From Desulfobacteraceae bacterium (GTDB lineage: Bacteria > Desulfobacterota > Desulfobacteria > Desulfobacterales > Desulfosarcinaceae): a stretch of DNA of 64,000 nt. The notes under the pieces are model-generated. The model had not been told where the DNA came from. It made no database searches and worked only from the letters and a program-made list of their open reading frames with translations. Positions within the stretch are counted from its first letter, which is position 1; each line of letters begins with the position of its first letter. Where the stretch lies: the NCBI GenBank assembly GCA_013003715.1, contig JABDIN010000043.1:1-64000 (forward strand), in the 5' to 3' direction. The position numbers were made by a program, and so were the translations under genes. Shown one piece after another: positions 1-64,000 of this stretch.

Positions 1-1
1 C

Positions 2-2419
2 AGTGGTAAAAGAGACTGCCTGTTGATCGCCACCACGGATCAGGCCGAACGTTTCGATCCCACAATTTACAGACGGTTCGTGGAAAAGGGAAAGATCATC
101 AATATTTCCGACTACTGGAAGAATCATAAGAATTTACGCGAGGTGGTGCGGCTCGAACTATTACGGAACGACATTCGGGTGGTGGAAACCCTCAGCAGAT
201 CCCAGGTGGCGGATTCCAGGCATATTTCAGTGGTGGATCTGGATCAGGCGGTTGAAAAAGTATATACCATTTTTGATGAGCGAACCCTTAAGGTCATTCC
301 TTCGTATGTGCGGAAACTCATCCACTCTTTGATCGAGATAAATAACGATTTCCGTGTCGACTATCTCGATGATGCCCTTCTCGTCCGCAAAGCCTTTGAA
401 TTGGTGGCACAGAACTCCTACGGAGATTTGTATAAAAAAGTCGTGGGACGGATGGACCGCAAGGTAAAATGGGAAGAGTATGTGGGAAATGTGAAGGACC
501 TGTTTTCCGAAATGACCAACAATTGCCTGTTCTACCATGTGAGCGAAGAGAAAGGGGTGGTATTGAACGGCCCCCCGGGTAGCGGGAAGACCTTCCTGGT
601 GCGCACCTGGCTCAGTGAAAACAAGGACGTTCACGATATCGCCACCAGTGCCAGTGCACTGCAGGATCCGGTCAATCCCATAGACGGTGCCGTGGACAAT
701 CTGGAAAAAGTCTACGATATCGCCAAAATGATCGCCCCCACCGTGGTGTTTTTCGACGAAGGTGATGCGTTGGCGCCCAGGCGGAGCAACACCGGCGGCT
801 CGCCGTCCGACAAGCTGACTAACAAATTTCTGAACCTTATCGACGGCGAAATTCCACTGCATAAGGTGTTCACTATTCTCACCACAAACCGTATCGATAT
901 ACTCGATCCCGCCTTGATCCGCTCCAAGCGCTTGAAAGTTCTGGAAATTTCCGGGTTATTACGAAAAGAGGATATCCACGATATCATATCGATTTCCCTG
1001 AAGGACGTACCGTTGGCGGAGGGGATGACGGTGGCGAAAATCGTCGAGACCGCGCAATCGCTTTGCAACACCCCGGCGGATTTTGCCGCCTTTGTTGAAA
1101 AAGCCAGATCCTTGCGAAGCACGGAATACGAAGTCCTCCAGCGCATGCGGACATTGGAGCGGGAGCCGGACCAGATAAAAACCAATTTCATCAAATTCAA
1201 CTATAAAACCCTGCTGGGAATTCTTGAAGCCGCCAATGCCCCGCAACACCTCAGAGTGGAGGTCAGGGCCAATCCGGCCAATTTCATGGAGAACTATACC
1301 GAGGTGATCAAGCTTGTGGAATCCATTGCCTCCGAGGCGGAGTATCCATTGATGGCTTCCCACCTGAATTCGGCGCGGTCTGAAATTTCCAGGAGTCCCA
1401 CCAAAAAGGGGAAGGTCCAATTGGATGAGTTCCTTGAGGCGGAACTGAGTCAGGAACCGCAGGTCGGCTTCATCATCGGTGTCGGGGCGAACGATGTTAC
1501 CGGCGTCCTCCTGCCCATCGCCACCAGCCTGATGTATGGGCTCGGTACGGAAAAAGTCCTGGTGACCGGTGCGGTATCCACCACGGCATCCGGTGCCGCG
1601 GAACTGGACATGGCGGTTCAAATGACGCAGCAGTCCGCCCAGGAAGCCCTTACCATGGTGAAAAACTATATTCAGGGGTTGATGCCGAAGGTCAGTTCCG
1701 CCCGGGTACTCGGAGAATTTCTGGAAAAATACACCCTTCACCACCAGTTATTGTCGGCATCCTATAATGTGGGGGGACCGTCGGCCGGATACGCGCTGGC
1801 GCTCAATACGCTGTCCGCCTTGCTGCATATCCCCGTTTACAATGATTTCGGCATCACCGGGGCTCCCTGGACAAAAGGCGTCAAAAAAGGAGAAGTGGGC
1901 GGGTCCGTCATTATCGGCGGTCATAAGAAAAAAACGGAAAAGGTGCTCATGTATCTCCGGCGGATGTACATGCCCCTGAAAAACTACATGGATCTGGAAC
2001 AGGAATTCCTCGAAACCTATTGGTTGCAGGGCAAAGATATCCTTGGTGTGACCCATTTCGGTGATCTTGTACCGGAAGTCGTCTGTCTGGACGATGTCTA
2101 CGAGCACAAGCTGCTGAGTCTCATCGGCATGAGAATTCAATACAAGTTATCGAAATATCGCGGTGAAACACCCTCGGACAGTTTGAAGGATGATATCCTC
2201 AAGAACAAGGAGCAGTTGAAAATTCTCCTGGAGAAAGAGATAAAAGCCCGGCTGGGTGCACTGCGCCGATACCTGATCAATCCATCACGGGATCCGCATT
2301 TGTCCCTGGAAGAGATATTCAAACATAAGCCTCCCCGTATGATGGAGGCCGTTATGCCTGTTTTCCATTTCATGAGAAATTTCAAGGAAAAAAGTATCCG
2401 CATCCGGAAAGAGGATTAG
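2..2419 (+). CDS. Tandem AAA+ ATPase with C-terminal Lon-type (S16) protease domain, 5' partial
   Basis: Probable ATP-dependent protease. The frame is open to the left edge, and the first visible residues (LIATTDQAERFDPTIYRRF) resemble the sensor-1 region of a first AAA+ domain, so the true start lies outside. Numbering from the TTG at 23, a second AAA+ module has Walker A GPPGSGKT near residue 183, Walker B VVFFDEGD near 243 and sensor-1 LTTNRID near 287. Residues from about 485 to 700 match the Lon proteolytic domain: GGPSAGYA carries the likely nucleophile Ser587, and GGHKKK the likely partner Lys635. The ATPase modules look like the classic CDC48/FtsH type rather than the Lon AAA module, so this is not housekeeping Lon. 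No membrane segment is visible. It converges on the transporter gene 23 bases downstream. Substrates are unknown; the family call is firm. Confidence 0.85.
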   Translation, partial: SGKRDCLLIATTDQAERFDPTIYRRFVEKGKIINISDYWKNHKNLREVVRLELLRNDIRVVETLSRSQVADSRHISVVDLDQAVEKVYTIFDERTLKVIPSYVRKLIHSLIEINNDFRVDYLDDALLVRKAFELVAQNSYGDLYKKVVGRMDRKVKWEEYVGNVKDLFSEMTNNCLFYHVSEEKGVVLNGPPGSGKTFLVRTWLSENKDVHDIATSASALQDPVNPIDGAVDNLEKVYDIAKMIAPTVVFFDEGDALAPRRSNTGGSPSDKLTNKFLNLIDGEIPLHKVFTILTTNRIDILDPALIRSKRLKVLEISGLLRKEDIHDIISISLKDVPLAEGMTVAKIVETAQSLCNTPADFAAFVEKARSLRSTEYEVLQRMRTLEREPDQIKTNFIKFNYKTLLGILEAANAPQHLRVEVRANPANFMENYTEVIKLVESIASEAEYPLMASHLNSARSEISRSPTKKGKVQLDEFLEAELSQEPQVGFIIGVGANDVTGVLLPIATSLMYGLGTEKVLVTGAVSTTASGAAELDMAVQMTQQSAQEALTMVKNYIQGLMPKVSSARVLGEFLEKYTLHHQLLSASYNVGGPSAGYALALNTLSALLHIPVYNDFGITGAPWTKGVKKGEVGGSVIIGGHKKKTEKVLMYLRRMYMPLKNYMDLEQEFLETYWLQGKDILGVTHFGDLVPEVVCLDDVYEHKLLSLIGMRIQYKLSKYRGETPSDSLKDDILKNKEQLKILLEKEIKARLGALRRYLINPSRDPHLSLEEIFKHKPPRMMEAVMPVFHFMRNFKEKSIRIRKED

Positions 2420-2442
2420 AAGGGGATAAAAAATTTGTTTTC

Positions 2443-4812
2443 TCATGGCGTCAGCGGCCAGAAAATCGGCATGGCCAGCATGAGCACCAGCAATATCACC
2501 AGGGTGAGCAAACCGCCGACCTTCAGATAATCGCTGAAACGGTAACCGCCCGGTCCCATAACCAGGATATTGGCCGGATGGGAAATGGGGGTCGTAAAAC
2601 TGGCGGACGCGGCCATGGCAACGCCCATAATCAAGCCATGGGGCGAAAGCCCCATGTTGGCGGAGGTATTAAGCACAATGGGCGCCATCAATACTACCAG
2701 GGCGGCCGTCGGCACAAAGCAGGTGGACAGAAAAGTCAGGGCCACCATTGCGAACATGATCGCATGGGGTCCGTACGGTCCGGCAATGGAAACCACTCCT
2801 TCGGCAATCAGCCTGGCAGCCCCGGTCCGGTCTAGAGCAATCCCCAGCGGCAACATACCGGCAATCAGGAAAACCGCTTTCCACTCAATCTGCCGGTAGG
2901 CCTCTTCCATGGTCAGACAACCCGTCAACACCATCAACGCAGCCCCCATGACTGCGGCGATATATATGGGCACCCAACCCATGATCACCGGTGCCAGCAC
3001 AAGCACCATGAGCGCGATGGCAAGTGTCATCTTATCCCGGCGCACCTTCTCCTGTGCGGTCTCCGTCAACACGATAAAGTCGGGTTCCCGCCCCAACAAC
3101 TGCAATTTATCCCTGTGGCCCAGCAACAGCAGCGCGTCGCCGAACCGCAGGTCCATGTCCCGCAGATTGGTTTGATGCGCATGTCCCTTGCGCCACAACG
3201 CCAGTACGTTCAACCCGTATTTTTCCCTGAAATTAAGCTGACGCAGTGTCCGCCCCTCCAGAGTGGCTTGCGGAGAAAGAATGACCTCAACCAGACCGAC
3301 ATCACCGGAAACCAGTTTACGGACATCCGGCACCGAACGGTGCTCAATCTCCAATTCATGCAATCCGCTCAACACATCCAGGTTACGTTCATCTCCTTCC
3401 AGCAGCAGTCGATCCCCGGATTGGAGAAGCTCATCGGGTTCAGGTAAAATTATGGGGCGGCCGCCCCGCAAAATACCCAGAACCCTGCTACCCAGTACGT
3501 CCGCCAGCCTGCTGTCCTTCAATGTCTGGTTTGCCAGAGTCGATTCGGCCGGAACCCGTAGGACCATCAGGTATTCCTGTAGCCGGTAGACATCCGTAAG
3601 TTCCGTTGGTTCAACGTATCGAAACCCATCGAAACCGGCTGTTTCTTTCAATGCTTCCAGAGGTTCAACCGCGCCCGCAACCAGAAGCCGGTCACCACGC
3701 TGCAAAAGCATATCCTGCAGACTGGTGCGATGGATGTGGTTGTTTCTTCGGACGGCCAGCACATTAAGTCCGAAGCGGCCTCGAAAACCGAGTGTATTCA
3801 AGGTATTGCCCACAAATCTGGAATTCATGGGTAGCTCGACTTCACCGAATTTATCGTTATCCGAAAAGGATGTCCATAGATCAATGCCGCCCTCCTCGAG
3901 CACCAACCGGCGAAAACGTTGCAGTTCCTCGATGGCCTCAATCCCGCCCTCGACGGTTAAAAGATCATCCGCATGCAATGTGGCCGCCGGCCCCGGCGCC
4001 AGCATGGTCTGTTCTCCACGGGTAATGCCGATAACATTCCATCCCAGGATCGGCCCCATCCGGATTTGCGCCAGGGTTTTGTTGAGGAGGATCGAACGTC
4101 GGGGAATCCGTACCTGAATTAACCGCTCCGTCAGGTCATACCGGGCCTGCCAATCGGTTTTTCCGTCGGCAGCAGTTTCCCGGGCAGCATCCCCCCGGGG
4201 CAGCAGATGCCGGCCGACAAATGCCATGTAGACAATACCGGTAATCATTACGATAATGCCCACCGGTGTAAAATCAAAAAAGGTAAAAGATATAAGCCCC
4301 GCATCCCGCAAGGCATCGCTCACGAGAATATTCGGAGGGGTGCCGATCTGAGTGGTCAATCCGCCCAACAGGGAACCATAGGCCAACGGCATCAACAACC
4401 TGGAAGGTGACCGTCCGGTATGCCGGGCAATATCCATTACCACCGGCAGCATCAGTGCGGCCACAGCCACATTGTTCATGATGGCAGACATCACGCCTGC
4501 CGTGGCCATGATCACCACAATCATAGTGGTCTCCCGGGTGCCGGCCAGCCGCAACACGAAATTGCCGATGACATTGGCAACCCCGGTGCGTGTCAGACCG
4601 CCGCTCAGGATAAATACGGCCCAGACAGTTACCACCGCAGGGTTACTGAAACCGGACAGTGCTTCCACAGGCGTAACCAGGCCGGTCAATGCCACCGCCG
4701 ACAGCGCCAACAGGGCTGTAACCTCCATGGGAATCCACTCCATGATCAGCAGCAGGACAGAAGCCCCCAAAATGGTGAATACCAATACAATATCCGGTGT
4801 CATATTTATCAT
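2443..4812 (-). CDS. SLC13/DASS-family anion transporter with four RCK_C-like domains
   Basis: Inner-membrane sodium/anion (dicarboxylate or sulfate-type) symporter family. The N-terminal half has a hydrophobic bundle with MNNVAVAALMLPVV and QIGTPPNILVSDA, typical SLC13 substrate and sodium-site signatures. A soluble insert from about residue 215 to 575 contains four TrkA-C/RCK_C-like repeats, each ending in a 'GD.LLL.G' strand. The second membrane half follows, with FVPTAALVVLMAPI and a TTPISHPANILVMGPGGY signature. At 789 residues it has an unusually large regulatory insert; a related transporter at 54900-56759 has two such domains. It lies 44 bases downstream of an amidohydrolase on the same strand, so both are probably cotranscribed. 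The transported anion cannot be read from sequence. Confidence 0.88.
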   Translation of the reverse strand: MINMTPDIVLVFTILGASVLLLIMEWIPMEVTALLALSAVALTGLVTPVEALSGFSNPAVVTVWAVFILSGGLTRTGVANVIGNFVLRLAGTRETTMIVVIMATAGVMSAIMNNVAVAALMLPVVMDIARHTGRSPSRLLMPLAYGSLLGGLTTQIGTPPNILVSDALRDAGLISFTFFDFTPVGIIVMITGIVYMAFVGRHLLPRGDAARETAADGKTDWQARYDLTERLIQVRIPRRSILLNKTLAQIRMGPILGWNVIGITRGEQTMLAPGPAATLHADDLLTVEGGIEAIEELQRFRRLVLEEGGIDLWTSFSDNDKFGEVELPMNSRFVGNTLNTLGFRGRFGLNVLAVRRNNHIHRTSLQDMLLQRGDRLLVAGAVEPLEALKETAGFDGFRYVEPTELTDVYRLQEYLMVLRVPAESTLANQTLKDSRLADVLGSRVLGILRGGRPIILPEPDELLQSGDRLLLEGDERNLDVLSGLHELEIEHRSVPDVRKLVSGDVGLVEVILSPQATLEGRTLRQLNFREKYGLNVLALWRKGHAHQTNLRDMDLRFGDALLLLGHRDKLQLLGREPDFIVLTETAQEKVRRDKMTLAIALMVLVLAPVIMGWVPIYIAAVMGAALMVLTGCLTMEEAYRQIEWKAVFLIAGMLPLGIALDRTGAARLIAEGVVSIAGPYGPHAIMFAMVALTFLSTCFVPTAALVVLMAPIVLNTSANMGLSPHGLIMGVAMAASASFTTPISHPANILVMGPGGYRFSDYLKVGGLLTLVILLVLMLAMPIFWPLTP

Positions 4813-4856
4813 CCTTCGAATTCAGTGGAACCTTATATTACCTGAATTTTGCACAA

Positions 4857-6038
4857 TCACGCGCTTCGCCTCTCCTGTCCGCCAATGAACACACGGATGC
4901 CGGATGCAGCGGACACCAGCAATCGGGACGGCTCGCCCCGGACAGCGATAAAATCGGCATCTTTCCCCTGAGCGATGGTCCCGAGACGGTCCAATCCCAT
5001 TAGAACGGATGGTATCCGGGCAGCGGATCTAACCGCTTGTTCAATGGACAATCCCCCTTCCACAAGCAGGGCCATCTCCTGCAAGACCGACCGGCCGTGG
5101 GGGATGCCCCGGGTGCCGGCATCCGTACCCACTGCCATACGAACACCAGCGGAGTTGGCAAATTGAATCTGTTCGAGCTGATGGTCCAGGTTCCGGGTGG
5201 CGGTCTGCGATTCGATGCTGCCAGACGGAAAGCCGTCCGCGTAGGCTTTCATGGTTACCGCAGTGGGCACCCATACCGTGGCATTATCCGCCATACGGCT
5301 CAGATTGTCTTTTCCCATGAAAAAACCATGTTCAATGGAATTGCAGCCCGCCTCGATGGCTATCCGGATTGGCATTTCACCGTTGGCATGGACCATGGTG
5401 GGAAGATTCCGGGCTGAGGCAGCCGTGACCGCCTGTTGCAATTCTTCTGATGTAAATTGGGCGGGTGTCTGCCGCCCAAACCGCTTCATGCTGTTGAGAC
5501 CGGACTGAACCAGTTTCACCTGATCGATATCACCGGCGGCTTCGATTTTTTCCGCCAATTCATGGTGGTCTTGAACGGGTGCGCCGATGATACGCCCGTA
5601 TCTGCCGGATTTATACCAGGCGGTTCCTGCACAGCGAATGCAGATACCTGCCTCGTCTTTCCTGAGGGAATGCCGTTTATACTGCAAAGTGTGTCCCGGT
5701 TGATCCCCGGCGTCTCTTACCGCCACCACACCGGAAGCCAGATGGCGTACCAGGTTTGAACGGATGGTTTCCCGGGCATGAACGGCGTCACCGGCAATCT
5801 GCCGTTGGCGGATTTGCGGATCACCGCTGTGAGACCATGCGAGATGGACATGACTGTCCATCAAGCAAGGGATGACGGTATACCCGGACAAATCCAGAAC
5901 GGCGTCTCCCCGAGTAATCCCTGTAAAAGGAACGACAGAGTCGACGGTATGACCGTTCACTCGTATCAGCATGCGCCGTTGAGCCGGATTCCCGGTACCA
6001 TCCATCAACCAGCCGGCGTGGATATCGTGTGTCTTCAT
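4857..6038 (-). CDS. Amidohydrolase family protein (imidazolonepropionase-like)
   Basis: Metal-dependent hydrolase of the amidohydrolase superfamily, 393 residues. Visible ligands of the TIM-barrel active site are His63 and His65 (SHVHL), a probable carboxylated Lys in VKLVQSG near residue 173, histidines in MVHANG and NSIEHGF, and the terminal Asp in GTDAG. The ends form the small beta-sandwich usual in the imidazolonepropionase/prolidase-like subgroup, including the GKDADF strand near the C terminus. The start is supported by a GGAAG sequence about six bases upstream of ATG. There is no signal peptide, so it is cytoplasmic. It sits between cinA and the SLC13 transporter on the same strand, which suggests hydrolysis of an imported compound. 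Substrate unknown: this subgroup acts on cyclic amides and dipeptides. Confidence 0.82.
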   Translation of the reverse strand: MKTHDIHAGWLMDGTGNPAQRRMLIRVNGHTVDSVVPFTGITRGDAVLDLSGYTVIPCLMDSHVHLAWSHSGDPQIRQRQIAGDAVHARETIRSNLVRHLASGVVAVRDAGDQPGHTLQYKRHSLRKDEAGICIRCAGTAWYKSGRYGRIIGAPVQDHHELAEKIEAAGDIDQVKLVQSGLNSMKRFGRQTPAQFTSEELQQAVTAASARNLPTMVHANGEMPIRIAIEAGCNSIEHGFFMGKDNLSRMADNATVWVPTAVTMKAYADGFPSGSIESQTATRNLDHQLEQIQFANSAGVRMAVGTDAGTRGIPHGRSVLQEMALLVEGGLSIEQAVRSAARIPSVLMGLDRLGTIAQGKDADFIAVRGEPSRLLVSAASGIRVFIGGQERRSA

Positions 6039-6140
6039 ATCTTCTTCCGGGGAACAATAGTTCGAAGGATGCGATCCCGCTCAAGGTTCTGTTCTACCGA
6101 CTCCACCGGACCTTCAGTTGATTGCGGTCCCCTATTCCGT

Positions 6141-7397
6141 TCACGCGCCCCCTATTCCCAGTAATTCCCGCCGGAGCATTTCCAGGGCAGTCATGGCGAA
6201 GCGCTGTTTATTCATTAATCGTTGACCGTATTGAAAGGTAAATCGCTTGCCTCTGGTGAATGCCGGTGCCGCCAATCCCACACACAAGGTACCCACGGGC
6301 TTTTCATCCGTTCCACCACCCGGTCCGGCGATGCCGCTGGTGGCAAGTCCGTATTTGGCGCCCACCACCCGTCTTGCTCCCTCTGCCATCTCTCGGACGG
6401 TGTTTTCATGAACAGCTCCGTATTGGGTGATGGTTTCCGGGGTTACACCGAAGATATTGCATTTTGCCGCATTCGAGTAAGTAACGCCGGAAAACAGGAA
6501 GTAGTCCGAACTTCCGGCAACGTTGGTCAACCAGTTGGCGATCAGCCCACCGGTACAGCTCTCGGCAAGGGCGATGGTGGCGTTTTCTTTCAAAAGCAGA
6601 TCACCCACCACCTTCTGCATGGCGTCACCGGTCGTGGAGAACACATGTTTACCGAACGTCTCCGAAACCCACCCGGCGGCGGATTCAAGAAGGGTTTCGA
6701 GTTCTTGGGGATCGGCTCCCTGAGCATACAGTTTGACTTGGATTTCCGGAAATTTGGCCCGCAGCCCCAGTTCAATGCCGGGGAATAATTCTGAAACCCC
6801 GGCCATTTCTTCACCCACCGTGGATTCCGGCAATCCGAAGGTTGAAATGGTTTTCACCCGGAAATGTTTTCGCCCGTCTCCCATGCGCTCACTGATGTCC
6901 GGTAGAACCTGATCCGACAGCATTCGCTTCATTTCATACGGAACACCGGGAACAAAGTAAAAACGGCATTTGTTGATCATCATGGAAAAACCCGGTGCCG
7001 TCCCCACCGGATTTCGAAAACACTGTGCACCGGCAGGCAGGTATGCCTGTTTGTTATTGGATTCCCCCATGGTACGGCCAATTTTATCGAACAAGGCCCG
7101 GATATCGGACAAGGCCCCCTCATCTAACACCAAGCCCACTCGGGCGGCCCGGGCGGCGGCCTCGGCGGTGATATCATCCGTTGTCGGGCCCAATCCGCCG
7201 GTGACGACGGCCAGTTCCGAGCGTTCGCTGATCTCCAGCAACACCCGCTCAATGGTCGCCGGATGGTCGCCGACACAGTGATGGCGGTGAACCTCGACAC
7301 CGATTTCCCCGAGTTTCTCGCTGATATATGAAGAATTGCTGTCCACAAGGGCGCCGGTTCTGATCTCATCTCCAGTTGCCAATATTTCCGCTCTCAT
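6141..7397 (-). CDS. cinA: CinA-family nicotinamide-nucleotide amidohydrolase
   Basis: Two-domain CinA, 418 residues with the start chosen here. The N-terminal part is the MocF/MoaB-like domain (EILATGDEIRTG at the start, then VVTGGLGPTTDD), known in the family to act on ADP-ribose-type nucleotides. The C-terminal part is the PncC amidohydrolase, which deamidates nicotinamide mononucleotide; AESCTGGLIAN carries its likely catalytic serine, followed by SGIAGPGGGTDEKPVG. The ATG at 7397 has a GGAAG Shine-Dalgarno sequence five to six bases upstream; in-frame codons further up lack one. It is the first gene of the minus-strand cinA-amidohydrolase-transporter group and is divergent from the sigma factor gene at 7698. 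Confidence 0.93.
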   Translation of the reverse strand: MRAEILATGDEIRTGALVDSNSSYISEKLGEIGVEVHRHHCVGDHPATIERVLLEISERSELAVVTGGLGPTTDDITAEAAARAARVGLVLDEGALSDIRALFDKIGRTMGESNNKQAYLPAGAQCFRNPVGTAPGFSMMINKCRFYFVPGVPYEMKRMLSDQVLPDISERMGDGRKHFRVKTISTFGLPESTVGEEMAGVSELFPGIELGLRAKFPEIQVKLYAQGADPQELETLLESAAGWVSETFGKHVFSTTGDAMQKVVGDLLLKENATIALAESCTGGLIANWLTNVAGSSDYFLFSGVTYSNAAKCNIFGVTPETITQYGAVHENTVREMAEGARRVVGAKYGLATSGIAGPGGGTDEKPVGTLCVGLAAPAFTRGKRFTFQYGQRLMNKQRFAMTALEMLRRELLGIGGA

Positions 7398-7697
7398 CGT
7401 CACTTCCTTTTTATCTACTACCTTTTTATCCAATGATAAGGCCCTTGTGCTATGAAATGATAAATGCTTTGGGTCGTCCGCACCGTAAACGAGATATAAG
7501 GTTTATGCGCTTCTCTGTAAAGCCCCGATTGTTTTTTCCAAAACCCAGTCCCTTTAGGTTATAACAACTCTGACAATCACCGGTATGGAATTACAGGCAT
7601 ACCAATTAAGGCGATATTACATTTTTTACCTGTTGATTTTTCTGAGTATCTGGTGTTTTTATATATGACATTATAACAACTCCGAAAATTATTTGGA
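7398..7697. promoter_or_regulatory. Divergent promoter region between cinA and the FecI-type sigma gene, with direct and inverted repeats
   Basis: Non-coding, AT-rich. Two copies of a 19-base motif, TTATAACAACTCTGACAAT at 7559-7577 and TTATAACAACTCCGAAAAT at 7671-7689, match at 17 positions in the same orientation, 112 bases apart. Between them is an inverted repeat, GGTATG (7582-7587) and CATACC (7598-7603). The second direct repeat ends eight bases before the putative sigma start, so it may be part of a promoter or operator. No convincing sigma-70 hexamer pair was identified. Confidence 0.45.
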
Positions 7698-8417
7698 ATG
7701 CAGGGTACCCGAATTTCGATTGATTACGTTACACAATCAGGGATACCTATTCTTTATGAAACTGCACTCTCCGCCGAGACCAGCAATTCATGCGGAATAC
7801 AGTGGCATTGCTCGCAATGGATGGAAGAGCGTTACACAGAGGTAAACGGATTGAGACCAGCCGGCAGTGAAGTGGATTCATACAATTGTGATTCAACCAC
7901 CATACCTGAAGCGGATGTTGAAGCGATTGTTGGTGCTGTCTATACCAAATACCACTTATGGCTGCACAGTTTTCTGGTAAACCGGCTTGGATCGCGGCAG
8001 GATGCGGATGACATCGCCCAGGAAGTATATGTACGCCTGATTCGACATCGTCGCATCGAGACCCTGAATCCCTCATTTTCGCTGTTGCGCACCATTGCAT
8101 CGAACCTGCTGAAAGACAGGTTCAGAAGCCAGCAGGCACGCTCTGCCAATGCCCACATTCCCTTTGATGACGCCAACCTGAGGGCACAGGACGCGTCACC
8201 GGAAGAGATCTTGACATCAAAAGAAGGCGTGGAAATGCTGACCGGGGTATTTGAGTCACTCAACAAAAACTGCCAGCGGGCATTTGTGTTTCACCGTTTC
8301 AAGGGGTTGACCTACGAGCAGATTGCAACGGAAATGAATATATCCCGGGATATGGTCAAGAAGCACATTTCACATGCGTTGAAGCAATTTCGTAAAAAAA
8401 TCGGAGCATTACTATGA
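7698..8417 (+). CDS. ECF RNA polymerase sigma factor, FecI type
   Basis: Extracytoplasmic-function sigma factor expected to direct RNA polymerase to uptake genes. Sigma region 2 covers about residues 80-150, with DADDIAQEVYVRLIRH for core and -10 contacts. Region 4 lies near 195-236, with FKGLTYEQIATEMNISRDMVKKHISHAL as its helix-turn-helix. The first 40 or so residues are not sigma-like, and an internal ATG at 7821 would give a more typical length; neither start has a strong ribosome binding site, so the start is uncertain. It overlaps the FecR gene by four bases (ATGA), which points to translational coupling. The partner receptor is probably the STN-bearing TonB-dependent receptor at 15673-18324, some 7 kb away on the opposite strand. 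Confidence 0.9.
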   Translation: MQGTRISIDYVTQSGIPILYETALSAETSNSCGIQWHCSQWMEERYTEVNGLRPAGSEVDSYNCDSTTIPEADVEAIVGAVYTKYHLWLHSFLVNRLGSRQDADDIAQEVYVRLIRHRRIETLNPSFSLLRTIASNLLKDRFRSQQARSANAHIPFDDANLRAQDASPEEILTSKEGVEMLTGVFESLNKNCQRAFVFHRFKGLTYEQIATEMNISRDMVKKHISHALKQFRKKIGALL

Positions 8418-9592
8418 AGAAAAAGCATGACACCGGTGAAGTGACCGGCGAATCGCCTGCCGCGGCCAAAGCCCGCCAGTGGGTCATGCGTACCCGGTGC
8501 GGTTCCACACCCCCGGAAGCGGAAGCGGAATTGGATGATTGGCTTCGGGCAGACCCAGATCATAAACAGGAATTCGACTTGATGTCGGCGATTTGGGAAC
8601 ACACGGATGTGCTCAAGGATCATCCGATGGTTCTGAAAACACTGAATCACCGTACCGGCGGCGCAATGGCATGGCTCCAAAATTTTCTCGCAGGGTTTCA
8701 ATCCCTTCGACCAGTGGCGACGGCTGCGGCGGTTCTGCTGGCGGTTGCATGCATCTGGCTCGTTCAGTCCCTGATGACCGCGCACCAGACCTTTCAGACC
8801 GCCACCGGAGAGCAAACCATCGTACACCTTAAAGATGGCTCGAAGGTCGCCCTTGACTCGGAAACAGTGATCACGGCGAAAATCACACGATCCAAACGAC
8901 AAATCGAGTTAAAGATCGGACGTGCCATCTTTTCCGTCGCTCACGACAGAAAGAGGCCTTTTGTCGTCACGGCCGGCCATGTATCGGTCCGGGCATTGGG
9001 TACCGAGTTCAAAGTCAGCAAGAAACACGCGGATAGGATATCGGTCGCGGTGTTGAGCGGCAGTGTGCAGATCAACCGGACACCATATTATGCTGCCGTC
9101 AACAATGTTGAAACCATGATCAGGGTGGAAACCCATTCACGACAGCAACAGCAGATCAGCTCGGCAGAGATGAACCCGGCGCACGCTGAAAAAATAATTG
9201 CGTCGCAACCGAAGCCGGCCGCACGCCCGACTGTCCAGGCACAGGCCGTGCTCGATGCGGGTCAGGAGATCACGGTTTACGCCAAAGAGGCCGATTACCA
9301 TGTGACATCCGTTGATATCGAATACATGGACACCTGGAGAAGGGGACGGCTCTATTTCCGGAATGCGGCATTGGAAGATGTGGTCGATGAAATCAACCGC
9401 TATCTGGATAGAAAACTGGTTCTGGGGGATGAATTGCTCAGGGATTTACGCATCAGCATCATTTTCAATATCAAAGATCGGAACCATTTTGTCACCACCC
9501 TGGAAAAAACCATCCCGATCATCGCACAATACACGTCGAACAATAAAATAACGCTGGTGAGTTCCACCACACCCCAATGTTGCGTGAATTAG
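8414..9592 (+). CDS. FecR-family anti-sigma/transmembrane signal transducer
   Basis: Inner-membrane regulator of the adjacent sigma factor. Residues 15-75 form the cytoplasmic anti-sigma region (DUF4880-like, with ELDDWLRADPDHKQEFD). One transmembrane helix spans about 100-120. The periplasmic FecR domain follows (about 125-220: GEQTIVHLKDGSKVALDS, then VRALGTEFKV), and the C-terminal 90 residues are the STN-like receptor-contact domain, with WRRGRLYFRNAALEDVVDEI. In known FecIRA systems this part touches the N-terminal domain of the outer-membrane receptor. At 392 residues it is longer than a typical FecR (about 320) because of a low-complexity Gln/Ala/Pro linker around 245-290. Confidence 0.9.
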   Translation: MKKKHDTGEVTGESPAAAKARQWVMRTRCGSTPPEAEAELDDWLRADPDHKQEFDLMSAIWEHTDVLKDHPMVLKTLNHRTGGAMAWLQNFLAGFQSLRPVATAAAVLLAVACIWLVQSLMTAHQTFQTATGEQTIVHLKDGSKVALDSETVITAKITRSKRQIELKIGRAIFSVAHDRKRPFVVTAGHVSVRALGTEFKVSKKHADRISVAVLSGSVQINRTPYYAAVNNVETMIRVETHSRQQQQISSAEMNPAHAEKIIASQPKPAARPTVQAQAVLDAGQEITVYAKEADYHVTSVDIEYMDTWRRGRLYFRNAALEDVVDEINRYLDRKLVLGDELLRDLRISIIFNIKDRNHFVTTLEKTIPIIAQYTSNNKITLVSSTTPQCCVN

Positions 9593-9634
9593 TTCACGTT
9601 ATAATGAGTGATGCCTCCCGTGCTCACCTATGCA

Positions 9635-10507
9635 TCAAATGCCGTATATTGTTTTCAAACCTTTATTGATAAACGGTGCCACAGCAGACAGGTGGCTTTC
9701 GCCTTCCAGGACGACCTCGGTTAGTTCCAGACTCTTATAATTTCTTTCCTTCAAGGTTTTTGCCATCCAACGCATTCCTTCTAACATCCTGGGCTGCAGG
9801 AGTTTGTCAACCGCCTGCTCGCCAATATCGTCTTCAGCAGATCCAACAGACATGAAAACGTTTGCCGCAAGATCCGTGTTGACGCTGGCATATTCTTGTT
9901 CAATGGTATGGAGAATGGCGTTGTCCCACCAAATGGAAGGGCTTCCTATAATGTACCGACTAAAGGTGTCCGGACGCGTTAAAAGAGAAAACAATGCGAA
10001 CAGGCCCCCGAATGAGTCGCCCAGAATCCCGGAATCATTTGATTCCACGGGATAGTTTTGTTCTACAAAGGGTTTAAGTTCATCGCGTATAAAATCTAAA
10101 AAGGACTCTGCGCCCCCCATGATTTTCCGATAATCCGCTTGAGTCAAAAATGAATTTCCTTGTGTCTCCATAAAAGCCGGCCAGACACTAGGGGTATAGT
10201 CCCGCGTGCGCAAGGTCTGCCATTGCTTAAATCCACCGGGATAGCTAATGCCGACGATGATCATTTCATGAATTTCGTTTCCCATGGACAACAATCTGGC
10301 GATTTCCGCCAATGCGCAGAATCCGGCATTGGCATCCAGCATATACAATACAGGGTATTTCCGAACCGATGTTCCCATGGACAGGGGCAGGGAAATAAAA
10401 AGGCTATACTCCTGGTCGACTATGGATGAGGCAAAGTGTCTAAGTTGTGTATTGGGTAGGGTAACTTCCGGGTAGTCGGGCTGATGATTCTCTCCCATAA
10501 TCGACAT
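9635..10507 (-). CDS. Alpha/beta hydrolase, enterochelin-esterase/esterase-D like (paralogue 1)
   Basis: Putative esterase of the PF00756-type alpha/beta hydrolase family, which includes siderophore esterases and S-formylglutathione hydrolase. The nucleophile elbow is GDSFGG (Ser165), the active-site His is probably in GESHLSA near the C terminus, and YPVLYMLDAN is the usual early strand. The ATG at 10507 is preceded by AAGGAG with good spacing, so I prefer it over an upstream in-frame start at 10537. No signal peptide: cytoplasmic. It resembles the gene at 13032-13901 and belongs to the minus-strand hydrolase/transporter group downstream of the TonB-dependent receptor. Ester hydrolysis of an imported ligand is plausible but unproven. 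Confidence 0.82.
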   Translation of the reverse strand: MSIMGENHQPDYPEVTLPNTQLRHFASSIVDQEYSLFISLPLSMGTSVRKYPVLYMLDANAGFCALAEIARLLSMGNEIHEMIIVGISYPGGFKQWQTLRTRDYTPSVWPAFMETQGNSFLTQADYRKIMGGAESFLDFIRDELKPFVEQNYPVESNDSGILGDSFGGLFALFSLLTRPDTFSRYIIGSPSIWWDNAILHTIEQEYASVNTDLAANVFMSVGSAEDDIGEQAVDKLLQPRMLEGMRWMAKTLKERNYKSLELTEVVLEGESHLSAVAPFINKGLKTIYGI

Positions 10508-10741
10508 ATTCACTTCTCCTTTTTTTGGTTTGGCCATTTTTTTGAGGTGGCTTTTAGGGTTTCTATCGGGGATGGCTGAAACCTAAGAATCAATTAAATA
10601 GAGGGATCGGAATGTTTTCCCAACAGCTCACCCTTAATGCCTTGTTGGAGCGAAGCGTAAATCCCGCCGGGGCATATGAATGCCTCGAACCAAAATTCAG
10701 GCATAACTCCCCGACCCCGGAAAAAATTAAGAACTGAAAAA

Positions 10742-12103
10742 TCATTTATTAAGTATCGATGCCCGTTCCGAAAGCGATTCAATCCGCTTTTTGATAATCG
10801 CCTGCCGGTGCCGGTCGATGGGAAAAAACCAGGCGAGTATGGCGACAATGAGAAATAAAATCATGGGTATCGCACCGGCTGTCAGTTTGATCCCTATGAT
10901 TTCTGTGGCAGTGTGGACTTTTGCCGTGGCGTCATATTTAAATAATCCAAGAATCAAGAAACCGACCCCACCACCGATGGCGGCATTCGTTTTCATCACC
11001 AGTTGCCAAAAGCTATAGTATTGGGCGGAACGGCTTATGCCGGATTTAAGGGTGTCATAGTCTATCACATCCCCCAGCATGGACATGGGGCCGACCATAC
11101 CCGAAGCATAAAATGCCATGGCACCGGTATAGATCACCAGCATAAGAATAAAAGCGTTGGGACCGGGTTCAATAAAAAAGATTGCCGGGAAAAAAAGCGC
11201 GCCAATGAAAGAGCCCACCGCCCATACCTTGTGCTTGTTGAACCGTTTCATCATATTCAGCCAAAACGGCATAGCCACTAGAATGATAACAGAGGTAGAT
11301 ATCATGATATACGTATAACTCCCCCCGATGAGTAAATACGTATCAAAAAACAGGAATCCGATGGATCCGAACAACCCACCGGCGAGACCATTGAGAAGAA
11401 AACAGGTAGCCAGATGAACGAACGGCTTATTGTGTATAACTGAAGAATAGAGCTCTTTGAGAGAAGTAGATTCCTTAGTGGAGATATCTTTTGGCTCCGC
11501 AACTAGCCATAGGGGTAAAATTGTTAATGGAGGCAGAATGATGATAATTATCCATGCCACATACTTCATTACCTGGGGAGTAAATTCAGAGGTGGGCAGA
11601 AATGGAAGCAACGGGATTGCTCCAAAAGCAATACTTCCCACAATCATAAAAATCTGCCGGTAGGTAATAATACGCGTCCGTTGGTGATAATCCCGGGACA
11701 ACTCCACCTGCCAGGCCGAATACGGAATGTCCATCATAGTCATAAAGAGGTAAAACAGCATGAACCACACCGTGAAGTAGACAACCCCCACATTTTCAGG
11801 TGGCACAAAGAGTTTATAGGCGCCAAAAAGCAGAAGACAGGATCCAAGAAACATCCAGGGTTTTCGGCGCCCGAATCGCGACCTGGTATGATCCGACAGA
11901 TACCCGATGAGCGGATCGGTAGCTGCATCAAACAATCGTGAAATCATGAGTATCGTTCCAATGACCCCAAGGCTGAGCCCGAAATCTTTGGCATAAATAC
12001 CCGGTAAAATACCATTGATAGGCCCATGCAGTATTGATGTAATAAAAGCAGGAGCAGAGAAAGCCACAAGTCTGGGAGCTGATATTTTTGGTGTATTCCG
12101 CAC
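10742..12103 (-). CDS. GPH-family (glycoside-pentoside-hexuronide) cation symporter, MFS fold
   Basis: Polytopic inner-membrane transporter with about 12 hydrophobic segments and 453 residues. The early sequence DAATDPLIGYLSDHTRSRFGRRKPW is the characteristic GPH/MelB cation-site loop and cytoplasmic motif, and MDIPYSAWQVELSRDYHQRTR is the second family signature. Known members couple Na+ or H+ to sugar or glycoside uptake; some relatives take other organic ligands. It lies between the first esterase and the M55 aminopeptidase on the same strand, so it probably moves the receptor's ligand, or a fragment of it, across the inner membrane. Substrate not deducible. Confidence 0.87.
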   Translation of the reverse strand: MRNTPKISAPRLVAFSAPAFITSILHGPINGILPGIYAKDFGLSLGVIGTILMISRLFDAATDPLIGYLSDHTRSRFGRRKPWMFLGSCLLLFGAYKLFVPPENVGVVYFTVWFMLFYLFMTMMDIPYSAWQVELSRDYHQRTRIITYRQIFMIVGSIAFGAIPLLPFLPTSEFTPQVMKYVAWIIIIILPPLTILPLWLVAEPKDISTKESTSLKELYSSVIHNKPFVHLATCFLLNGLAGGLFGSIGFLFFDTYLLIGGSYTYIMISTSVIILVAMPFWLNMMKRFNKHKVWAVGSFIGALFFPAIFFIEPGPNAFILMLVIYTGAMAFYASGMVGPMSMLGDVIDYDTLKSGISRSAQYYSFWQLVMKTNAAIGGGVGFLILGLFKYDATAKVHTATEIIGIKLTAGAIPMILFLIVAILAWFFPIDRHRQAIIKKRIESLSERASILNK

Positions 12104-12145
12104 AATATTCCTTTCAACGGTTTGAGATCTCAGGTGAATGGCTAT

Positions 12146-12946
12146 TTAATTAACAAACATTAACAATTTCAATACATTAAAATAGTCATCCGTGCTGAAT
12201 GAAATGGTCTTGGTATCCTTCAATACGGCACCCGGATAAAAGGAAGATCTGTAGGCATCCTTAAAGTCCATATACTCGAGTTCTACATCGAAGTATTCCG
12301 GGAGCTCGGGTTTTCGGGCGACGGCGTCCCCTGTCAGGGACATGCGGGCGGCATCCTTGATTTTATCAACGGCCAGTTGCGGATGAATCGAAATCGTTGA
12401 CCCGCCGACACCTCTTTTTACCGGAGCGGTTTCAATCATGGGTTCAAAAACCTTGGCATCGTCGCAGATCCCGTGGTCTCCGGAGATGAACACCACCGGC
12501 ACCTGATGCAAGGCAGCCGTATAGGCATTGATGAGAAATTCGGATGCGAGAGTCCCATTGATGTTGATGGCCGCGAAACTGCGGCTGCTGATGGTATGCG
12601 CCAGGGGATTCCGGTCACTCCCGGCCTTATCATGGTACCCCACCATCATGGCCGCATCGAACGAGTCGTCGATTCCCTCCATCATCAGGTAAGGATGGCC
12701 GCTCCATCCCCGGATGACTTCAACGGGTGTCGGCAGTTCTGAAATGATGATATTCCGGGCAGAATTATGGGCGTCTTTGACCACGATTTCAGTGGCGCCG
12801 GCGTCCAGTGCGCCTTCACAGGAGCCTGCGACCTCCAGGGTCATGCGTTTTTTGAAATAGGAATAGTCCGGATGTTCGTCCGAGCATTCTTTCCAGTCAT
12901 TGACGCCGGCCACTCCTTCAATGTCGGCACTGATAAATACTTTCAT
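12146..12946 (-). CDS. M55-family D-aminopeptidase (DppA-like)
   Basis: Zinc-dependent aminopeptidase related to Bacillus DppA, which removes D-amino acids from the N terminus of peptides. The metal-binding set is visible: Asp8 and Glu10 (ADIEG), His60 (KDAHN), His105 (GYHDKAG) and Glu136 (LASEF), close to the DppA positions 8, 10, 60, 104 and 133. Length 266 residues, close to DppA (about 274). No signal peptide: cytoplasmic. A Shine-Dalgarno-like AAGGAG lies just upstream of the ATG. The GPH symporter and esterases around it suggest that the imported ligand contains a D-residue or a related amide, or that cell-wall peptides are processed. Confidence 0.92.
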   Translation of the reverse strand: MKVFISADIEGVAGVNDWKECSDEHPDYSYFKKRMTLEVAGSCEGALDAGATEIVVKDAHNSARNIIISELPTPVEVIRGWSGHPYLMMEGIDDSFDAAMMVGYHDKAGSDRNPLAHTISSRSFAAININGTLASEFLINAYTAALHQVPVVFISGDHGICDDAKVFEPMIETAPVKRGVGGSTISIHPQLAVDKIKDAARMSLTGDAVARKPELPEYFDVELEYMDFKDAYRSSFYPGAVLKDTKTISFSTDDYFNVLKLLMFVN

Positions 12947-13031
12947 CTGCTCTCCTTGTTATACGCCGGTCCACGGCGTATTTCCGGTCCTCCGGTTCTA
13001 TCCCGTTCAAGAATCCGGGATGCGAACCTGC

Positions 13032-13901
13032 CTATTTGATCGGGCCCCAGAGTTTTCGAAGCCCCCAACTCAATAAAAACGGCGGCACTGAATTATGGGT
13101 TTCACCGGAAAAAATTTTACTGAACAGCGTAAGCGAGGGATAACGGCGAAGGCGAAGGGTCTGGGCCATTCTCACCATGCTGCCCACAAGATCCCCGGCA
13201 GCCGTGAAGATGTTGTCTACTTCCTTCTCGCCGCCACCGAAAAATATCGAGACCGGCAAGTCGTCGTGTGCCGACGCATATGCCTCTTCCATTTTAAATA
13301 TCTCGAATTCACCATCGTTGAGGACAGGACTGCCGCAGATGTATTTGGCAAAGGCACCCGGTTTGGCAAACAGGGCATATCCCACAAACAATCCACCCAG
13401 GGAATGGCCGCAAAGTCCCTGGTCATTTTCGTCCACACGGTAATCCCTTGCCATGGCAGGCATGATCTCATCCGTCAGAAAATCAAGAAACAATGGTGCG
13501 CCGCCGGACTTGAAAACGACACCCACCGGAGACGGCATTAGTTTTTCCATGACCTCCGGACCAAGCCCCTTGAAGGATTGTATTTCATTGGGTCCGAAGT
13601 CGTGGGTTCTTCGCCACCCGAATTCCATGGGGGAAGCCTCACGAGGGCAACCCACAGAGACAATAATCATTTCCGGTATTTCACCACCGGAGGAGAGTAG
13701 CTGTGAAACCCCCACGGCCATCTCAAAACTCAGGGAACCATCCATGAGGTAAAGCGCCGGATATTTCTTTTTTGCATAGTGATAAGACGGTGGCAGGGCG
13801 ATCTGAATTTCATATTCCCGGTCAAGCTTGGATGACGGCATCCGTTGCGGCGGCTCAATGATCATGGTGTGTGGCGGCATATTCGTATTTGAGATACTCA
13901 T
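13032..13901 (-). CDS. Alpha/beta hydrolase, enterochelin-esterase/esterase-D like (paralogue 2)
   Basis: Second esterase of the cluster, 289 residues. It has YPALYLMDGS in the early strand, nucleophile motif GHSLGG with Ser167, and GETHN near the C terminus as the likely catalytic His. It aligns along its length with the protein at 9635-10507 (LDREYEIQIALP versus VDQEYSLFISLP; EIPEMIIVSVG versus EIHEMIIVGIS), so the two arose by duplication. The elbow changed from GDSFGG to GHSLGG, which may mark different specificity. AAAAGGAG before the ATG supports the start. No secretion signal. Confidence 0.82.
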   Translation of the reverse strand: MSISNTNMPPHTMIIEPPQRMPSSKLDREYEIQIALPPSYHYAKKKYPALYLMDGSLSFEMAVGVSQLLSSGGEIPEMIIVSVGCPREASPMEFGWRRTHDFGPNEIQSFKGLGPEVMEKLMPSPVGVVFKSGGAPLFLDFLTDEIMPAMARDYRVDENDQGLCGHSLGGLFVGYALFAKPGAFAKYICGSPVLNDGEFEIFKMEEAYASAHDDLPVSIFFGGGEKEVDNIFTAAGDLVGSMVRMAQTLRLRRYPSLTLFSKIFSGETHNSVPPFLLSWGLRKLWGPIK

Positions 13902-13982
13902 GGGAAAAACTCCTTTTCGTGGGTTGGACTTTTGAATATTAATCCAATTTTTAGCCTCACAGTTTTATATCAGTTCCTTGTT

Positions 13983-15521
13983 CTAAATCCTGATAAATTC
14001 GACATTGAGTGCACGTGGAACACTTATATACATTCTGTCATTTTCAAACTTTATGTTGGGGATGGTTTCGGGAACAACCATGCTGAAAAACATACCATTG
14101 TCGTATTTCAAGAATGGTATTTTACCGATTTTGTTATTACACAGAATCAGTTGATCATTGGTCACCACCACGTCATGAACCGAGTCAAACTCAATACCGA
14201 TATATTTTCCGGCAACCGACCTGTCCCCGGGTTCGAGGGGAACTCGTTTTATCCGTGTACAATTCAGGATATTTCCATTATCATGAATGGATAATTCTCC
14301 AGTTTGGGAAACAGACATTTCTATATCCAACCGAGGAACAGCCAGGGTGCCATCGGTCTTTTCAAAAATCTCCATTTTCATCCCCATGGCGGTCAAAAAA
14401 GTACCATCCTCTGTTTTGGCAATGGGGTAGACTGCAGCCGATTTTTCGATATAATAAGTACCCGACATATCGGTATCCCCATCAACTTTCTCATAATTAG
14501 AACCGTCATCCGGAAGATCGAGGGTGATGTCCAGAACCTTTTTTCCATATTCCTCGGGCAGGAAATCGGCGCTATTTGAAAGGAATACGACCCCCAGATG
14601 ACGATCCGGAATCAATTGAATAAGCGCCCTGTAACCTGAATCCGCCCCACCATGCCGGACGCGTTCGACCCCTTTATACGCATCCAGTTCCAGACCAAAA
14701 CCATACCCGGTTTTATATCCGTTTTTACACACATGGGGCAGAAAAGCCGTGGCCACGATTCCCTTTGGAAAGACCTGAGGATTGAGCAGTTCTTCAGCCC
14801 ATTTCATCATGTCACCAACGGTCGTGAAGAGATTGGTGCTGCCGTATTCGGATTGAAGAATCGGATAATTTGCTACTTCTTCATTGGAACACCGGTAAGC
14901 TTCTGCGCGATTTTTAATCAGCTCGAAATTCTTGTCGTGAATAAACGAGTGGGTCATCCCCAACGGCTCGAATATCGTTTCATCAAGGAATTGTCGAAAT
15001 GATTTACCGGTAACCACCGCCACGATTTCAGCCAACAGGCAATAGGCAAGGTTGTTGTACATGTAGAAGGTGTCCGGTTTAAAGTTCAGAGCCTTTTGTT
15101 TTGCCGTCATGATCAGGCTCAATTCCTGTGTGAAGATATCTTCCATGCCGATGCCATTGATCATCTGGAAGGCGATATTGCTGCGGAGGCCGCTCACATG
15201 GTGCACCATATGTCTCACGGTAATGGTGTGTTCGAACTCCGGAAAGTAGTCGAGATATTGCCGGACCGGTGCATCGGGATCGATTTTCCCCGCTTTAACG
15301 AGCAGCAGAACGGCAAAGGCGGTGAACTGTTTCGTCACTGAACCAACCTGTAAAACGGAATCAAGACTGAGGGGTATTCCATACTCAAGATTCGCCATGC
15401 CGAACGCCTTGGTATATTCCATGTTGCCGTTTCGGGTTATGCCGACAATTACACCGGGTTTGTCTTTTGTCTTAAATCCGCTGAAAATCTGGTCGAGCTT
15501 TTCTTCAATGATTTTATCCAT
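13983..15521 (-). CDS. Serine hydrolase, class C beta-lactamase/D-aminopeptidase (S12) family
   Basis: Penicillin-binding-fold hydrolase. Catalytic motifs are SxxK as SVTK (Ser61-Lys64 from the chosen start), YxN as YNN in FYMYNNLAYC, and a HxG-type third motif in VRHGGADSG. The N-terminal 340 residues are the catalytic domain; the remaining 170 form a beta-rich extension similar in layout to D-aminopeptidase DAP and to esterases of this family. There is no signal peptide, so it is probably cytoplasmic and not a resistance beta-lactamase. I chose the ATG at 15521 because AAGGA lies seven bases upstream; ATG 15539 and TTG 15578 are weaker alternatives. It is the first gene after the receptor on this strand. 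Confidence 0.85.
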   Translation of the reverse strand: MDKIIEEKLDQIFSGFKTKDKPGVIVGITRNGNMEYTKAFGMANLEYGIPLSLDSVLQVGSVTKQFTAFAVLLLVKAGKIDPDAPVRQYLDYFPEFEHTITVRHMVHHVSGLRSNIAFQMINGIGMEDIFTQELSLIMTAKQKALNFKPDTFYMYNNLAYCLLAEIVAVVTGKSFRQFLDETIFEPLGMTHSFIHDKNFELIKNRAEAYRCSNEEVANYPILQSEYGSTNLFTTVGDMMKWAEELLNPQVFPKGIVATAFLPHVCKNGYKTGYGFGLELDAYKGVERVRHGGADSGYRALIQLIPDRHLGVVFLSNSADFLPEEYGKKVLDITLDLPDDGSNYEKVDGDTDMSGTYYIEKSAAVYPIAKTEDGTFLTAMGMKMEIFEKTDGTLAVPRLDIEMSVSQTGELSIHDNGNILNCTRIKRVPLEPGDRSVAGKYIGIEFDSVHDVVVTNDQLILCNNKIGKIPFLKYDNGMFFSMVVPETIPNIKFENDRMYISVPRALNVEFIRI

Positions 15522-15614
15522 CAAGTTGTCCTTGTTCATACCATCTGTAAGTTTAAAGGTTTCGAATCTTTCTCTCAAGGATGAAAAGTCTTCATAGAAT
15601 CACTGAAAACAGCA

Positions 15615-15640
15615 GGGAGATCTCCGAATTGAGATCTCCC
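15615..15640 (-). terminator. Intercistronic hairpin between receptor and serine hydrolase genes
   Basis: Perfect nine-base stem, GGGAGATCT (15615-15623) with AGATCTCCC (15632-15640), loop of eight. Read on the minus strand it follows the receptor stop codon and is followed by TGCTGTTTTC, a poor T-run. It may be a partial terminator or an mRNA-stabilising hairpin that sets receptor expression above that of the downstream hydrolases. Confidence 0.6.
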
Positions 15641-15672
15641 CAGTGGTCTTCCGATCATAGGAATGGTTTATA

Positions 15673-18324
15673 TTAGAAATTATAGGTGAACTGGGCACCG
15701 ATAGTACGCGGAGTGTTGCGCACCCATCCTTGCTGTGGCAGATCATAAGTCCCACGCATTTCCGCCCGTTCATCCGTCACATTATTGGCAAAGATGGAAA
15801 ACCGCCAGTTCTCTTTCATTACACCTGCCCGCAAACCGATGGTTTGATACGAATCCAACACCGTTTCATCTTCGGCAGATGTCTCAATATCCTCAACACG
15901 GTCATCCACATATTGAAAGTCCGCACCGACAAAACCGTTAAGTTCTCCCTTGATGGGAAACGCATAATCGGCAAACAGCGTATAGGTCCACTCCGGTGAA
16001 AACGGAATCGTCGCACCCTTGGGAATGAATCCGGCAGCAATGGGCGTTTCTTTCGAGATTTCCGCTTCATTATAAGCCGCATTGAAACCCAGGGTCAGGC
16101 CGATAAGCGGTTGCGCCAAAAGTTCAAGCTCAACACCGGAGCTTTCGGCTTCACCAGCGTTGACGACAAAGGTCTGGCCCAGGCTGCCCCTATCGAGCAC
16201 CTGGATATCATCCCAGACAATATAATAATAGGCGAGATTTGTCCTGAGCCGGCCGCCCAGCCAGTCGCTCTTGATCCCAACTTCGTAATTATCGGTACTA
16301 TCCGATTTAAATTCGGTGTTTACATCTGCACCACCACCGAAGGCCGCTGCCCTTGCATTGCTGCCGCCGGGACGGATGCCTTGTGTAAACTGGGCATAAA
16401 GCATGGTGGCATCAGTGGGATTATACTTGACTCCCAGCTTATACAGCACATCTTCCTGATCAATATTGCTGATAGTCTCCCCACCCACCAGAGCAAATGG
16501 ATTGGGCGCTTGTCCGGCTGTCAAATACGTGGAGTCTCCATCAATCTCTTCCCGGAACCAACGGGCACCACCGGAAAGCGTAAGCTTTTCGATAAACGTG
16601 TAATCCAGCTCGCCAAACAGGGCGATCTGCTTGGATTCCTGTTTAAAGTCGGAATCAAAGATGGTTTCACCACCCGGGAGTCCAAGATTTGATCGTACGG
16701 AACCGAACTGTTCGTTTCCGAGATACGTTCTGTTATCAATTTTACGTTCACGATAGAACACACCAGCTACCCATTTAAGAGCATCCGTGTCATCGGAAAC
16801 CAGACGAAATTCCTGGCTGAATACCGTGGTATCCAAAGTCATGTCCTGTTCCGTGTAAGGCGAGCTGTCTATAAGTCCCAACATTGAGCCAAAATTAAAA
16901 TTATACCCGGCTATCAATTGATTTGCTAAGCCATTGATGTATGCAAAATCCATCATGGATGAATGTTCCCGGTCAAAATAGGAAGTATTGGATACCAGCG
17001 ACGCCCAGTCCAGATCTAAATCCGCATTGAGGGTATACAGGATATAGTCGTCCTCATACCACTGTTTGTTGGGAGTTTCCCTGAAATACTCCATATCCCC
17101 GTATAAATCGGAATCAAACGCATTCCCACCACCATCCGTGTTCTGGTAGAGAATACCGGGAGTGATTTCCAGTCGAGGAACAGGCTTGAACCGGACCACA
17201 GCACGGATATTTCCGAGTTCGCTGTCATTGGTATCTTTATCACCGGAATTCACATCGTCCGAAAATCCGGCATTGCTGCTGAAGCTTCCGGATAAACGCA
17301 TGGCCAGCTTGTCATCCATCAGGGGCACATTGATCACCCCATTGGTCTGATAATTGAATCCATCGCTCTCTTCTGTCTGGGAACCCACCAATTGGACCTT
17401 GCCTTCAAATTCATCGAACTGGGGCTTTCGGGTGATCAGGCGGACGGTTCCACCGAGAGACCCCTCACCGTATAAGGTGCCCTGGGGTCCCTTGAGTACC
17501 TCGATGCGTTCCACGTCAAACAAGGCCACATCCGGAACAAAACTTGGACTGGATATGGGCGTATCGTCCAGGTAATATCCCACTGTTGCGGAAGAGGTTT
17601 GCTCGCTCGTCAATGTCGTTATACCCCGTATCTGCAGGCTATTCATGCCCATACCCTGAACGGACACCGTAAGTCCGGGGATTCGGTCGGAAAAATCCTC
17701 CATACCCACCGCGGCCATCTCTTCCAGTTTGTCTCCGGTCAAGGCCTGGATACTCATGGGTGTATCCTGGACCTTGGTTTCGCGCTTACTGGCGGTAACA
17801 ACGGTTTCCTCCAGAACAAAATCCTGGCTCAGATCGTCTGAACCGGATTCGCCATCAGCAGATGCAGCAGATGCAGCCGGTGCTTCTGCAAGGAGCACTT
17901 GATCCGGTTGACTGTTTTCCACCAGCGGAGGAGGGCTTTGCGGCTCCTTGGAGTTCAGGTTCCCGGGCTCCCCTGAACCGTTTTTTCGAATGGAAACCGT
18001 TGTATCGCTGGTAAACTCGTATACCAGGCCAGTTCCATCCAGCATGATATCCAGGGCCTGCTCCGGTGTGTATATCCCCGAAATCGCATTCGCTTTTATC
18101 TGTTCAAGATCACTTACCAGGTACATCAGGCTCAGATTTGTCTTTTCTGCAAAGGCATCCAGGGCGCTGACCACCTCCTGTGACGGCAAATCGTATGTTA
18201 TCAGAACATTCTCAGCGGAAACGATTGCCGGCACCATTAGCATAATAGATAGCAAAGCCGTCATCATCATGAGATGCCTGGCTATCCCCATTGTCCGTTT
18301 CTCTGTTTTCTTGCCTCTTTCCAT
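15673..18324 (-). CDS. TonB-dependent outer-membrane receptor with N-terminal STN signalling domain
   Basis: Ligand-gated outer-membrane importer, 883 residues from the ATG at 18324, which has GAGGGAG five bases upstream. A signal peptide covers about the first 37 residues (MMMTALLSIMLMVPAIVSA). The STN/secretin-N domain follows (LITYDLPSQEVVSALDAFAEKTNLSLMYL and IYTPEQALDIMLDGTGLVYEF), which in FecA-type receptors contacts FecR. After a Ser/Pro/Ala-rich linker come a TonB-box-like ETVVTASK, the plug domain (VERIEVLKGPQGTLYGEGSL) and a beta-barrel ending in QFTYNF with the usual terminal Phe. The STN domain ties it to the sigma/FecR pair at 7698-9592. Plug and barrel resemble the large siderophore/vitamin/polymer receptor group; the ligand cannot be named. 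Confidence 0.93.
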   Translation of the reverse strand: MERGKKTEKRTMGIARHLMMMTALLSIMLMVPAIVSAENVLITYDLPSQEVVSALDAFAEKTNLSLMYLVSDLEQIKANAISGIYTPEQALDIMLDGTGLVYEFTSDTTVSIRKNGSGEPGNLNSKEPQSPPPLVENSQPDQVLLAEAPAASAASADGESGSDDLSQDFVLEETVVTASKRETKVQDTPMSIQALTGDKLEEMAAVGMEDFSDRIPGLTVSVQGMGMNSLQIRGITTLTSEQTSSATVGYYLDDTPISSPSFVPDVALFDVERIEVLKGPQGTLYGEGSLGGTVRLITRKPQFDEFEGKVQLVGSQTEESDGFNYQTNGVINVPLMDDKLAMRLSGSFSSNAGFSDDVNSGDKDTNDSELGNIRAVVRFKPVPRLEITPGILYQNTDGGGNAFDSDLYGDMEYFRETPNKQWYEDDYILYTLNADLDLDWASLVSNTSYFDREHSSMMDFAYINGLANQLIAGYNFNFGSMLGLIDSSPYTEQDMTLDTTVFSQEFRLVSDDTDALKWVAGVFYRERKIDNRTYLGNEQFGSVRSNLGLPGGETIFDSDFKQESKQIALFGELDYTFIEKLTLSGGARWFREEIDGDSTYLTAGQAPNPFALVGGETISNIDQEDVLYKLGVKYNPTDATMLYAQFTQGIRPGGSNARAAAFGGGADVNTEFKSDSTDNYEVGIKSDWLGGRLRTNLAYYYIVWDDIQVLDRGSLGQTFVVNAGEAESSGVELELLAQPLIGLTLGFNAAYNEAEISKETPIAAGFIPKGATIPFSPEWTYTLFADYAFPIKGELNGFVGADFQYVDDRVEDIETSAEDETVLDSYQTIGLRAGVMKENWRFSIFANNVTDERAEMRGTYDLPQQGWVRNTPRTIGAQFTYNF

Positions 18325-19097
18325 GGTTCTCCCTCTCAAGATCGCGGTAATTCCGTCCCATTTGATATGCGGTTCAGTGTTTTGTTCCGGCGAAAAATGA
18401 TGCCGGCCACACACCGAAGTATCCGGACATAAACGGATCACGCCCGTGAAACCGCATCGGTATTTGCTGCTTTGCCTGATTCAATGCCGCTTTAAGATCA
18501 TGATGCATCCACCGGTACTACCTGCTGAGAATTGTGAATGCATCGCCATGAGAATTCCGACAAAGTGAGGTGGCAAAATTTCATTTTAAAAGATACCTCC
18601 TTTCCTGAAACTCAGCCGAATACAAATGTCGCAGGGTTAATTGTCATCGTTATTATATGGCGGCTCACATATGATGTACACGGATTTGACTATCCTGAAA
18701 TTGATGGTACACTCCACCGGTACGACTTTTTATCGGTGAATAAAAAGTTTTGTCTTTTTTACTGAACGCACTAACCGCAGGCGCATACACCCAGGCGAAA
18801 ATTATCCGGGTGCCGATGGGATAGGTTTTCTTGATCGCTTGTTAGGATATAACGTAGCGCAACCGATATCGGGTACCTTTTTTATATGGACATCTTTTCA
18901 GACGGCATAAAAATCAATAAATCTCCGGCACAAGACCTAAAATGAGGTACCCTAAATTGGATTTATGCCGTTATATAAGTAGTGCCCGTCCAGAGATGGA
19001 CACCAAGCACGACACTCATGAAGATTAAACTTGACGACACGTAAAAGTGTGAAGGAAATAGTTTTATAAACGGGTATGAAAGGACAGGAAGGGGAAA
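18325..19097. promoter_or_regulatory. 773-base intergenic region between the receptor and the TonB2 operon
   Basis: No gene could be supported here. It should hold the divergent promoters for the receptor (minus) and the TonB system (plus). GGGTACCT lies near 18868 and AGGTACCC near 18943, and GACGGCATAAAAATC (near 18901) is partly complementary to GGATTTATGCCGTTA (near 18959). These may be operator-like or simply chance in AT-rich DNA. I found no clear FecI-type promoter by eye. Confidence 0.4.
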
Positions 19098-19856
19098 ATG
19101 GTAAAGTATATCATTATTGGTTTCGCGGTATCGTTGTTTACTATACAGCCACCCGCTTATGGTGAAAACACGACGACGGTCCAGGAAAAAATGACGGGCG
19201 CCATAAAAACCGAATCCACGGCTCAGTCGGCGGCAGACGATTGGAACGGTACAAAGAGTGATCTGGTCAATGAAATCCGGGATCTGCAGACGCGTCTGGT
19301 ATGGCTGCAATACCAGAAAAAGAAGCATGAAATTTATGTCCAGGGCGTAAAGGATAATATCGCTGATCTCGAGGCACGGAAACTGGAGGCCAGAAAACTC
19401 CGGGAGAGCCTTGAGCCCTATCTGGAAGAAGTTGTGGGCCGTCTGGAGTCATTCATCCCCGATGACCTTCCGTATTTATCGGAAGAGCGGCAACAGCGTC
19501 TCTATTTTTTAAAAAACACCCTCAATGATTATCAATTGGATCTGGGTGAAAAACTCCGCCGCGTCTACGAAGCGCTAAGCGTGGAAGCGACTTATGGCAA
19601 AATGGTAACCAGTAGTGACGAAACCCTTGCTCTTTTTGGCGTTGACACGGAGGTTAAGGTGTTTCGGTTGGGGCGTCTGGCCATGTTCTATCAGACACTG
19701 GACGGCAAAAATGTCGGTTTCTGGAATCCCCGGAATCAAAAATGGGAACCCCTGACCAGGGACTTTGTCACGGTGATCCGGCATTCTCTTGAAATGGCAC
19801 GGCGAGAGCGTACGGTGCAGCTGATTCAACTACCCATAGGAGCTGAAATACAATGA
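19098..19856 (+). CDS. DUF3450 family periplasmic TonB-system accessory protein
   Basis: Secreted coiled-coil protein, 252 residues, with an N-terminal signal peptide (about residues 1-22, cleavage after AYG). A long charged helix follows (KSDLVNEIRDLQTRLVWLQYQKKKHEIYVQGVKDN), then a globular part with FIPDDLPYLSEERQQRL and a C-terminal region rich in aromatic residues (AMFYQTLDGKNVGFWNP). DUF3450 genes are typically the first gene of TonB2/TonB3-type clusters, and here the gene precedes a TtpC-like gene with a four-base overlap. AAGGGG precedes the ATG. Its molecular role is unknown; it probably acts with the periplasmic domain of the next protein. Confidence 0.88.
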   Translation: MVKYIIIGFAVSLFTIQPPAYGENTTTVQEKMTGAIKTESTAQSAADDWNGTKSDLVNEIRDLQTRLVWLQYQKKKHEIYVQGVKDNIADLEARKLEARKLRESLEPYLEEVVGRLESFIPDDLPYLSEERQQRLYFLKNTLNDYQLDLGEKLRRVYEALSVEATYGKMVTSSDETLALFGVDTEVKVFRLGRLAMFYQTLDGKNVGFWNPRNQKWEPLTRDFVTVIRHSLEMARRERTVQLIQLPIGAEIQ

Positions 19857-21289
19857 GATATACCAAATGTTTTTTGATAGTTGCGGTGTGGCTGGCCGCT
19901 GGCCTTTTTGCTTTCACTGGTTTCGCCGGTGCCGAGGACAAATGGACGAACGTCAAATCCGGCATCGATCAGGAGGCGGACCGGGCAGCCAAGGATGCAG
20001 AGTTGACCCGGGACCTGATCAATAAAGACCGGAAGACGCTCATGGGAGAACTTTCCGTTCTGAAAAAACAAATCGAAACGGAACAGGCCGCGCTTGATAG
20101 CCTTAAAGGCGAATTCGATGAACTGAGCAAACAGGAAGTCGACCTTAAAATAGAGCTGGAAAAAGAACACCGCGAGGTGGCGGATGTGGAAGGCAGCGTC
20201 CGGGGTGCCTTGAAAGACGCAGCATCCATGGTCCGCGACAACCCGATCACGGCGCAGAATCCGGAGCGAAGCCGGATGGTCAATACCATGATCGACTCAA
20301 CGAAATTTCCGGGTATGGCCGGAATTGAGAAAGTGGTCGAGCTGTATTTTGAGGAATTATCATCCGGTGGGAAAATTGTGCGCTACGACGGGGAATTCAT
20401 CGGCAAGGACGGCAAAGTCACTGCCGGTGAGATAATCCGTGCCGGTCGGTTCACCAGCTACTATCGCCTGCCGGACGGCACCGTGGATTTTCTGAAACCC
20501 GACGCCAGCGGTGAAAAATTATTGGCCGTAGCCGGTGAAGCGCCGGGTGCCGCCAAAAAAGTCATATCGGCGTACTTCGACAAAAAGGACACCATATTGC
20601 CGGTGGATCCGTCGGGTGGTGCGGTCTTTGCCCAAATGACCAAAAAAACGAATTGGGGCGAGCTGTTCGAACAGGGTGGGATTCTCATGTGGCCTATCCT
20701 GATAGTTGCCGGCATCGCTATACTGCTGATGATCGAGCGGTTTGTCGTACTGGGCAGTACCACATCCAACACGGACAAGATCATGGGAAAACTCAACGCA
20801 CTGGCGAAAACTTCGAACTGGAAAAAATGTCTTGAGATCTGCGAATGCAATCGCCGGGTGCCCACCTGCCGTATGCTTACCAGTGCGCTAAAGCATATCG
20901 GCCACACCCAGGAGGTCCTTGAAAATACGCTACAGGAGGCTATTCTGCGCGAAATGCCGCGCCTGGAAAGGTTTTTGCCGACCCTCAGCGTACTGGCTGC
21001 CATCGCACCGCTGTTGGGTCTTCTGGGAACCGTCACCGGCATGATCAATACCTTTAAAGTGATAACTGTTGTGGGTACCGGTGATCCGCGCATGATGTCC
21101 GGCGGCATCTCCGAAGCGCTTTTAACAACACAATTCGGGCTGGCCGTGGCGATTCCCATCATGATGATTCATCACCTCCTGGAGCGCCGGGTGGACAAAA
21201 TTACCGGCGATATGGAAGAAAAAGGCACCGCGTTTGCGGTCACCTTGCTCAAGACCGGGGCCGTGACCATGACGGAAGAAGAGGCGTAA
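19853..21289 (+). CDS. MotA/TolQ/ExbB proton-channel protein with N-terminal periplasmic coiled coil (TtpC-like)
   Basis: TtpC-type component that links TonB2 to its ExbB2/ExbD2 motor in Vibrio-like systems. Signal peptide at 1-27; coiled coil about 30-115 (LMGELSVLKKQIETEQAAL); a periplasmic region to about 270; membrane helix near 277-300 (ILMWPILIVAGIAILLMIER). The MotA/TolQ/ExbB core carries two more helices, LPTLSVLAAIAPLLGLLGTV and the segment around TTQFGLAVAIPIMM. At 478 residues it is more than twice the length of plain ExbB because of the periplasmic half. It overlaps the upstream DUF3450 gene (ATGA), and the next gene starts two bases after its stop. Confidence 0.92.
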   Translation: MRYTKCFLIVAVWLAAGLFAFTGFAGAEDKWTNVKSGIDQEADRAAKDAELTRDLINKDRKTLMGELSVLKKQIETEQAALDSLKGEFDELSKQEVDLKIELEKEHREVADVEGSVRGALKDAASMVRDNPITAQNPERSRMVNTMIDSTKFPGMAGIEKVVELYFEELSSGGKIVRYDGEFIGKDGKVTAGEIIRAGRFTSYYRLPDGTVDFLKPDASGEKLLAVAGEAPGAAKKVISAYFDKKDTILPVDPSGGAVFAQMTKKTNWGELFEQGGILMWPILIVAGIAILLMIERFVVLGSTTSNTDKIMGKLNALAKTSNWKKCLEICECNRRVPTCRMLTSALKHIGHTQEVLENTLQEAILREMPRLERFLPTLSVLAAIAPLLGLLGTVTGMINTFKVITVVGTGDPRMMSGGISEALLTTQFGLAVAIPIMMIHHLLERRVDKITGDMEEKGTAFAVTLLKTGAVTMTEEEA

Positions 21290-21290
21290 C

Positions 21291-21896
21291 GTGCAGAGCG
21301 ATTTCTATCTAAATATGCTCGAGCACCTCAAAACCGGTGGCTGGGTAATGATACCGCTGGTGGTGGTCTCGATAATTATGGTGTTTCTGATCATCGTTAA
21401 ATTCCTGGAGATGCGCACCTTTACACAAGGTGATATCTCGGTCGACCAATGCCTTAAAACAGCCGGTCAGCCGGATTTTTCCGCTGCCTTCTGGCAGCAG
21501 GCGATTATTTCCGGTTTCCTGCGGGGCCGGACCTTCAATGAAAGCCTCGACCGTAACATTCTCGATAGTCTCCGGCTTCGCCAGGAGGCATTTGCCAAAC
21601 GGCTTATCGGCATCATTGCGATTCTGGCGGCGGTTGCTCCGCTGCTGGGACTGCTGGGTACCGTTGGCGGTATGATCAAAACCTTCACGGTTATCTCCGT
21701 ATATGGAACCGGCAATGCCAAGGCATTGGCATCGGGTATTTCGGAAGCGCTCATTACCACCCAAACCGGCCTGGTCGTCGCCATTCCGGGGCTATTCCTG
21801 GCCAGTTATTTGAATCGCAGGTCCGAAAAGCTTTTGGCACGCATGCAGCGTTTTTGCCTTGGACTTTTAAAACAGCACCGGTCGATAAAGGGTTAA
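21291..21896 (+). CDS. exbB: ExbB proton-channel subunit
   Basis: Second MotA/TolQ/ExbB-family protein of the operon, 201 residues without a periplasmic extension. It has a first membrane helix near 15-38 (GWVMIPLVVVSIIMVFLIIV) and the paired helices IGIIAILAAVAPLLGLLGTVGG and LITTQTGLVVAIPGLFLASY. It starts at GTG, two bases after the previous stop, so translation is probably coupled. With the ExbD-like protein it should form the proton-driven motor for TonB. The TtpC-like paralogue just upstream explains the close similarity of the GLLGTV.GM segments. Confidence 0.93.
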   Translation: MQSDFYLNMLEHLKTGGWVMIPLVVVSIIMVFLIIVKFLEMRTFTQGDISVDQCLKTAGQPDFSAAFWQQAIISGFLRGRTFNESLDRNILDSLRLRQEAFAKRLIGIIAILAAVAPLLGLLGTVGGMIKTFTVISVYGTGNAKALASGISEALITTQTGLVVAIPGLFLASYLNRRSEKLLARMQRFCLGLLKQHRSIKG

Positions 21897-21955
21897 CGCA
21901 TAGCTCAGCCGAAAAAACTCAGAGAAACCACAGAAAGCCCGAAAGAGTCCTCATT

Positions 21956-22366
21956 ATGAAGAAAATTATAACACGGCAGCGCCGATCCGGGGGAACCGAA
22001 CTCAACATGGCGTCCCTGATTGATATGATATTCATTCTCCTCATTTTTTTCCTGGTGACCACCTCATTTGTCAAAGAGGCCGGTGTGGAGGTTCAGCGGC
22101 CATTGGCTTCATCCGCGGAAACAAAGGAGAAGACCAACCTGGTGGTGGCGGTTACCCACGAAGGCACCATCTACGTGGAGGGACGCACCATTGATATCCG
22201 GTCCGTTAGGGCCTATATGGAACGGTTTCTGGCGGAAACACCAAAGGGGTCGGTGGTGATCGCGGCGGACAAGGACAGCCGGACCGGTACGGTGATCCAG
22301 GTGCTGGATGCCTGTCGGTTGGCCGGTGTTAAAAATGTAAGTGTGGCAGCCAGGAGGCCTGAATGA
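21956..22366 (+). CDS. exbD: ExbD/TolR biopolymer transport protein
   Basis: 136-residue ExbD with one membrane helix near 22-42 (MIFILLIFFLVTTSF). The conserved membrane Asp lies in NMASLIDMIFIL and is the proton-coupling residue in the family. The periplasmic part has VVAVTHEGTIYVEGR, then VVIAADKDSRTGTVIQVLDACRLAG. I start at ATG 21956 rather than the in-frame ATG at 21854, because the longer version would overlap exbB and add 34 residues unlike ExbD. It overlaps the TonB gene by four bases. Confidence 0.93.
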   Translation: MKKIITRQRRSGGTELNMASLIDMIFILLIFFLVTTSFVKEAGVEVQRPLASSAETKEKTNLVVAVTHEGTIYVEGRTIDIRSVRAYMERFLAETPKGSVVIAADKDSRTGTVIQVLDACRLAGVKNVSVAARRPE

Positions 22367-23025
22367 CATTGCGGATAAACTGGATACGGCTGTCCGTAGC
22401 CCTCACCGCCACGGTGTTGATAAACGCCTTTTTATTTGCCGGGCTGCCGCTGCTGACACGGGCGACAAAAAGCGAGCGTTCCACGCCGTTCGAAAGCGCT
22501 ATCATGATAGCGCACATCAAGCCACCCAAACCGCCGGAGGAGATCAAAAAAAGGGAACTCAAAGAGCGAAAACTCAAACAGATGCAAAAACAACAAACCG
22601 ATGCGAAGGCCGCCAAACCAAAACTGGATGTATCCGAATTTGATTTTGCACCGGACATGGAAGGCGGGATCGGTGGCATGAGCATCGGCAGCATGACCGG
22701 TATAAATGGATTCAAAACCGAAATGCAGAAAATTGAGTTTGAGCTGTCCGAAGTCGACAATCCACCCCGGGTGACGCGCAGAGTGCCGGCCATGTATCCT
22801 TTCAGCGCAAAACGAAGAGGTATCAAGGGCAAGGTTCTCATCCGGTGCCTGGTGGGTATCGATGGTATCGCCCGGAAACATCGTATCATATCATCGGAAC
22901 CCGAAGGTGTTTTCGATGAAGCCGCACTTTCGGCGCTGGAACGGTGGCGGTTCAAACCCGGAATACTCGGCGGTGAACCCGTGCCCACCTGGGTTCGCGT
23001 ACCGTTTGTTTTTGAATTGAAGTGA
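22363..23025 (+). CDS. tonB: TonB-family energy transducer (TonB2 type)
   Basis: 220 residues: N-terminal membrane anchor (about 9-32, with His absent from the helix), a short Pro-Lys linker (KPPKPPEEIKKRELKERKLKQ) rather than the long Pro-rich rod of classical TonB, and a C-terminal TonB domain (PRVTRRVPAMYPFSAKRRGI, then ALSALERWRFKPG). The short linker is typical of TonB2/TonB3, which work with a TtpC protein such as the one at 19853. It ends inside a GAAGT tandem repeat. It should transmit the ExbBD proton force to the divergent receptor and possibly to receptors elsewhere. Confidence 0.92.
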   Translation: MTLRINWIRLSVALTATVLINAFLFAGLPLLTRATKSERSTPFESAIMIAHIKPPKPPEEIKKRELKERKLKQMQKQQTDAKAAKPKLDVSEFDFAPDMEGGIGGMSIGSMTGINGFKTEMQKIEFELSEVDNPPRVTRRVPAMYPFSAKRRGIKGKVLIRCLVGIDGIARKHRIISSEPEGVFDEAALSALERWRFKPGILGGEPVPTWVRVPFVFELK

Positions 23026-23042
23026 AGTGAAGTGAAGTGAAG
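23019..23042. repeat. Pentanucleotide tandem repeat (GAAGT)n at the end of tonB
   Basis: Four perfect GAAGT units plus a partial fifth. The tonB stop codon (23023-23025) lies in the first unit, and every unit carries TGA across its junction, so slippage would hardly alter the protein. Confidence 0.8.
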
Positions 23043-23103
23043 ATGGAGATCATCAGCCCTTCATTTGTAAAGCATAAATTCGATTATCAGAGAAATAACA
23101 CAT

Positions 23104-24315
23104 ATGAAGATTAAGATATCCCTGAGTCCCTGTTGCGGTGGTGCGATCCTTGCGGTAATGTTGTTCTGTCTCCTGGCGGCGCCGTTGCATTCATCGGAAA
23201 TCGATGTGACCAAACTACCCAAGGAAGCTGTCAAGGCGCTCTATTTAGGGCAACAGGCGCTGCAGGAAAATGATTTTGCGGCGGCAGTCGGGATTCTGAC
23301 CGAGTACATGGCCGCAGCAAAGGAGGCCATACCGCTGCCGGCCTTCCAGATGCTCGCACACGCCTATTATCAGACACCGGACCTGGAAAAAGCCCTGAAG
23401 ACGTACAAGGCGGCTTTTGAGACCTATCCCGACGCGTCGGAAATGCTGCGCAATTGGGCCATCATGGCTTATGAGACTGGTGGTTTGGAAGAGGCCGCCC
23501 GGCTTTTCGAAAAATTATACCGGGTCAAGGGCGAACAGGACAAGAAGGTTCTCTACCAGGCCGCAGGGCTCTACTTTCAGGCAGTCAATCTCAAAGAAAC
23601 CAAACGCTTGCTCACAGAACTGCTCACCTCAGGTGTTGAGCCCGAGATCAAATGGTATGAAGACATCATTGCCATCTGCATAGAGGAAAAACAGTGGCGC
23701 CAGGCGGAAAAATGGGCGACCGCATTGTTGGAACGGCAGCCGGATCGCTCCGAGTACTGGCGTTTATTGGCCCAGATTCGTCTCGATCGTGAGGAATACA
23801 GGGCAGCGGCCAGCTATCTTGAAATCGCCTACCGGTTGAAAAGTCCCCTGAAAAGTGACTGGCTCGAGTTGTCCGATCTTTACCTCTACCTGAATGCCCC
23901 GCTGATGGCCATTCGATGCATGGAAACCGCATACGCGGGTGATATACCCGAAGAACTGAAACGAAAGATCGCCAATGTCTATGCCCGTACGCAGCGGTTC
24001 GACCTGGCGCTGACCTATATTAACGAGGCCATAAAAAAAGGGCTGTCGGCCGAACTCTTTTTCGAAAAAGGCCGCCTGCTGTATGATGCCATGCGGTATG
24101 AAGAAGCGATTCAGTCGTTTAAGGACTGCGTGAAATTGGACCCCAAACACGGCCAGGCTTATATTATGGCTGGCTTTGCCACCTGGAACCTGAGACAATG
24201 GAATAATTCCCGCAGCTTTTTTGCAACCGCATCGGCGTTGCCCAAGTTTCATGATCAGGCAAACGAAGCCGTGATCGTACTTGATGATCTGATTGCCGCC
24301 TTCAGCGAAAATTAG
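23104..24315 (+). CDS. Periplasmic TPR-repeat protein of the TonB2 operon
   Basis: 403 residues with a signal peptide (about 1-31, LAVMLFCLLAAPLHSSE) followed by roughly nine tetratricopeptide-like repeats, for example ALYLGQQALQENDFAAAVGIL, MLRNWAIMAYETGGLEEAARLF and LFFEKGRLLYDAMRYEEAIQSF. TPR genes of this kind are commonly the last gene of Vibrio-type tonB2/tonB3 clusters. It starts 78 bases after tonB and ends at a probable terminator. Its partner and function are unknown; a scaffold for the TtpC/ExbB complex or peptidoglycan contact is a reasonable inference. Confidence 0.87.
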   Translation: MKIKISLSPCCGGAILAVMLFCLLAAPLHSSEIDVTKLPKEAVKALYLGQQALQENDFAAAVGILTEYMAAAKEAIPLPAFQMLAHAYYQTPDLEKALKTYKAAFETYPDASEMLRNWAIMAYETGGLEEAARLFEKLYRVKGEQDKKVLYQAAGLYFQAVNLKETKRLLTELLTSGVEPEIKWYEDIIAICIEEKQWRQAEKWATALLERQPDRSEYWRLLAQIRLDREEYRAAASYLEIAYRLKSPLKSDWLELSDLYLYLNAPLMAIRCMETAYAGDIPEELKRKIANVYARTQRFDLALTYINEAIKKGLSAELFFEKGRLLYDAMRYEEAIQSFKDCVKLDPKHGQAYIMAGFATWNLRQWNNSRSFFATASALPKFHDQANEAVIVLDDLIAAFSEN

Positions 24316-24340
24316 AAAGAATGCATGCTTTCCGTTTTTT
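24315..24340 (+). terminator. Probable Rho-independent terminator after the TonB2 operon
   Basis: GAAAG (24315-24319) pairs with CTTTC (24328-24332) around an ATGCAT core, followed by CCG and six T. The stem is short and A-T rich, so termination may be partial. Confidence 0.5.
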
Positions 24341-24697
24341 AGGACCGCTTGGAACACTACGTAAATATAAAACGACAACATCCAGCCATTTGACATTTGG
24401 ATTCTGTCATTTGAAATTATTACAGGGCCTTGTATCAACGCATACCCATAATTTTGAGTGTCTGATACCATGCTGAATCGTCGTGCGAGCAACCCGGCCG
24501 GTTCTTTCACCTTCCCTGTTTTTTTCTAAAAATACCTGGTAAGTAATGTTGAATCCAATGGTGTTCGATGACTTGCCGGGATTGATTTTGACTTTAGCAT
24601 GAGGACCGGATAAATATCCCAGGCAGTCGTCCATGACTAATCCCGGCCGCATGATGTGCCCGGCTGAATCAATTCCCATGGAGGGACGCAGACTGCC
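24341..24697. other. Intergenic region carrying one copy of a 36-base dispersed repeat
   Basis: No supportable gene. At 24432-24467 it holds GTATCAAC-G-CATACCCATA followed by a T-rich stretch and TCTGATA; a close relative occurs in opposite orientation at 31964-32000. The ends TATCA and TGATA are complementary. A minus-strand open frame at 24407-24679 has no family match I recognise and is probably chance. Confidence 0.55.
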
Positions 24698-27600
24698 ATG
24701 TCTTCAATTGTAGCGCATGCACCTGAATTTTCAGAAACCCGCGCACGGGACATCGCCAACGACATCTTCGGCATTGATGGACCGGCAAAGGCGCTGCCAA
24801 GTGAACGGGATCAGAATTTCCAGATTACCGGTGCCAACGGTGCCGCGTATGTCCTGAAAATCGCCAATGCGGGCGAATCCGTCGAGGTGCTCCGGTGCCA
24901 GAATCTGGCCATGGATCACATCAACGGGAAGAAACCGGTATTTTCATGGCCTGTAACCTGCTGCCCGCAGGTCTGTCGGGCGCTTAACGGTGAGGAGATC
25001 GTACCCGCCACCGGGGACGACGGAAATACCTACCAAACGCGAATGCTCACCTGGGTCGACGGCAAACCCCTGGCCGCCGCAAAACCCCACGACTCCCGGC
25101 TCATGGCAAACCTCGGCCATTTTTTCGGCCGGCTGGACCAGGCCTTGGCTGACTTTCGACACCCCGCCGCGCATCGTGATTTTTACTGGGATTTACAGAA
25201 TGCCGGGAAGGTTGTCAGCCGGAAAGCACATCTTATTGATGATCGGGACGGACGGCAACTGGTGGACGGTTTCCTGGATCGTTACACAACACATGTGGCC
25301 GGCAGGCTGGACAATTTACGAAAAGGTGTGATCCACAATGACGGGAACGATAACAATGTCCTGGTGTCCTTTGGCAGCCGCTGGTCCCTTCACATCGAAG
25401 GCGTCATCGATTTCGGAGATATGGTCCATACCCATGTGATCAACGAGCTGGCCATCACCTGTGCCTATGCCATGATGGGCAAGGCTGATCCGTTGAGCAC
25501 GGCCAGGCATATTGTGGCCGGCTATCACCAGGAAAATCCCCTCGGCAGCGATGAGGTGGAAGTGTTGTTCGATCTCATCTGCATGCGGCTTTGCGTAAGC
25601 GTCTGCAATGCCGTTGAACAATTCCGATGTGCGCCCGAAAACAAATATTTGACGATTTCGGAGAAACCCGCGTGGGACCTGCTGGCCCGTTTGAAGCAGG
25701 TTCATCCACGCTATGCCCGCTATGTTTTCCGGGAAGCCTGCGGTATGGACCCGGTACCTGAATCACCCCGGATCACATCCTGGCTGATGCGGCACCAATC
25801 CGATTTTTCATCCATAACCGGAAGACCGTTAACACCTGAAAATTGCCATGTGTTTGATCTGAGTGTGAATAGCCCTCTGATCACCGCCGGTCCTGAACTC
25901 AAAAACCCGGCGCTGCTCACCGGACGGCTTTTCAGGGAGATGAGTGCGGCCCATACCGATGTCGGCATCGGACAATATGACGAGGCCAGAATAGGCTATG
26001 TGAGCGATCAATACGCGGTGACCAGCAATGAACTGCCGCGCCGGCGGACCATACATCTGGGCATCGACCTGTTCATGGCGGAGGGGTCACCGGTTCATGC
26101 CTTCCATGACGGCATTGTCCACAGCACGGCCAACAACGCGGAACCATTGGATTACGGCCCGACCATCATTCTCTCACATGAAACCGGTGAAGGCGATCTC
26201 TTCCATACCCTGTATGGCCATCTGTGTGAAGATTCGCTTGAAAACATCGGGACCGGTATGCATATCCGCGCCGGAGACGTCTTTGCCCGTGTCGGATCAC
26301 CGGCGGTGAACGGCGGTTCTCCCCCCCATGTCCATTTCCAGATTATCACGGATATGATCGGAAACGCGGGTAATTTCGCCGGTGTGGCGCGAGCGGATCT
26401 CAGAGGCGTCTGGAACAGTATATCCCCCGATCCCGATTGCATCCTGGGCATCGGTGATAAGGGTCCGGTAGCAGCGACGCCGGACTCAGCGGCCATCATA
26501 CGCGTACGCCAGCGCCATTTGGGGAAAAGCCTGAGCGTCTCCTACGACCAGCCGCTGAATATCATCCGGGGAGTGGCACAGTATCTCTATTCGGACACCG
26601 GACAGGCCTACCTGGACGGTGTTAACAATGTCAGCCACGTAGGGCATTGCCATCCCCATGTGGTGGCCGCAGGACAGCGGCAAATGGCGGTCCTGAATAC
26701 CAATACCCGTTATCTGCACAACAACATTACCCGGTATGCCGAACGGCTTCTGTCCAAATTCCCCGATCCGTTGAACGTCTGTTTTTTTGTCTGTACGGGC
26801 AGCGAGGCCAATGAACTCGCCCTGCGGATGGCCCGGACCTATACCGATGCCCGGGATATTATCATGATCGACGGCGCCTACCACGGCAATACCCAGGCAC
26901 TGATAGATATCAGTCCGTACAAACACGATGGTCCGGGTGGAAAAGGTCCGCCGCCGTGGGCGCATAAGGTCACCATGCCCTGCGCGTTTCGCGGGCCCTA
27001 TAAAGGTATGGGCGAGAAGACCGGTGGCCGCTATGCGGATACCGTCGGCGACACCGTTCGCCACATAAAGGAAAAAGGTGGGCGCGTGGCCGCTTTCATA
27101 TGTGAGAGTATGCTGGGTTGCGGCGGGCAGGTGATATTACCGGAGAATTATTTGGCTGCCGCTTTCGAAAAGGTCCGCGCAGCAGGCGGTGTGTGTGTCG
27201 CCGACGAGGTCCAGGTGGGATTCGGCCGTGTGGGCACCCACTTCTGGGCGTTTGAAACACAGAGCGTCGTTCCGGATATTGTCACCCTGGGAAAACCCAT
27301 CGGCAACGGCCATCCCCTGGCGGCGGTAGTCACCACACCGGCCATTGCGGCTGCTTTCAACAACGGGATGGAATATTTCAACACCTTCGGCGGCAATCCG
27401 GTATCCTGCGCCATTGGAATGTCGGTGTTGGATGTCATCGAAACGGAAAACCTGCAGGAAAATGCGCGGACGGTCGGATGCTATATGCTGGAACGGCTGG
27501 AAACCCTGAAGGACAAATATCCCCTTGTGGGTGACGTTCGCGGCCTCGGCCTCTATGCCGGTGTGGAACTGGTGACGAACAGGGAAACATTGGACCCGGC

Positions 27601-27781
27601 GGCCGAGCACGCCGCGTATATCATCAACCGGATGAAGGCATATGGCATCCTGTTGAGCACGGACGGACCGTTGCATAACATATTGAAGTTCAAACCGCCC
27701 CTTGTCTTTACACATGAGAATGCCGACATGGTGGTGTCCGCCCTGGACAAGATACTGGGTGAAGATGCGTTGCAGATATAA
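24698..27781 (+). CDS. Three-domain fusion: APH-type kinase, M23 peptidase domain, class III aminotransferase
   Basis: 1027-residue protein. Residues 1-350 are an aminoglycoside-phosphotransferase/choline-kinase fold with catalytic loop HNDGNDNN near 212 and metal motif IDFGDM. Residues about 440-590 match the LysM-less M23 lysostaphin-like fold: [16 protein letters not shown] and PPHVHF supply the zinc ligands. Residues about 600-1027 are a class III PLP aminotransferase, with [23 protein letters not shown] and Schiff-base Lys in [15 protein letters not shown]. Fusions of this architecture occur in Proteobacteria, and the last domain is related to ethanolamine-phosphate and hydroxylysine-phosphate phospho-lyases; phosphorylation then elimination of an amino alcohol is thus a reasonable guess. 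No signal peptide, so the M23 domain may not act on the wall. It leads a plus-strand group with a GNAT gene and nadE. Confidence 0.88.
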
Positions 27782-27804
27782 CCTGAAGATGCGTTGCAGA
27801 TATA
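27761..27804. repeat. 24-base tandem duplication spanning the stop of the fusion gene
   Basis: GAAGATGCGTTGCAGATATA occurs at 27761-27780 and again at 27785-27804, separated by ACCT. The duplication copies the last codons and stop region, so the second copy lies outside the gene. Confidence 0.85.
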
Positions 27805-27857
27805 AACTATGGATATTTCCTGCAGCATGCATGGGAATGGCCGTTGAAACATATTAA

Positions 27858-28787
27858 ATGGCAGGAGCCGATTTGAAAATCCACATCCAGATCCCCCCCG
27901 GAAGCAGTGACCTGAAATGGATCCGGGATCATTTGATCGAATATAATAAACCGCATATCGGTGACATTCCGCGCGAACAACTGGCCGCCCTGGTCAAGGA
28001 TGATAATGGGCGGAATATAGGGGGAATCAGCGGCTTTATCATCGGTGACTGGCTGCAGATCGACCTGTTGGTAATCAGAGAGGATTACCGGGGCAAGGGC
28101 ATCGGCACCCGTCTCCTTCTCGCCCTCGAGGGTACGGCTGTGGATCGCGGCTGTAAAACAAGCTTTTTGGATACCCTGGATTTTCAGGCCAAACCGTTTT
28201 ACGAAAAAAACGGATACCGTGTGGTCTTTGAAAAGCCCAATTTCCCGCGCACCCATTGCTGCTATTACTTGCAGAAACCATTGCGCGCCATTGACAAAAA
28301 ACAGGTGATGCCGGGTAAGCTCCTGATTCGCGAGGCCACGACAGCCGATTTCGGAATAGCTGGAATTCTGTTCTCCGAGGAAAACCGTTTTCATACGGAA
28401 CTGCTGCCGGACATATTCCAGGTGGCGGTTCCCATCATGACCCATCAATGGTATGACGGGATCATCGAAAACCCGCGGAAGAAACTGTATATAGCGGAAA
28501 AGAAGGGTAAGGCCGTCGGACTGATACTGATGGTTCTGAAATCAAATCCCAAGGATTCCATTTTCGCCCGTCGCAACTATATTTTCATAGACGAAATCAT
28601 GGTAACCGAATCCTGCCGGGGCCAGGGCATCGGCCGCAAACTTATGGCCCTGGCCCGAAAATGGGCAAAAGAAAAAAAGGTGCGCATCATCGAACTCAAC
28701 ACCTGGGAAAAAAGCGCCAAGGCACGGCAATTCTATGACACTATGGGATTTAAAACCGTGAGAAGGATCTTGAGACTGGAATTATAG
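27858..28787 (+). CDS. Double GNAT-domain N-acetyltransferase
   Basis: 309 residues containing two GNAT folds. The first (about 1-145) has the acetyl-CoA loop VIREDYRGKGIGTRLL; the second (about 155-309) has VTESCRGQGIGRKLM and ends with NTWEKSAKARQFYDTMGF. Both keep the R/QxxGxG/A pyrophosphate loop. The substrate is unknown; such proteins acetylate amines on small molecules or proteins. A TTG at 27873 preceded by CAGGAG is an alternative start to the ATG at 27858. It lies 76 bases after the APH-M23-aminotransferase gene and two bases before nadE, so the three are probably one operon. Confidence 0.85.
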   Translation: MAGADLKIHIQIPPGSSDLKWIRDHLIEYNKPHIGDIPREQLAALVKDDNGRNIGGISGFIIGDWLQIDLLVIREDYRGKGIGTRLLLALEGTAVDRGCKTSFLDTLDFQAKPFYEKNGYRVVFEKPNFPRTHCCYYLQKPLRAIDKKQVMPGKLLIREATTADFGIAGILFSEENRFHTELLPDIFQVAVPIMTHQWYDGIIENPRKKLYIAEKKGKAVGLILMVLKSNPKDSIFARRNYIFIDEIMVTESCRGQGIGRKLMALARKWAKEKKVRIIELNTWEKSAKARQFYDTMGFKTVRRILRLEL

Positions 28788-28789
28788 AC

Positions 28790-29569
28790 ATGAATACCCA
28801 AAAAACCATTGACCATATTGTCCGATGGCTGAAGCAATATTGCACCGGTGCAGGTCTCAACGGATATGTTGTGGGCATCTCCGGGGGGATCGACTCCGCC
28901 GTGACTTCAACATTATGCGCCCGGACACATTTGCCGGTAATCGCCCTGATCATGCCCATTTATCAGCATCCCGACCAGGTTTCGCTGGCGGCGGATCACG
29001 CGGACTGGCTGGCAACAGCGCATACCAATGTACAAAAAGAGCATACGGATCTGTCCGATCCCTTCAGCTCACTGGAGAAAACCCTGCCGGCACCCATCCA
29101 GGATGATCTCACCATGGCGAACACCCGGTCACGTCTGAGAATGCTCGCCTTGTACGCCTTCGCCGGCCACAACCGGATGCTGGTGGCCGGCACCGGCAAT
29201 AAAGTTGAGGATTTCGGCATCGGATTTTACACCAAATACGGTGACGGCGGCGTCGATATCTCACCCATCGCCGACCTGACAAAAACAGAGGTGTATGGAC
29301 TGGGTGAGGCCATGGGAATTCATGAGGGTATACTCAGGGCAGCACCGGCAGATGGTTTATGGGCGGACAACCGCACCGATGAGAGCCAGATCGGCGCTAC
29401 CTATGCCGAACTGGAAGCCGCCATGAGATTTGAGGAAATGGGTGGCAATACGGATCAGCTCGGTGAACGGGAACGCGAAGTTCTGAGCATATACCGGAAG
29501 CTCAATGGTGCGAACAAACACAAGATGCTGCCCATTCCCGTGTGCCGGATTCCGGAGGAGTTCCGATAG
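28790..29569 (+). CDS. nadE: NAD(+) synthetase, ammonia-dependent type
   Basis: Adenylates deamido-NAD and amidates it to NAD. The ATP-pyrophosphatase P-loop is SGGIDSAV (about residue 30-37); NTRSRLRMLALYAFAG and GTGNKVEDFGIGFYTKYGDGGVDI are standard NadE signatures. At 259 residues it lacks the N-terminal nitrilase/glutaminase domain, so it uses free ammonia. It follows the GNAT gene by two bases. cinA (NMN deamidation) earlier in the window also belongs to NAD recycling but is not linked to it. Confidence 0.93.
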   Translation: MNTQKTIDHIVRWLKQYCTGAGLNGYVVGISGGIDSAVTSTLCARTHLPVIALIMPIYQHPDQVSLAADHADWLATAHTNVQKEHTDLSDPFSSLEKTLPAPIQDDLTMANTRSRLRMLALYAFAGHNRMLVAGTGNKVEDFGIGFYTKYGDGGVDISPIADLTKTEVYGLGEAMGIHEGILRAAPADGLWADNRTDESQIGATYAELEAAMRFEEMGGNTDQLGEREREVLSIYRKLNGANKHKMLPIPVCRIPEEFR

Positions 29570-29599
29570 AGGATTCAGGAATAACCACCCATACGAAAA

Positions 29600-31846
29600 T
29601 CACCATTGAACAATAAAAACATTCTTCTGCCCATCAATACCCATTGCTTCACCGGGGTCGATATACTCCTGATTAAACTCAATTTCCCCGTTTTCATTCA
29701 AGTCGATGCTGACACCGTCATTGGTGTAATCTCCGTCGTTATTGTGAATATCACCGATATAGGCGGTGTAATGCTTATCCATGAAGTTGATTTTCCCCTT
29801 GAACTGGGTCCAGGAGTAGTAGGCCAACTGTTTCTTTCTCCACAAGTCGTCTTTGGCGAACACCCACATCCGGTAGCTGCTTTTCAATTGCACCTCGTCG
29901 GCCATTCGATGAAATGGAATATACACGGAGGCCCCGAATACCCCCCTGCCGGTGTTTCGGATGGAATCGCCGTCATCGCTCAGGTCACCGTTCTGATTGA
30001 CATCAACGAACAGGTGCGGGTGCGGCTCTTCGATGCGGTCAAACGCAAAATGGAAATGATTGTTCTCCCGGCTGCCCAGTTGAAATCGGCCATAAAGCTG
30101 GGAATCACCATTGAACTTAGGAATTTTGGTTATGTATCCGGGTCTTTGCGTTGATAACTGCAGGATATGGCGGCGACCGGGATTCACAACCATGGAAGTG
30201 GGTTGAAAACCGTCGGCCTGAATGGAAATTAATTTCGGGATTTTCCCCTGTTTCGACGTATTCGCCGTGGCCGGGGACTGCAGCGCGGTCTCCGGAGCAG
30301 ACGGCGATTTTGATGGTGCGGGTTTGGTCGGTGCGGCGGGTGCCGGTGGCGGGGTCTGTTCGCTCACCATGGTTCCAGCGGCAATGGTTGCCGCCCCCTC
30401 AACAGCGGGCTTGCCCTTAACAGCGGATTCGTCTGAATGGATACCCAGTCTTTCCAGGGCAATCATGCTTTCGTTTTTCACGCGGGGATCCTCGTCGTTC
30501 AAGGATGCTGTCTTGAGCGCCGGTATGGCTGACGTATCACCAATCTCCCCCAGGGATTTGGCAACCGCCTGCCGCACCTGCCAGTTTTTATCGCCGGCAA
30601 GTACCTTCAACAATTCATTGAGGACGTCTTTGTCCCGCACACTGCCGAGTCGCTTTGCCGCTTGAGCACGATCGATGGCCGTCGCATCGGAGGTTAATAA
30701 TAAGATATCGGCCCTGACAAAATCCCCGGCCATGGTCTCCCTGTCCACCTTGTATCCCATTTTTCCAAGTGCTTCGGCGGCCGCCTCCGAAACCTGCCGG
30801 ACATTGCGCATCTCACCGTCTTCGGTCATCTGACTTACCGTGGCCGGGTCCCTCAATGCTGTTTTGAGGGAATCAATTGCCCGGGTATCCCCTATATCCC
30901 CCAATGCCTCTCCGCAGGCGGACCGGACAAATATATTTTCATCCATGAGAAGACATTCGGTGAGTACATCGACACTGGCGGTGGATTGCATTCGTCCCAG
31001 AGACATCGCCGCATTTTTCCGCACCATGAACTCCGCATCCTGTTGCAAGGCCTTGATGAGAGGCGCACCCCCCCGCTCATCCCCGAGGTTACCCAATCCT
31101 TCAGCAGCGCCGGCGCGGACGAAGACATTGGTGTCGGAAATAGCCACAGACAAGGCATCGAAAACCCGCGGATTCCGGGTCCAACCCAAAGCGCCGGCGG
31201 CGGTGCCCCGCTGTGCCGCTTCCGCGGCCGGATCCTGCAACAGGGCCAGATCCTGATCAAGGTTATTGCTGGCCAGACTGGCGCCGGCGCACAGGTCAAC
31301 CTCCATCTGGAACTCCGGGTCCTTGATGGCATTGAGCGCCGCTTCGGCGGTATTCACCACGGCCGGGATGGTCCGGCCATCACGAAACAGAACCCCCTTG
31401 TCGTTCAGAGCCGTTTCCAGTACTGCCTGTGCCTCGACGACTCGCTTCCGTCCAAGAATGGCTGCCGCCTCACACCGGATGAAGATGTTATCATCGCTCA
31501 AGGCGGCCAGTATCGGTTTATAGTCGAATGCCGGTCCGGCGAATTCCAGGCGCATGAGCGCCATTTTTCGATCTATCCACGACCGGCTGGTATCCTCTAA
31601 AACGGATATGTTTTCAGCCATTGCGGTATTCGTTTGGGAGACCGTCACCCCGGGTACCCCTTTGGGGATTTGAAATCGCTGGGCTGATGAGGATGCGGTC
31701 GATGGGCCGGCCGGGCCGAATCCACTATATTGATACAAATAGTATCCGCCGGCAGCACACAGACTGACGATCAACAAGCCCCATAAAATTCCTCGACTAC
31801 TCTTTCCGGATTCGGTATCCTGATCGCTCTTTTCATTTTCTCTCAT
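29600..31846 (-). CDS. Membrane-anchored HEAT-repeat protein with EF-hand-like C-terminal loops
   Basis: About 748 residues. After a short charged N terminus comes one membrane helix (GILWGLLIVSLCAAGGYYLYQY, about 20-42), then PBS-lyase-like HEAT repeats from about 90 to 470 (e.g. RAGAAEGLGNLGDERGGAPLIKAL, RQAVAKSLGEIGDTSAIPALK), a Pro/Ala/Thr linker near 490-540, and a beta-rich C-terminal region. That region holds two Asp-rich loops resembling calcium sites, DVNQNGDLSDDGD and DLNENGEIEFNQEYID. I place the start at ATG 31846 (GGAA eight bases upstream) rather than 31855. The bulk is probably periplasmic. It converges with nadE. Function unknown; HEAT arrays are protein-binding scaffolds. Confidence 0.8.
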   Translation of the reverse strand: MRENEKSDQDTESGKSSRGILWGLLIVSLCAAGGYYLYQYSGFGPAGPSTASSSAQRFQIPKGVPGVTVSQTNTAMAENISVLEDTSRSWIDRKMALMRLEFAGPAFDYKPILAALSDDNIFIRCEAAAILGRKRVVEAQAVLETALNDKGVLFRDGRTIPAVVNTAEAALNAIKDPEFQMEVDLCAGASLASNNLDQDLALLQDPAAEAAQRGTAAGALGWTRNPRVFDALSVAISDTNVFVRAGAAEGLGNLGDERGGAPLIKALQQDAEFMVRKNAAMSLGRMQSTASVDVLTECLLMDENIFVRSACGEALGDIGDTRAIDSLKTALRDPATVSQMTEDGEMRNVRQVSEAAAEALGKMGYKVDRETMAGDFVRADILLLTSDATAIDRAQAAKRLGSVRDKDVLNELLKVLAGDKNWQVRQAVAKSLGEIGDTSAIPALKTASLNDEDPRVKNESMIALERLGIHSDESAVKGKPAVEGAATIAAGTMVSEQTPPPAPAAPTKPAPSKSPSAPETALQSPATANTSKQGKIPKLISIQADGFQPTSMVVNPGRRHILQLSTQRPGYITKIPKFNGDSQLYGRFQLGSRENNHFHFAFDRIEEPHPHLFVDVNQNGDLSDDGDSIRNTGRGVFGASVYIPFHRMADEVQLKSSYRMWVFAKDDLWRKKQLAYYSWTQFKGKINFMDKHYTAYIGDIHNNDGDYTNDGVSIDLNENGEIEFNQEYIDPGEAMGIDGQKNVFIVQW

Positions 31847-32195
31847 GCTTAACATTCCGGTATTGTTTTAAATTTCAAGGAAATGGACATCGGACGGTGT
31901 TTGCTTGGTTTGTCTGAGAAATTATCGTCCGAAAATATAAATAATTCAAATATTTTGTGTAGTTATCAGATACTTTAAAAATATGGGTATGTGTTGATAC
32001 GAAATCATGCGTTAGCCTTGGGTCCTATCCAATATTCTCTTGAAAAGCTGTATTTACCATATTATTCAGTATTGAATAAACAGTTAATATCAATCAGTTC
32101 AATCGATGAGTGACGACGTAACACCAAAAGTCCTGCACCGTTATATCGTCGGTAATAAAACTGGAAATCAAATCACAGCTCCGGATGGAGAACGA
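31847..32195. other. AT-rich divergent intergenic region with the second copy of the dispersed repeat
   Basis: This lies between the HEAT-repeat gene (minus) and rapA (plus). At 31964-32000 it carries a 37-base relative, in inverse orientation, of the motif at 24432-24467. The remaining sequence is AT-rich and probably holds both promoters; no clear hexamer pair was identified. Confidence 0.5.
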
Positions 32196-35036
32196 ATGCC
32201 CCGATTTGTACCCGGACAAAGATGGATCAGTGAAACGGAACCAGAGCTGGGTCTTGGCATGGTTCTGCGCGTGGAGCCCCGCCGGGTTGAAATTGCATTC
32301 CCGGCTGCTGACATTACCAGACAATATGCAGCGGCTGCCGCACCGATCAAACGGGTCAAATTTCAGGCCGGTGATTTGATTAACGGCCGGGACGAGCAGT
32401 CCTTCAATGTGAGATCCATATCCGAGATCGACGGACTCATCTATTACCATGGGGATGGCTGTGATCTGCCGGAAAGCTCCCTCAGCGACACCATCAGTTT
32501 CAATACCCCTGAGATGCGGTTGATCAATGGGCACCTGGACCCGTCAATGGTTTTTGACCTGCGTTACAAAACGCTGGTTCATCAATGGGAATATAAAAAA
32601 TCCCCCATTCGCGGTTTTATGGGCGGCCGGGTCGAGCTGCTGCCGCATCAGTTTTTCATCGCTCACGAAGTATGTTCACGCCAGGCCCCGCGGGTGTTAT
32701 TGGCCGATGAGGTCGGATTGGGAAAAACCATTGAGGCCTGTCTCATTATCCACCGCCTCCTGTGTTCGGGCATGATCAGCCGGGTACTGATTCTCGTTCC
32801 CGAAACTTTGGTCCACCAATGGTTTGTGGAATTATTGCGCAAGTTCAATCTCCTGTTTGACATCGTTGACGATAAATATCGGGAAAGCGTCGATCAAGGC
32901 ACTCCGGGCGCCAATCCTTTCGAACAGACCCAAATGGTATTGTGCAATATCAATGAGATCGCCAATTCAAAAGAGCTGTTTCATCACATGATCTCAACGG
33001 ATTGGGATCTCCTGGTGGTGGATGAGGCACATCACCTCACAGCAGGCAGGCCTTCCCATGAACTCGTTGCTAAATTGGGGACCGCCATAAAAAGCGTATT
33101 ACTGCTCACTGCCACACCCGAACAGTTGGGACAGGAGAGTCATTTCGCACGGCTTAAAATTCTGGACCCGGACCGGTATCACGAATTTGAAACTTTTTTG
33201 AAGACCGCCGGCCACTACCAGCAAATTGCCGGTATCGCGGATAAACTGATGCAACGAAAAAAGCTGAATCCCGCTGAATCGCGATATCTTCGGGAACGAT
33301 ACCCGGAATTATCGTTAGATCCGGATCCGCAATCGCCACCATCGGTATCTCAAGCCCATGCGGACCCGGCCGCCTTGACATCCAGGCTCCTCGACCGCCA
33401 CGGCATTGGCCGGGTCATGTTTCGCAATACCCGCAAGGTGATCCGGGGATTTCCCAAACGGCAGGTCCATCTTGTGCCCCTGCATCCAGATGGTAATCCT
33501 GTGGTCGGTTCAATTAATATCCGTACCAAACGGGTCGCCGGGGATGCCGACCTTGGGGGAATGGATGGATATCCAACAACTGCTGGCGATGGCATTGTCC
33601 CGAAGGTGAAATGGCTTGCGGCTCTCCTGCGGCGCTCCCATGAGGAAAAATACCTTCTGATCTGCCGGCAGCGGGAAATGGTCGACGAGATTGACACCCA
33701 ACTCAAAAAAATCATTCATATCCATTCAGCGGTTTTTCATGAAGACTTGTCTTTAATACAACGGGATAGAAATGCCGCATGGTTTTCCGAATCAGACGGC
33801 GCTAAAATTCTCATCTGCTCTGAAATCGGCAGCGAGGGACGTAACTTCCAATTCGCCCGGCACCTGATCCTGTTTGACCTGCCGACCGATCCGGAAGTAT
33901 TGGAACAACGTATCGGACGATTGGACCGGATCGGGCAACGGTACACCATTCAAATACATATCCCTTATATGACGGACAGTCCCGAAGAGACGATGGTCCG
34001 GTGGTATCACGAGGGGCTGAACGCATTCGAATCCCAATTACCGGGCGGCAATATGTTTCTCGCGAAATTTGGCGAAAAAGTCAACCGGATCGCCCTGGAC
34101 CATCAACAACCGGGCCGGGATGCCTCACTGGAGACACTCATCACGGATACGCGTGATTATCGGTCATCCGTGTTGAAAAAACTGGGCCAAGGTCGTGACC
34201 GATTGTTGGAATTGTCCTCGTTGATTCCGGATATCGCCGCCGGCATCATCCGCCGGCTTAGGGAGTCCGATGCCGGAAAATCCCTTGAGGCGCTCATGAT
34301 GGAAATCTGGGATTTTTACGGGATCAAAGCCGATGAGCAGGGTGGGCGCACGTATCGGCTTGAATCCGGGAGCCGGTTTGATGAGGCTTTTCCCTGCTAC
34401 AGCGACGCCATGCTGGTCACCTTTGATCGTCAGGCATCCATGGTTCGGGAAAACATCCGGTTTTTATCCTGGGATCACCCCATGGTAACCGGTGCGATGG
34501 AACTTTTGCTGGGATCTGAAACCGGCAACGCCAGTGCCGCTGTGCTTCAAAACGATGATTTTCAAGGGCTACTGATCGAAGCCGTCTTCGTCCTGGAAAC
34601 CATCGCCCCCCTGTCGCTCCACCTCGACAGATACCTGCCGCCCACCCCTATCCGGATGGTCATAAACCATTTGTCCGAGGACTGCACATCGGCGTATCCG
34701 CAGGATTGGCTGAACGCACATACAGCCCCTGTATTTTCAAATAAATATGTGGAAAATATCGGCACCCTTTCCTCACAAATTTCCACGATGCTGCAGGCCG
34801 GACGGCAGAAGGCGCAAAAAACAACCGGCGACACAATAAAAAAAATCCTCGACAGGGTCACCTCCGATCTGAACGGTGAAATCGAGCGTCTGGTGGAGCT
34901 GCGGAAGATCAATCCGGACATACGCGAATCGGAAATCCTGATGTGGCAATCACACCTTGAGCGAACATGTGCTTATATTGGGAAAGCCCGTCTGCGATTG
35001 GACGCCGTTCGCCTCATCATCGGTGAAGAATCTTAA
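32196..35036 (+). CDS. rapA: RNA polymerase-associated SNF2/Swi2 ATPase RapA
   Basis: 946 residues, matching E. coli RapA (968) in order and length. N-terminal GQRWISETEPELGLGMV tracks the E. coli start almost residue for residue. The helicase core has motif I LLADEVGLGKTIEA (near 168-182), the DEAH box VVDEAHHL (near 274) and LLTATPEQLG; the second lobe has CSEIGSEGRNFQFA and QRIGRLDRIGQ. RapA recycles RNA polymerase after transcription. I chose ATG 32196 because GGAG lies six bases upstream and it matches the E. coli start; the frame extends 30 codons further to 32106 without family support. It is followed by a CoA-transferase gene 37 bases on. Confidence 0.95.
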   Translation: MPRFVPGQRWISETEPELGLGMVLRVEPRRVEIAFPAADITRQYAAAAAPIKRVKFQAGDLINGRDEQSFNVRSISEIDGLIYYHGDGCDLPESSLSDTISFNTPEMRLINGHLDPSMVFDLRYKTLVHQWEYKKSPIRGFMGGRVELLPHQFFIAHEVCSRQAPRVLLADEVGLGKTIEACLIIHRLLCSGMISRVLILVPETLVHQWFVELLRKFNLLFDIVDDKYRESVDQGTPGANPFEQTQMVLCNINEIANSKELFHHMISTDWDLLVVDEAHHLTAGRPSHELVAKLGTAIKSVLLLTATPEQLGQESHFARLKILDPDRYHEFETFLKTAGHYQQIAGIADKLMQRKKLNPAESRYLRERYPELSLDPDPQSPPSVSQAHADPAALTSRLLDRHGIGRVMFRNTRKVIRGFPKRQVHLVPLHPDGNPVVGSINIRTKRVAGDADLGGMDGYPTTAGDGIVPKVKWLAALLRRSHEEKYLLICRQREMVDEIDTQLKKIIHIHSAVFHEDLSLIQRDRNAAWFSESDGAKILICSEIGSEGRNFQFARHLILFDLPTDPEVLEQRIGRLDRIGQRYTIQIHIPYMTDSPEETMVRWYHEGLNAFESQLPGGNMFLAKFGEKVNRIALDHQQPGRDASLETLITDTRDYRSSVLKKLGQGRDRLLELSSLIPDIAAGIIRRLRESDAGKSLEALMMEIWDFYGIKADEQGGRTYRLESGSRFDEAFPCYSDAMLVTFDRQASMVRENIRFLSWDHPMVTGAMELLLGSETGNASAAVLQNDDFQGLLIEAVFVLETIAPLSLHLDRYLPPTPIRMVINHLSEDCTSAYPQDWLNAHTAPVFSNKYVENIGTLSSQISTMLQAGRQKAQKTTGDTIKKILDRVTSDLNGEIERLVELRKINPDIRESEILMWQSHLERTCAYIGKARLRLDAVRLIIGEES

Positions 35037-35073
35037 GCCAGTAAGTTGAAACGTATGCACCAGGAGAAATGAA

Positions 35074-36435
35074 ATGAAAAAAATCAAGAACCCGGAAGAG
35101 GTCATCAACCCGTCGGTTATCAAACCCGGCAGCCGAATATATGCGGCCGGCAATGCCGCCACCCCGCAGCGGCTCCTGTCCGCCCTGGCGGCTGACGACG
35201 ACATCGAGCAGGTGGAATTGCTCGGCGTGCTGTTGTTGGGGGATATCGAGGCTCTTTTTTCCGAAGCGAGCTGTCGGCGTATCACGCACCGAGTCATCTT
35301 TAACGGTCCGGCTTCGCGGGCGGCCACCAACCAGGATCGCGCCAAATACCAATTGATGCACCTGTCTGATATACCACGGCAATTGCGGAGCTATCTGCAG
35401 CCGGACCTGGCGTTTTTGACGGTCAGTGGGCCGGACAACGGCGGCAACTTCAGCCTGGGTACAACGGTGGAGGCGGTGCTGGCGGCGGTGGAAACGGTCA
35501 AGCGCGCCGGTGGTGTGGTGATTGCGGAACGAAATGCCCGAATGCCGTTTGTATTGGGTGGCACTATTCCTGGGGACATGATCGATTACCTGGTGGACAC
35601 CGACTATCCATTGCCCGTGAGTCCGATAAAATCGCCTGACGAAGCAGCCCGGCGTATCGGCCAGATTATTGCCCGGCACTACATTCAAGACGGCACCACT
35701 CTGCAATACGGCATCGGTCAGGTCCCCGAAGCCGTCACCGACGCCATCCTGGCGAAAGGGGTCAAGGATCTGGGGATACATACCGAATTGTTTGCCGATG
35801 CCATGCAACGTCTGGTGGAAGTCGGTGTCGTCTCAAACCGCCACACGTTTACCCACACCAATTTCGCCATGTCCTCCATCTTCCTGGCCGGCGACCAGGA
35901 AGGTTACGACTGGCTGGATTATAATTCATCGGTGCAAAGCCGGCCCTGCGACTACACCAACCACATCCTCAACATCGCCCGCCAGCCCCGCATGGTGGCC
36001 ATTAACGGTGCCATCGGTGTGGACCTGCACGGCAACATCTGGGCGGACTCCCTGCAAGCCCGCAAGATTTTCAGCGGGGTGGGTGGTCAGTCGGATTTTC
36101 TGCGCGGCGCCGCCCTGTCGCCCGGTGGGGTACCGATCATTGCGTTAAAATCCACCACATCCGATGGCGCCAGCAAAATCGTCGACAAATGCCCGGAAGG
36201 AATTACCACCACAGCCATTGCCGCCGACCAGGTGGTGATTGTTACCGAACACGGCGCATTCGATCCAAGGGGGCTTGCCTTTTCCGAACGGGCGGTGGGT
36301 ATCGCGCATCTGGCCGAACCTGAAATACGGGAACAATTGTTGAAGGAAATTTATGACAGCCCCGAGTTCCATCACCCGGCCAAAGCACTGAAGGATGGTG
36401 TTCCCAAGGGGATAACGCCCTACGAAACGTCATAA
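35074..36435 (+). CDS. Acetyl-CoA hydrolase/transferase family protein (4-hydroxybutyrate CoA-transferase-like)
   Basis: 453 residues of the Cat1/4-hydroxybutyrate CoA-transferase family, which exchange CoA between acetyl-CoA and short-chain acids or hydrolyse acyl-CoA. The catalytic glutamate is probably Glu238 in LGIHTELFADAM; GVGGQSDFLRGA is the CoA-binding glycine-rich loop, followed by TEHGAFDPRGLAFSERA. AGGAG precedes the ATG. Cytoplasmic. It sits between rapA and the convergent gerW-type operon. The acyl acceptor cannot be told from sequence. Confidence 0.9.
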   Translation: MKKIKNPEEVINPSVIKPGSRIYAAGNAATPQRLLSALAADDDIEQVELLGVLLLGDIEALFSEASCRRITHRVIFNGPASRAATNQDRAKYQLMHLSDIPRQLRSYLQPDLAFLTVSGPDNGGNFSLGTTVEAVLAAVETVKRAGGVVIAERNARMPFVLGGTIPGDMIDYLVDTDYPLPVSPIKSPDEAARRIGQIIARHYIQDGTTLQYGIGQVPEAVTDAILAKGVKDLGIHTELFADAMQRLVEVGVVSNRHTFTHTNFAMSSIFLAGDQEGYDWLDYNSSVQSRPCDYTNHILNIARQPRMVAINGAIGVDLHGNIWADSLQARKIFSGVGGQSDFLRGAALSPGGVPIIALKSTTSDGASKIVDKCPEGITTTAIAADQVVIVTEHGAFDPRGLAFSERAVGIAHLAEPEIREQLLKEIYDSPEFHHPAKALKDGVPKGITPYETS

Positions 36436-36455
36436 CAATTATGCTATATCAATGC

Positions 36456-36842
36456 TCATTTTCCCTGGCAATGGGATTTGGCCATATCGATCAGGTCGGG
36501 AACCTTATCGAAAACCTTGTCCAGAGCGTTCTTTTTATCGGGAATACCCTCCACACGGACGTCGTTCTCACCAAAAATGATAACCCCAACCGGCCGTACC
36601 TTGGCACCGCCCCCGGCCCCACCGCCGATGCCCTTACCGTTGTCACACCGGTTTTTTCGCTTACCGTGCGGACCATCCCCTTCTCCCTCACCACCACCGC
36701 CACCAAAACCAACGCTGACCCGGGTAAGGGGTACGATTTTATGTGCCCCGAGTTGTACCGTTTTTCCCACCACCACTTCACTTCGGGTCACCTCTGTCAA
36801 ATTCTCCATGAGTTCCTTCATGATGTCGATCACATGTTCCAT
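36456..36842 (-). CDS. GerW/YtfJ family protein, copy 1
   Basis: 128 residues with the family's distinct layout: a short helical N terminus (MEHVIDIMKELMENL), VVVGKTVQLGAHKIVPLTRVSVGFG, a Gly/Glu-rich loop, GIGGGAGGGAKVRPVGVIIFG and a C-terminal helix. In Bacillus YtfJ/GerW is needed for spore germination, but homologues are common in non-sporulating bacteria, where the role is unknown. GGGGAGG precedes the ATG. It ends the minus-strand operon begun by the ECF sigma factor at 38940; a second copy lies 61 bases upstream. Confidence 0.88.
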   Translation of the reverse strand: MEHVIDIMKELMENLTEVTRSEVVVGKTVQLGAHKIVPLTRVSVGFGGGGGEGEGDGPHGKRKNRCDNGKGIGGGAGGGAKVRPVGVIIFGENDVRVEGIPDKKNALDKVFDKVPDLIDMAKSHCQGK

Positions 36843-36903
36843 CTTTTCCTCCCCTGTTTACAACGCGCCGATAGAATACCGGCGGGTCGCGAAAGAAATC
36901 AAT

Positions 36904-37203
36904 TTATCTTCCAAATGTTTTAATACTGATATCATCACCATCGGCTATGATCACCGCCACCGGTGTGGCTTTGGCGCTACCCCCGACACCCCCGCCGATG
37001 CCCTTACCGCTGGAACCTGAAGGATCGTCAGTCTCCAGGTGCTCGCCGCTGCCACCACCCCCGCCGAAGGCCAGGGAGAATTCGCATAGCGGCAGTACCT
37101 GCCGGTCATCCTCCGATACCGGCTGGGCCGCTACCACGTTGCCTCGTGCCAGATTTTTTAAGTGCTCACCAATCATGGATATAATCGTTTTTACCTCTTG
37201 CAT
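36904..37203 (-). CDS. GerW/YtfJ family protein, copy 2 (short)
   Basis: 99-residue relative of the preceding protein: MQEVKTIISMIGEHLKNLARGNVVAAQPV, then QVLPLCEFSLAFGGGGG and GKGIGGGVGGSAKATPVAVIIADGDD. It lacks the C-terminal helix of copy 1 and its first strand differs, suggesting divergence after duplication. AGGAGG lies seven bases before the ATG. It sits 21 bases downstream of the DUF2953 gene, the same pairing as Bacillus ytfI-ytfJ. Confidence 0.85.
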   Translation of the reverse strand: MQEVKTIISMIGEHLKNLARGNVVAAQPVSEDDRQVLPLCEFSLAFGGGGGSGEHLETDDPSGSSGKGIGGGVGGSAKATPVAVIIADGDDISIKTFGR

Positions 37204-37224
37204 ATGATCCTCCTAAATATTAAA

Positions 37225-37863
37225 TTATGCGCGTGCTGTATTTTTAGGGAAACTACGCCACATAAGACGGATTTCCCGTTTCAATAAAAACTGCAGGGCG
37301 ATCAGAATCAAATAGCCGGGGACTACTCGAATACGGAGATGAAACCTCAGGTCAACGATTTCCTCGTCGTACCGGCTGGTCAAGGCCCAGGTGAAATTTT
37401 CCGTAAAACGTGCTGTCTGTTGGCGGAGGAGATTGGCCATGAAGTGGACCGCGGCTGTATGTTCCGGATCATCCAATCCGATCTGACCCTTGATGTGACC
37501 CCTGGGTCCGCAAGCTCTGATGAATCTTGTCAGGATGGAAAGCAATAAGCCGAAATTACCCGCTCCCCATTGAAAAACCACCCGGGGCTGCTTGCGTGGG
37601 GTCGACGGTTTCCGGTCACGCTTTTTCCTGTTTTGAGCCCCTACCCGCAACCACCAGATTGGAAAACTGAGGAAATAGAGGCAGGAGGATTCCCCCAAAG
37701 CGCCCTTCAGACTCAGAACACCCATCCCCCAATCCACGCACCAGCCATAATCCCATCCCCCTTGATCCTGGAAGAAACCGCGGGTCGATATCCTCACCGG
37801 TACAACCATCAGGACTACTAATCCACCTCCCAGGAGATAACAGATCCAGATCAAAAAAGTCAT
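37225..37863 (-). CDS. DUF2953 (YtfI-like) membrane-associated protein
   Basis: 212 residues. A hydrophobic N-terminal segment (TFLIWICYLLGGGLVVLMVVPV) is followed by a soluble region with beta strands, a basic linker (RKKRDRKPSTPRKQPR) and the DUF2953 signature region GQIGLDDPEHTAAVHFM, then a hydrophobic stretch near the C terminus (PGYLILIALQFLL). In Firmicutes this family precedes ytfJ/gerW, and the pairing is kept here. ATG 37863 with AGGTG six bases upstream is a better start than the GTG at 37872. Function unknown. Confidence 0.8.
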   Translation of the reverse strand: MTFLIWICYLLGGGLVVLMVVPVRISTRGFFQDQGGWDYGWCVDWGMGVLSLKGALGESSCLYFLSFPIWWLRVGAQNRKKRDRKPSTPRKQPRVVFQWGAGNFGLLLSILTRFIRACGPRGHIKGQIGLDDPEHTAAVHFMANLLRQQTARFTENFTWALTSRYDEEIVDLRFHLRIRVVPGYLILIALQFLLKREIRLMWRSFPKNTARA

Positions 37864-37873
37864 AACGAACACC

Positions 37874-38368
37874 TCATGTTATCGTTGACCACAATTTCGA
37901 AAGGGTTGATTTCAACAGTCGCCTGCGCATCCCCCCCACCTTTCCCAACCTTTTGGATACCGGGTCACGCAAGGGGCCCAGGGAATAGCCCGCAGACTGA
38001 ATGCCGGACGCCTTTACCACACCGCTGCCGGTGGACATTGCGTTCAGAGCAAATCCGGGCCAACGCAGACTCCACCCGAACCCCCTGAGGATTCCCCTGA
38101 TAGATGAAGAGGCCGAAGAAGGTTTGGTGTCCGCCTGGCTTGAGTCCGGCTCGGCAGCCATTGGCAGTCGGGCCAGAATTTGATCCGTTAGTCCCGAAGG
38201 CGGCGTATCCGGTGGTAAAGCACCTAAAATCGCCCGCATCTTCATCGCTTCCCGAAAAGGCTCGGCCATCCCCGGCTGAAACAGCGTCATCTCCAGTTTT
38301 CTGGCCGCAGCCCCCTGAAGCTGACCGGCAAGATAATCCTCGATATGTTCCGGGTGTATTTGACTCAT
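37874..38368 (-). CDS. Putative anti-sigma factor
   Basis: 164 residues, overlapping the sigma gene by four bases (ATGA), the usual arrangement for a cognate anti-sigma factor. The N-terminal 70 residues (HPEHIEDYLAGQLQGAAARKLEMTLF) resemble an anti-sigma helical domain, but the His-x3-Cys-x2-Cys zinc motif of ZAS proteins is absent. A Ser-rich linker follows, then a basic C-terminal tail (MRRRLLKSTLSKLWSTIT). No clear transmembrane helix is seen, so it may be a cytoplasmic regulator. Assigned mainly from context. Confidence 0.6.
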   Translation of the reverse strand: MSQIHPEHIEDYLAGQLQGAAARKLEMTLFQPGMAEPFREAMKMRAILGALPPDTPPSGLTDQILARLPMAAEPDSSQADTKPSSASSSIRGILRGFGWSLRWPGFALNAMSTGSGVVKASGIQSAGYSLGPLRDPVSKRLGKVGGMRRRLLKSTLSKLWSTIT

Positions 38369-38940
38369 GTGGTAATCTCCTTAAACAAAGGCGCCAGCAT
38401 TTTACGCAATTTGCCCCGAGCCCGATGGAGGCGGCTTTTCACCGATCCGACCGGCATCCGTGTGGATTCGGCAATCTCACTGTCCGTAAATCCCTCCCGA
38501 TATCGCAACACCAACAGGGCACGATCCTGTGCTGAAAGCCGGTCCAGGGCTGCCGAAACCTGCCGCCGGGTATCCGCCGCCCCTACTTCATAAGCTGGAT
38601 TTGAGCTTTGCCTGTCATCCACGGGATCATAATCTTCCAAAGGCGTCTCGTTCCGGGCGATCTGTTGGATCCTGGGCAATCGCTTCAAACACGAATTATA
38701 CGTAATCCGCGCCAGCCAAGGCGCTAACGGTCGGGTGGGATCATAACCGCTGATATATCGATGAACCCGCAAAAATACCTCCTGGCTGACGTCTTCAGCG
38801 TCCCGGTCGTTGATGAGCATCCGCACGGCAATGCGATAGACCATGGGGGTGTATTTTTCCACCAGGCCACGCCAGGCTCGAGGATCGTTACGACGACAAC
38901 CCCTTGAAATTTCCGAATCGGTTTTCTTGCTCTCATCCAT
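38365..38940 (-). CDS. ECF RNA polymerase sigma factor (RpoE/SigW-like)
   Basis: 191 residues. Region 2 covers about 20-95 (YTPMVYRIAVRMLINDRDAEDVSQEVFLRVHRY, then PWLARITYN); region 4 about 130-185 (LSAQDRALLVLRYREGFTDSEIAESTRMPVGSVKSRLHRARGKLR split across the HTH). The ATG at 38940 is preferred over GTG 38943; upstream GGAAAGT is repeated three times and serves as ribosome binding site. It heads an operon of anti-sigma, DUF2953 and two GerW proteins. It is not close to the FecI-type factor at 7698. Confidence 0.93.
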   Translation of the reverse strand: MDESKKTDSEISRGCRRNDPRAWRGLVEKYTPMVYRIAVRMLINDRDAEDVSQEVFLRVHRYISGYDPTRPLAPWLARITYNSCLKRLPRIQQIARNETPLEDYDPVDDRQSSNPAYEVGAADTRRQVSAALDRLSAQDRALLVLRYREGFTDSEIAESTRMPVGSVKSRLHRARGKLRKMLAPLFKEITT

Positions 38941-38943
38941 CAC

Positions 38944-39246
38944 TTTCCACTTTCCACTTCCCCTTGCCCCTTATCTATCTATACCCCGATCACAGCCAAA
39001 CGGTTTCATTTTTTTATGACTAAGATTCAAAACAGCAGAGGGATAGGGTCACCAGTTTGTTAATAATGGAGCAACTCGGTGCTGAATAAGCGGGGATATC
39101 TTAATAAAGGGGGGACATCCTTGAAGTAATCAGGAAACTCACACGATGCAGCCAAATCTTTATGGCATCAAAACAAAACGAGAATGAGCTACTGATTTAC
39201 TGGGGGATGTCCCACAATTTTGCATGAAGTCATATTATCGCTGGAC
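38944..39246. other. Intergenic region upstream of the ECF sigma operon
   Basis: No gene seen. GGGGGACATCC near 39112 and GGGGGATGTCCC near 39202 form an inverted pair about 90 bases apart, possibly the ends of a small decayed element. The sigma promoter should lie in the first part. Confidence 0.35.
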
Positions 39247-40390
39247 TTAATATGTCAATTCCTTTGACAGCCTGATGAGCAGTTGATTTTCAAAACGCTG
39301 CCCGACCTTATCTTCATGCCCGCCTTCAAATTCAATAAATTCATGATGAATTTTATTCTTCTTTAAAAGTGATGAAAGATAACGGCTTCCGTCAACAATC
39401 CATTTGTAGCCATCATTTTTTCCGACCTCAAAAATGATGATCCGAAGCGAAATGGATTTTTCAAGATATGAATTAATGCGATTGTTCCAACCGCCATAGC
39501 CCTGATCGTACTTTTTCCAGATCGTATCTATCCTGACAAGCTTTCCATCCTGCTTTTTCAGTGGATAATCAAAATGTGGAAAGGGTGCACCAGGATTGGC
39601 TGCCATGGCGGTTCCATAGGCAAATAGAAAAGGTGTGTTCCAATCCTGTCTGGAATATCGATCTTTAATATAATTTTTATACTCCGCCAAAGAATTCTGC
39701 TCGGAAAAATCGTCCCTTTTGGCCATCACTGTTGAAATAAATGTTTCGCCTCTAATCAACTGGCATTCCGAAAGGCCGGTTTCATTGAAAATTCCAGGGC
39801 TTAAACTATAAACGGCGCCGAACACATCAGGGTATTTGAACGCAATACTTAAGGCACCAAACCCACCCATGGAATGCCCTGAGATTGCCCTTAACACCGG
39901 TGAGACCAATGTCCTGTAATGTTTATCCACATATCCAACGACCTCTTTTACGATAAAATCTTCCCAATTCCCGGTGACACTCGAGTTGGTATAAAATCCG
40001 CCACCAAGAAAATACTTACTGTTTGGAATTACAACAATAAATTCATTAATTTTTTTGTGAGATGAGGCTGTCCATCACAGAACGAATGGCAAACCCCTGG
40101 TAAGCGCCATAGAACCAGTGTTCGACGTTATCACCAAATCCAGGTAAAAAATAGACAACCGGGTATCTTTTGTCTGTTTCATGATAGGAAGGTGGAAGAT
40201 ATACCCCGCAGGGCTGAATGACCGGGGTTCCTATCAGATTGTGTTTTAAACTCTGAGCGGGAATCTGCAGAATTTTTATCTCACCGTTTTCAGGTGCTGA
40301 ATCAGCGATGGCCGCCATTGTCACAAACAGGCAGATCATGGTGCAACTACATAATGCCAAAAATTGATAAAGATTCGATTTCTTTTTCAT
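39247..40390 (-). pseudogene. Secreted esterase (PF00756 type), frameshifted at a run of seven A
   Basis: The N-terminal part (40390 to 40046) has a signal peptide (about 1-29) and CGVYLPPSYHETDKRYPVVYFLPGFGDN. It stops after SLISQKN. Removing one base from the A7 run (40050-40056 on the plus strand) restores a continuous reading INEFIVVIPN through FLGGGFYTNS into the second part, which contains the nucleophile motif GHSMGG and a C-terminal GGHED histidine. The restored protein is about 380 residues, normal for the family. GGAG sits seven bases before ATG 40390. Either a real inactivating slip, a phase-variable tract or a sequencing error. It resembles secreted feruloyl/acetyl esterases rather than the esterases at 9.6 and 13 kb. 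Confidence 0.8.
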
Positions 40391-40470
40391 AATCATTCTC
40401 CATTTTAAGAAATTAAAAAAGTGTTAGCCCTAAAATGAATATTTCACTATCCTGATTATAAAAAGAATTC

Positions 40471-40492
40471 GTCCTGTCTAATTAGTTGGGAC
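40471..40492. promoter_or_regulatory. Imperfect 22-base palindrome between the esterase and AraC genes
   Basis: GTCC at 40471-40474 and GGAC at 40489-40492 flank a perfect CTAATTAG centre. It lies upstream of the frameshifted esterase and just past the stop of the AraC-type regulator gene, so it could be that regulator's operator. A T-run follows, so a weak plus-strand terminator is the alternative. Confidence 0.35.
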
Positions 40493-40520
40493 TCTTTTTT
40501 TACCCGATTTACATAAAATC

Positions 40521-41690
40521 TTATGAAATGCTCGGACTCGTCGTATTTTTCGTGATTGATTTCAGAAAATAAGTGGGGGTCGTCCCGGTCTGCTTTTTAA
40601 ACGCCCTGTGAAAGGTGGATTTAGAATTGAATCCAGCTTCATACAGAATTTCGAGGACTGTTTTTTTAGCTGATCCATTTTCTCCTCGACCGTTCACATT
40701 ATGAATTAACAAGCGTTTGCTTTCCATAATTCGAAATTCATTGATATAATCGTAAAAGTTTTTCCGGAGACAGGTATTGATCGCCTGGGAGATGGCGTGG
40801 GGTTTAATTCCTGCTCGATCAGATAGTACTTGCAGGTTGAAGTCAGGATTTAAATATGGTTTTTTCTCTTTCATGAGAGTTCCTATGGCGGATAGGATCT
40901 GCTGAAGGCTTCCCTGGTCAATTCTGTTTTTTTCATATTTTATCTTTTCTACCGGTTTATCGGGCACAGCCAGGAAAATATCCTGGCTGTATAGCCCAGT
41001 GAGAATAATGCCATTGGCAAAAATAAAAATGGTAAAAATAATCATCGGCCAGGGGATAACCAGAGCATGGAAGAGATATCCGGTTACCAGGTTTACCGAA
41101 CCGGATATCCAAATCACCATAAAGCCCGATATCAGAAAAATTATCCAGTTGATCCTTTTTTGTTTTATGCTTGAGTAATGATTCTTTAAACGGGTTTGAT
41201 ACCCATGGATCTTTATCAGAGAAGCCGTGGTATAAACGAGGAAATGCAGGTACAGTACGAGATCATGGACAAAGAGTCCGGTTACCCCGGGAAAACCATT
41301 TTTAAGCAGGGCAGTCTTTGTAACCGTGTCGAATTGGTGGAAAAGAACACCCATGACAGCCAAGTAGATAAAAAAAGGAACCATATGGGCCATGTGCTTC
41401 ATTGTCAGGCACATATTATCTTTCGTAAGGCTTTGAATATGAAAATAAAGGGCTGGTCCTAAAACAAGATCAAATGCCGGCCCGATATAGAAAAGAAAAG
41501 GGAGATGGGCCAGGGTGTATTCATGGTGGATCCAAAAGAAATCCTGCAGGTAGCATAAAACCTTTGACACCAGAAAAATGGCTAACAATCGGTTACTTAA
41601 AAGTTTTCGATGCCGCGAGGTTAAAAGAAAAACAGCAAATAATAAGAACTGCAGAATTGATATTTTTATGAACGTCTCATAAATAAACAT
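40521..41690 (-). CDS. AraC-family regulator with N-terminal multi-helix membrane domain
   Basis: 389 residues. The first 240 contain about seven hydrophobic segments (FIKISILQFLLFAVFLLT, HMVPFFIYLAVMGVLFHQF, INWIIFLISGFMVIWISG), and residues about 270-380 form the AraC/XylS DNA-binding domain with two helix-turn-helix motifs (LQVLSDRAGIKPHAISQAIN; VLEILYEAGFNSKSTFHRAFKKQTGTTP in two parts). Membrane-bound AraC regulators of this kind sense an external or membrane signal. It lies upstream of the broken esterase on the same strand and is its most likely regulator. Confidence 0.88.
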   Translation of the reverse strand: MFIYETFIKISILQFLLFAVFLLTSRHRKLLSNRLLAIFLVSKVLCYLQDFFWIHHEYTLAHLPFLFYIGPAFDLVLGPALYFHIQSLTKDNMCLTMKHMAHMVPFFIYLAVMGVLFHQFDTVTKTALLKNGFPGVTGLFVHDLVLYLHFLVYTTASLIKIHGYQTRLKNHYSSIKQKRINWIIFLISGFMVIWISGSVNLVTGYLFHALVIPWPMIIFTIFIFANGIILTGLYSQDIFLAVPDKPVEKIKYEKNRIDQGSLQQILSAIGTLMKEKKPYLNPDFNLQVLSDRAGIKPHAISQAINTCLRKNFYDYINEFRIMESKRLLIHNVNGRGENGSAKKTVLEILYEAGFNSKSTFHRAFKKQTGTTPTYFLKSITKNTTSPSIS

Positions 41691-41986
41691 GGCTTATCTG
41701 TGGGTCCCGGTGTTAAGCCAAAGTTTGTGAACATCCTCAGATCAGTCAACCACCACTGCTGAAACGGATGGCGATATGGCACCCCATACCGGCCAGACTG
41801 CTAAAGAATTATCATAACTGGGATTTCCCGTTAATTCAGATTTTTGTCATGAGGCCTGCTCTTATCTTGTTAAAAATTATATGTAAAGCCACAGTCCACC
41901 AAGGGTTCCAATGGTAATATCAGACCTCAAATAAATTACCCCTATAAAAATGCCACATGTGCTTCATTTTCTATATGGAAACTGAA
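41691..41986. other. Intergenic region, nothing recognised
   Basis: About 300 bases, AT-rich, upstream of the AraC-type gene and downstream of the next minus-strand gene. No coding frame, tRNA or strong hairpin was seen. Confidence 0.4.
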
Positions 41987-42583
41987 TTATTGGCGTATGT
42001 CCCCGCTGCCCCCGTAAGTCCCCCCGCTCTGTTTCATACTGTTAATTTCCTCAAGCATGCGCTGGGATAAGTCAATTGTCATGTCCGAGATCTGCTTTAT
42101 AAGATTAAGAATATCTTCCGGGGCTCCCTGTTGCCGTGAGGTCAGCATGTATAATGCAAGGTCCAGATTGTCGCGTTCTTTCTTTATAGCCGCCCACAAA
42201 TCCGGAAAGTCTTTATTGGTAAAGAAGACCTGGAGACGAATTCCCCAGATTCTGAAATCCGTTTCCCATTGTGTCACGGCCTCATTGTATTTTTGTATTT
42301 GGTCGTTTTTTTGTTGTGATTGTACTCCTTTCATATGTCCAATCACAACCAGTTGGGATTGGGTCAAAATGATAGATACGGCTTGGTTGACACCCTCCAA
42401 GGTTCGGTATCTTTGTTCGAGTTCCTTATCGAACTTTGTTCTTTCCGCGGTAAATACCTGCTGTAATATCCAGTTCCTCTGCTGCCACTTTACGGTGATG
42501 TATTGAACAAAAAGCCCGCTGATCAGCGCGCCGGCAACGAGCAATCCGAATGGGGAATTAAAAAATTTCACGATTTGTTGCAT
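41987..42583 (-). CDS. Hypothetical protein with one N-terminal membrane helix
   Basis: 198 residues; family not recognised. A single hydrophobic helix at about 10-28 (PFGLLVAGALISGLFVQYI) is followed by a mostly helical, charged domain (WQQRNWILQQVFTAERTKFDKELEQRYRTLEGVNQAVSI, quoted in part) and a Gly-rich tail (SGGTYGGSGDIRQ). The architecture is that of a membrane-tethered cytoplasmic or periplasmic helical bundle. It is 216 bases from the next minus-strand gene. Confidence 0.7.
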   Translation of the reverse strand: MQQIVKFFNSPFGLLVAGALISGLFVQYITVKWQQRNWILQQVFTAERTKFDKELEQRYRTLEGVNQAVSIILTQSQLVVIGHMKGVQSQQKNDQIQKYNEAVTQWETDFRIWGIRLQVFFTNKDFPDLWAAIKKERDNLDLALYMLTSRQQGAPEDILNLIKQISDMTIDLSQRMLEEINSMKQSGGTYGGSGDIRQ

Positions 42584-42799
42584 ATGCTATATTCCCTATT
42601 GTTCTTCTACGGTCAGTGCCGAACCATATCGAACAGCCATGACATAAGCGATATAGTATTAACCCATTGGCACCTTAGATATAGTCAGTCACCATATCAC
42701 AACAAAACGATCCGCATCTTCCTTGTGTTGCCCGGAAAACCCTATAGAATCCCAATTCGAATGCGTTGGCCGGTGTTTAACACCTCACGGATATACCTG

Positions 42800-43768
42800 T
42801 TACCCCTCCGCCTTTTTTTCAAGTTCGTCCAGTTTATCGGGTTCCGAAACCGCGATGTCCACAAGGCTCTTGGGGATGGAGCTTTGCTCGCACATCGTTC
42901 TGATCTCTTTCTCCACATCGCTGAATTCCATAATTTCGCGGATGGCCTCAATGTGTTCAAGCATCTGATCCGGTGCTATGTCTTCCAATGCAGGTCCTTC
43001 AGCCTCCGCCTTTTTCCGTGCGGCCGCTTCTTCGGCCAGCCGCTGTTTTTCCCCCAGCTCCGCTTCCATGGCCTGTTTGGCGGCATCAATAGCACCCCGG
43101 TCGACTTTCGCCATCTCGATGATCAGGTCTTCGGAGACATTATTCTCAAAAAGGTGCTTCACCTTTTCTGCATCGGTTTTACCCTCGACCGCTTCGAGCA
43201 GCTTTGCAACCCTTGCCCTTTCAGCGCGTTCATTCTCAATATCCGTGTTCACCTGTTTCAACTTCTCATCGGTAATTTCCAATGCTTCGGTGATGACTTT
43301 GGGAGCCACTTCTTCCTCGATGAGCAATCGGATACCTTTATCGTCAGGCAGGCCTTTTGCCTTGGCAATTAGCAGATCGAGCTTTGTCTTCTCAACAATC
43401 CCTATCACATCGGGCCTGCGCTCGGATCTTTTGAGTTCCGGCCAAGTCTTGCCGAGATCGCTGATAAGTGTATTCGTCGCAAGGTACGGGTCAGCCACGT
43501 CCTCCATGGTTAGTGCGGTGATCGCAGCGCTGAAGTCCTTCATAAAGGGCCTTCCCACGTTTCGTGTTTCATTCATGGCCTCTCTCAATTGGATCATGTT
43601 ACCGCCATGGCGCGAAACATTGTAGCCCGAGTTGTCGAGTTCACCGGCTATCCGTTGAATTGAGGATTCCATGTTGTTTTCTGATAGATCCTGTGCATCA
43701 AGTCCAAGAATATTCTCTTCGATAGACAACCAGAGAGGTTTTTTTGCCGTCGAGTCGCTTGTGGTCAT
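42800..43768 (-). CDS. Hypothetical coiled-coil protein
   Basis: 322 residues, family not recognised, no signal peptide or membrane segment. The middle is strongly helical and Glu/Ala/Lys-rich (about 165-260, e.g. KLKQVNTDIENERAERARV and KQRLAEEAAARKKAEAEG), the ends are acidic globular regions. AAAGGAG precedes the ATG with good spacing, and codon use looks native, so the gene is probably real. An opposite-strand open frame over the same bases is a shadow. Probably cytoplasmic. Confidence 0.72.
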   Translation of the reverse strand: MTTSDSTAKKPLWLSIEENILGLDAQDLSENNMESSIQRIAGELDNSGYNVSRHGGNMIQLREAMNETRNVGRPFMKDFSAAITALTMEDVADPYLATNTLISDLGKTWPELKRSERRPDVIGIVEKTKLDLLIAKAKGLPDDKGIRLLIEEEVAPKVITEALEITDEKLKQVNTDIENERAERARVAKLLEAVEGKTDAEKVKHLFENNVSEDLIIEMAKVDRGAIDAAKQAMEAELGEKQRLAEEAAARKKAEAEGPALEDIAPDQMLEHIEAIREIMEFSDVEKEIRTMCEQSSIPKSLVDIAVSEPDKLDELEKKAEG

Positions 43769-44224
43769 TCTTCAATCTCCTTTTGATGATTTATTCACCT
43801 GCTGTAATCCTATTTTTGATGGACACTATTTAGTAAATCTTTAATTCCAATTGGAAGAACAATATAGTGATAAGAACTCGCTTTTTCAGACAAATAGTAT
43901 AGAAAAGCACCCCTGCGGGTCAAGGGGAAAAACCGAATCCCACAGCGACCGACCTTGAAACACCGTTTACTGACGTGTGGACACCATTACCACCCGATTA
44001 TTCGCAGCTTTAATAGTTGATCGATTGCCGGTTATGCATTATTATGCCACCATATCCTGAGGCACCTGCGACAGTTCCATCTGCTCTATCTGCCCATCTC
44101 CGCTTCGATACCGCCGGACGCTGCGGCACTCCTGATATTGCTTTGATCCTGCTTAACTGAAACTTTCCCGTATTGTGACTGCCCGCCTTTTTGTCATGGA
44201 CCCTTTAAAATCGTATGTGGAGGA
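43769..44224. other. Intergenic region before the histidine kinase
   Basis: About 456 bases separating two divergent genes. No coding frame or RNA gene was recognised. It should contain promoters for both; GGAGGA at its right end is the ribosome binding site of the kinase. Confidence 0.4.
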
Positions 44225-46156
44225 ATGGTCTTGTCCGAAGCCAACAAGAAGACAATCGTGGAAAAGTTAAGCCGGTTATTCGGCAAGCGATCCATATCCA
44301 GAAACCTGACGGGGGTGCTGGCCATTCTGGTTCTCGTTGTCGTCGCAAGTATCCTGAGTCTAGCTTATCTGAAGGTGTCGCATGATATGCATCGGGAATT
44401 GGAAAGAAAGGCCGATGAACATATTTATTACTTATCAAAAAGCCTTTCCATCCCCATATGGAGTTTTGATTCCGAAGGTATAGAACTTGTGGGTTCCGTT
44501 TTTTCTAAAACGGATTTTCTGAAGCGATTGGTAATTGTGGATATCAACGGCAAAGTGCTTTTTCATTATGAAATCGGGTCAGATGACAAAAAACGGACCA
44601 GTCGTGACCAGTGGATAGAATATAATCAGAAAATCATCGGTCGGGTATTCATAAGCCTTGGTTATGAGTTTATTGAAGATAGCCTCCTAAAATTATTCTA
44701 TATTGTCCTGTTGGTTTTGGTTGTTTCCATTGTTGCCATAATGTATTCCACAAAATTTGTTATCAAGGTATTCTTACACAGCCCCATACAATACCTGGAA
44801 CAGGGTATAGAACGCGTGACAGAAGGGGATTATACCTACCAATTCAAGCACCTGATCGATCCGCAATTAAGTCGGATTGCCAGGCGTTTCGAACACATGG
44901 CCAGAAAGGTCGAAACAAGAGAGATCGCACAGCACCAATTGAATCAGAATCTCCAGGTGGAAATCACCGAACGGAAACATGCCGAAGAAAAGCTGATGGA
45001 TAGCAAAGCCGCGCTGCGTGAGAGTGAAGAAAATTTTCGGGGTATCGTTGAAAGAAATTTTGACGGTATACTGGTGATCGACCTTGAGGGCCGGTTCTCA
45101 TACATATCTCCATCCGTATACCGGATATCGGGTTACAGCGCCGAAGAGATAACCGGCAAACCATTTCTGGATTATATTGTGGACTCGGACAAACCGATGG
45201 CGATCCGTGATTTCGAAGGACTACTGATGGGCGATGATGCAAAATCATCCCGGATGAAAATTGTAAAGAAAGATGGATCGATTATTCATATCGATACCAA
45301 TAGCGCACCCATACGAAAGGAGGGGACCCTTTCCGGGGTTCAGACAATCTTCAGGGATGTTTCGGATCAGGTATATGCCCTGGAGGAGATCAAGCGGTTG
45401 AACAGGGGCCTGGAGGCCCGTGTGGAAGAGCGAACAGTTGCGCTTCAGACAACCCTCAAGGATCTGGAGGCCTTTTCCTATTCAGTATCCCACGATTTAC
45501 GTGCACCACTGCGGCATATGGAAGGGTATGTCAATCTGCTTCAAAAACGCCATGCCGACAACCTGGATCATAAAGCGCGACGATACCTTGACCATATCAG
45601 CTCCTCAGCACGCCGTATGAACAGGCTTATCGTTGATTTACTGGCGTTTTCACGATCCGGACAAGTTCCCATTCACAAAAAACCCGTGGACCTGAACCGG
45701 CTGGTAAGCGACATTCGCAATGAAATGGCCGCGGAGATTCAGGAAAGAGTCATCAAGTGGGAAATCGGTGAGTTGCCTATCGTGGAAGGGGATGCTGTTT
45801 TATTGCGTCAGGCCATTCAGAATCTGTTTCAAAACGCAGTCAAATTTTCAGCCGGTCGTGAGCTCACCCGTATTAGAGTCGGCTCTATGGAGAAACGTGC
45901 CGATGATCTAAAATGTACTATATTTATAAGCGACAATGGTGTTGGTTTTGACCAGAAATACGTTGGCAAGCTGTTCGAAGTATTTCAACGCCAGCATCCG
46001 GGTGATGAGTTTGACGGTTCCGGAATCGGATTGGCCATCGTGCGCAAGATCATTCACCGCCATGGCGGGGATGTATGGGCCGAAGGGCAAGTCGGAAAAG
46101 GAGCGACATTTTATTTGTCACTGGATGGTGGGAACCGTCAACCCAGTGGGGTATAG
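44225..46156 (+). CDS. PAS-domain sensor histidine kinase
   Basis: 643 residues. Two membrane helices (about 30-48 and 157-178) enclose a small periplasmic sensor. A HAMP-like linker is followed by one PAS domain (about 268-385, IVERNFDGILVIDLEGRFSYISP), a coiled coil (LEARVEERTVALQTTLKDL), a HisKA dimerisation domain with phospho-His in SVSHDLRAPLRH (near residue 423) and a HATPase with N box LFQNAVKFSAG, then DNGVGFD and GSGIGLAIV. No receiver domain and no adjacent response regulator: an orphan kinase here. GGAGG is too close to ATG 44225 but ideal for TTG 44231, which may be the real start. Confidence 0.92.
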   Translation: MVLSEANKKTIVEKLSRLFGKRSISRNLTGVLAILVLVVVASILSLAYLKVSHDMHRELERKADEHIYYLSKSLSIPIWSFDSEGIELVGSVFSKTDFLKRLVIVDINGKVLFHYEIGSDDKKRTSRDQWIEYNQKIIGRVFISLGYEFIEDSLLKLFYIVLLVLVVSIVAIMYSTKFVIKVFLHSPIQYLEQGIERVTEGDYTYQFKHLIDPQLSRIARRFEHMARKVETREIAQHQLNQNLQVEITERKHAEEKLMDSKAALRESEENFRGIVERNFDGILVIDLEGRFSYISPSVYRISGYSAEEITGKPFLDYIVDSDKPMAIRDFEGLLMGDDAKSSRMKIVKKDGSIIHIDTNSAPIRKEGTLSGVQTIFRDVSDQVYALEEIKRLNRGLEARVEERTVALQTTLKDLEAFSYSVSHDLRAPLRHMEGYVNLLQKRHADNLDHKARRYLDHISSSARRMNRLIVDLLAFSRSGQVPIHKKPVDLNRLVSDIRNEMAAEIQERVIKWEIGELPIVEGDAVLLRQAIQNLFQNAVKFSAGRELTRIRVGSMEKRADDLKCTIFISDNGVGFDQKYVGKLFEVFQRQHPGDEFDGSGIGLAIVRKIIHRHGGDVWAEGQVGKGATFYLSLDGGNRQPSGV

Positions 46157-46421
46157 GAATTAGCTGTTATTGTTGCTGCTGTATATGTCCATGCATGTAT
46201 TCAAGCGTACGCAGCTGAATCTTCCTGCAGGAACAATAATCTCCCGGCGACGGAACGGATAAATGGCCCCATACCGGATCAGCGGATCATTTTCCGGTGA
46301 TTGTTCACCGGGATCGGCATTATTGCCCCGGCAATATGTGAGGCAGTCCTTTGCGCCAGATGATTGAAACCCGATACGACTGGATACGAGAAAATCTCCA
46401 AGACTCTCAAGGGAGGGCGGA
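46157..46421. other. Short intergenic region
   Basis: 265 bases between the kinase and the solute-binding protein gene, with GGGAGG just before the latter. No terminator or gene supported. Confidence 0.4.
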
Positions 46422-47180
46422 ATGAACATCATCTACATATCCTCGTTCATCAGCATATTTTTTCTACTGTTTGCCGGCCCACAGGCGGCTGCGACGGACG
46501 AATATCATGTTGTCATCGCAGCGGCAAATCACCCGCCGTCGTCCGGAGAAACACTTCCCGACAATGGTTTTATGGCAAAGCTGGTAACGGATGCATTCAA
46601 GCAAGAAGGCTATACTGTAGTCTATAACTTCTATCCCTGGAAACGGGCGTTGGAGGAGACAATTAACGGAGATGTGGACGGACTGCTCACGGTCAGCTAC
46701 AGTGATGAACGCGCTCAACACCTCCAATACAGTGATGTTGTCCATCAGTTCAGAATTAATTTCCTGACAACCCGCGACAAACAGATAGCGTATAAATCGC
46801 CATCCGACATGCGCCCCTATCTCATCGGAGTTATCCGCGGAACTGTTTTTATAAAAGGCCTGGAAGAGAACGGCATCCGGTATGAAGAGGTCAAGAATTG
46901 GGAAATGAACCTGAACAAATTACTGTACGGACGCGTGGATGCCGTTTTGGGGAATACGGTCAATGTTCAGTATTCGCTGGAACAAAAGTTTGGCGATGCG
47001 GACCGGTCGAACATTGTGGTTGTTGAACCACCCTATACCGTAGATGACGTACATGTGGCGTTCTCAAAAAGAATCGAACGGACCGAACTATTGGTAAACG
47101 TATTCAACAGGGGATTGTCGAAGATTAAAAATGATGGCACATATGCCTCCATATTGAAAAAACATCACATCACTGAATGA
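46422..47180 (+). CDS. Periplasmic solute-binding protein (family 3, amino-acid type)
   Basis: 252 residues with a signal peptide (about 1-24, FLLFAGPQAAA). The mature protein has the two-lobed SBP_bac_3 pattern: NGFMAKLVTDAFKQEGYTVVYNFYPWKRAL in lobe 1 and LIGVIRGTVFIKGLEENG plus GRVDAVLGNTVNVQYSL in lobe 2. No transporter permease or ATPase is adjacent; such stand-alone proteins often feed a sensor kinase. Being 265 bases downstream of the orphan PAS kinase on the same strand, a sensory role is possible. Confidence 0.85.
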   Translation: MNIIYISSFISIFFLLFAGPQAAATDEYHVVIAAANHPPSSGETLPDNGFMAKLVTDAFKQEGYTVVYNFYPWKRALEETINGDVDGLLTVSYSDERAQHLQYSDVVHQFRINFLTTRDKQIAYKSPSDMRPYLIGVIRGTVFIKGLEENGIRYEEVKNWEMNLNKLLYGRVDAVLGNTVNVQYSLEQKFGDADRSNIVVVEPPYTVDDVHVAFSKRIERTELLVNVFNRGLSKIKNDGTYASILKKHHITE

Positions 47181-47620
47181 ACCCCTCATTTATTTGTTTT
47201 TATTTAAAACAACAGATAGGTTAAAAATAAAAGGGTCAATCGACCACGAAACTCACGAAATACACGAACAGGACCAAGGGCTCTTTCGCCTTCGGCGAGA
47301 TTTGAATTTGCCTTAATTATCCGACCATATTCTCTTCTTCGGCGAAGCCGACCAAATCTCTTAAGTTCTTGTTTTCGTGTGTTTCGTGTGTTTCGTGTAT
47401 TTCGTGGTTAATAAAAACGGGCAACCACAAGGGTTGCCCCTACAATAAAGACCAAATATGGATCAACTCTACACCCGTGCGGTTGTCCCACACGATAAAT
47501 CCCCAATCCCCGGAACAATTACAAAATCCAAATGGAGGAATGTTGTCGTTCTATTTTTTACTTTATTTTCCATGTGATCCTTAAAAACTGAGTTACTGGC
47601 GAATGCTGGCAATGGCCTCC
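47181..47620. repeat. Intergenic palindromic element with CACGAAA/TTTCGTG arms and a hairpin
   Basis: The stretch 47241-47440 is built from inverted repeats: CCACGAAACTCACGAAATAC (from 47244) against GTGTATTTCGTGG (to 47407), GAGATTTG (47297-47304) against CAAATCTC (47353-47360), and a separate hairpin GGGCAACC (47419-47426) with GGTTGCCC (47432-47439). No coding capacity. It looks like a REP/MITE-type intergenic element and may also act as a terminator between convergent genes. Confidence 0.6.
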
Positions 47621-48634
47621 CTACCCGTTTCGATATATATAGCTATACGCGTTAATCGCCGGTACACCGCCAAGATGAGCATAGAGGACCTTGGACCCAT
47701 CCGGGAAAAAATCCTTTCGTATAAGATCAATCAGGCCCTGCATTGATTTTCCTTCATACACAGGATCAGTCATCATGCCCTCCATACGAGCACAAAGCCG
47801 AATAGCTTCATTCGTTTCTTCTGAAGGAATTCCATATGCCGGATAAGCATAGTCATCCACCAAAACGACATCATCCTCTGTAATTTTCCGGCCGAGTTCA
47901 ACCAAGTCAGCCGTATTCTGCGCAATTGAAACTACTTGTGCCTTGGTTTTTTCGGGTGTGGCTGAGGCGTCGATACCAATAACGTTCCGAGCCCGGCCAT
48001 CCTTGGCAAATCCAACCAGCATCCCGGCATGTGTGGATCCGGTTACGGTACAGACGATAATGAAATCGAATTTGAATCCAAGATCGGCTTCCTGCTGTCG
48101 AACCTCTTCGGCAAACCCGACATAGCCGAGACCGCCATATTTGTGCACCGACGCACCCGCCGGTATGGCATATGGTTTTCCGCCTTTTGCTTTCACTTCT
48201 TCCAAGGCACGTTCCCAGCTTTGGCGGATACCTATATCAAATCCTTCATCGACAAAGTCAATCTCTGCTCCCATCACACGGCTCATCAGGATATTTCCAA
48301 CCCGGTCGTAGACAGCATCCTGAAATGGAACCCAGCTTTCCTGAACGAGGCGGCACTTCATGCCTATTTTAGCCGCGACTGCCGCAACTTGGCGAGTATG
48401 ATTCGACTGAACGCCGCCGATGGATACCAGCGTGTCGGCGTTCGCGGCGATGGCGTCGGGGACGATATATTCGAGTTTTCGAATCTTGTTCCCACCAAAG
48501 GCGAGCCCTGAGTTGCAATCCTCCCGTTTGGCAAATAGTTCAACGTTGCCACCGAGATGCTCCGATAGACGATTTAGTTTCTCAATCGGCGTTGGGCCGA
48601 ACATAAGTGGATAGCGTTCGAATTTTTTCAGCAT
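47621..48634 (-). CDS. acdS: 1-aminocyclopropane-1-carboxylate (ACC) deaminase
   Basis: PLP enzyme opening ACC to 2-oxobutyrate and ammonia. It runs parallel to AcdS of Pseudomonas over its length: [34 protein letters not shown] (PLP Lys50) and [12 protein letters not shown], then [15 protein letters not shown]. The Glu in YEGKS and the Leu in AHLGG are the two residues that separate true ACC deaminase from D-cysteine desulfhydrase. ATG 48634 with GGGGGA five bases upstream gives 337 residues (AcdS is 338). Isolated gene with no neighbouring partner; probably acquired, or used on ACC from plants and algae. Confidence 0.93.
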
Positions 48635-48924
48635 TGTTTCCCCCATCACTCATTTTTGCCAAGATTATTGCCTATACCTATCAAGGTCAGAATTGTTATA
48701 ATAGTATACGATTTGTCAATTGTTTTTTTATGAGAAACAATAGATCAGGAAGCATTTTCAAACTGATTTGGACTTACCTGAAGGAGAAGCTGTCTCAAAA
48801 AAGTGATGGCCCGGTTCCTTGACAGGATAACGACGATAATTTATCCTTGTCCGGTATTCTTTTTTGAGAACCTTTCGTTCACTCAACGGCCGCATACGGT
48901 CAACACCGGACAAAGGAGAGGGGC
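48635..48924. promoter_or_regulatory. acdS upstream region with an AT-rich palindromic operator-like site
   Basis: ATAGTATACGAT (48701-48712) is a near-perfect palindrome of the ATnGTATACnAT kind used by many GntR/FadR-type repressors. It is followed by TTGACA (minus strand, 48719-48714), a possible -35 element. A short plus-strand frame from about 48730 (30 codons) could be a regulator remnant, but this is weak. Confidence 0.4.
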
Positions 48925-51258
48925 ATGTATAAACTTCGGTTCGTGGCTTGTTTTACCTGTATTTTCATGCTGATAATTACAATGCTCGTGAACAACACTG
49001 CGGGAGCACCACAGCTTTCCGCAGACATGACCATTGAGCAATTCGAGAACACGGAAATGGGCTTAGGATCCCAGGGAACAATCGTTCAAACCGTTCCCGC
49101 CCACCCAAAGATGCTTTATATCGCCGAGGCACAAACCGCTGATGGAACGGCACCGAAAAAGGTTTCATCGGAAGGCACATCCGCGGCGATCATATTTATA
49201 CTGGACGCCTCGGGTTCCATGTGGGCCCAGGTGGAAGGAAAAGCCAAGATCGGTATTGCCAAAGAGATCTTAATTGAACTGATCCGGGATCTACCCGACG
49301 ACGCGGCGACAGGCCTCACTGCCTACGGGCACCGCCGCAAAGGAGACTGCCGGGATGTGGAGGAACTGGTACCACTCCAGCCCATCGACAAAAAGGCTCT
49401 CACAGCCGAAATAGAAGCCATCAATCCCAAGGGCAAGACGCCCATCACCCTCTCCGTTCAAATGACCGCGGATAAACTCAGGGCCTTAGAAGACGAAACC
49501 ATCATCATCCTGGTAAGTGACGGAAAGGAGACCTGTGAGGGAGATCCCTGCGCCCTGGTCGGAGAGCTCAAAAAAGCCGGGATCAAGTTCACCATGCATG
49601 TCATCGGTTTTGATGTGACCGAAGAGGAGCGGGTACAGCTCGAATGTATGGCCAAGGCCGGGGGTGGTGAGTACTTCACCGCCAAGACGGCTCAGGAATT
49701 CCGTTTGGCCGCCCAAGAGGTGGTCCAGGAAAGCCGGAACTTTGGAAATTTAAAGGTGACCGCCTTGAGAAACGGGACGCCCATCAAAGCCCACATGGAG
49801 ATCTTTGTACAGGGAGAAGTGGAAAGCATCACCAGCGGCCGCACAGTGACCGACCCCGACAGCCCCGGGGCAAAGCTAAAACCGGGCACCTATGATCTGC
49901 ACGTGGTGGACCGCGAGACCGCGACAATGCCCGAGGTCATGATCGAAGGAATCACCATTGAGGCCGGCCAGACCGTATCCCGTGAGGTGGACTTTTCATC
50001 GGGCGCCCTTCGCCTGACTGTCCAAAAGGACGGAAACCCTTCGGTGGCCGCTGTTCGGATAACCGAAGCAGGAACAAAGAGCCGGGTGGCTGATCGCGAC
50101 ACCTCGGTCCATAATCCCCTCACCATTCATCTCCTTCCCGGCACCTATGACGTGGTCGTAAAAGACGACCGAACCAGCCCTCCCCAGGAGGTTGTCTTTA
50201 CCAATATCGCCATTGAAAACGGCATTACGATTGAAAAGACAGCCGATTTCAGTGAAGGTTTTCTGAGTGTCGAAGTCCTGGTGGACGAACAGAAAGACAC
50301 CGCCGGCCTAAGTGTCTACGAGCCGGGAACAGAAAACCGGGTGGCCACGGGGGATACTTCAAGGGACAATCCCAAGATTATCAAACTGGTCCCCGGGACA
50401 TATGACCTTCGGGTGATCTATAAAAAATCCAGACCCGAAAGGGAAGTGCGTTTCAACGGTATCGAGATAACAGCCGGCAAGACCGTTGAGAAGCGAGCCG
50501 AATTCGGAGCGGGTCTCCTCAGTGTGGAGGTTTTGGTCAATGAGCGGAAAGGGACTGCCGGTTTATCCATCTATGAAGCAGGTACAAACAACAGGATAGC
50601 CACAGGGGATACATCAAGAGACAATCCCAAGATTATCAAACTGGTCCCCGGGACATATGACCTTCGGGTGACCTATAAAAAATCCAGACCCGAAAGGGAA
50701 TTACGTTTCGAAGGCATAGAGATCACAGCCGGAAAGACTATTGAGAAGCAAGCCGATTTCGTAGAGGGTTCCGTCAGTGTGGAGGTCATGGTCAACGACC
50801 GGAAAGGGACCGCCGGTCTTGCCATCTATGAAGCAGGTACGAGCAAGAGGGTGGCCACGGGGGATACCTCAAGGGACAATCCAAAAGCCATTAAATTGAA
50901 TCCCGGCGCCTATGATCTGAAAGTGATCTACAAAAAGGCCAAACCTGAAACCGAAGAGCTCATTCGTGGCTTTCAGGTCGTCAAAGGGCAAACAGTGGAA
51001 AAACGACTGGATTTTCAGGAAGGCATCCTGGAAGTCCGATCGACATCAGGGGGTACGAGCGTGAAATCTGACCTCCAATTTTTCAACCCCGGAGAAAAAA
51101 GGCGCTTCGCCACCGGGAGTGGAGGTAAAACTATCGCAATGCGTCCGGGCAGCTATGAAGCACTGATCCGGGCTTACAAACTTCCCGGTAAACCTGAAAA
51201 GCGGGTGTCATTCACCATCCGGGTCGGGCAGACCACGATTCTCGATGTGGTTTTTTGA
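48925..51258 (+). CDS. Secreted von Willebrand factor A domain protein with tandem beta-sandwich repeats
   Basis: 777 residues. Signal peptide about 1-27 (FTCIFMLIITMLVNNTAGA). The vWA domain (about 88-260) keeps the MIDAS DASGSMWAQVEGK and later VSDGKETCEGDPC. Then come six or so PEGA/Ig-like beta repeats of the GTYDL/GxTVEK type. Three of them are 85-residue units (nucleotides 50257-50511, 50512-50766, 50767-51021), highly alike. AAAGGAG precedes the ATG. Probably periplasmic; could bind a protein partner by metal-dependent vWA contact. A truncated relative lies at 53250-54733. Confidence 0.85.
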   Translation: MYKLRFVACFTCIFMLIITMLVNNTAGAPQLSADMTIEQFENTEMGLGSQGTIVQTVPAHPKMLYIAEAQTADGTAPKKVSSEGTSAAIIFILDASGSMWAQVEGKAKIGIAKEILIELIRDLPDDAATGLTAYGHRRKGDCRDVEELVPLQPIDKKALTAEIEAINPKGKTPITLSVQMTADKLRALEDETIIILVSDGKETCEGDPCALVGELKKAGIKFTMHVIGFDVTEEERVQLECMAKAGGGEYFTAKTAQEFRLAAQEVVQESRNFGNLKVTALRNGTPIKAHMEIFVQGEVESITSGRTVTDPDSPGAKLKPGTYDLHVVDRETATMPEVMIEGITIEAGQTVSREVDFSSGALRLTVQKDGNPSVAAVRITEAGTKSRVADRDTSVHNPLTIHLLPGTYDVVVKDDRTSPPQEVVFTNIAIENGITIEKTADFSEGFLSVEVLVDEQKDTAGLSVYEPGTENRVATGDTSRDNPKIIKLVPGTYDLRVIYKKSRPEREVRFNGIEITAGKTVEKRAEFGAGLLSVEVLVNERKGTAGLSIYEAGTNNRIATGDTSRDNPKIIKLVPGTYDLRVTYKKSRPERELRFEGIEITAGKTIEKQADFVEGSVSVEVMVNDRKGTAGLAIYEAGTSKRVATGDTSRDNPKAIKLNPGAYDLKVIYKKAKPETEELIRGFQVVKGQTVEKRLDFQEGILEVRSTSGGTSVKSDLQFFNPGEKRRFATGSGGKTIAMRPGSYEALIRAYKLPGKPEKRVSFTIRVGQTTILDVVF
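50257..51021 (+). repeat. Three tandem 255-base repeats inside the vWA gene
   Basis: Each 85-codon unit begins SVEVxV and contains ATGDTSRDNPK and PGxYDLxVxYKK. Units one and two are close at the nucleotide level, including runs such as GGGACATATGACCTTCGGGT in both, which points to recent duplication. Confidence 0.85.
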
Positions 51259-51290
51259 TCCGAATAGCTTTTAATGTGCCGGGATTTAAA

Positions 51291-51314
51291 GGGGCCTTAT
51301 AAAGTGGAGGCCCC
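51291..51314. terminator. Hairpin between convergent genes
   Basis: GGGGCCT (51291-51297) pairs with AGGCCCC (51308-51314), loop of ten. It lies between the vWA gene and the convergent membrane-protein gene. On the minus strand it is followed by TTTAAAT; a bidirectional terminator is plausible. Confidence 0.5.
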
Positions 51315-51375
51315 ACATCCGGCTTTTCGATAATATGGCCAGCGTTTGACCATTGGTCGATATCCGATGAATTCA

Positions 51376-52206
51376 TTACAACTGCGGATATAGTTGATGC
51401 CTGCACTCCGGGCAGATACCGTGGGAGAACTCGGCTTCAGAATGTTCGCTGATGTAAGATTCAATCTGATTCCAATAGCCGCTGTCATCCCTTATTTTTT
51501 TACAATTACAGCATATGGGCAGATAACCGCGCAGGATTTTTATCTCGTCCATGGCTTTTTCTATGGCTTCTCTATCGCGAATGGACTGCGCCAGCAACAC
51601 ATCCTTATGGTTTCTCTCTTTTAAATAGTGAGAGAATACCATGAAGACAATGCCGCCATTGATGCCGAGACATAGAATAAGTGAAATGAACACATCATAA
51701 TAGCGTTGCGACTCACTATCATAAGGACGAATCAATTCGGGCCAAAGCCGTTCCGTAAACATCATGAGAGCGATAGCCGTCAGAATGACACTTAGAAAAA
51801 CACCTCTGACCTTTGCTTGCAGCAACAGAATGGCCGCCGTAAAGAGTATGAACAGATAATATGGCACACTGCCGAATGTACCGGCAGTATAAAACCACGC
51901 GATGCCCAACGCGATAAAGAAGACAATATTCAATCCCAGAGTCAGTTTTCGCCATTGCCTGGTTTTTATGGAATAGTAATAAGCCGTGATGGCGATAACA
52001 ACGCATATGAGCGAAATAACCGTCTGAACCGGAGGAATATCCAAAAACAGGTTATATATCAATGTTATCAATGAAACAGCCGCTGTCATCAGTATGATGG
52101 TATTGAAGATACGGTGTTCCAGCGACAGAGAGCCTGGATCACGCCACAAGATGGAAATCAGACGGTTTGTCTTATGGATATGGTGATTTTTGAAAATGGA
52201 ACGCAT
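51376..52206 (-). CDS. Six-helix membrane protein with C-terminal zinc-ribbon tail
   Basis: 276 residues: an N-terminal part with about six hydrophobic segments (IILMTAAVSLITLIYNLFL, QTVISLICVVIAITAYYYSI, LGLNIVFFIALGIAWFYTAG and others), a short coiled coil, then a C-terminal motif CCNCKKIRDDSGYWNQIESY ending HGICPECRHQLYP. The paired CxxC-type motifs suggest zinc binding. This tail occurs at the end of many signalling proteins of Desulfobacterota (my recollection), usually after kinase, PAS or diguanylate cyclase domains; here it is attached directly to a membrane sensor. Output partner unknown. Confidence 0.78.
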   Translation of the reverse strand: MRSIFKNHHIHKTNRLISILWRDPGSLSLEHRIFNTIILMTAAVSLITLIYNLFLDIPPVQTVISLICVVIAITAYYYSIKTRQWRKLTLGLNIVFFIALGIAWFYTAGTFGSVPYYLFILFTAAILLLQAKVRGVFLSVILTAIALMMFTERLWPELIRPYDSESQRYYDVFISLILCLGINGGIVFMVFSHYLKERNHKDVLLAQSIRDREAIEKAMDEIKILRGYLPICCNCKKIRDDSGYWNQIESYISEHSEAEFSHGICPECRHQLYPQL

Positions 52207-52700
52207 GTATCCGGGACCTGATTATCCCTATCCTTTTGTGTAAGGATAAGGTTTTTTTATAATCTATGTATTTCCAACAAGAGTATATCGGCACTGCCGC
52301 CCGGATGAATAGCAATTTTTTTGACCACAGCCCATTTCTACCGTGTTTTTAGTAATATTGTCAGATCATTATAATCGCCACCTGTAGTACTACCAATAGT
52401 GAATTAAACTACTCTCAGGTTGTGGATCAACTGTTAACAATCCATAATCAGCACAGATTGTTCGACGATTCGTTAAATTCATCATGGATACTCGAAACAC
52501 TCTGATTAGTTAAATTTAAGCGTATACCGGGTTTGGATTGCTGTGGTGACTGCCTAAATAACGGTGGTGGGCAAAAAAACAGGGAGAAACCGGAGGTCAT
52601 CATGAAACTACCATCACCAATTGTTGTCCAGGTTGATGGGGTGATATTGTGGTGAAGTTAACATGTTAACGTCCCCAACTGTCCCCCAGTGACCACTTCG
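52207..52700. other. Non-coding AT-rich stretch with a perfect palindrome
   Basis: No recognisable gene. A 17-codon frame at 52602-52655 follows a good CGGAGG site but matches nothing. A perfect 14-base palindrome, GTTAACATGTTAAC, sits at 52657-52670 and may be an operator. Confidence 0.4.
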
Positions 52701-53021
52701 TTAGGCCGCAATGCCGTTTATGGCTAAAAAATCAGAGGACACATCAGAGTTTTTTCGGCCGACAACGGCATAATAATAAAGAGGTTCACCATCAATTGAC
52801 AACCTGTGGCGATACCGCTGGATATAATAAATATCAATAAAATCTGAGAAAATTAACTCTCGTATCATTTTTGAAAATCCGGTTTCATCTCGATTGTCAA
52901 GAAATGATTCTTTTATGTTGTATTCGATGTCTTTTTAACATGGTACTCCCATTTTAGTTTTATGATATACGATTACTTTAAAAGTCATAAAAATCGTCAC
53001 CGCACAACGTTGACATAACAT
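52701..53021 (-). pseudogene. Possible small hypothetical gene interrupted by an in-frame TAA
   Basis: On the minus strand GGAGGTAAT precedes ATG 53021. Twenty-eight codons (MLCQRCAVTIFMTFKVIVY and on) reach TAA at codon 29; the same frame then stays open for 77 codons (KDIEYNIKESFLDNRDETGF and later YYIQRYRHRLSIDGEPLYY) to a second TAA at 52701. The composition of the second part looks coding. A second start, ATG 52941 after GGGAG, is out of frame. Family not recognised. Confidence 0.35.
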
Positions 53022-53249
53022 ATTACCTCCATGCTTGGATCTATTTAGAGTTTAGATATTAATCCGGCAACTAAATAGGTAAAGTGACGTATCGCTGATT
53101 CGCGTAATGAGTTTCCGGCGGAACGTACTGGGGACAAGCCTTCTTGCCGCCACCGCCTCCCATAAACCAAAAATACGAGTTTTGCGTATTTATCCGCCGG
53201 AGCAATAATACCGCAACTTATTGTACCTGCCCTAATTCCTATCAAGCAC
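53022..53249. other. Intergenic region, nothing recognised
   Basis: About 230 bases downstream of the split ankyrin-vWA gene. A 66-codon minus-strand frame at 53045-53245 is not supported by a ribosome binding site or a family match. Confidence 0.35.
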
Positions 53250-53828
53250 CTAATTTATGATAATGGACGTCCTCGCCAATGCTGTTCTGGATTGATTTAA
53301 AATATACCTGATTTCATAATTGCCCGGCTGTACAGGTGCTTTTAGAGTAGCAGGTGTGCCCCCGGAGGTATAGGAATAGCTCAGGTACTCACCCTCTTTT
53401 GCGCCTGCCGGCACGATGGTGATATAGTCACCTTTATAATTTGGCCCCTGCCAGTCTACCTGAAAACTGGTCCCTGCCTTTACGCTAGCTGGTGCTTTTA
53501 CTTGCGCACTAACTTTAGTCAATTTTATTGCGGTTCTGGCCAGAACTTTTTTAGACTGGTTCAAGACATAGCGAATCTCATAATCTCCAGGTGTGTCCGG
53601 TTCTTTCAATTTTAAAGGACTGCCATTGGATGTATATGTATAATTAAAATAAGTTTTCTCATCTGTGCCTTTAGGCACGATGGTAATATAATCACCCTTA
53701 TTATTGGGACCAATCCAGGTTATTTGAATATCTGATCCTGCAAGAACAGCTTCTTTTGCTTCAACCTTTCCGGAGACCTCTGAGACCAAAATGTCTCTTC
53801 GAGCAAGCACTTTTCTTGACTTACCCAT
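53250..53828 (-). CDS. C-terminal fragment of an ankyrin-vWA protein: tandem beta repeats
   Basis: 192 residues forming two nearly identical repeats of about 92 residues, each with GPNNKGDYITIVPKG or GPNYKGDYITIVPAG followed by PGDYEIRYVLNQSKKVLAR-type strands. Such repeats normally follow a vWA domain in secreted proteins. The ATG overlaps the upstream stop (TAATG), and reading upstream of this ATG in its own frame gives TGKYQLRYI, the expected preceding strand, so it is the detached end of the gene at 53828-54733. It has no signal peptide of its own. It could still be made by reinitiation at TAATG. Confidence 0.65.
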   Translation of the reverse strand: MGKSRKVLARRDILVSEVSGKVEAKEAVLAGSDIQITWIGPNNKGDYITIVPKGTDEKTYFNYTYTSNGSPLKLKEPDTPGDYEIRYVLNQSKKVLARTAIKLTKVSAQVKAPASVKAGTSFQVDWQGPNYKGDYITIVPAGAKEGEYLSYSYTSGGTPATLKAPVQPGNYEIRYILNQSRTALARTSIIIN

Positions 53829-54733
53829 TATATATCGAAGCTGATATTTACCAGTTGCCCAAATTCAGGTAAAAGGTCTCTTAGCACTTCTCTGGCAATT
53901 TGAATCTTTGGCTTTCCTTCAACCTGCCCCCACATGCTCCCTGATGCGTCCAGAATAATCATGACATTTGAAATATCCGTGGAAATTTTTTCAGGTTTTT
54001 TCTGCTCCGGATTCACCTGTTTCACTTCCTTTTTGTTTGCTGCGCTAGTTGCACCATGTTTCTTCAATAATGCAATCATTTCTTCATATTCTTCCTCCGT
54101 GGCAATGGATAAAGCAGAATCTCCCCTTTTTGCTTTTGCATTGACATTGGCGCTTTTGGAAATTAAATATGTTGCAAGTTCAATATGGTTTGACCTTGCT
54201 GCTATCATGAGTGCAGTATAGCCTTCGGTTTTTCCTTTTTGAGTTGATTTATTCACATCCAGACCCTGACCAACAAGAAACTTGAGGCTTTCCATTGAGG
54301 TTTGTCTGGAAACCACCCCAAGAATTGCATTGTCAAACACAGAAATTCCATGATCGTCAACGGCATGGATATCTGCATTTTCGTTTATTAATATTTTTAA
54401 TATATCAAGCGTTTTGGCATGCCCTGCCGCCATCATCATGGGAGTACGACCCTGATTACCTGCAAGATTAACATTTGCACCTCTGGATAAAAGCAATTGA
54501 ACAATCTTTACACGACCCCTGTCACAGGCAGTAATTAAAAGACCTGCCTGGGCACTCCCCGTACCTTCCAAATTCGGATCCAGTCCATTATCCAACATCT
54601 TCTCAACAGTTGCATAATCACCTTTCGCAACTGCCTTGATTGCATCTGTTAACGTATCAGCGTAAATGGTTTGACAAAATAACGAAGAGGTAAAACAAAG
54701 AAAAAAGATAAAAGTTTTAAAATTAGAACCCAA
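53828..54733 (-). CDS. Secreted ankyrin-repeat protein with truncated vWA domain
   Basis: 301 residues: signal peptide (about 1-25, FLCFTSSLFCQTIYA), six ankyrin repeats (about 28-228, e.g. LLITACDRGRVKIVQLLLSRGANVN), a Lys/Glu-rich linker, and the first 35 residues of a vWA domain, VMIILDASGSMWGQVEGK to LLPEF. The remaining 130 or so vWA residues are missing, and the frame ends seven codons after a probable deletion junction near 53845-53850. The intact vWA at 48925 shows what should follow (AYGHRRKGD). Probably non-functional as a vWA protein; the ankyrin part may still be secreted. Confidence 0.75.
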   Translation of the reverse strand: MGSNFKTFIFFLCFTSSLFCQTIYADTLTDAIKAVAKGDYATVEKMLDNGLDPNLEGTGSAQAGLLITACDRGRVKIVQLLLSRGANVNLAGNQGRTPMMMAAGHAKTLDILKILINENADIHAVDDHGISVFDNAILGVVSRQTSMESLKFLVGQGLDVNKSTQKGKTEGYTALMIAARSNHIELATYLISKSANVNAKAKRGDSALSIATEEEYEEMIALLKKHGATSAANKKEVKQVNPEQKKPEKISTDISNVMIILDASGSMWGQVEGKPKIQIAREVLRDLLPEFGQLVNISFDI

Positions 54734-54899
54734 AATGAGCCTCCTTTATTTTAGATTAGATCTCTCTTGGTTCCCTATGTTCTGCTCCTGCCGAAAAATC
54801 TGCGATTCGAACTCGTGATATGTAAACAGGGTTGATCAACTTATCTTCCATGTTTTGAGCAAGTTTGTCAGTGTCGTGACGTTTTTCAAATTCTCTTCT

Positions 54900-56759
54900 T
54901 TAAAGCCCTATACCGTATATGATCGGAAGCAGACAGGAGAGCGTAATCCACATTATCAGGACCAGTGGCACCCCAATCCGAATAAAGTCATTGAAGTGGT
55001 AATTTCCCGCGTTCATGATAAGCAGATTGGTCTTGTAGGCCATGGGGGTGGCATAACTCATGTTCGCCCCGAACAGCACCGCAAGGACAAACGGCTCGGG
55101 AGCTTGTCCCATTTGCAACGCAATGGAAACGGCAATGGGAGTACCGATGACCGCTGCTGCATTGTTGGAAACGATGTTGGTGAGGATGGCCATCAAAAGC
55201 ATCAGCCCGCTGATCACAAAGACTGGTGAAGTGTCCCCTGCCAGAATCACAAAAAGTTGTGCCAGGTAATCCGCACCACCGGTTTTAAGCAGCGCTACTC
55301 CGATGGCAAGACTTGCAGACACGATAAGGATGACCTGTGCATTCAGTGCGCTAGTGGCATCCCGCCATCCCAGGCATCCGGTGAAGATCATCAACAACGC
55401 CCCGAGTGACGCGCTGATGGCGATGGGCAGAAACCCTGCGGCGGCCGAAATAACGATACCCAGCATAATGAGCAGGGCCACCGGTGCCTTGCGGGCAAAA
55501 GGCAGATCCGCCGTGGCATCGAGCACGAGAAAATCCTTTTCTTTTTTGAGAGCTGCGATTAGTTCCCGGGGGCCTTGAACCAGGAGGATATCCCCGGACC
55601 TCAGACGGATATCCCCGATTTCATTGTATAACTTTTCTGGTTGCCTGCCCGCCCTGTGGATGGCCAGCGTTATTACCCCGTACCGATCCGCGAATCGGAT
55701 GCTGCTGAGGGTTCTTCCCGCGAGACGGGAGCCTTCTATAAGGACGACCTCCGCAATCTGCTGATCTTCATCCTCTAACGGATGCTCCTCGTCAACAGGT
55801 TCGTTCATGTCGTCATCCGCATAGAGCTTCCCTTCCAGTACCTTTTCAAATTCTTTCAAGCGGGCGGGCGTATCACGGATAAGCAGATGGTCACCTGCTT
55901 TCAGCACCAGGGAGGGAAAAGGTATCATGAAGTTGTCAAGCCCGCGTTCCACGCTCGTGACTTTCATGGTTCCATCGACTTTTTTTCTGGCTTCGGCTAT
56001 CGTTTTTCCTTCAATCACGGTTCCTTCCTGGATGGCAAGATGTGCGGAGAAAACCCTGGGGGAGATGTCTGCCAGGGTGAGTTCACGCTCCGGTATAATC
56101 CGAGGCACCACGAGCCAGAGATAAGCGACACCGATGCTTCCGGCAATGGTCGCCGGTATCAGGAAATCGAACATATCCATCCGTTTCAAGCCTACCTCTG
56201 CGGCCACGGAGACCACCAGCAGATTCGTGGAGGTTCCGATGGTGGTACATGTTCCCCCCAGCAGTGTGGCGAATCCCATGGGCATCAACACGGAAGAAGC
56301 CTTAATACCAGTGCGCAAGGAAACGTTGATCAAAATGGGGAGAAACAATACGACAACGGGAACATTGTTTATAAATGCGCTTATTGAGGCCCCGACCACA
56401 AGGGTCAACAACAGGGAGATACTGGGGGAAACCTTCCAGAGCCGCGCCAGGACTCTTCCCACGGGTTCCAGCGCACCCGTGCGGACAATGCCCTGTCCGG
56501 CGATCATCAAAGCGCAAACGGCAACCAGCGCCTCGTGTCCGAAACCCCGGAAAAAATCCACGGCGTGTAAAACACCCCCGTCCACGTGGAACGGAAAGAG
56601 TTCGAACCCAACGGCCAGACCGATGAGCACCAGGAAACTGGAGGACTCGAGGGGAATCTTTTCACGGGTGAACAGAACCAGTGTAACGACGGCAAGAATC
56701 AGCACGGCCAGTGCATGCGCATTGGGCGGTGGGGGAAAGGTCATATCGTGTAGCTCCAT
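54900..56759 (-). CDS. SLC13/DASS-family anion transporter with two RCK_C-like domains
   Basis: 619-residue inner-membrane symporter, second of its family in the window. Membrane signatures are FINNVPVVVLFLPILINVSL with GGTCTTIGTSTNLLV in the first half and TNIVSNNAAAVIGTPIAVSI with ATPMAYKTNLLIMNAGNY in the second. Two RCK_C-like domains lie at about 220-410 (EGKTIAEARKKV, SGDILLVQGPRELI). This is a more typical size than the 789-residue relative at 2443. Similar proteins are annotated as sodium/sulfate or potassium-linked transporters; substrate not readable. Isolated gene. Confidence 0.88.
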   Translation of the reverse strand: MELHDMTFPPPPNAHALAVLILAVVTLVLFTREKIPLESSSFLVLIGLAVGFELFPFHVDGGVLHAVDFFRGFGHEALVAVCALMIAGQGIVRTGALEPVGRVLARLWKVSPSISLLLTLVVGASISAFINNVPVVVLFLPILINVSLRTGIKASSVLMPMGFATLLGGTCTTIGTSTNLLVVSVAAEVGLKRMDMFDFLIPATIAGSIGVAYLWLVVPRIIPERELTLADISPRVFSAHLAIQEGTVIEGKTIAEARKKVDGTMKVTSVERGLDNFMIPFPSLVLKAGDHLLIRDTPARLKEFEKVLEGKLYADDDMNEPVDEEHPLEDEDQQIAEVVLIEGSRLAGRTLSSIRFADRYGVITLAIHRAGRQPEKLYNEIGDIRLRSGDILLVQGPRELIAALKKEKDFLVLDATADLPFARKAPVALLIMLGIVISAAAGFLPIAISASLGALLMIFTGCLGWRDATSALNAQVILIVSASLAIGVALLKTGGADYLAQLFVILAGDTSPVFVISGLMLLMAILTNIVSNNAAAVIGTPIAVSIALQMGQAPEPFVLAVLFGANMSYATPMAYKTNLLIMNAGNYHFNDFIRIGVPLVLIMWITLSCLLPIIYGIGL

Positions 56760-57018
56760 TGTTGGGTGAAACGGCGTCAGTATATTATCAGGACAAATAT
56801 GGTATCGACTTCCTGCCCTTTAAAACGTTTTTCTCTTCTCCATCGATGAATCTTTGTGCAGTTCAGACTATTCTTTTTTCACTTCTTAAATCATTGGTTA
56901 ACGAATTGTAGCCTTGAGCCTGTTCAACAAAAAAGATAGTAATCCGCTCTGCAATTTTTAATTTGGGTGGAAAGAAATGAGGCGCCTGGAACGTATTAAG
57001 CCGACTGCCCGGCATGTT

Positions 57019-57396
57019 TTACTGAATAACGAAAAGTATCAGGATATTGATACCCATGTGTTTGGTCCGCGTCAAGAAAAATGACTGATATGAGGGGGCA
57101 AGGCGATCAAAGAACAGGCGCGCTTTGTCATCCCGGGCAAGGGCCTCCCGGATGCATGATGGGATTTCGATTGGTCTCTTTTGGGCAACGATGGTCGCAG
57201 TGGCTGTTGGATTAACCTTAGCAGATTCCGCAAGTGTCATGAGCCCGGCAGCTTTCAGCTTCTCCACATGCTTGAGATTGAGATCCGACCATTTTGATTT
57301 GTTCCGGCGGGGAGTGAATTTACGGGCGAAACGGTGCGGGTCCAACCGCTTGACCAGACTGTCTCTCCATATTAACACCCTCAATGGGAAAGGCAA
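57019..57396 (-). pseudogene. YdeI/OmdA-family protein fragment, truncated at both ends
   Basis: 125 codons. The middle, RLDPHRFARKFTPRRNKSKWS followed by HVEKLKAAGLMTLAESAKV, is typical of the YdeI/OmpD-associated family; ALARDDKARLFFDRLAPSYQ is the second conserved block. Upstream of TTG 57396 the frame closes at once, so about 50 N-terminal residues are missing, and the C-terminal domain after LAPSYQ is replaced by unrelated residues. It abuts the tRNA-like terminator and prophage start, which suggests damage by integration or later deletion. Confidence 0.6.
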
Positions 57397-57431
57397 AACT
57401 AACTAAAACACATCCATATGCGCCCGGAAAC

Positions 57432-57457
57432 AAAAAAGGCATCAAACAATGATGCCT
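57432..57457 (-). terminator. Strong Rho-independent terminator
   Basis: Minus-strand stem AGGCATCA/TGATGCCT (57450-57457 with 57437-57444), loop of five, followed by a six-T run. It lies 17 bases past the CCA end of the tRNA-like sequence on the same strand. Confidence 0.75.
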
Positions 57458-57473
57458 AACTTTTTGATTTTAA

Positions 57474-57553
57474 TGGAGGCGGCATCCGGATTTGAACCGA
57501 AGACATACCTTGCCTGATAAGGCTTTTCATGGCCTTACAACCTTTTTGCACCT
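57474..57553 (-). other. tRNA-like 3' end, probable phage attachment site
   Basis: The minus strand reads TTCGG-TTCAAAT-CCGGA, a sound T-stem and loop, then TGCCGCC acceptor strand, T and CCA. Upstream GCCTT/AAGGT can form an anticodon-type stem around a seven-base loop with T at position 33 and CAG as anticodon, but the 5' acceptor strand pairs poorly (AGGTGCA), and the D-arm is not convincing. A discriminator T suits tRNA-Cys or Gly better than Leu. I read this as the 3' part of a tRNA left at the end of an integrated phage; a degenerate tRNA is the alternative. Confidence 0.45.
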
Positions 57554-57602
57554 TCATTAGTTCCAAATCATTTTTTCTAAATTAATAAATCGGCCTTATT
57601 CC

Positions 57603-58586
57603 ATGAATACTGATATCCGAATTTTATTGAGTTTCAAGGGGCACAGAAAGCGGAAGCGTTTAAAAATGATATTAGGTCCAGGGTCAACAGATTATCTGAT
57701 TGATTTGTGGATCACTGTAGCCGAGGACAGGCCAGACGGAATATTATCCGATTGGGATGAAATTGATATTGCACTGGCCGCTGGTTGGGAGGGTGAACCG
57801 GAAACACTGGTAAGTGCACTCCTTGATTCAAAGTGGTTAGATAAATCAGATGATGGCTATTATCACCTTCATGATTGGCATGATCATCAAGGGTGGGCAT
57901 GTGGAGCAACCGAGCGGCAAGAAAAAGCCAGGGTGAATGCATTGATTAAGCACCATGGCAGGCAGCGTGGACTTGAGATCGCCAGAGACAAGCACGGAAT
58001 CGACATCCGTTCTTACGGATATGATTTGAAGTCTGCTACCAGCATGCTACCAGCAGACACACAGCAGGATTGTAGCACTGCTACCAGCATGCTACCAGCA
58101 GATTTGCAGCATGCTACCGGCATGCTACGCCAGCATGCTCCGTCTCCATCTCCATCTCCGTCTCCAAAAGATAAAAATGCTTCTAGCGAAGCACCTCCGG
58201 CGCCTGTTTCTAAAAAAACTGTTAAAAAAAACAAACACTTTTCAAAGCAACTCTCTGAATTTTCAGATATTTATAAAAATATTAAATCCCTTTGCCGACA
58301 GCTCGAACGCCTGCCGCCAAGGAGCGGCCGCAGATTCAACCCCTACCAGTGGGTCCAAGTCAAGGCGAATCAACGTGGACACCCCGGTGCCATAGACCAG
58401 TGTCTGAAGCAACTGCTGGACTATTGGGACGGAATCGAAACCCCCTGGGGCTATGCTGAGTCAACTTTCCTGACCGTGAATGGGAACTGGAATGAACGGG
58501 ATGCAATCAAACTTCACGAAGAATTGAAACTGCGAACAACAGAGGACTTATCGGGAATAACACATGGGTTGCTCAATTCGATCTGA
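57603..58586 (+). CDS. Phage replisome-organiser-like protein
   Basis: 327 residues. The N-terminal 100 (LILGPGSTDYLIDLWITVAEDRPDGILSDWD in part; EIDIALAAGWEGEPETLVSALLDSKWL) resemble the DNA-binding N terminus of phage replication initiators of the O/replisome-organiser type. A low-complexity middle (SATSMLPAD repeated, then APSPSPSPSP) is encoded by 11-base iterons. The C-terminal part (about 225-320, RRFNPYQWVQVKANQRGHPGAIDQCL) is a helical domain of the kind that binds a helicase loader. First gene of the phage segment, transcribed away from the tRNA-like site. Confidence 0.7.
   Translation: MNTDIRILLSFKGHRKRKRLKMILGPGSTDYLIDLWITVAEDRPDGILSDWDEIDIALAAGWEGEPETLVSALLDSKWLDKSDDGYYHLHDWHDHQGWACGATERQEKARVNALIKHHGRQRGLEIARDKHGIDIRSYGYDLKSATSMLPADTQQDCSTATSMLPADLQHATGMLRQHAPSPSPSPSPKDKNASSEAPPAPVSKKTVKKNKHFSKQLSEFSDIYKNIKSLCRQLERLPPRSGRRFNPYQWVQVKANQRGHPGAIDQCLKQLLDYWDGIETPWGYAESTFLTVNGNWNERDAIKLHEELKLRTTEDLSGITHGLLNSI
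58034..58300 (+). other. Possible phage replication origin: 11-base iterons followed by AT-rich DNA
   Basis: TGCTACCAGCA occurs at 58034, 58045, 58079 and 58090; TGCTACCGGCA at 58112; and a degenerate copy at 58123. The pairs abut directly, creating GCATGC centres. After a C/T-rich stretch, DNA from about 58165 to 58290 becomes AT-rich with A/T runs. Iterons plus AT-rich DNA inside the initiator gene is the layout of the lambda origin in gene O. Confidence 0.5.
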
Positions 58587-58733
58587 GTGCGGATCCTTCC
58601 CGGGGGGTTTCGTTCTCTCGATTTCACATTCCGGAATTTATCAAAAAACAGGCAAAGCAAATTGTCGTGCATCAATGAATCAGGGTGAATCAAAAGCAAA
58701 ATATTTTAATAAGATGGGGAGGATACAGGGGAT

Positions 58734-58931
58734 ATGGAATCACCGGTATTGATTGGCAGAGATGAGATATGCAGATATCTCCGGATCAGCAAAAACACGT
58801 TTTACAAGCTGACGGATGCCGGGATGCCTGCTGAAAAAAAGGCGAAGATCTGGACCGCCAACATCGAGCAGTTGAATGACTTTTTCCGAGTCGGCAAAAG
58901 CGATGAATCAGGGGTTGAATCAAGGCCATGA
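58734..58931 (+). CDS. Small phage HTH protein (AlpA/Nu1-like)
   Basis: 65 residues with a MerR/AlpA-type winged helix-turn-helix: VLIGRDEICRYLRISKNTFYKL then IWTANIEQLNDFFR. Such proteins act as phage excisionase/activators or as the DNA-recognising N terminus of terminase small subunits. GGGGAGG and a second GGGG precede the ATG. Its position just before the terminase genes fits either role. Confidence 0.7.
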   Translation: MESPVLIGRDEICRYLRISKNTFYKLTDAGMPAEKKAKIWTANIEQLNDFFRVGKSDESGVESRP

Positions 58932-58955
58932 AAAAACCATGTCAAGAAAAAAGTG

Positions 58956-59008
58956 TGTCCTTATTTGTCCCCTCTTATTATCGTGTCCTTATTTGTCCTT
59001 ATTTGTCC
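58956..59008 (+). repeat. Short direct repeats TTATTTGTCC
   Basis: Three perfect 10-base copies at 58961-58970, 58989-58998 and 58999-59008, the first two preceded by TGTCC. They lie between the HTH gene and the terminase small-subunit gene and could be binding sites for the HTH protein or a packaging (cos/pac-like) recognition region. Confidence 0.5.
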
Positions 59009-59086
59009 CTCCCTCAAAAAAAAGTAAAAACCCATGCTATAAAAAGCGCAGTAAAATTTATCATGAATTTTAGGTGAGTCCGAGCA

Positions 59087-59647
59087 ATGGAAACCAAAAA
59101 GATTATGGCGGTGGCAAACCCCAACAGTGAAATCGTAAAGCGAGGCGTTGACGACTGGGTATTGTCCTGGTTTGAGTACGGCAAAACGACAAGGGAGATA
59201 GTGGATCTCTTGAACGCACAATTATCCGAAGGTGAAAAGCCGTTTTCACAGCCGACGGTATCCCGGTTTTTAAAGCCGTTCCGGGATGCGGTGGCCCAGG
59301 AAAAGCGCGAGTTGGTCAACGCCTCGTTTTTCGATGATTTGGAAAAATTGAATCTTTGCATCGAGCAGAACATGGCCATCGCCAACAACACGGAATGGGA
59401 TTTTGTGAACAATTGTCCCCAAATCGATCCGAAAAAAGGCGTACACAAAAAGCGATCGTACGATACCAGCGTTCTCATCAAGGCCCGTGATTCGGTGGTC
59501 AAGGCGGTGATGAAAAAGTTCGACCACCTAAAGCCCGAGGACAAAAACGTTTACCTGGAGGTGTCCGGCAAGGACGGCGATCCCATCGCCCATAACCATA
59601 AACTGAGCCCGGAGTTAGAGAGCAAGCTGGATGAAATTTACGGATAG
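59087..59647 (+). CDS. Putative phage terminase small subunit
   Basis: 186 residues. The N-terminal half contains a helix-turn-helix region (YGKTTREIVDLLNAQLSEG and QPTVSRFLKPFRDAVAQ), the rest is helical and charged, ending ELESKLDEIYG. It overlaps the large terminase gene by 17 bases, and the HTH-plus-helical layout and position are those of small terminase subunits, which recognise packaging sites. The family match is by context and layout rather than clear sequence signature. Confidence 0.65.
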   Translation: METKKIMAVANPNSEIVKRGVDDWVLSWFEYGKTTREIVDLLNAQLSEGEKPFSQPTVSRFLKPFRDAVAQEKRELVNASFFDDLEKLNLCIEQNMAIANNTEWDFVNNCPQIDPKKGVHKKRSYDTSVLIKARDSVVKAVMKKFDHLKPEDKNVYLEVSGKDGDPIAHNHKLSPELESKLDEIYG

Positions 59648-61187
59648 ACACAGCGCCCATGATTTTTACCGGCTGATCCTGGACGAAGCCAAAGCCGAAG
59701 GCACGATAAAATCGGCTATGGCCGAATTGGGTTTGAAGGATCTGTTTTTTCTGCTGGTCTATCTGCTGAATCGCAAGGACCTCGACCGGGATTGGCTGTT
59801 CGAACGGTGCAAGGAGGTTCAATCTTCACCGAACGGCCACCTGGACTTGTGGGCGCGGGAGCATTACAAGAGCACCATCGTCACTTTCGGGCTGACCATC
59901 CAGGACATGCTCAACGATCCGGATATCACCATCGGCATATTCTCGTTTAACCGTCCCATCGCCAAAACCTTCCTGCGCCAGATCAAGACAGAATTCGAGA
60001 ACAACGCCCTGCTCTTCCAGCTTTACCCGGATGTGGTGTGGCAAAATCCCAAAAAGGAAGCCTCCAAATGGTCCGAGGACGATGGCCTTGTGTTGAAGCG
60101 TTCGAGCAATCCCAAAGAATCCACCTTGGAGGCTTGGGGGCTGGTGGATGCCATGCCGGTGTCCAGACATTTCAAGATCCGCCTTTATGACGATGTGATC
60201 ACCGAGCGCAATGTCACGTCTCCGGACATGATCAAGAAAGCCACCCAGGCCTGGGAGTTGAGTTTGAACCTGGGAAGCACGCAATCCACAAAGCGGTATG
60301 ACGAGATCGACATCGAGCGGTATGTGGGAACCCGGTATCACTTCAACGATACCTATGCGGAGATCATGAAACGCGGTGCGGCCAAAAAGCGGATCCACCC
60401 GGGAACCCACGACGGCAAGCCCGAGGGCAAGCCGGTGTTGTGGGATGAGGAGTTCATCCGGGAAAAGCGCCGGAAGCTGGGGCCGTATATTTTCGGGTGC
60501 CAGATTCTACAGAACCCGAAGGCGGATGAGGCCCAGGGGTTTTTGAAAGAGTGGCTGCGGTTCTGGAAGGTTAAACAGTGGAACGATCTGAACCGCTACC
60601 TGTTGTGCGATCCGGCCGGCGAGAAGAAAAAAGACAACGACTTTACGGTGATGCTGGTGATCGGATTGGGCGTGGACCGCAATTACTACCTGATCGACGG
60701 TATCCGGGACCGGCTGAACCTGACGGAACGTACACAGCAGCTGTTCAAGTTTCACCGGATGTACCGGCCGTTGGCCACCGGATACGAAAAGTACGGCAAG
60801 GATTCGGACATCGAGCATATCCAGGACAAAATGGAGCTCGAAAATTACCGATTCGAGATAACGCCCCTGGGCGGCGCCACACCGAAAAACGACCGCATCC
60901 GTAAACTGATTCCCATCTTTGACGCCGGCCGGTGGTTTCTGCCCGAGTATTTGTATTTCGTGGACCGGGATAAAAAGCAGCGGGATTTGGTGCGCGAATT
61001 GATCGATGACGAGTATTTTCCGTTCCCGGTGGGCACCCATGACGACATATTGGACTGTGCGGCACGGATCCGGGATGAAAAACTGATGGCGGAGTTTCCC
61101 ATGGCGGATGAAGAACCGGAAGAGTTGCCGGATCTGGACGATTTATCAGAGCTGCCCGGATACGGCGGCATGCTGGGGGCGATGTGA
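59631..61187 (+). CDS. Phage terminase large subunit
   Basis: 518 residues; DNA-packaging motor ATPase and nuclease. The ATPase part has a deviant Walker A region near LWAREHYKSTIV (about 76-88), a Walker-B-like IRLYDDVITERN (about 183-195) and TRYHFNDTY. The C-terminal RNase-H-fold nuclease has LLCDPAGEKKKDNDF (about 323-337) and the final acidic motif VGTHDDILDCAARI (about 465-478). Overall similar to T7-like/podovirus large terminases. It ends with TGATG, shared with the portal start. Confidence 0.88.
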   Translation: MKFTDRHSAHDFYRLILDEAKAEGTIKSAMAELGLKDLFFLLVYLLNRKDLDRDWLFERCKEVQSSPNGHLDLWAREHYKSTIVTFGLTIQDMLNDPDITIGIFSFNRPIAKTFLRQIKTEFENNALLFQLYPDVVWQNPKKEASKWSEDDGLVLKRSSNPKESTLEAWGLVDAMPVSRHFKIRLYDDVITERNVTSPDMIKKATQAWELSLNLGSTQSTKRYDEIDIERYVGTRYHFNDTYAEIMKRGAAKKRIHPGTHDGKPEGKPVLWDEEFIREKRRKLGPYIFGCQILQNPKADEAQGFLKEWLRFWKVKQWNDLNRYLLCDPAGEKKKDNDFTVMLVIGLGVDRNYYLIDGIRDRLNLTERTQQLFKFHRMYRPLATGYEKYGKDSDIEHIQDKMELENYRFEITPLGGATPKNDRIRKLIPIFDAGRWFLPEYLYFVDRDKKQRDLVRELIDDEYFPFPVGTHDDILDCAARIRDEKLMAEFPMADEEPEELPDLDDLSELPGYGGMLGAM

Positions 61188-63082
61188 TGCAAATACCGAT
61201 TGAAAGCCCGCAAAACAAGTTGATTTGCGATTTCGTGAAAAACTGTATCGACCTATCCAAAAAGCACATGAAGCACCGGTATCCGAAGTGGGAAAAGTGC
61301 GAGAAGATGGATAAGTCTTTCATCGATGTCACGGAAACGACCAGCCGGGGTAAAAAGAAGAACCCTTTCGAAACCCGTGTATATATTCCTATGAGCCGGG
61401 CGTTGAAAGATACGATACTCACCTACTGGATGACGGTGTTTGCGGGAAAGCGCCCTATTTTCGGGATTCACGGCCGTGGTCCGGAGGATGTGCGACCGGC
61501 GAAGATCAACGAGATCGTGCTGGACTACCAGGCCGAACGGCAACGGATGTTGCTGACGCTTTATAATTTTTGCAACGACGTTCTCAAAAACGGTCTCGGC
61601 AGTATCAAGAATGTGTTTTCGCGCGAATACCGGGACGTGTTCGTCAACGAACAGCAACAGGTGATGTTCCCCTTCCCGCACATGGTCAGCAACCGGGTGC
61701 AAAAACGGGTGCTCGCCTATGAGGGGCCTGTGTTCACCAACAACGATCCGTATTCGTATTTTCCGGATCCGCGGGTACCCCTGTCCCAGGTCCGGAACGG
61801 CCAGTTCATCGGATACGAGTATGGCCGGAGCCATTTTTATCTCAAAAAGATGGAGGCGGCGGGGATTTACCGGAACATCGATCCGCTAAAGACCATGGCC
61901 GGCGAGAATCACGATGTTTTGGGCGAAAGCGAAAAGGACGCCAGAAACAACGCCATGGGGATCAGCTCGGCCGTGCGGATCGGCGGCGAAACCATCGACC
62001 AGGGCAATCCGTATCACACGATAAAAGAATTATGGGCGGAGATCATCCCGCGTGATCTGCAGCTTTCCGAATCCACCACACCGGAGAAATGGATCTTCGC
62101 CACGGTGGGGGACCGGGTGTGCATCCGGGCGGATAAATCCAGTTACCTGCACGGTCAGTTTCCGGACGTTTCGGCCATCAACGACTATGACGCCTATTCC
62201 CTGTTCACGCCGTCTTTTTACGAAAGCGTCGAAGGGCTCCAGGATCTTTTGAACTGGATGTACAATTCCCACATGGACAATGTGCGGGGATTTTTGAACA
62301 ACACACTGGTGATGGACCCCACGGCCCTGGAGCTGAAAGATGTACTCAAGCCGGGACCGCGTCGGGTGATCCGGTTGAAAAAAGCGTTGTGGAAAAAAGG
62401 CGTCCCCATCGATTCGGTGCTCAAGCAGTTGAATGTGCATGATGTGACGCGGTCCCACATCAACGATGCCCAGTTGATCATGGACACCATGAGCCGCCAG
62501 GCCCATGCATCGGACAGCCTTCAGGGGGTGCAAACGGAGATCAAGCGCACGGCCACGGAGATTGCCAAGATGCACAGCAGCGGCGCCAATCATCTGGCCA
62601 TGGGCGCCTCGTTGATATATGCCCAGGCCCTGATTCCCCTGGCGGAGATGAGCGTCATGAACAATCAGCAGTTTTTAAGCGAAGAACGCTATTACCGGAT
62701 ATCCGGGGACTATGCCAAGGACATCATCCAAGGAGATCCGAACTATCCGGGAACCCCGGCCATCAAGGCGAATCCGGAAGATATTCAGGGGATGTTCGAT
62801 TTTCCCATCGACGACGGCCGGCTGCCGGTGCGGCCGGAGGATAACGCCGAGGTGTGGATGAAAATCCTTGAAACCGCGGCAAGCGTACCGCCGTTGCAAC
62901 AGCGGGTCGACTTTTTCAATGTATTCCGGGAGGCCGCGCGGGCGTTGGGTGTAAAGAACATCGATGATTTTGAAATTAAAACCCAGGTGGTCCCCGACGA
63001 ACAGATAGAGGGCATGATGGCGGCGGGTGATGTGGTGCCGGTGGACGGAACGGGCGGTCAACAAATGCCGGAGGCGGCGTGA
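61187..63082 (+). CDS. Phage portal (head-tail connector) protein
   Basis: 631 residues from the ATG at 61187, which overlaps the terminase stop as TGATG; the in-frame GTG at 61184 is less likely. Typical portal features are an N-terminal basic region, YFPDPRVPLSQVRNGQFIGYEY, the central GVPIDSVLKQLNVHDVTRSH and a helical stretch QTEIKRTATEIAKMHSSGAN, the region that lines the channel in portals. It forms the dodecameric ring through which DNA enters. Position immediately after terminase supports the call. Confidence 0.83.
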   Translation: MQIPIESPQNKLICDFVKNCIDLSKKHMKHRYPKWEKCEKMDKSFIDVTETTSRGKKKNPFETRVYIPMSRALKDTILTYWMTVFAGKRPIFGIHGRGPEDVRPAKINEIVLDYQAERQRMLLTLYNFCNDVLKNGLGSIKNVFSREYRDVFVNEQQQVMFPFPHMVSNRVQKRVLAYEGPVFTNNDPYSYFPDPRVPLSQVRNGQFIGYEYGRSHFYLKKMEAAGIYRNIDPLKTMAGENHDVLGESEKDARNNAMGISSAVRIGGETIDQGNPYHTIKELWAEIIPRDLQLSESTTPEKWIFATVGDRVCIRADKSSYLHGQFPDVSAINDYDAYSLFTPSFYESVEGLQDLLNWMYNSHMDNVRGFLNNTLVMDPTALELKDVLKPGPRRVIRLKKALWKKGVPIDSVLKQLNVHDVTRSHINDAQLIMDTMSRQAHASDSLQGVQTEIKRTATEIAKMHSSGANHLAMGASLIYAQALIPLAEMSVMNNQQFLSEERYYRISGDYAKDIIQGDPNYPGTPAIKANPEDIQGMFDFPIDDGRLPVRPEDNAEVWMKILETAASVPPLQQRVDFFNVFREAARALGVKNIDDFEIKTQVVPDEQIEGMMAAGDVVPVDGTGGQQMPEAA

Positions 63083-63372
63083 TGGAACGTGTAAAAGAAG
63101 GCATTTCACCCGAGCGTAAGATGCGGGCGGCCGAATCTTTCAAGAAAAATTATTTCTGGAAAAATATATTCGAACCGGCCCTTCAACTGGCTCAGGCCGA
63201 ATTTTATGAAGAGTTGCGGACCTGCAGGCCGGACGAGCTGGAAGGCAAACAGGCGAAGATGGACGCCATCGACATGTATTTGAATTTCCCGGACCTGGTA
63301 ATCGACAGTGCAAAAGAGGATCTGGAGATCGAGCGATCGGAAGAAGATCCGAACGGAGAAGACGAAGAATAA
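63082..63372 (+). CDS. Small hypothetical phage protein between portal and scaffold genes
   Basis: 96 residues from ATG 63082, sharing TGATG with the portal stop. Helical and charged, with a basic N terminus (ERVKEGISPERKMRAAESF) and an acidic C terminus (LEIERSEEDPNGEDEE). Family not recognised. The tight coupling to the portal gene suggests a head-morphogenesis role. Confidence 0.7.
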   Translation: MERVKEGISPERKMRAAESFKKNYFWKNIFEPALQLAQAEFYEELRTCRPDELEGKQAKMDAIDMYLNFPDLVIDSAKEDLEIERSEEDPNGEDEE

Positions 63373-63436
63373 CACCCGCAAGGGTTGAATAATTCGGGCT
63401 AACCCGGCCGGCCAGCCGGGGACCGCAAGGAACAAG

Positions 63437-63484
63437 AAGGGGCCGATGCAGCGGCTGCATACGCTGTATCGTGCCCCTTTTTTG
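63437..63484 (+). terminator. Long hairpin with T-run upstream of the scaffold-like gene
   Basis: AAGGGGC-C-GATGCAGCG pairs with CGCTGTATC-G-TGCCCCTT, about 15 pairs with one G-T pair, loop of about eight, followed by a T-run. A strong intrinsic terminator by appearance; it would separate packaging genes from the head genes. Confidence 0.7.
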
Positions 63485-63583
63485 TTGCCCGCCTGAAAGC
63501 AAAGACCGCCGAACGCTCCCTTGGAGAAGTAGCGGATTAAAAACGGCCGACCGTCCGGAAGGGACAGGAGCCAGGAGGATAAT

Positions 63584-64000
63584 ATGAGCGGAGAAACAAC
63601 CGAAACCAGCACCAGCGAGAGTACCGGACAGGGAACCGAATCGACCGCCGAAGAAACGCACACCGCGGAACAGCAGGAGCATATCGGCGATCTGATCGAC
63701 GGTCTGGACGGTAAGGAGCCGTCAACCGAAACACCAGCGGGAACGGAGCACAACAGCCCACCGGGAACCGCCGAGGCCCCGGGTGACGGGAAAGAGGCAA
63801 CAGCACCGGGCGAATCCGAAACGCCCGATTCAACGAAAGCCGCAACCGAAACCAAAACGCCGGCCGAAGACGGGGACACGTCCGAAGAGACGCCATCCGC
63901 CGAGGAAAAGCACCTTGAAACCGAGTACCAGGTCAAAGGTCCGGAGGGTGTAAGACCGGTCAAGGCGCGGGATCTGGTGACCACGTATCAGCAATACGGC
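63584..64000 (+). CDS. Acidic phage scaffold-like protein, 3' partial
   Basis: 139 codons before the window edge, frame still open. AGGAGG lies five bases before the ATG. The first 110 residues are low-complexity Glu/Thr/Ser/Pro/Gly (MSGETTETSTSESTGQG), followed by the ordered segment LETEYQVKGPEGVRPVKARD. An acidic disordered start after the portal gene is common for scaffolding/capsid-assembly proteins of podoviruses; assignment rests on position and composition. The major capsid gene would be expected next. Confidence 0.7.
   Translation, partial: MSGETTETSTSESTGQGTESTAEETHTAEQQEHIGDLIDGLDGKEPSTETPAGTEHNSPPGTAEAPGDGKEATAPGESETPDSTKAATETKTPAEDGDTSEETPSAEEKHLETEYQVKGPEGVRPVKARDLVTTYQQYG

Follow-up and report, generated by a model that had tools for sequence, protein, structure and literature searches.

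What does a bacterium import when it encodes, side by side, a FecI/FecR signaling pair, a TonB-dependent receptor (TBDR), a cation symporter, four hydrolases, and a TonB motor? The window analyzed here (the whole 64,000-nucleotide stretch of DNA, from a Desulfobacteraceae bacterium) raises this question with parts that are all of known kinds: genes whose products would sense an outside compound, carry it across the two membranes, and break it down inside the cell lie next to one another. We describe a plausibly co-regulated locus whose kind is known, whose set of genes is unusual, and whose ligand is unproven.

Gene content and organization of the locus

Open reading frame and family scans find every named gene intact and in its stated family, which bears out the first-pass annotation in placing FecIR, an STN receptor, a GPH symporter, two esterases, an M55 peptidase, and an S12 hydrolase side by side. 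The features are as follows.

7698..8417, plus strand: FecI-like ECF sigma factor; Sigma70_r2 and r4_2 present, matches to FecI models fall short of their cut-offs
8414..9592, plus strand: FecR-like transmembrane anti-sigma factor; FecR, DUF4880, and FecR_C, one transmembrane segment (96-124)
9635..10537, minus strand: esterase 1 (PF00756) of the Bes/PfeE/IroE type, predicted cytoplasmic; no signal peptide
10742..12103, minus strand: GPH/MFS_2 cation symporter (MFS_2 E 2.5e-74)
12146..12946, minus strand: M55 D-aminopeptidase-type metallopeptidase, predicted cytoplasmic (PF04951 E 6e-86)
13032..13901, minus strand: esterase 2 (PF00756), paralogue of esterase 1 (34% identity)
13983..15578, minus strand: S12 serine hydrolase, D-aminopeptidase (DAP)-like, predicted cytoplasmic (PF00144, Beta-lactamase family, E 5.5e-55)
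15613..15642, minus strand: hairpin of 12 pairs with a short T tract, between the receptor and S12 genes (consensus match only)
15673..18441, minus strand: TonB-dependent receptor with N-terminal STN signaling domain (STN E 1e-8, Plug E 1e-18, barrel E 2e-44)
19098..19856, plus strand: TtpB-type DUF3450 protein, gene 1 of the TonB2 operon (PF11932 E 1.5e-66)
19853..21289, plus strand: TtpC-type protein; DUF3450-like N terminus plus MotA_ExbB
21291..21896, plus strand: ExbB2 (MotA_ExbB E 3e-26)
21854..22366, plus strand: ExbD2 (ExbD E 8e-31)
22363..23025, plus strand: TonB2 (TonB_C)
23104..24315, plus strand: TPR protein at the TtpD position, final gene of the TonB2 operon (position as in V. 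vulnificus, PMC6957404)

The minus-strand run reads receptor, S12, esterase 2, M55, GPH, esterase 1 (18441→9635), with gaps of 94, 81, 85, 42, and 204 bases between successive genes. The fecI and fecR genes overlap by 4 bases and converge on this run, and the TonB2 operon diverges from the receptor. The mechanical start calls are TTG for S12 and GTG for GPH; the true start of the receptor is probably internal, directly before the signal peptide at ~18324, and that of ExbD2 is probably likewise internal, 3' of the exbB end. The hairpin that separates the receptor from S12 is a possible attenuator.

The outer limits that had been assigned to the cluster need correction at both ends. What begins at position 7559 is a 19-nt direct repeat, not a gene, and the fecI open reading frame begins at 7698 at the earliest; a complete TonB2-type motor is present as described, and an end at 23025 drops its last gene. 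We also considered a downstream 1,027-aa APH-M23-aminotransferase III gene as a pathway member and dropped it: a homologue (42% identical) adjoins an S12-P1-M55 operon on one Shinella plasmid, but in the other listed records that have both genes the two lie far apart.

Signaling genes and a shared upstream element

Two features of a FecIRA system are present: a FecI-like ECF sigma factor is adjacent to a FecR with a single transmembrane helix, and the STN domain of the receptor scores 35.2 bits against a cut-off of 28.4, alongside its plug and barrel. Related elements lie upstream of both fecI and the receptor.

7559-7577 and 7671-7689, plus strand: two direct copies of the 19-nt element TTATAACAACTCYGAMAAT, 5' of fecI (repeat search)
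18640..18658, minus strand: 15/19 match to that element, 5' of the receptor gene and on the strand that encodes it, overlapping a TATAAT-type -10

With up to three mismatches allowed, 0.03 matches to TTATAACAACTCYGAMAAT would be expected in the window and three occur, two of them being the copies upstream of fecI. The probability of a 15/19 match by chance is 0.0025-0.0045, as judged from simulated intergenic stretches read on one strand, for a comparison that was chosen after the repeat had been seen. The element common to fecI and the receptor supports, without proving, their co-regulation. Because it overlaps a TATAAT-like hexamer, it could be either an operator over an ordinary promoter or a sigma-specific site; a search upstream of the receptor for the FecI -35/-10 consensus found none. 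Fur control was rejected: the best Fur-box match near the receptor (13/19) is not distinctive, as many other sites in the window match at least as well. The signaled (FecIR/STN) uptake architecture that had been proposed for the locus is supported, as are an operon-like arrangement of the receptor, transporter, and hydrolase genes and the presence of a common element 5' of fecI and of the receptor.

Hydrolases and symporter

In an alignment to 1ei5, the D-aminopeptidase of Ochrobactrum, that covers residues 40-416, the S12 protein keeps the SxxK, YxN, and HxG motifs (SVTK/SVSK, YNN/YCN, and HGGA/HGGA). It scores 141.5 bits against the D-aminopeptidase model PRK13128, short of the curated equivalog cut-off of 443, and for this reason we call it DAP-like rather than a DAP. 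The M55 protein passes the Pfam cut-off for PF04951, reaches 143.9 bits against the NCBIfam DppA equivalog (cut-off, 430), and can be aligned to DppA (1hi9) along its whole length, with the conserved acidic and histidine positions that serve DppA as metal and catalytic residues kept. In both esterases, the catalytic serine in GxSxG and the C-terminal histidine align with those of Bes/PfeE. The symporter is placed by Pfam MFS_2 (250.8 bits; cut-off, 27) and falls below the cut-off of TIGR00792 (184.9 bits; cut-off, 231.35).

None of the four hydrolases has a signal peptide: their best 19-residue hydropathy within the first 60 residues is at most 0.92, versus 2.20 for the receptor. This lack of secretion signals suggests that cleavage should take place in the cytoplasm, after the GPH symporter has moved the intact compound across the inner membrane.

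A local motor that is not dedicated

The TonB2 operon comprises six genes in the order ttpB-ttpC-exbB-exbD-tonB-ttpD and ends at 24315. The TonB2 system of V. vulnificus has the same six-gene order, and its first and last genes, ttpB2 and ttpD2, are essential for function (PMC6957404). In the host genome (5.5 Mb, 97% complete), the TonB_C family was found once, in the TonB2 of this locus, and plug-domain receptors were found twice, in the locus receptor and in a 684-aa receptor on another contig (C70), in whose neighborhood there are no recognizable TonB or ExbBD genes. Since this orphan receptor would need a TonB too and only one TonB_C was found, we reject the idea of a TonB motor dedicated to the pathway. 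The motor is local: "self-contained" is a fair description of the locus, and "dedicated" is not.

Distribution among relatives

Neither the 242 genomes searched in the order nor the 29 other sampled genomes of the family yielded a relative of the receptor above ~33% identity, and M55 was absent from the ten genomes of the same family tested for it. The TtpC gene occurs in 78 of the 242 order genomes; in the neighborhoods that were read, the TonB2 operon of relatives has the same arrangement, with none of the window hydrolases adjoining it. Where M55 occurs elsewhere in the order, its neighborhoods hold no homologues of other window genes. Thus, for M55, the combination that had been read as one pathway comes apart among relatives: M55 genes and TonB2 operons lie apart from each other and from such receptors.

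A conserved cassette was likewise not found in the 242 order genomes (receptor and M55 queries) or in 93 relatives (receptor query), and no equivalent set turned up in 369 gammaproteobacteria (GPH query), in 398 genomes from the phylum of genome G242 (M55 and S12 queries), or on the plasmids searched. A literature search on this gene combination found nothing relevant. Only one of the genomes sampled has the full combination, and where M55 and TonB2 are concerned, at least, the set is not conserved as a unit. Because the set is absent from the others, the case for co-function rests on its arrangement in one genome.

Proposed pathway and competing explanations

We tentatively propose, as a reading that is quite possible and short of probable, that the locus serves the cell-surface-signaling uptake and breakdown of a small peptide-like compound that contains ester bonds and probably also D-amino-acid (amide) bonds. 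This ligand would bind the STN receptor, energized by the TonB2 motor, and the signal would pass from the receptor STN domain to FecR and on to FecI, raising expression of the receptor operon. Once in the periplasm, the intact ligand would be carried across the inner membrane by the GPH symporter, and the two esterases, S12, and M55 would cut it in the cytoplasm for nutrition. We infer the signaling, the import route, and the ligand chemistry from the domains and catalytic residues, the placement of the run on a single strand with small gaps, the shared upstream element, the absence of secretion signals, and partial parallels elsewhere. Weighing against the proposal are the unrelated neighbors of M55 relatives in the order, the position of the window M55 outside the Rhizobiaceae clade, the scores of S12 and M55 far below the curated D-aminopeptidase cut-offs, the resemblance of the esterases above all to siderophore esterases, and the hairpin between the receptor and S12. 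The narrower form, in which a signaled trans-envelope pathway serves a D-amino-acid depsipeptide, GPH carries the intact (depsi)peptide and not a sugar, cleavage is cytoplasmic, and the TonB is the only one in the cell, we regard as improbable.

The similarity of the esterases admits another role, xenosiderophore use. The substrate of the receptor would be a ferric siderophore carrying both lactone esters and D residues (such as one of the catechol-D-cationic amino acid-serine trilactone type), GPH would import it, the two Fes/IroE-like esterases would hydrolyze its backbone and so release the iron, and S12 and M55 would trim the peptide part. Both esterases match only IroE/Bes-type esterases in the PDB, most of which bear the name siderophore esterase (Bes, PfeE, IroE, and fungal enzymes); the top NCBIfam match of the receptor is the siderophore receptor TIGR01783, below cut-off, and its best PDB match is FpvA. 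FecIR/STN systems classically serve iron carriers (review, PMC9249621). We consider this explanation a serious rival, though unlikely on balance. Against it, the stretch from 2443 to 28787 contains no gene for a siderophore-binding protein, an Fe-siderophore ABC permease, or a ferric reductase, the best Fur-box match near the receptor is equaled by many elsewhere in the window, and the nearest plasmid homologues of the receptor adjoin peptidases or catabolic genes. We also know of no GPH-type siderophore importer, which counts against it further.

More doubtful still is that the neighbors are partly fortuitous, with a FecIR-TBDR unit beside an ordinary TonB2 operon of the order and with the hydrolases and GPH in some other cytoplasmic pathway (e.g., D-peptide or peptidoglycan turnover). 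The frequency of TonB2 operons in the order without such neighbors, the occurrence of M55 alone, the hairpin between the receptor and S12, and the uniqueness of the set among the sampled genomes all speak for it. Against these stand the six same-strand genes with small gaps, the convergent fecR, and the shared upstream element, as well as the recurrence of TBDR-S12 and TBDR-GPH adjacencies in other lineages. Other explanations take up the remaining probability. An ester- and D-amino-acid-containing ligand, which the first-pass annotation had put forward from context, keeps its standing as an inference, aided by the partial parallels and complicated by the solved relatives of the esterases, which are mostly siderophore esterases.

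With only two TonB-dependent receptors found in the genome, and a single TonB, a large share of active outer membrane uptake would be aimed at one ligand. The bonds of that ligand may be readable from the adjoining enzymes, which would make a gene-first search for it unusually tractable, and the locus offers an equally tractable setting for testing GPH carriers as importers of peptides or siderophores. The idea of a FecIR-controlled receptor with catabolic genes is already established.

Comparison with known systems

Like FecIRA systems, the locus has a FecI sigma factor, a transmembrane FecR, and an STN-domain receptor; it differs in that fecIR converges on the receptor operon and lies ~9 kb from where the receptor gene begins, and in that hydrolases and an MFS-type symporter take the place of the ferric-citrate ABC transporter. 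With the Vibrio TonB2 system it shares all six operon genes and their order, whereas here the TonB is the only one found in the genome, the operon is divergent from an STN receptor, and no Fur site was identified. The esterases share the fold family, GxSxG serine, and C-terminal histidine of the siderophore esterases Bes, PfeE, and IroE, but they are two paralogues without siderophore ABC transport genes.

There are also several partial parallels. S12 adjoins M55 in Ensifer, Shinella, and a Firmicutes MAG, where the transporters are dipeptide-type or other ABC systems. The Rhizobiaceae loci (Ensifer and Shinella) resemble the window in having S12 and M55 side by side and cytoplasmic, and they differ in their ABC import, in lacking a TonB receptor and esterases, and in an M55 of another clade; the window M55 falls outside the Rhizobiaceae clade found beside S12 in the M55 tree, which makes the transfer of function from these parallels weak. 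A gammaproteobacterial genome has the order TBDR-GPH-GST-amidohydrolase-cyclophilin-DPPIV/S9, and plasmids of Sphingobium yanoikuyae place FecIR next to a TBDR whose match to the window receptor extends into the N-terminal region, with genes for two S10 peptidases after it.

In Sphingobium sp. V4 (NZ_CP081002.1), a TBDR is followed by an S12 that shares 28% identity with its window counterpart across 392 columns, then by an MFS carrier and by a protein of the DgcA family (N-acetyl-D-Glu racemase/L-Ala-D/L-Glu epimerase). Its carrier is MFS rather than GPH, DgcA replaces M55 and the esterases, the receptor match is without STN, and no FecIR or TonB operon homologue is nearby; as in the window, the receptor is followed directly by a DAP-like S12 and accompanied by an MFS importer. 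By analogy, the partial parallels would put a peptide-type ligand with D residues first among the readings.

Sequence features within and beyond the cluster

The window holds four further features, one of them inside the cluster and another directly downstream of its TonB2 operon:

15613-15642, strong hairpin (12 pairs, short T tract) separating the receptor gene from that of S12
24698-27781, + strand, fusion protein of 1027 aa that joins an APH kinase, an M23 and a class-III aminotransferase domain, directly downstream of the TonB2 operon
48683-48701, - strand, further match (3 mismatches) to the 19-nt fecI-upstream element, far from the cluster
61184-63082, + strand, phage SU10-type portal protein, near the right end of the window

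The hairpin is a candidate attenuator, possibly setting expression of the receptor above that of the enzymes, and the portal gene probably marks a prophage edge.

Genomic neighborhoods of M55 and fusion homologues

The source genome carries a second M55 gene, 51% identical to that in the window (locus L044 on contig C31 of G000, M55 at 9129-9929). It sits between genes for a molybdate transporter of the MOT1 type, an efflux-like MFS carrier, and BacA, in a neighborhood without S12 or a receptor. In two Pseudomonadota genomes (loci L175 and L176), M55 relatives adjoin MTTB-type trimethylamine methyltransferase genes, an adjacency suggesting that M55 enzymes also have roles beyond D-peptide metabolism. 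On a Shinella plasmid, a protein 42% identical to the 1027-aa fusion adjoins an S12-P1-M55 operon, but in the other listed records that contain both genes they are widely separated.
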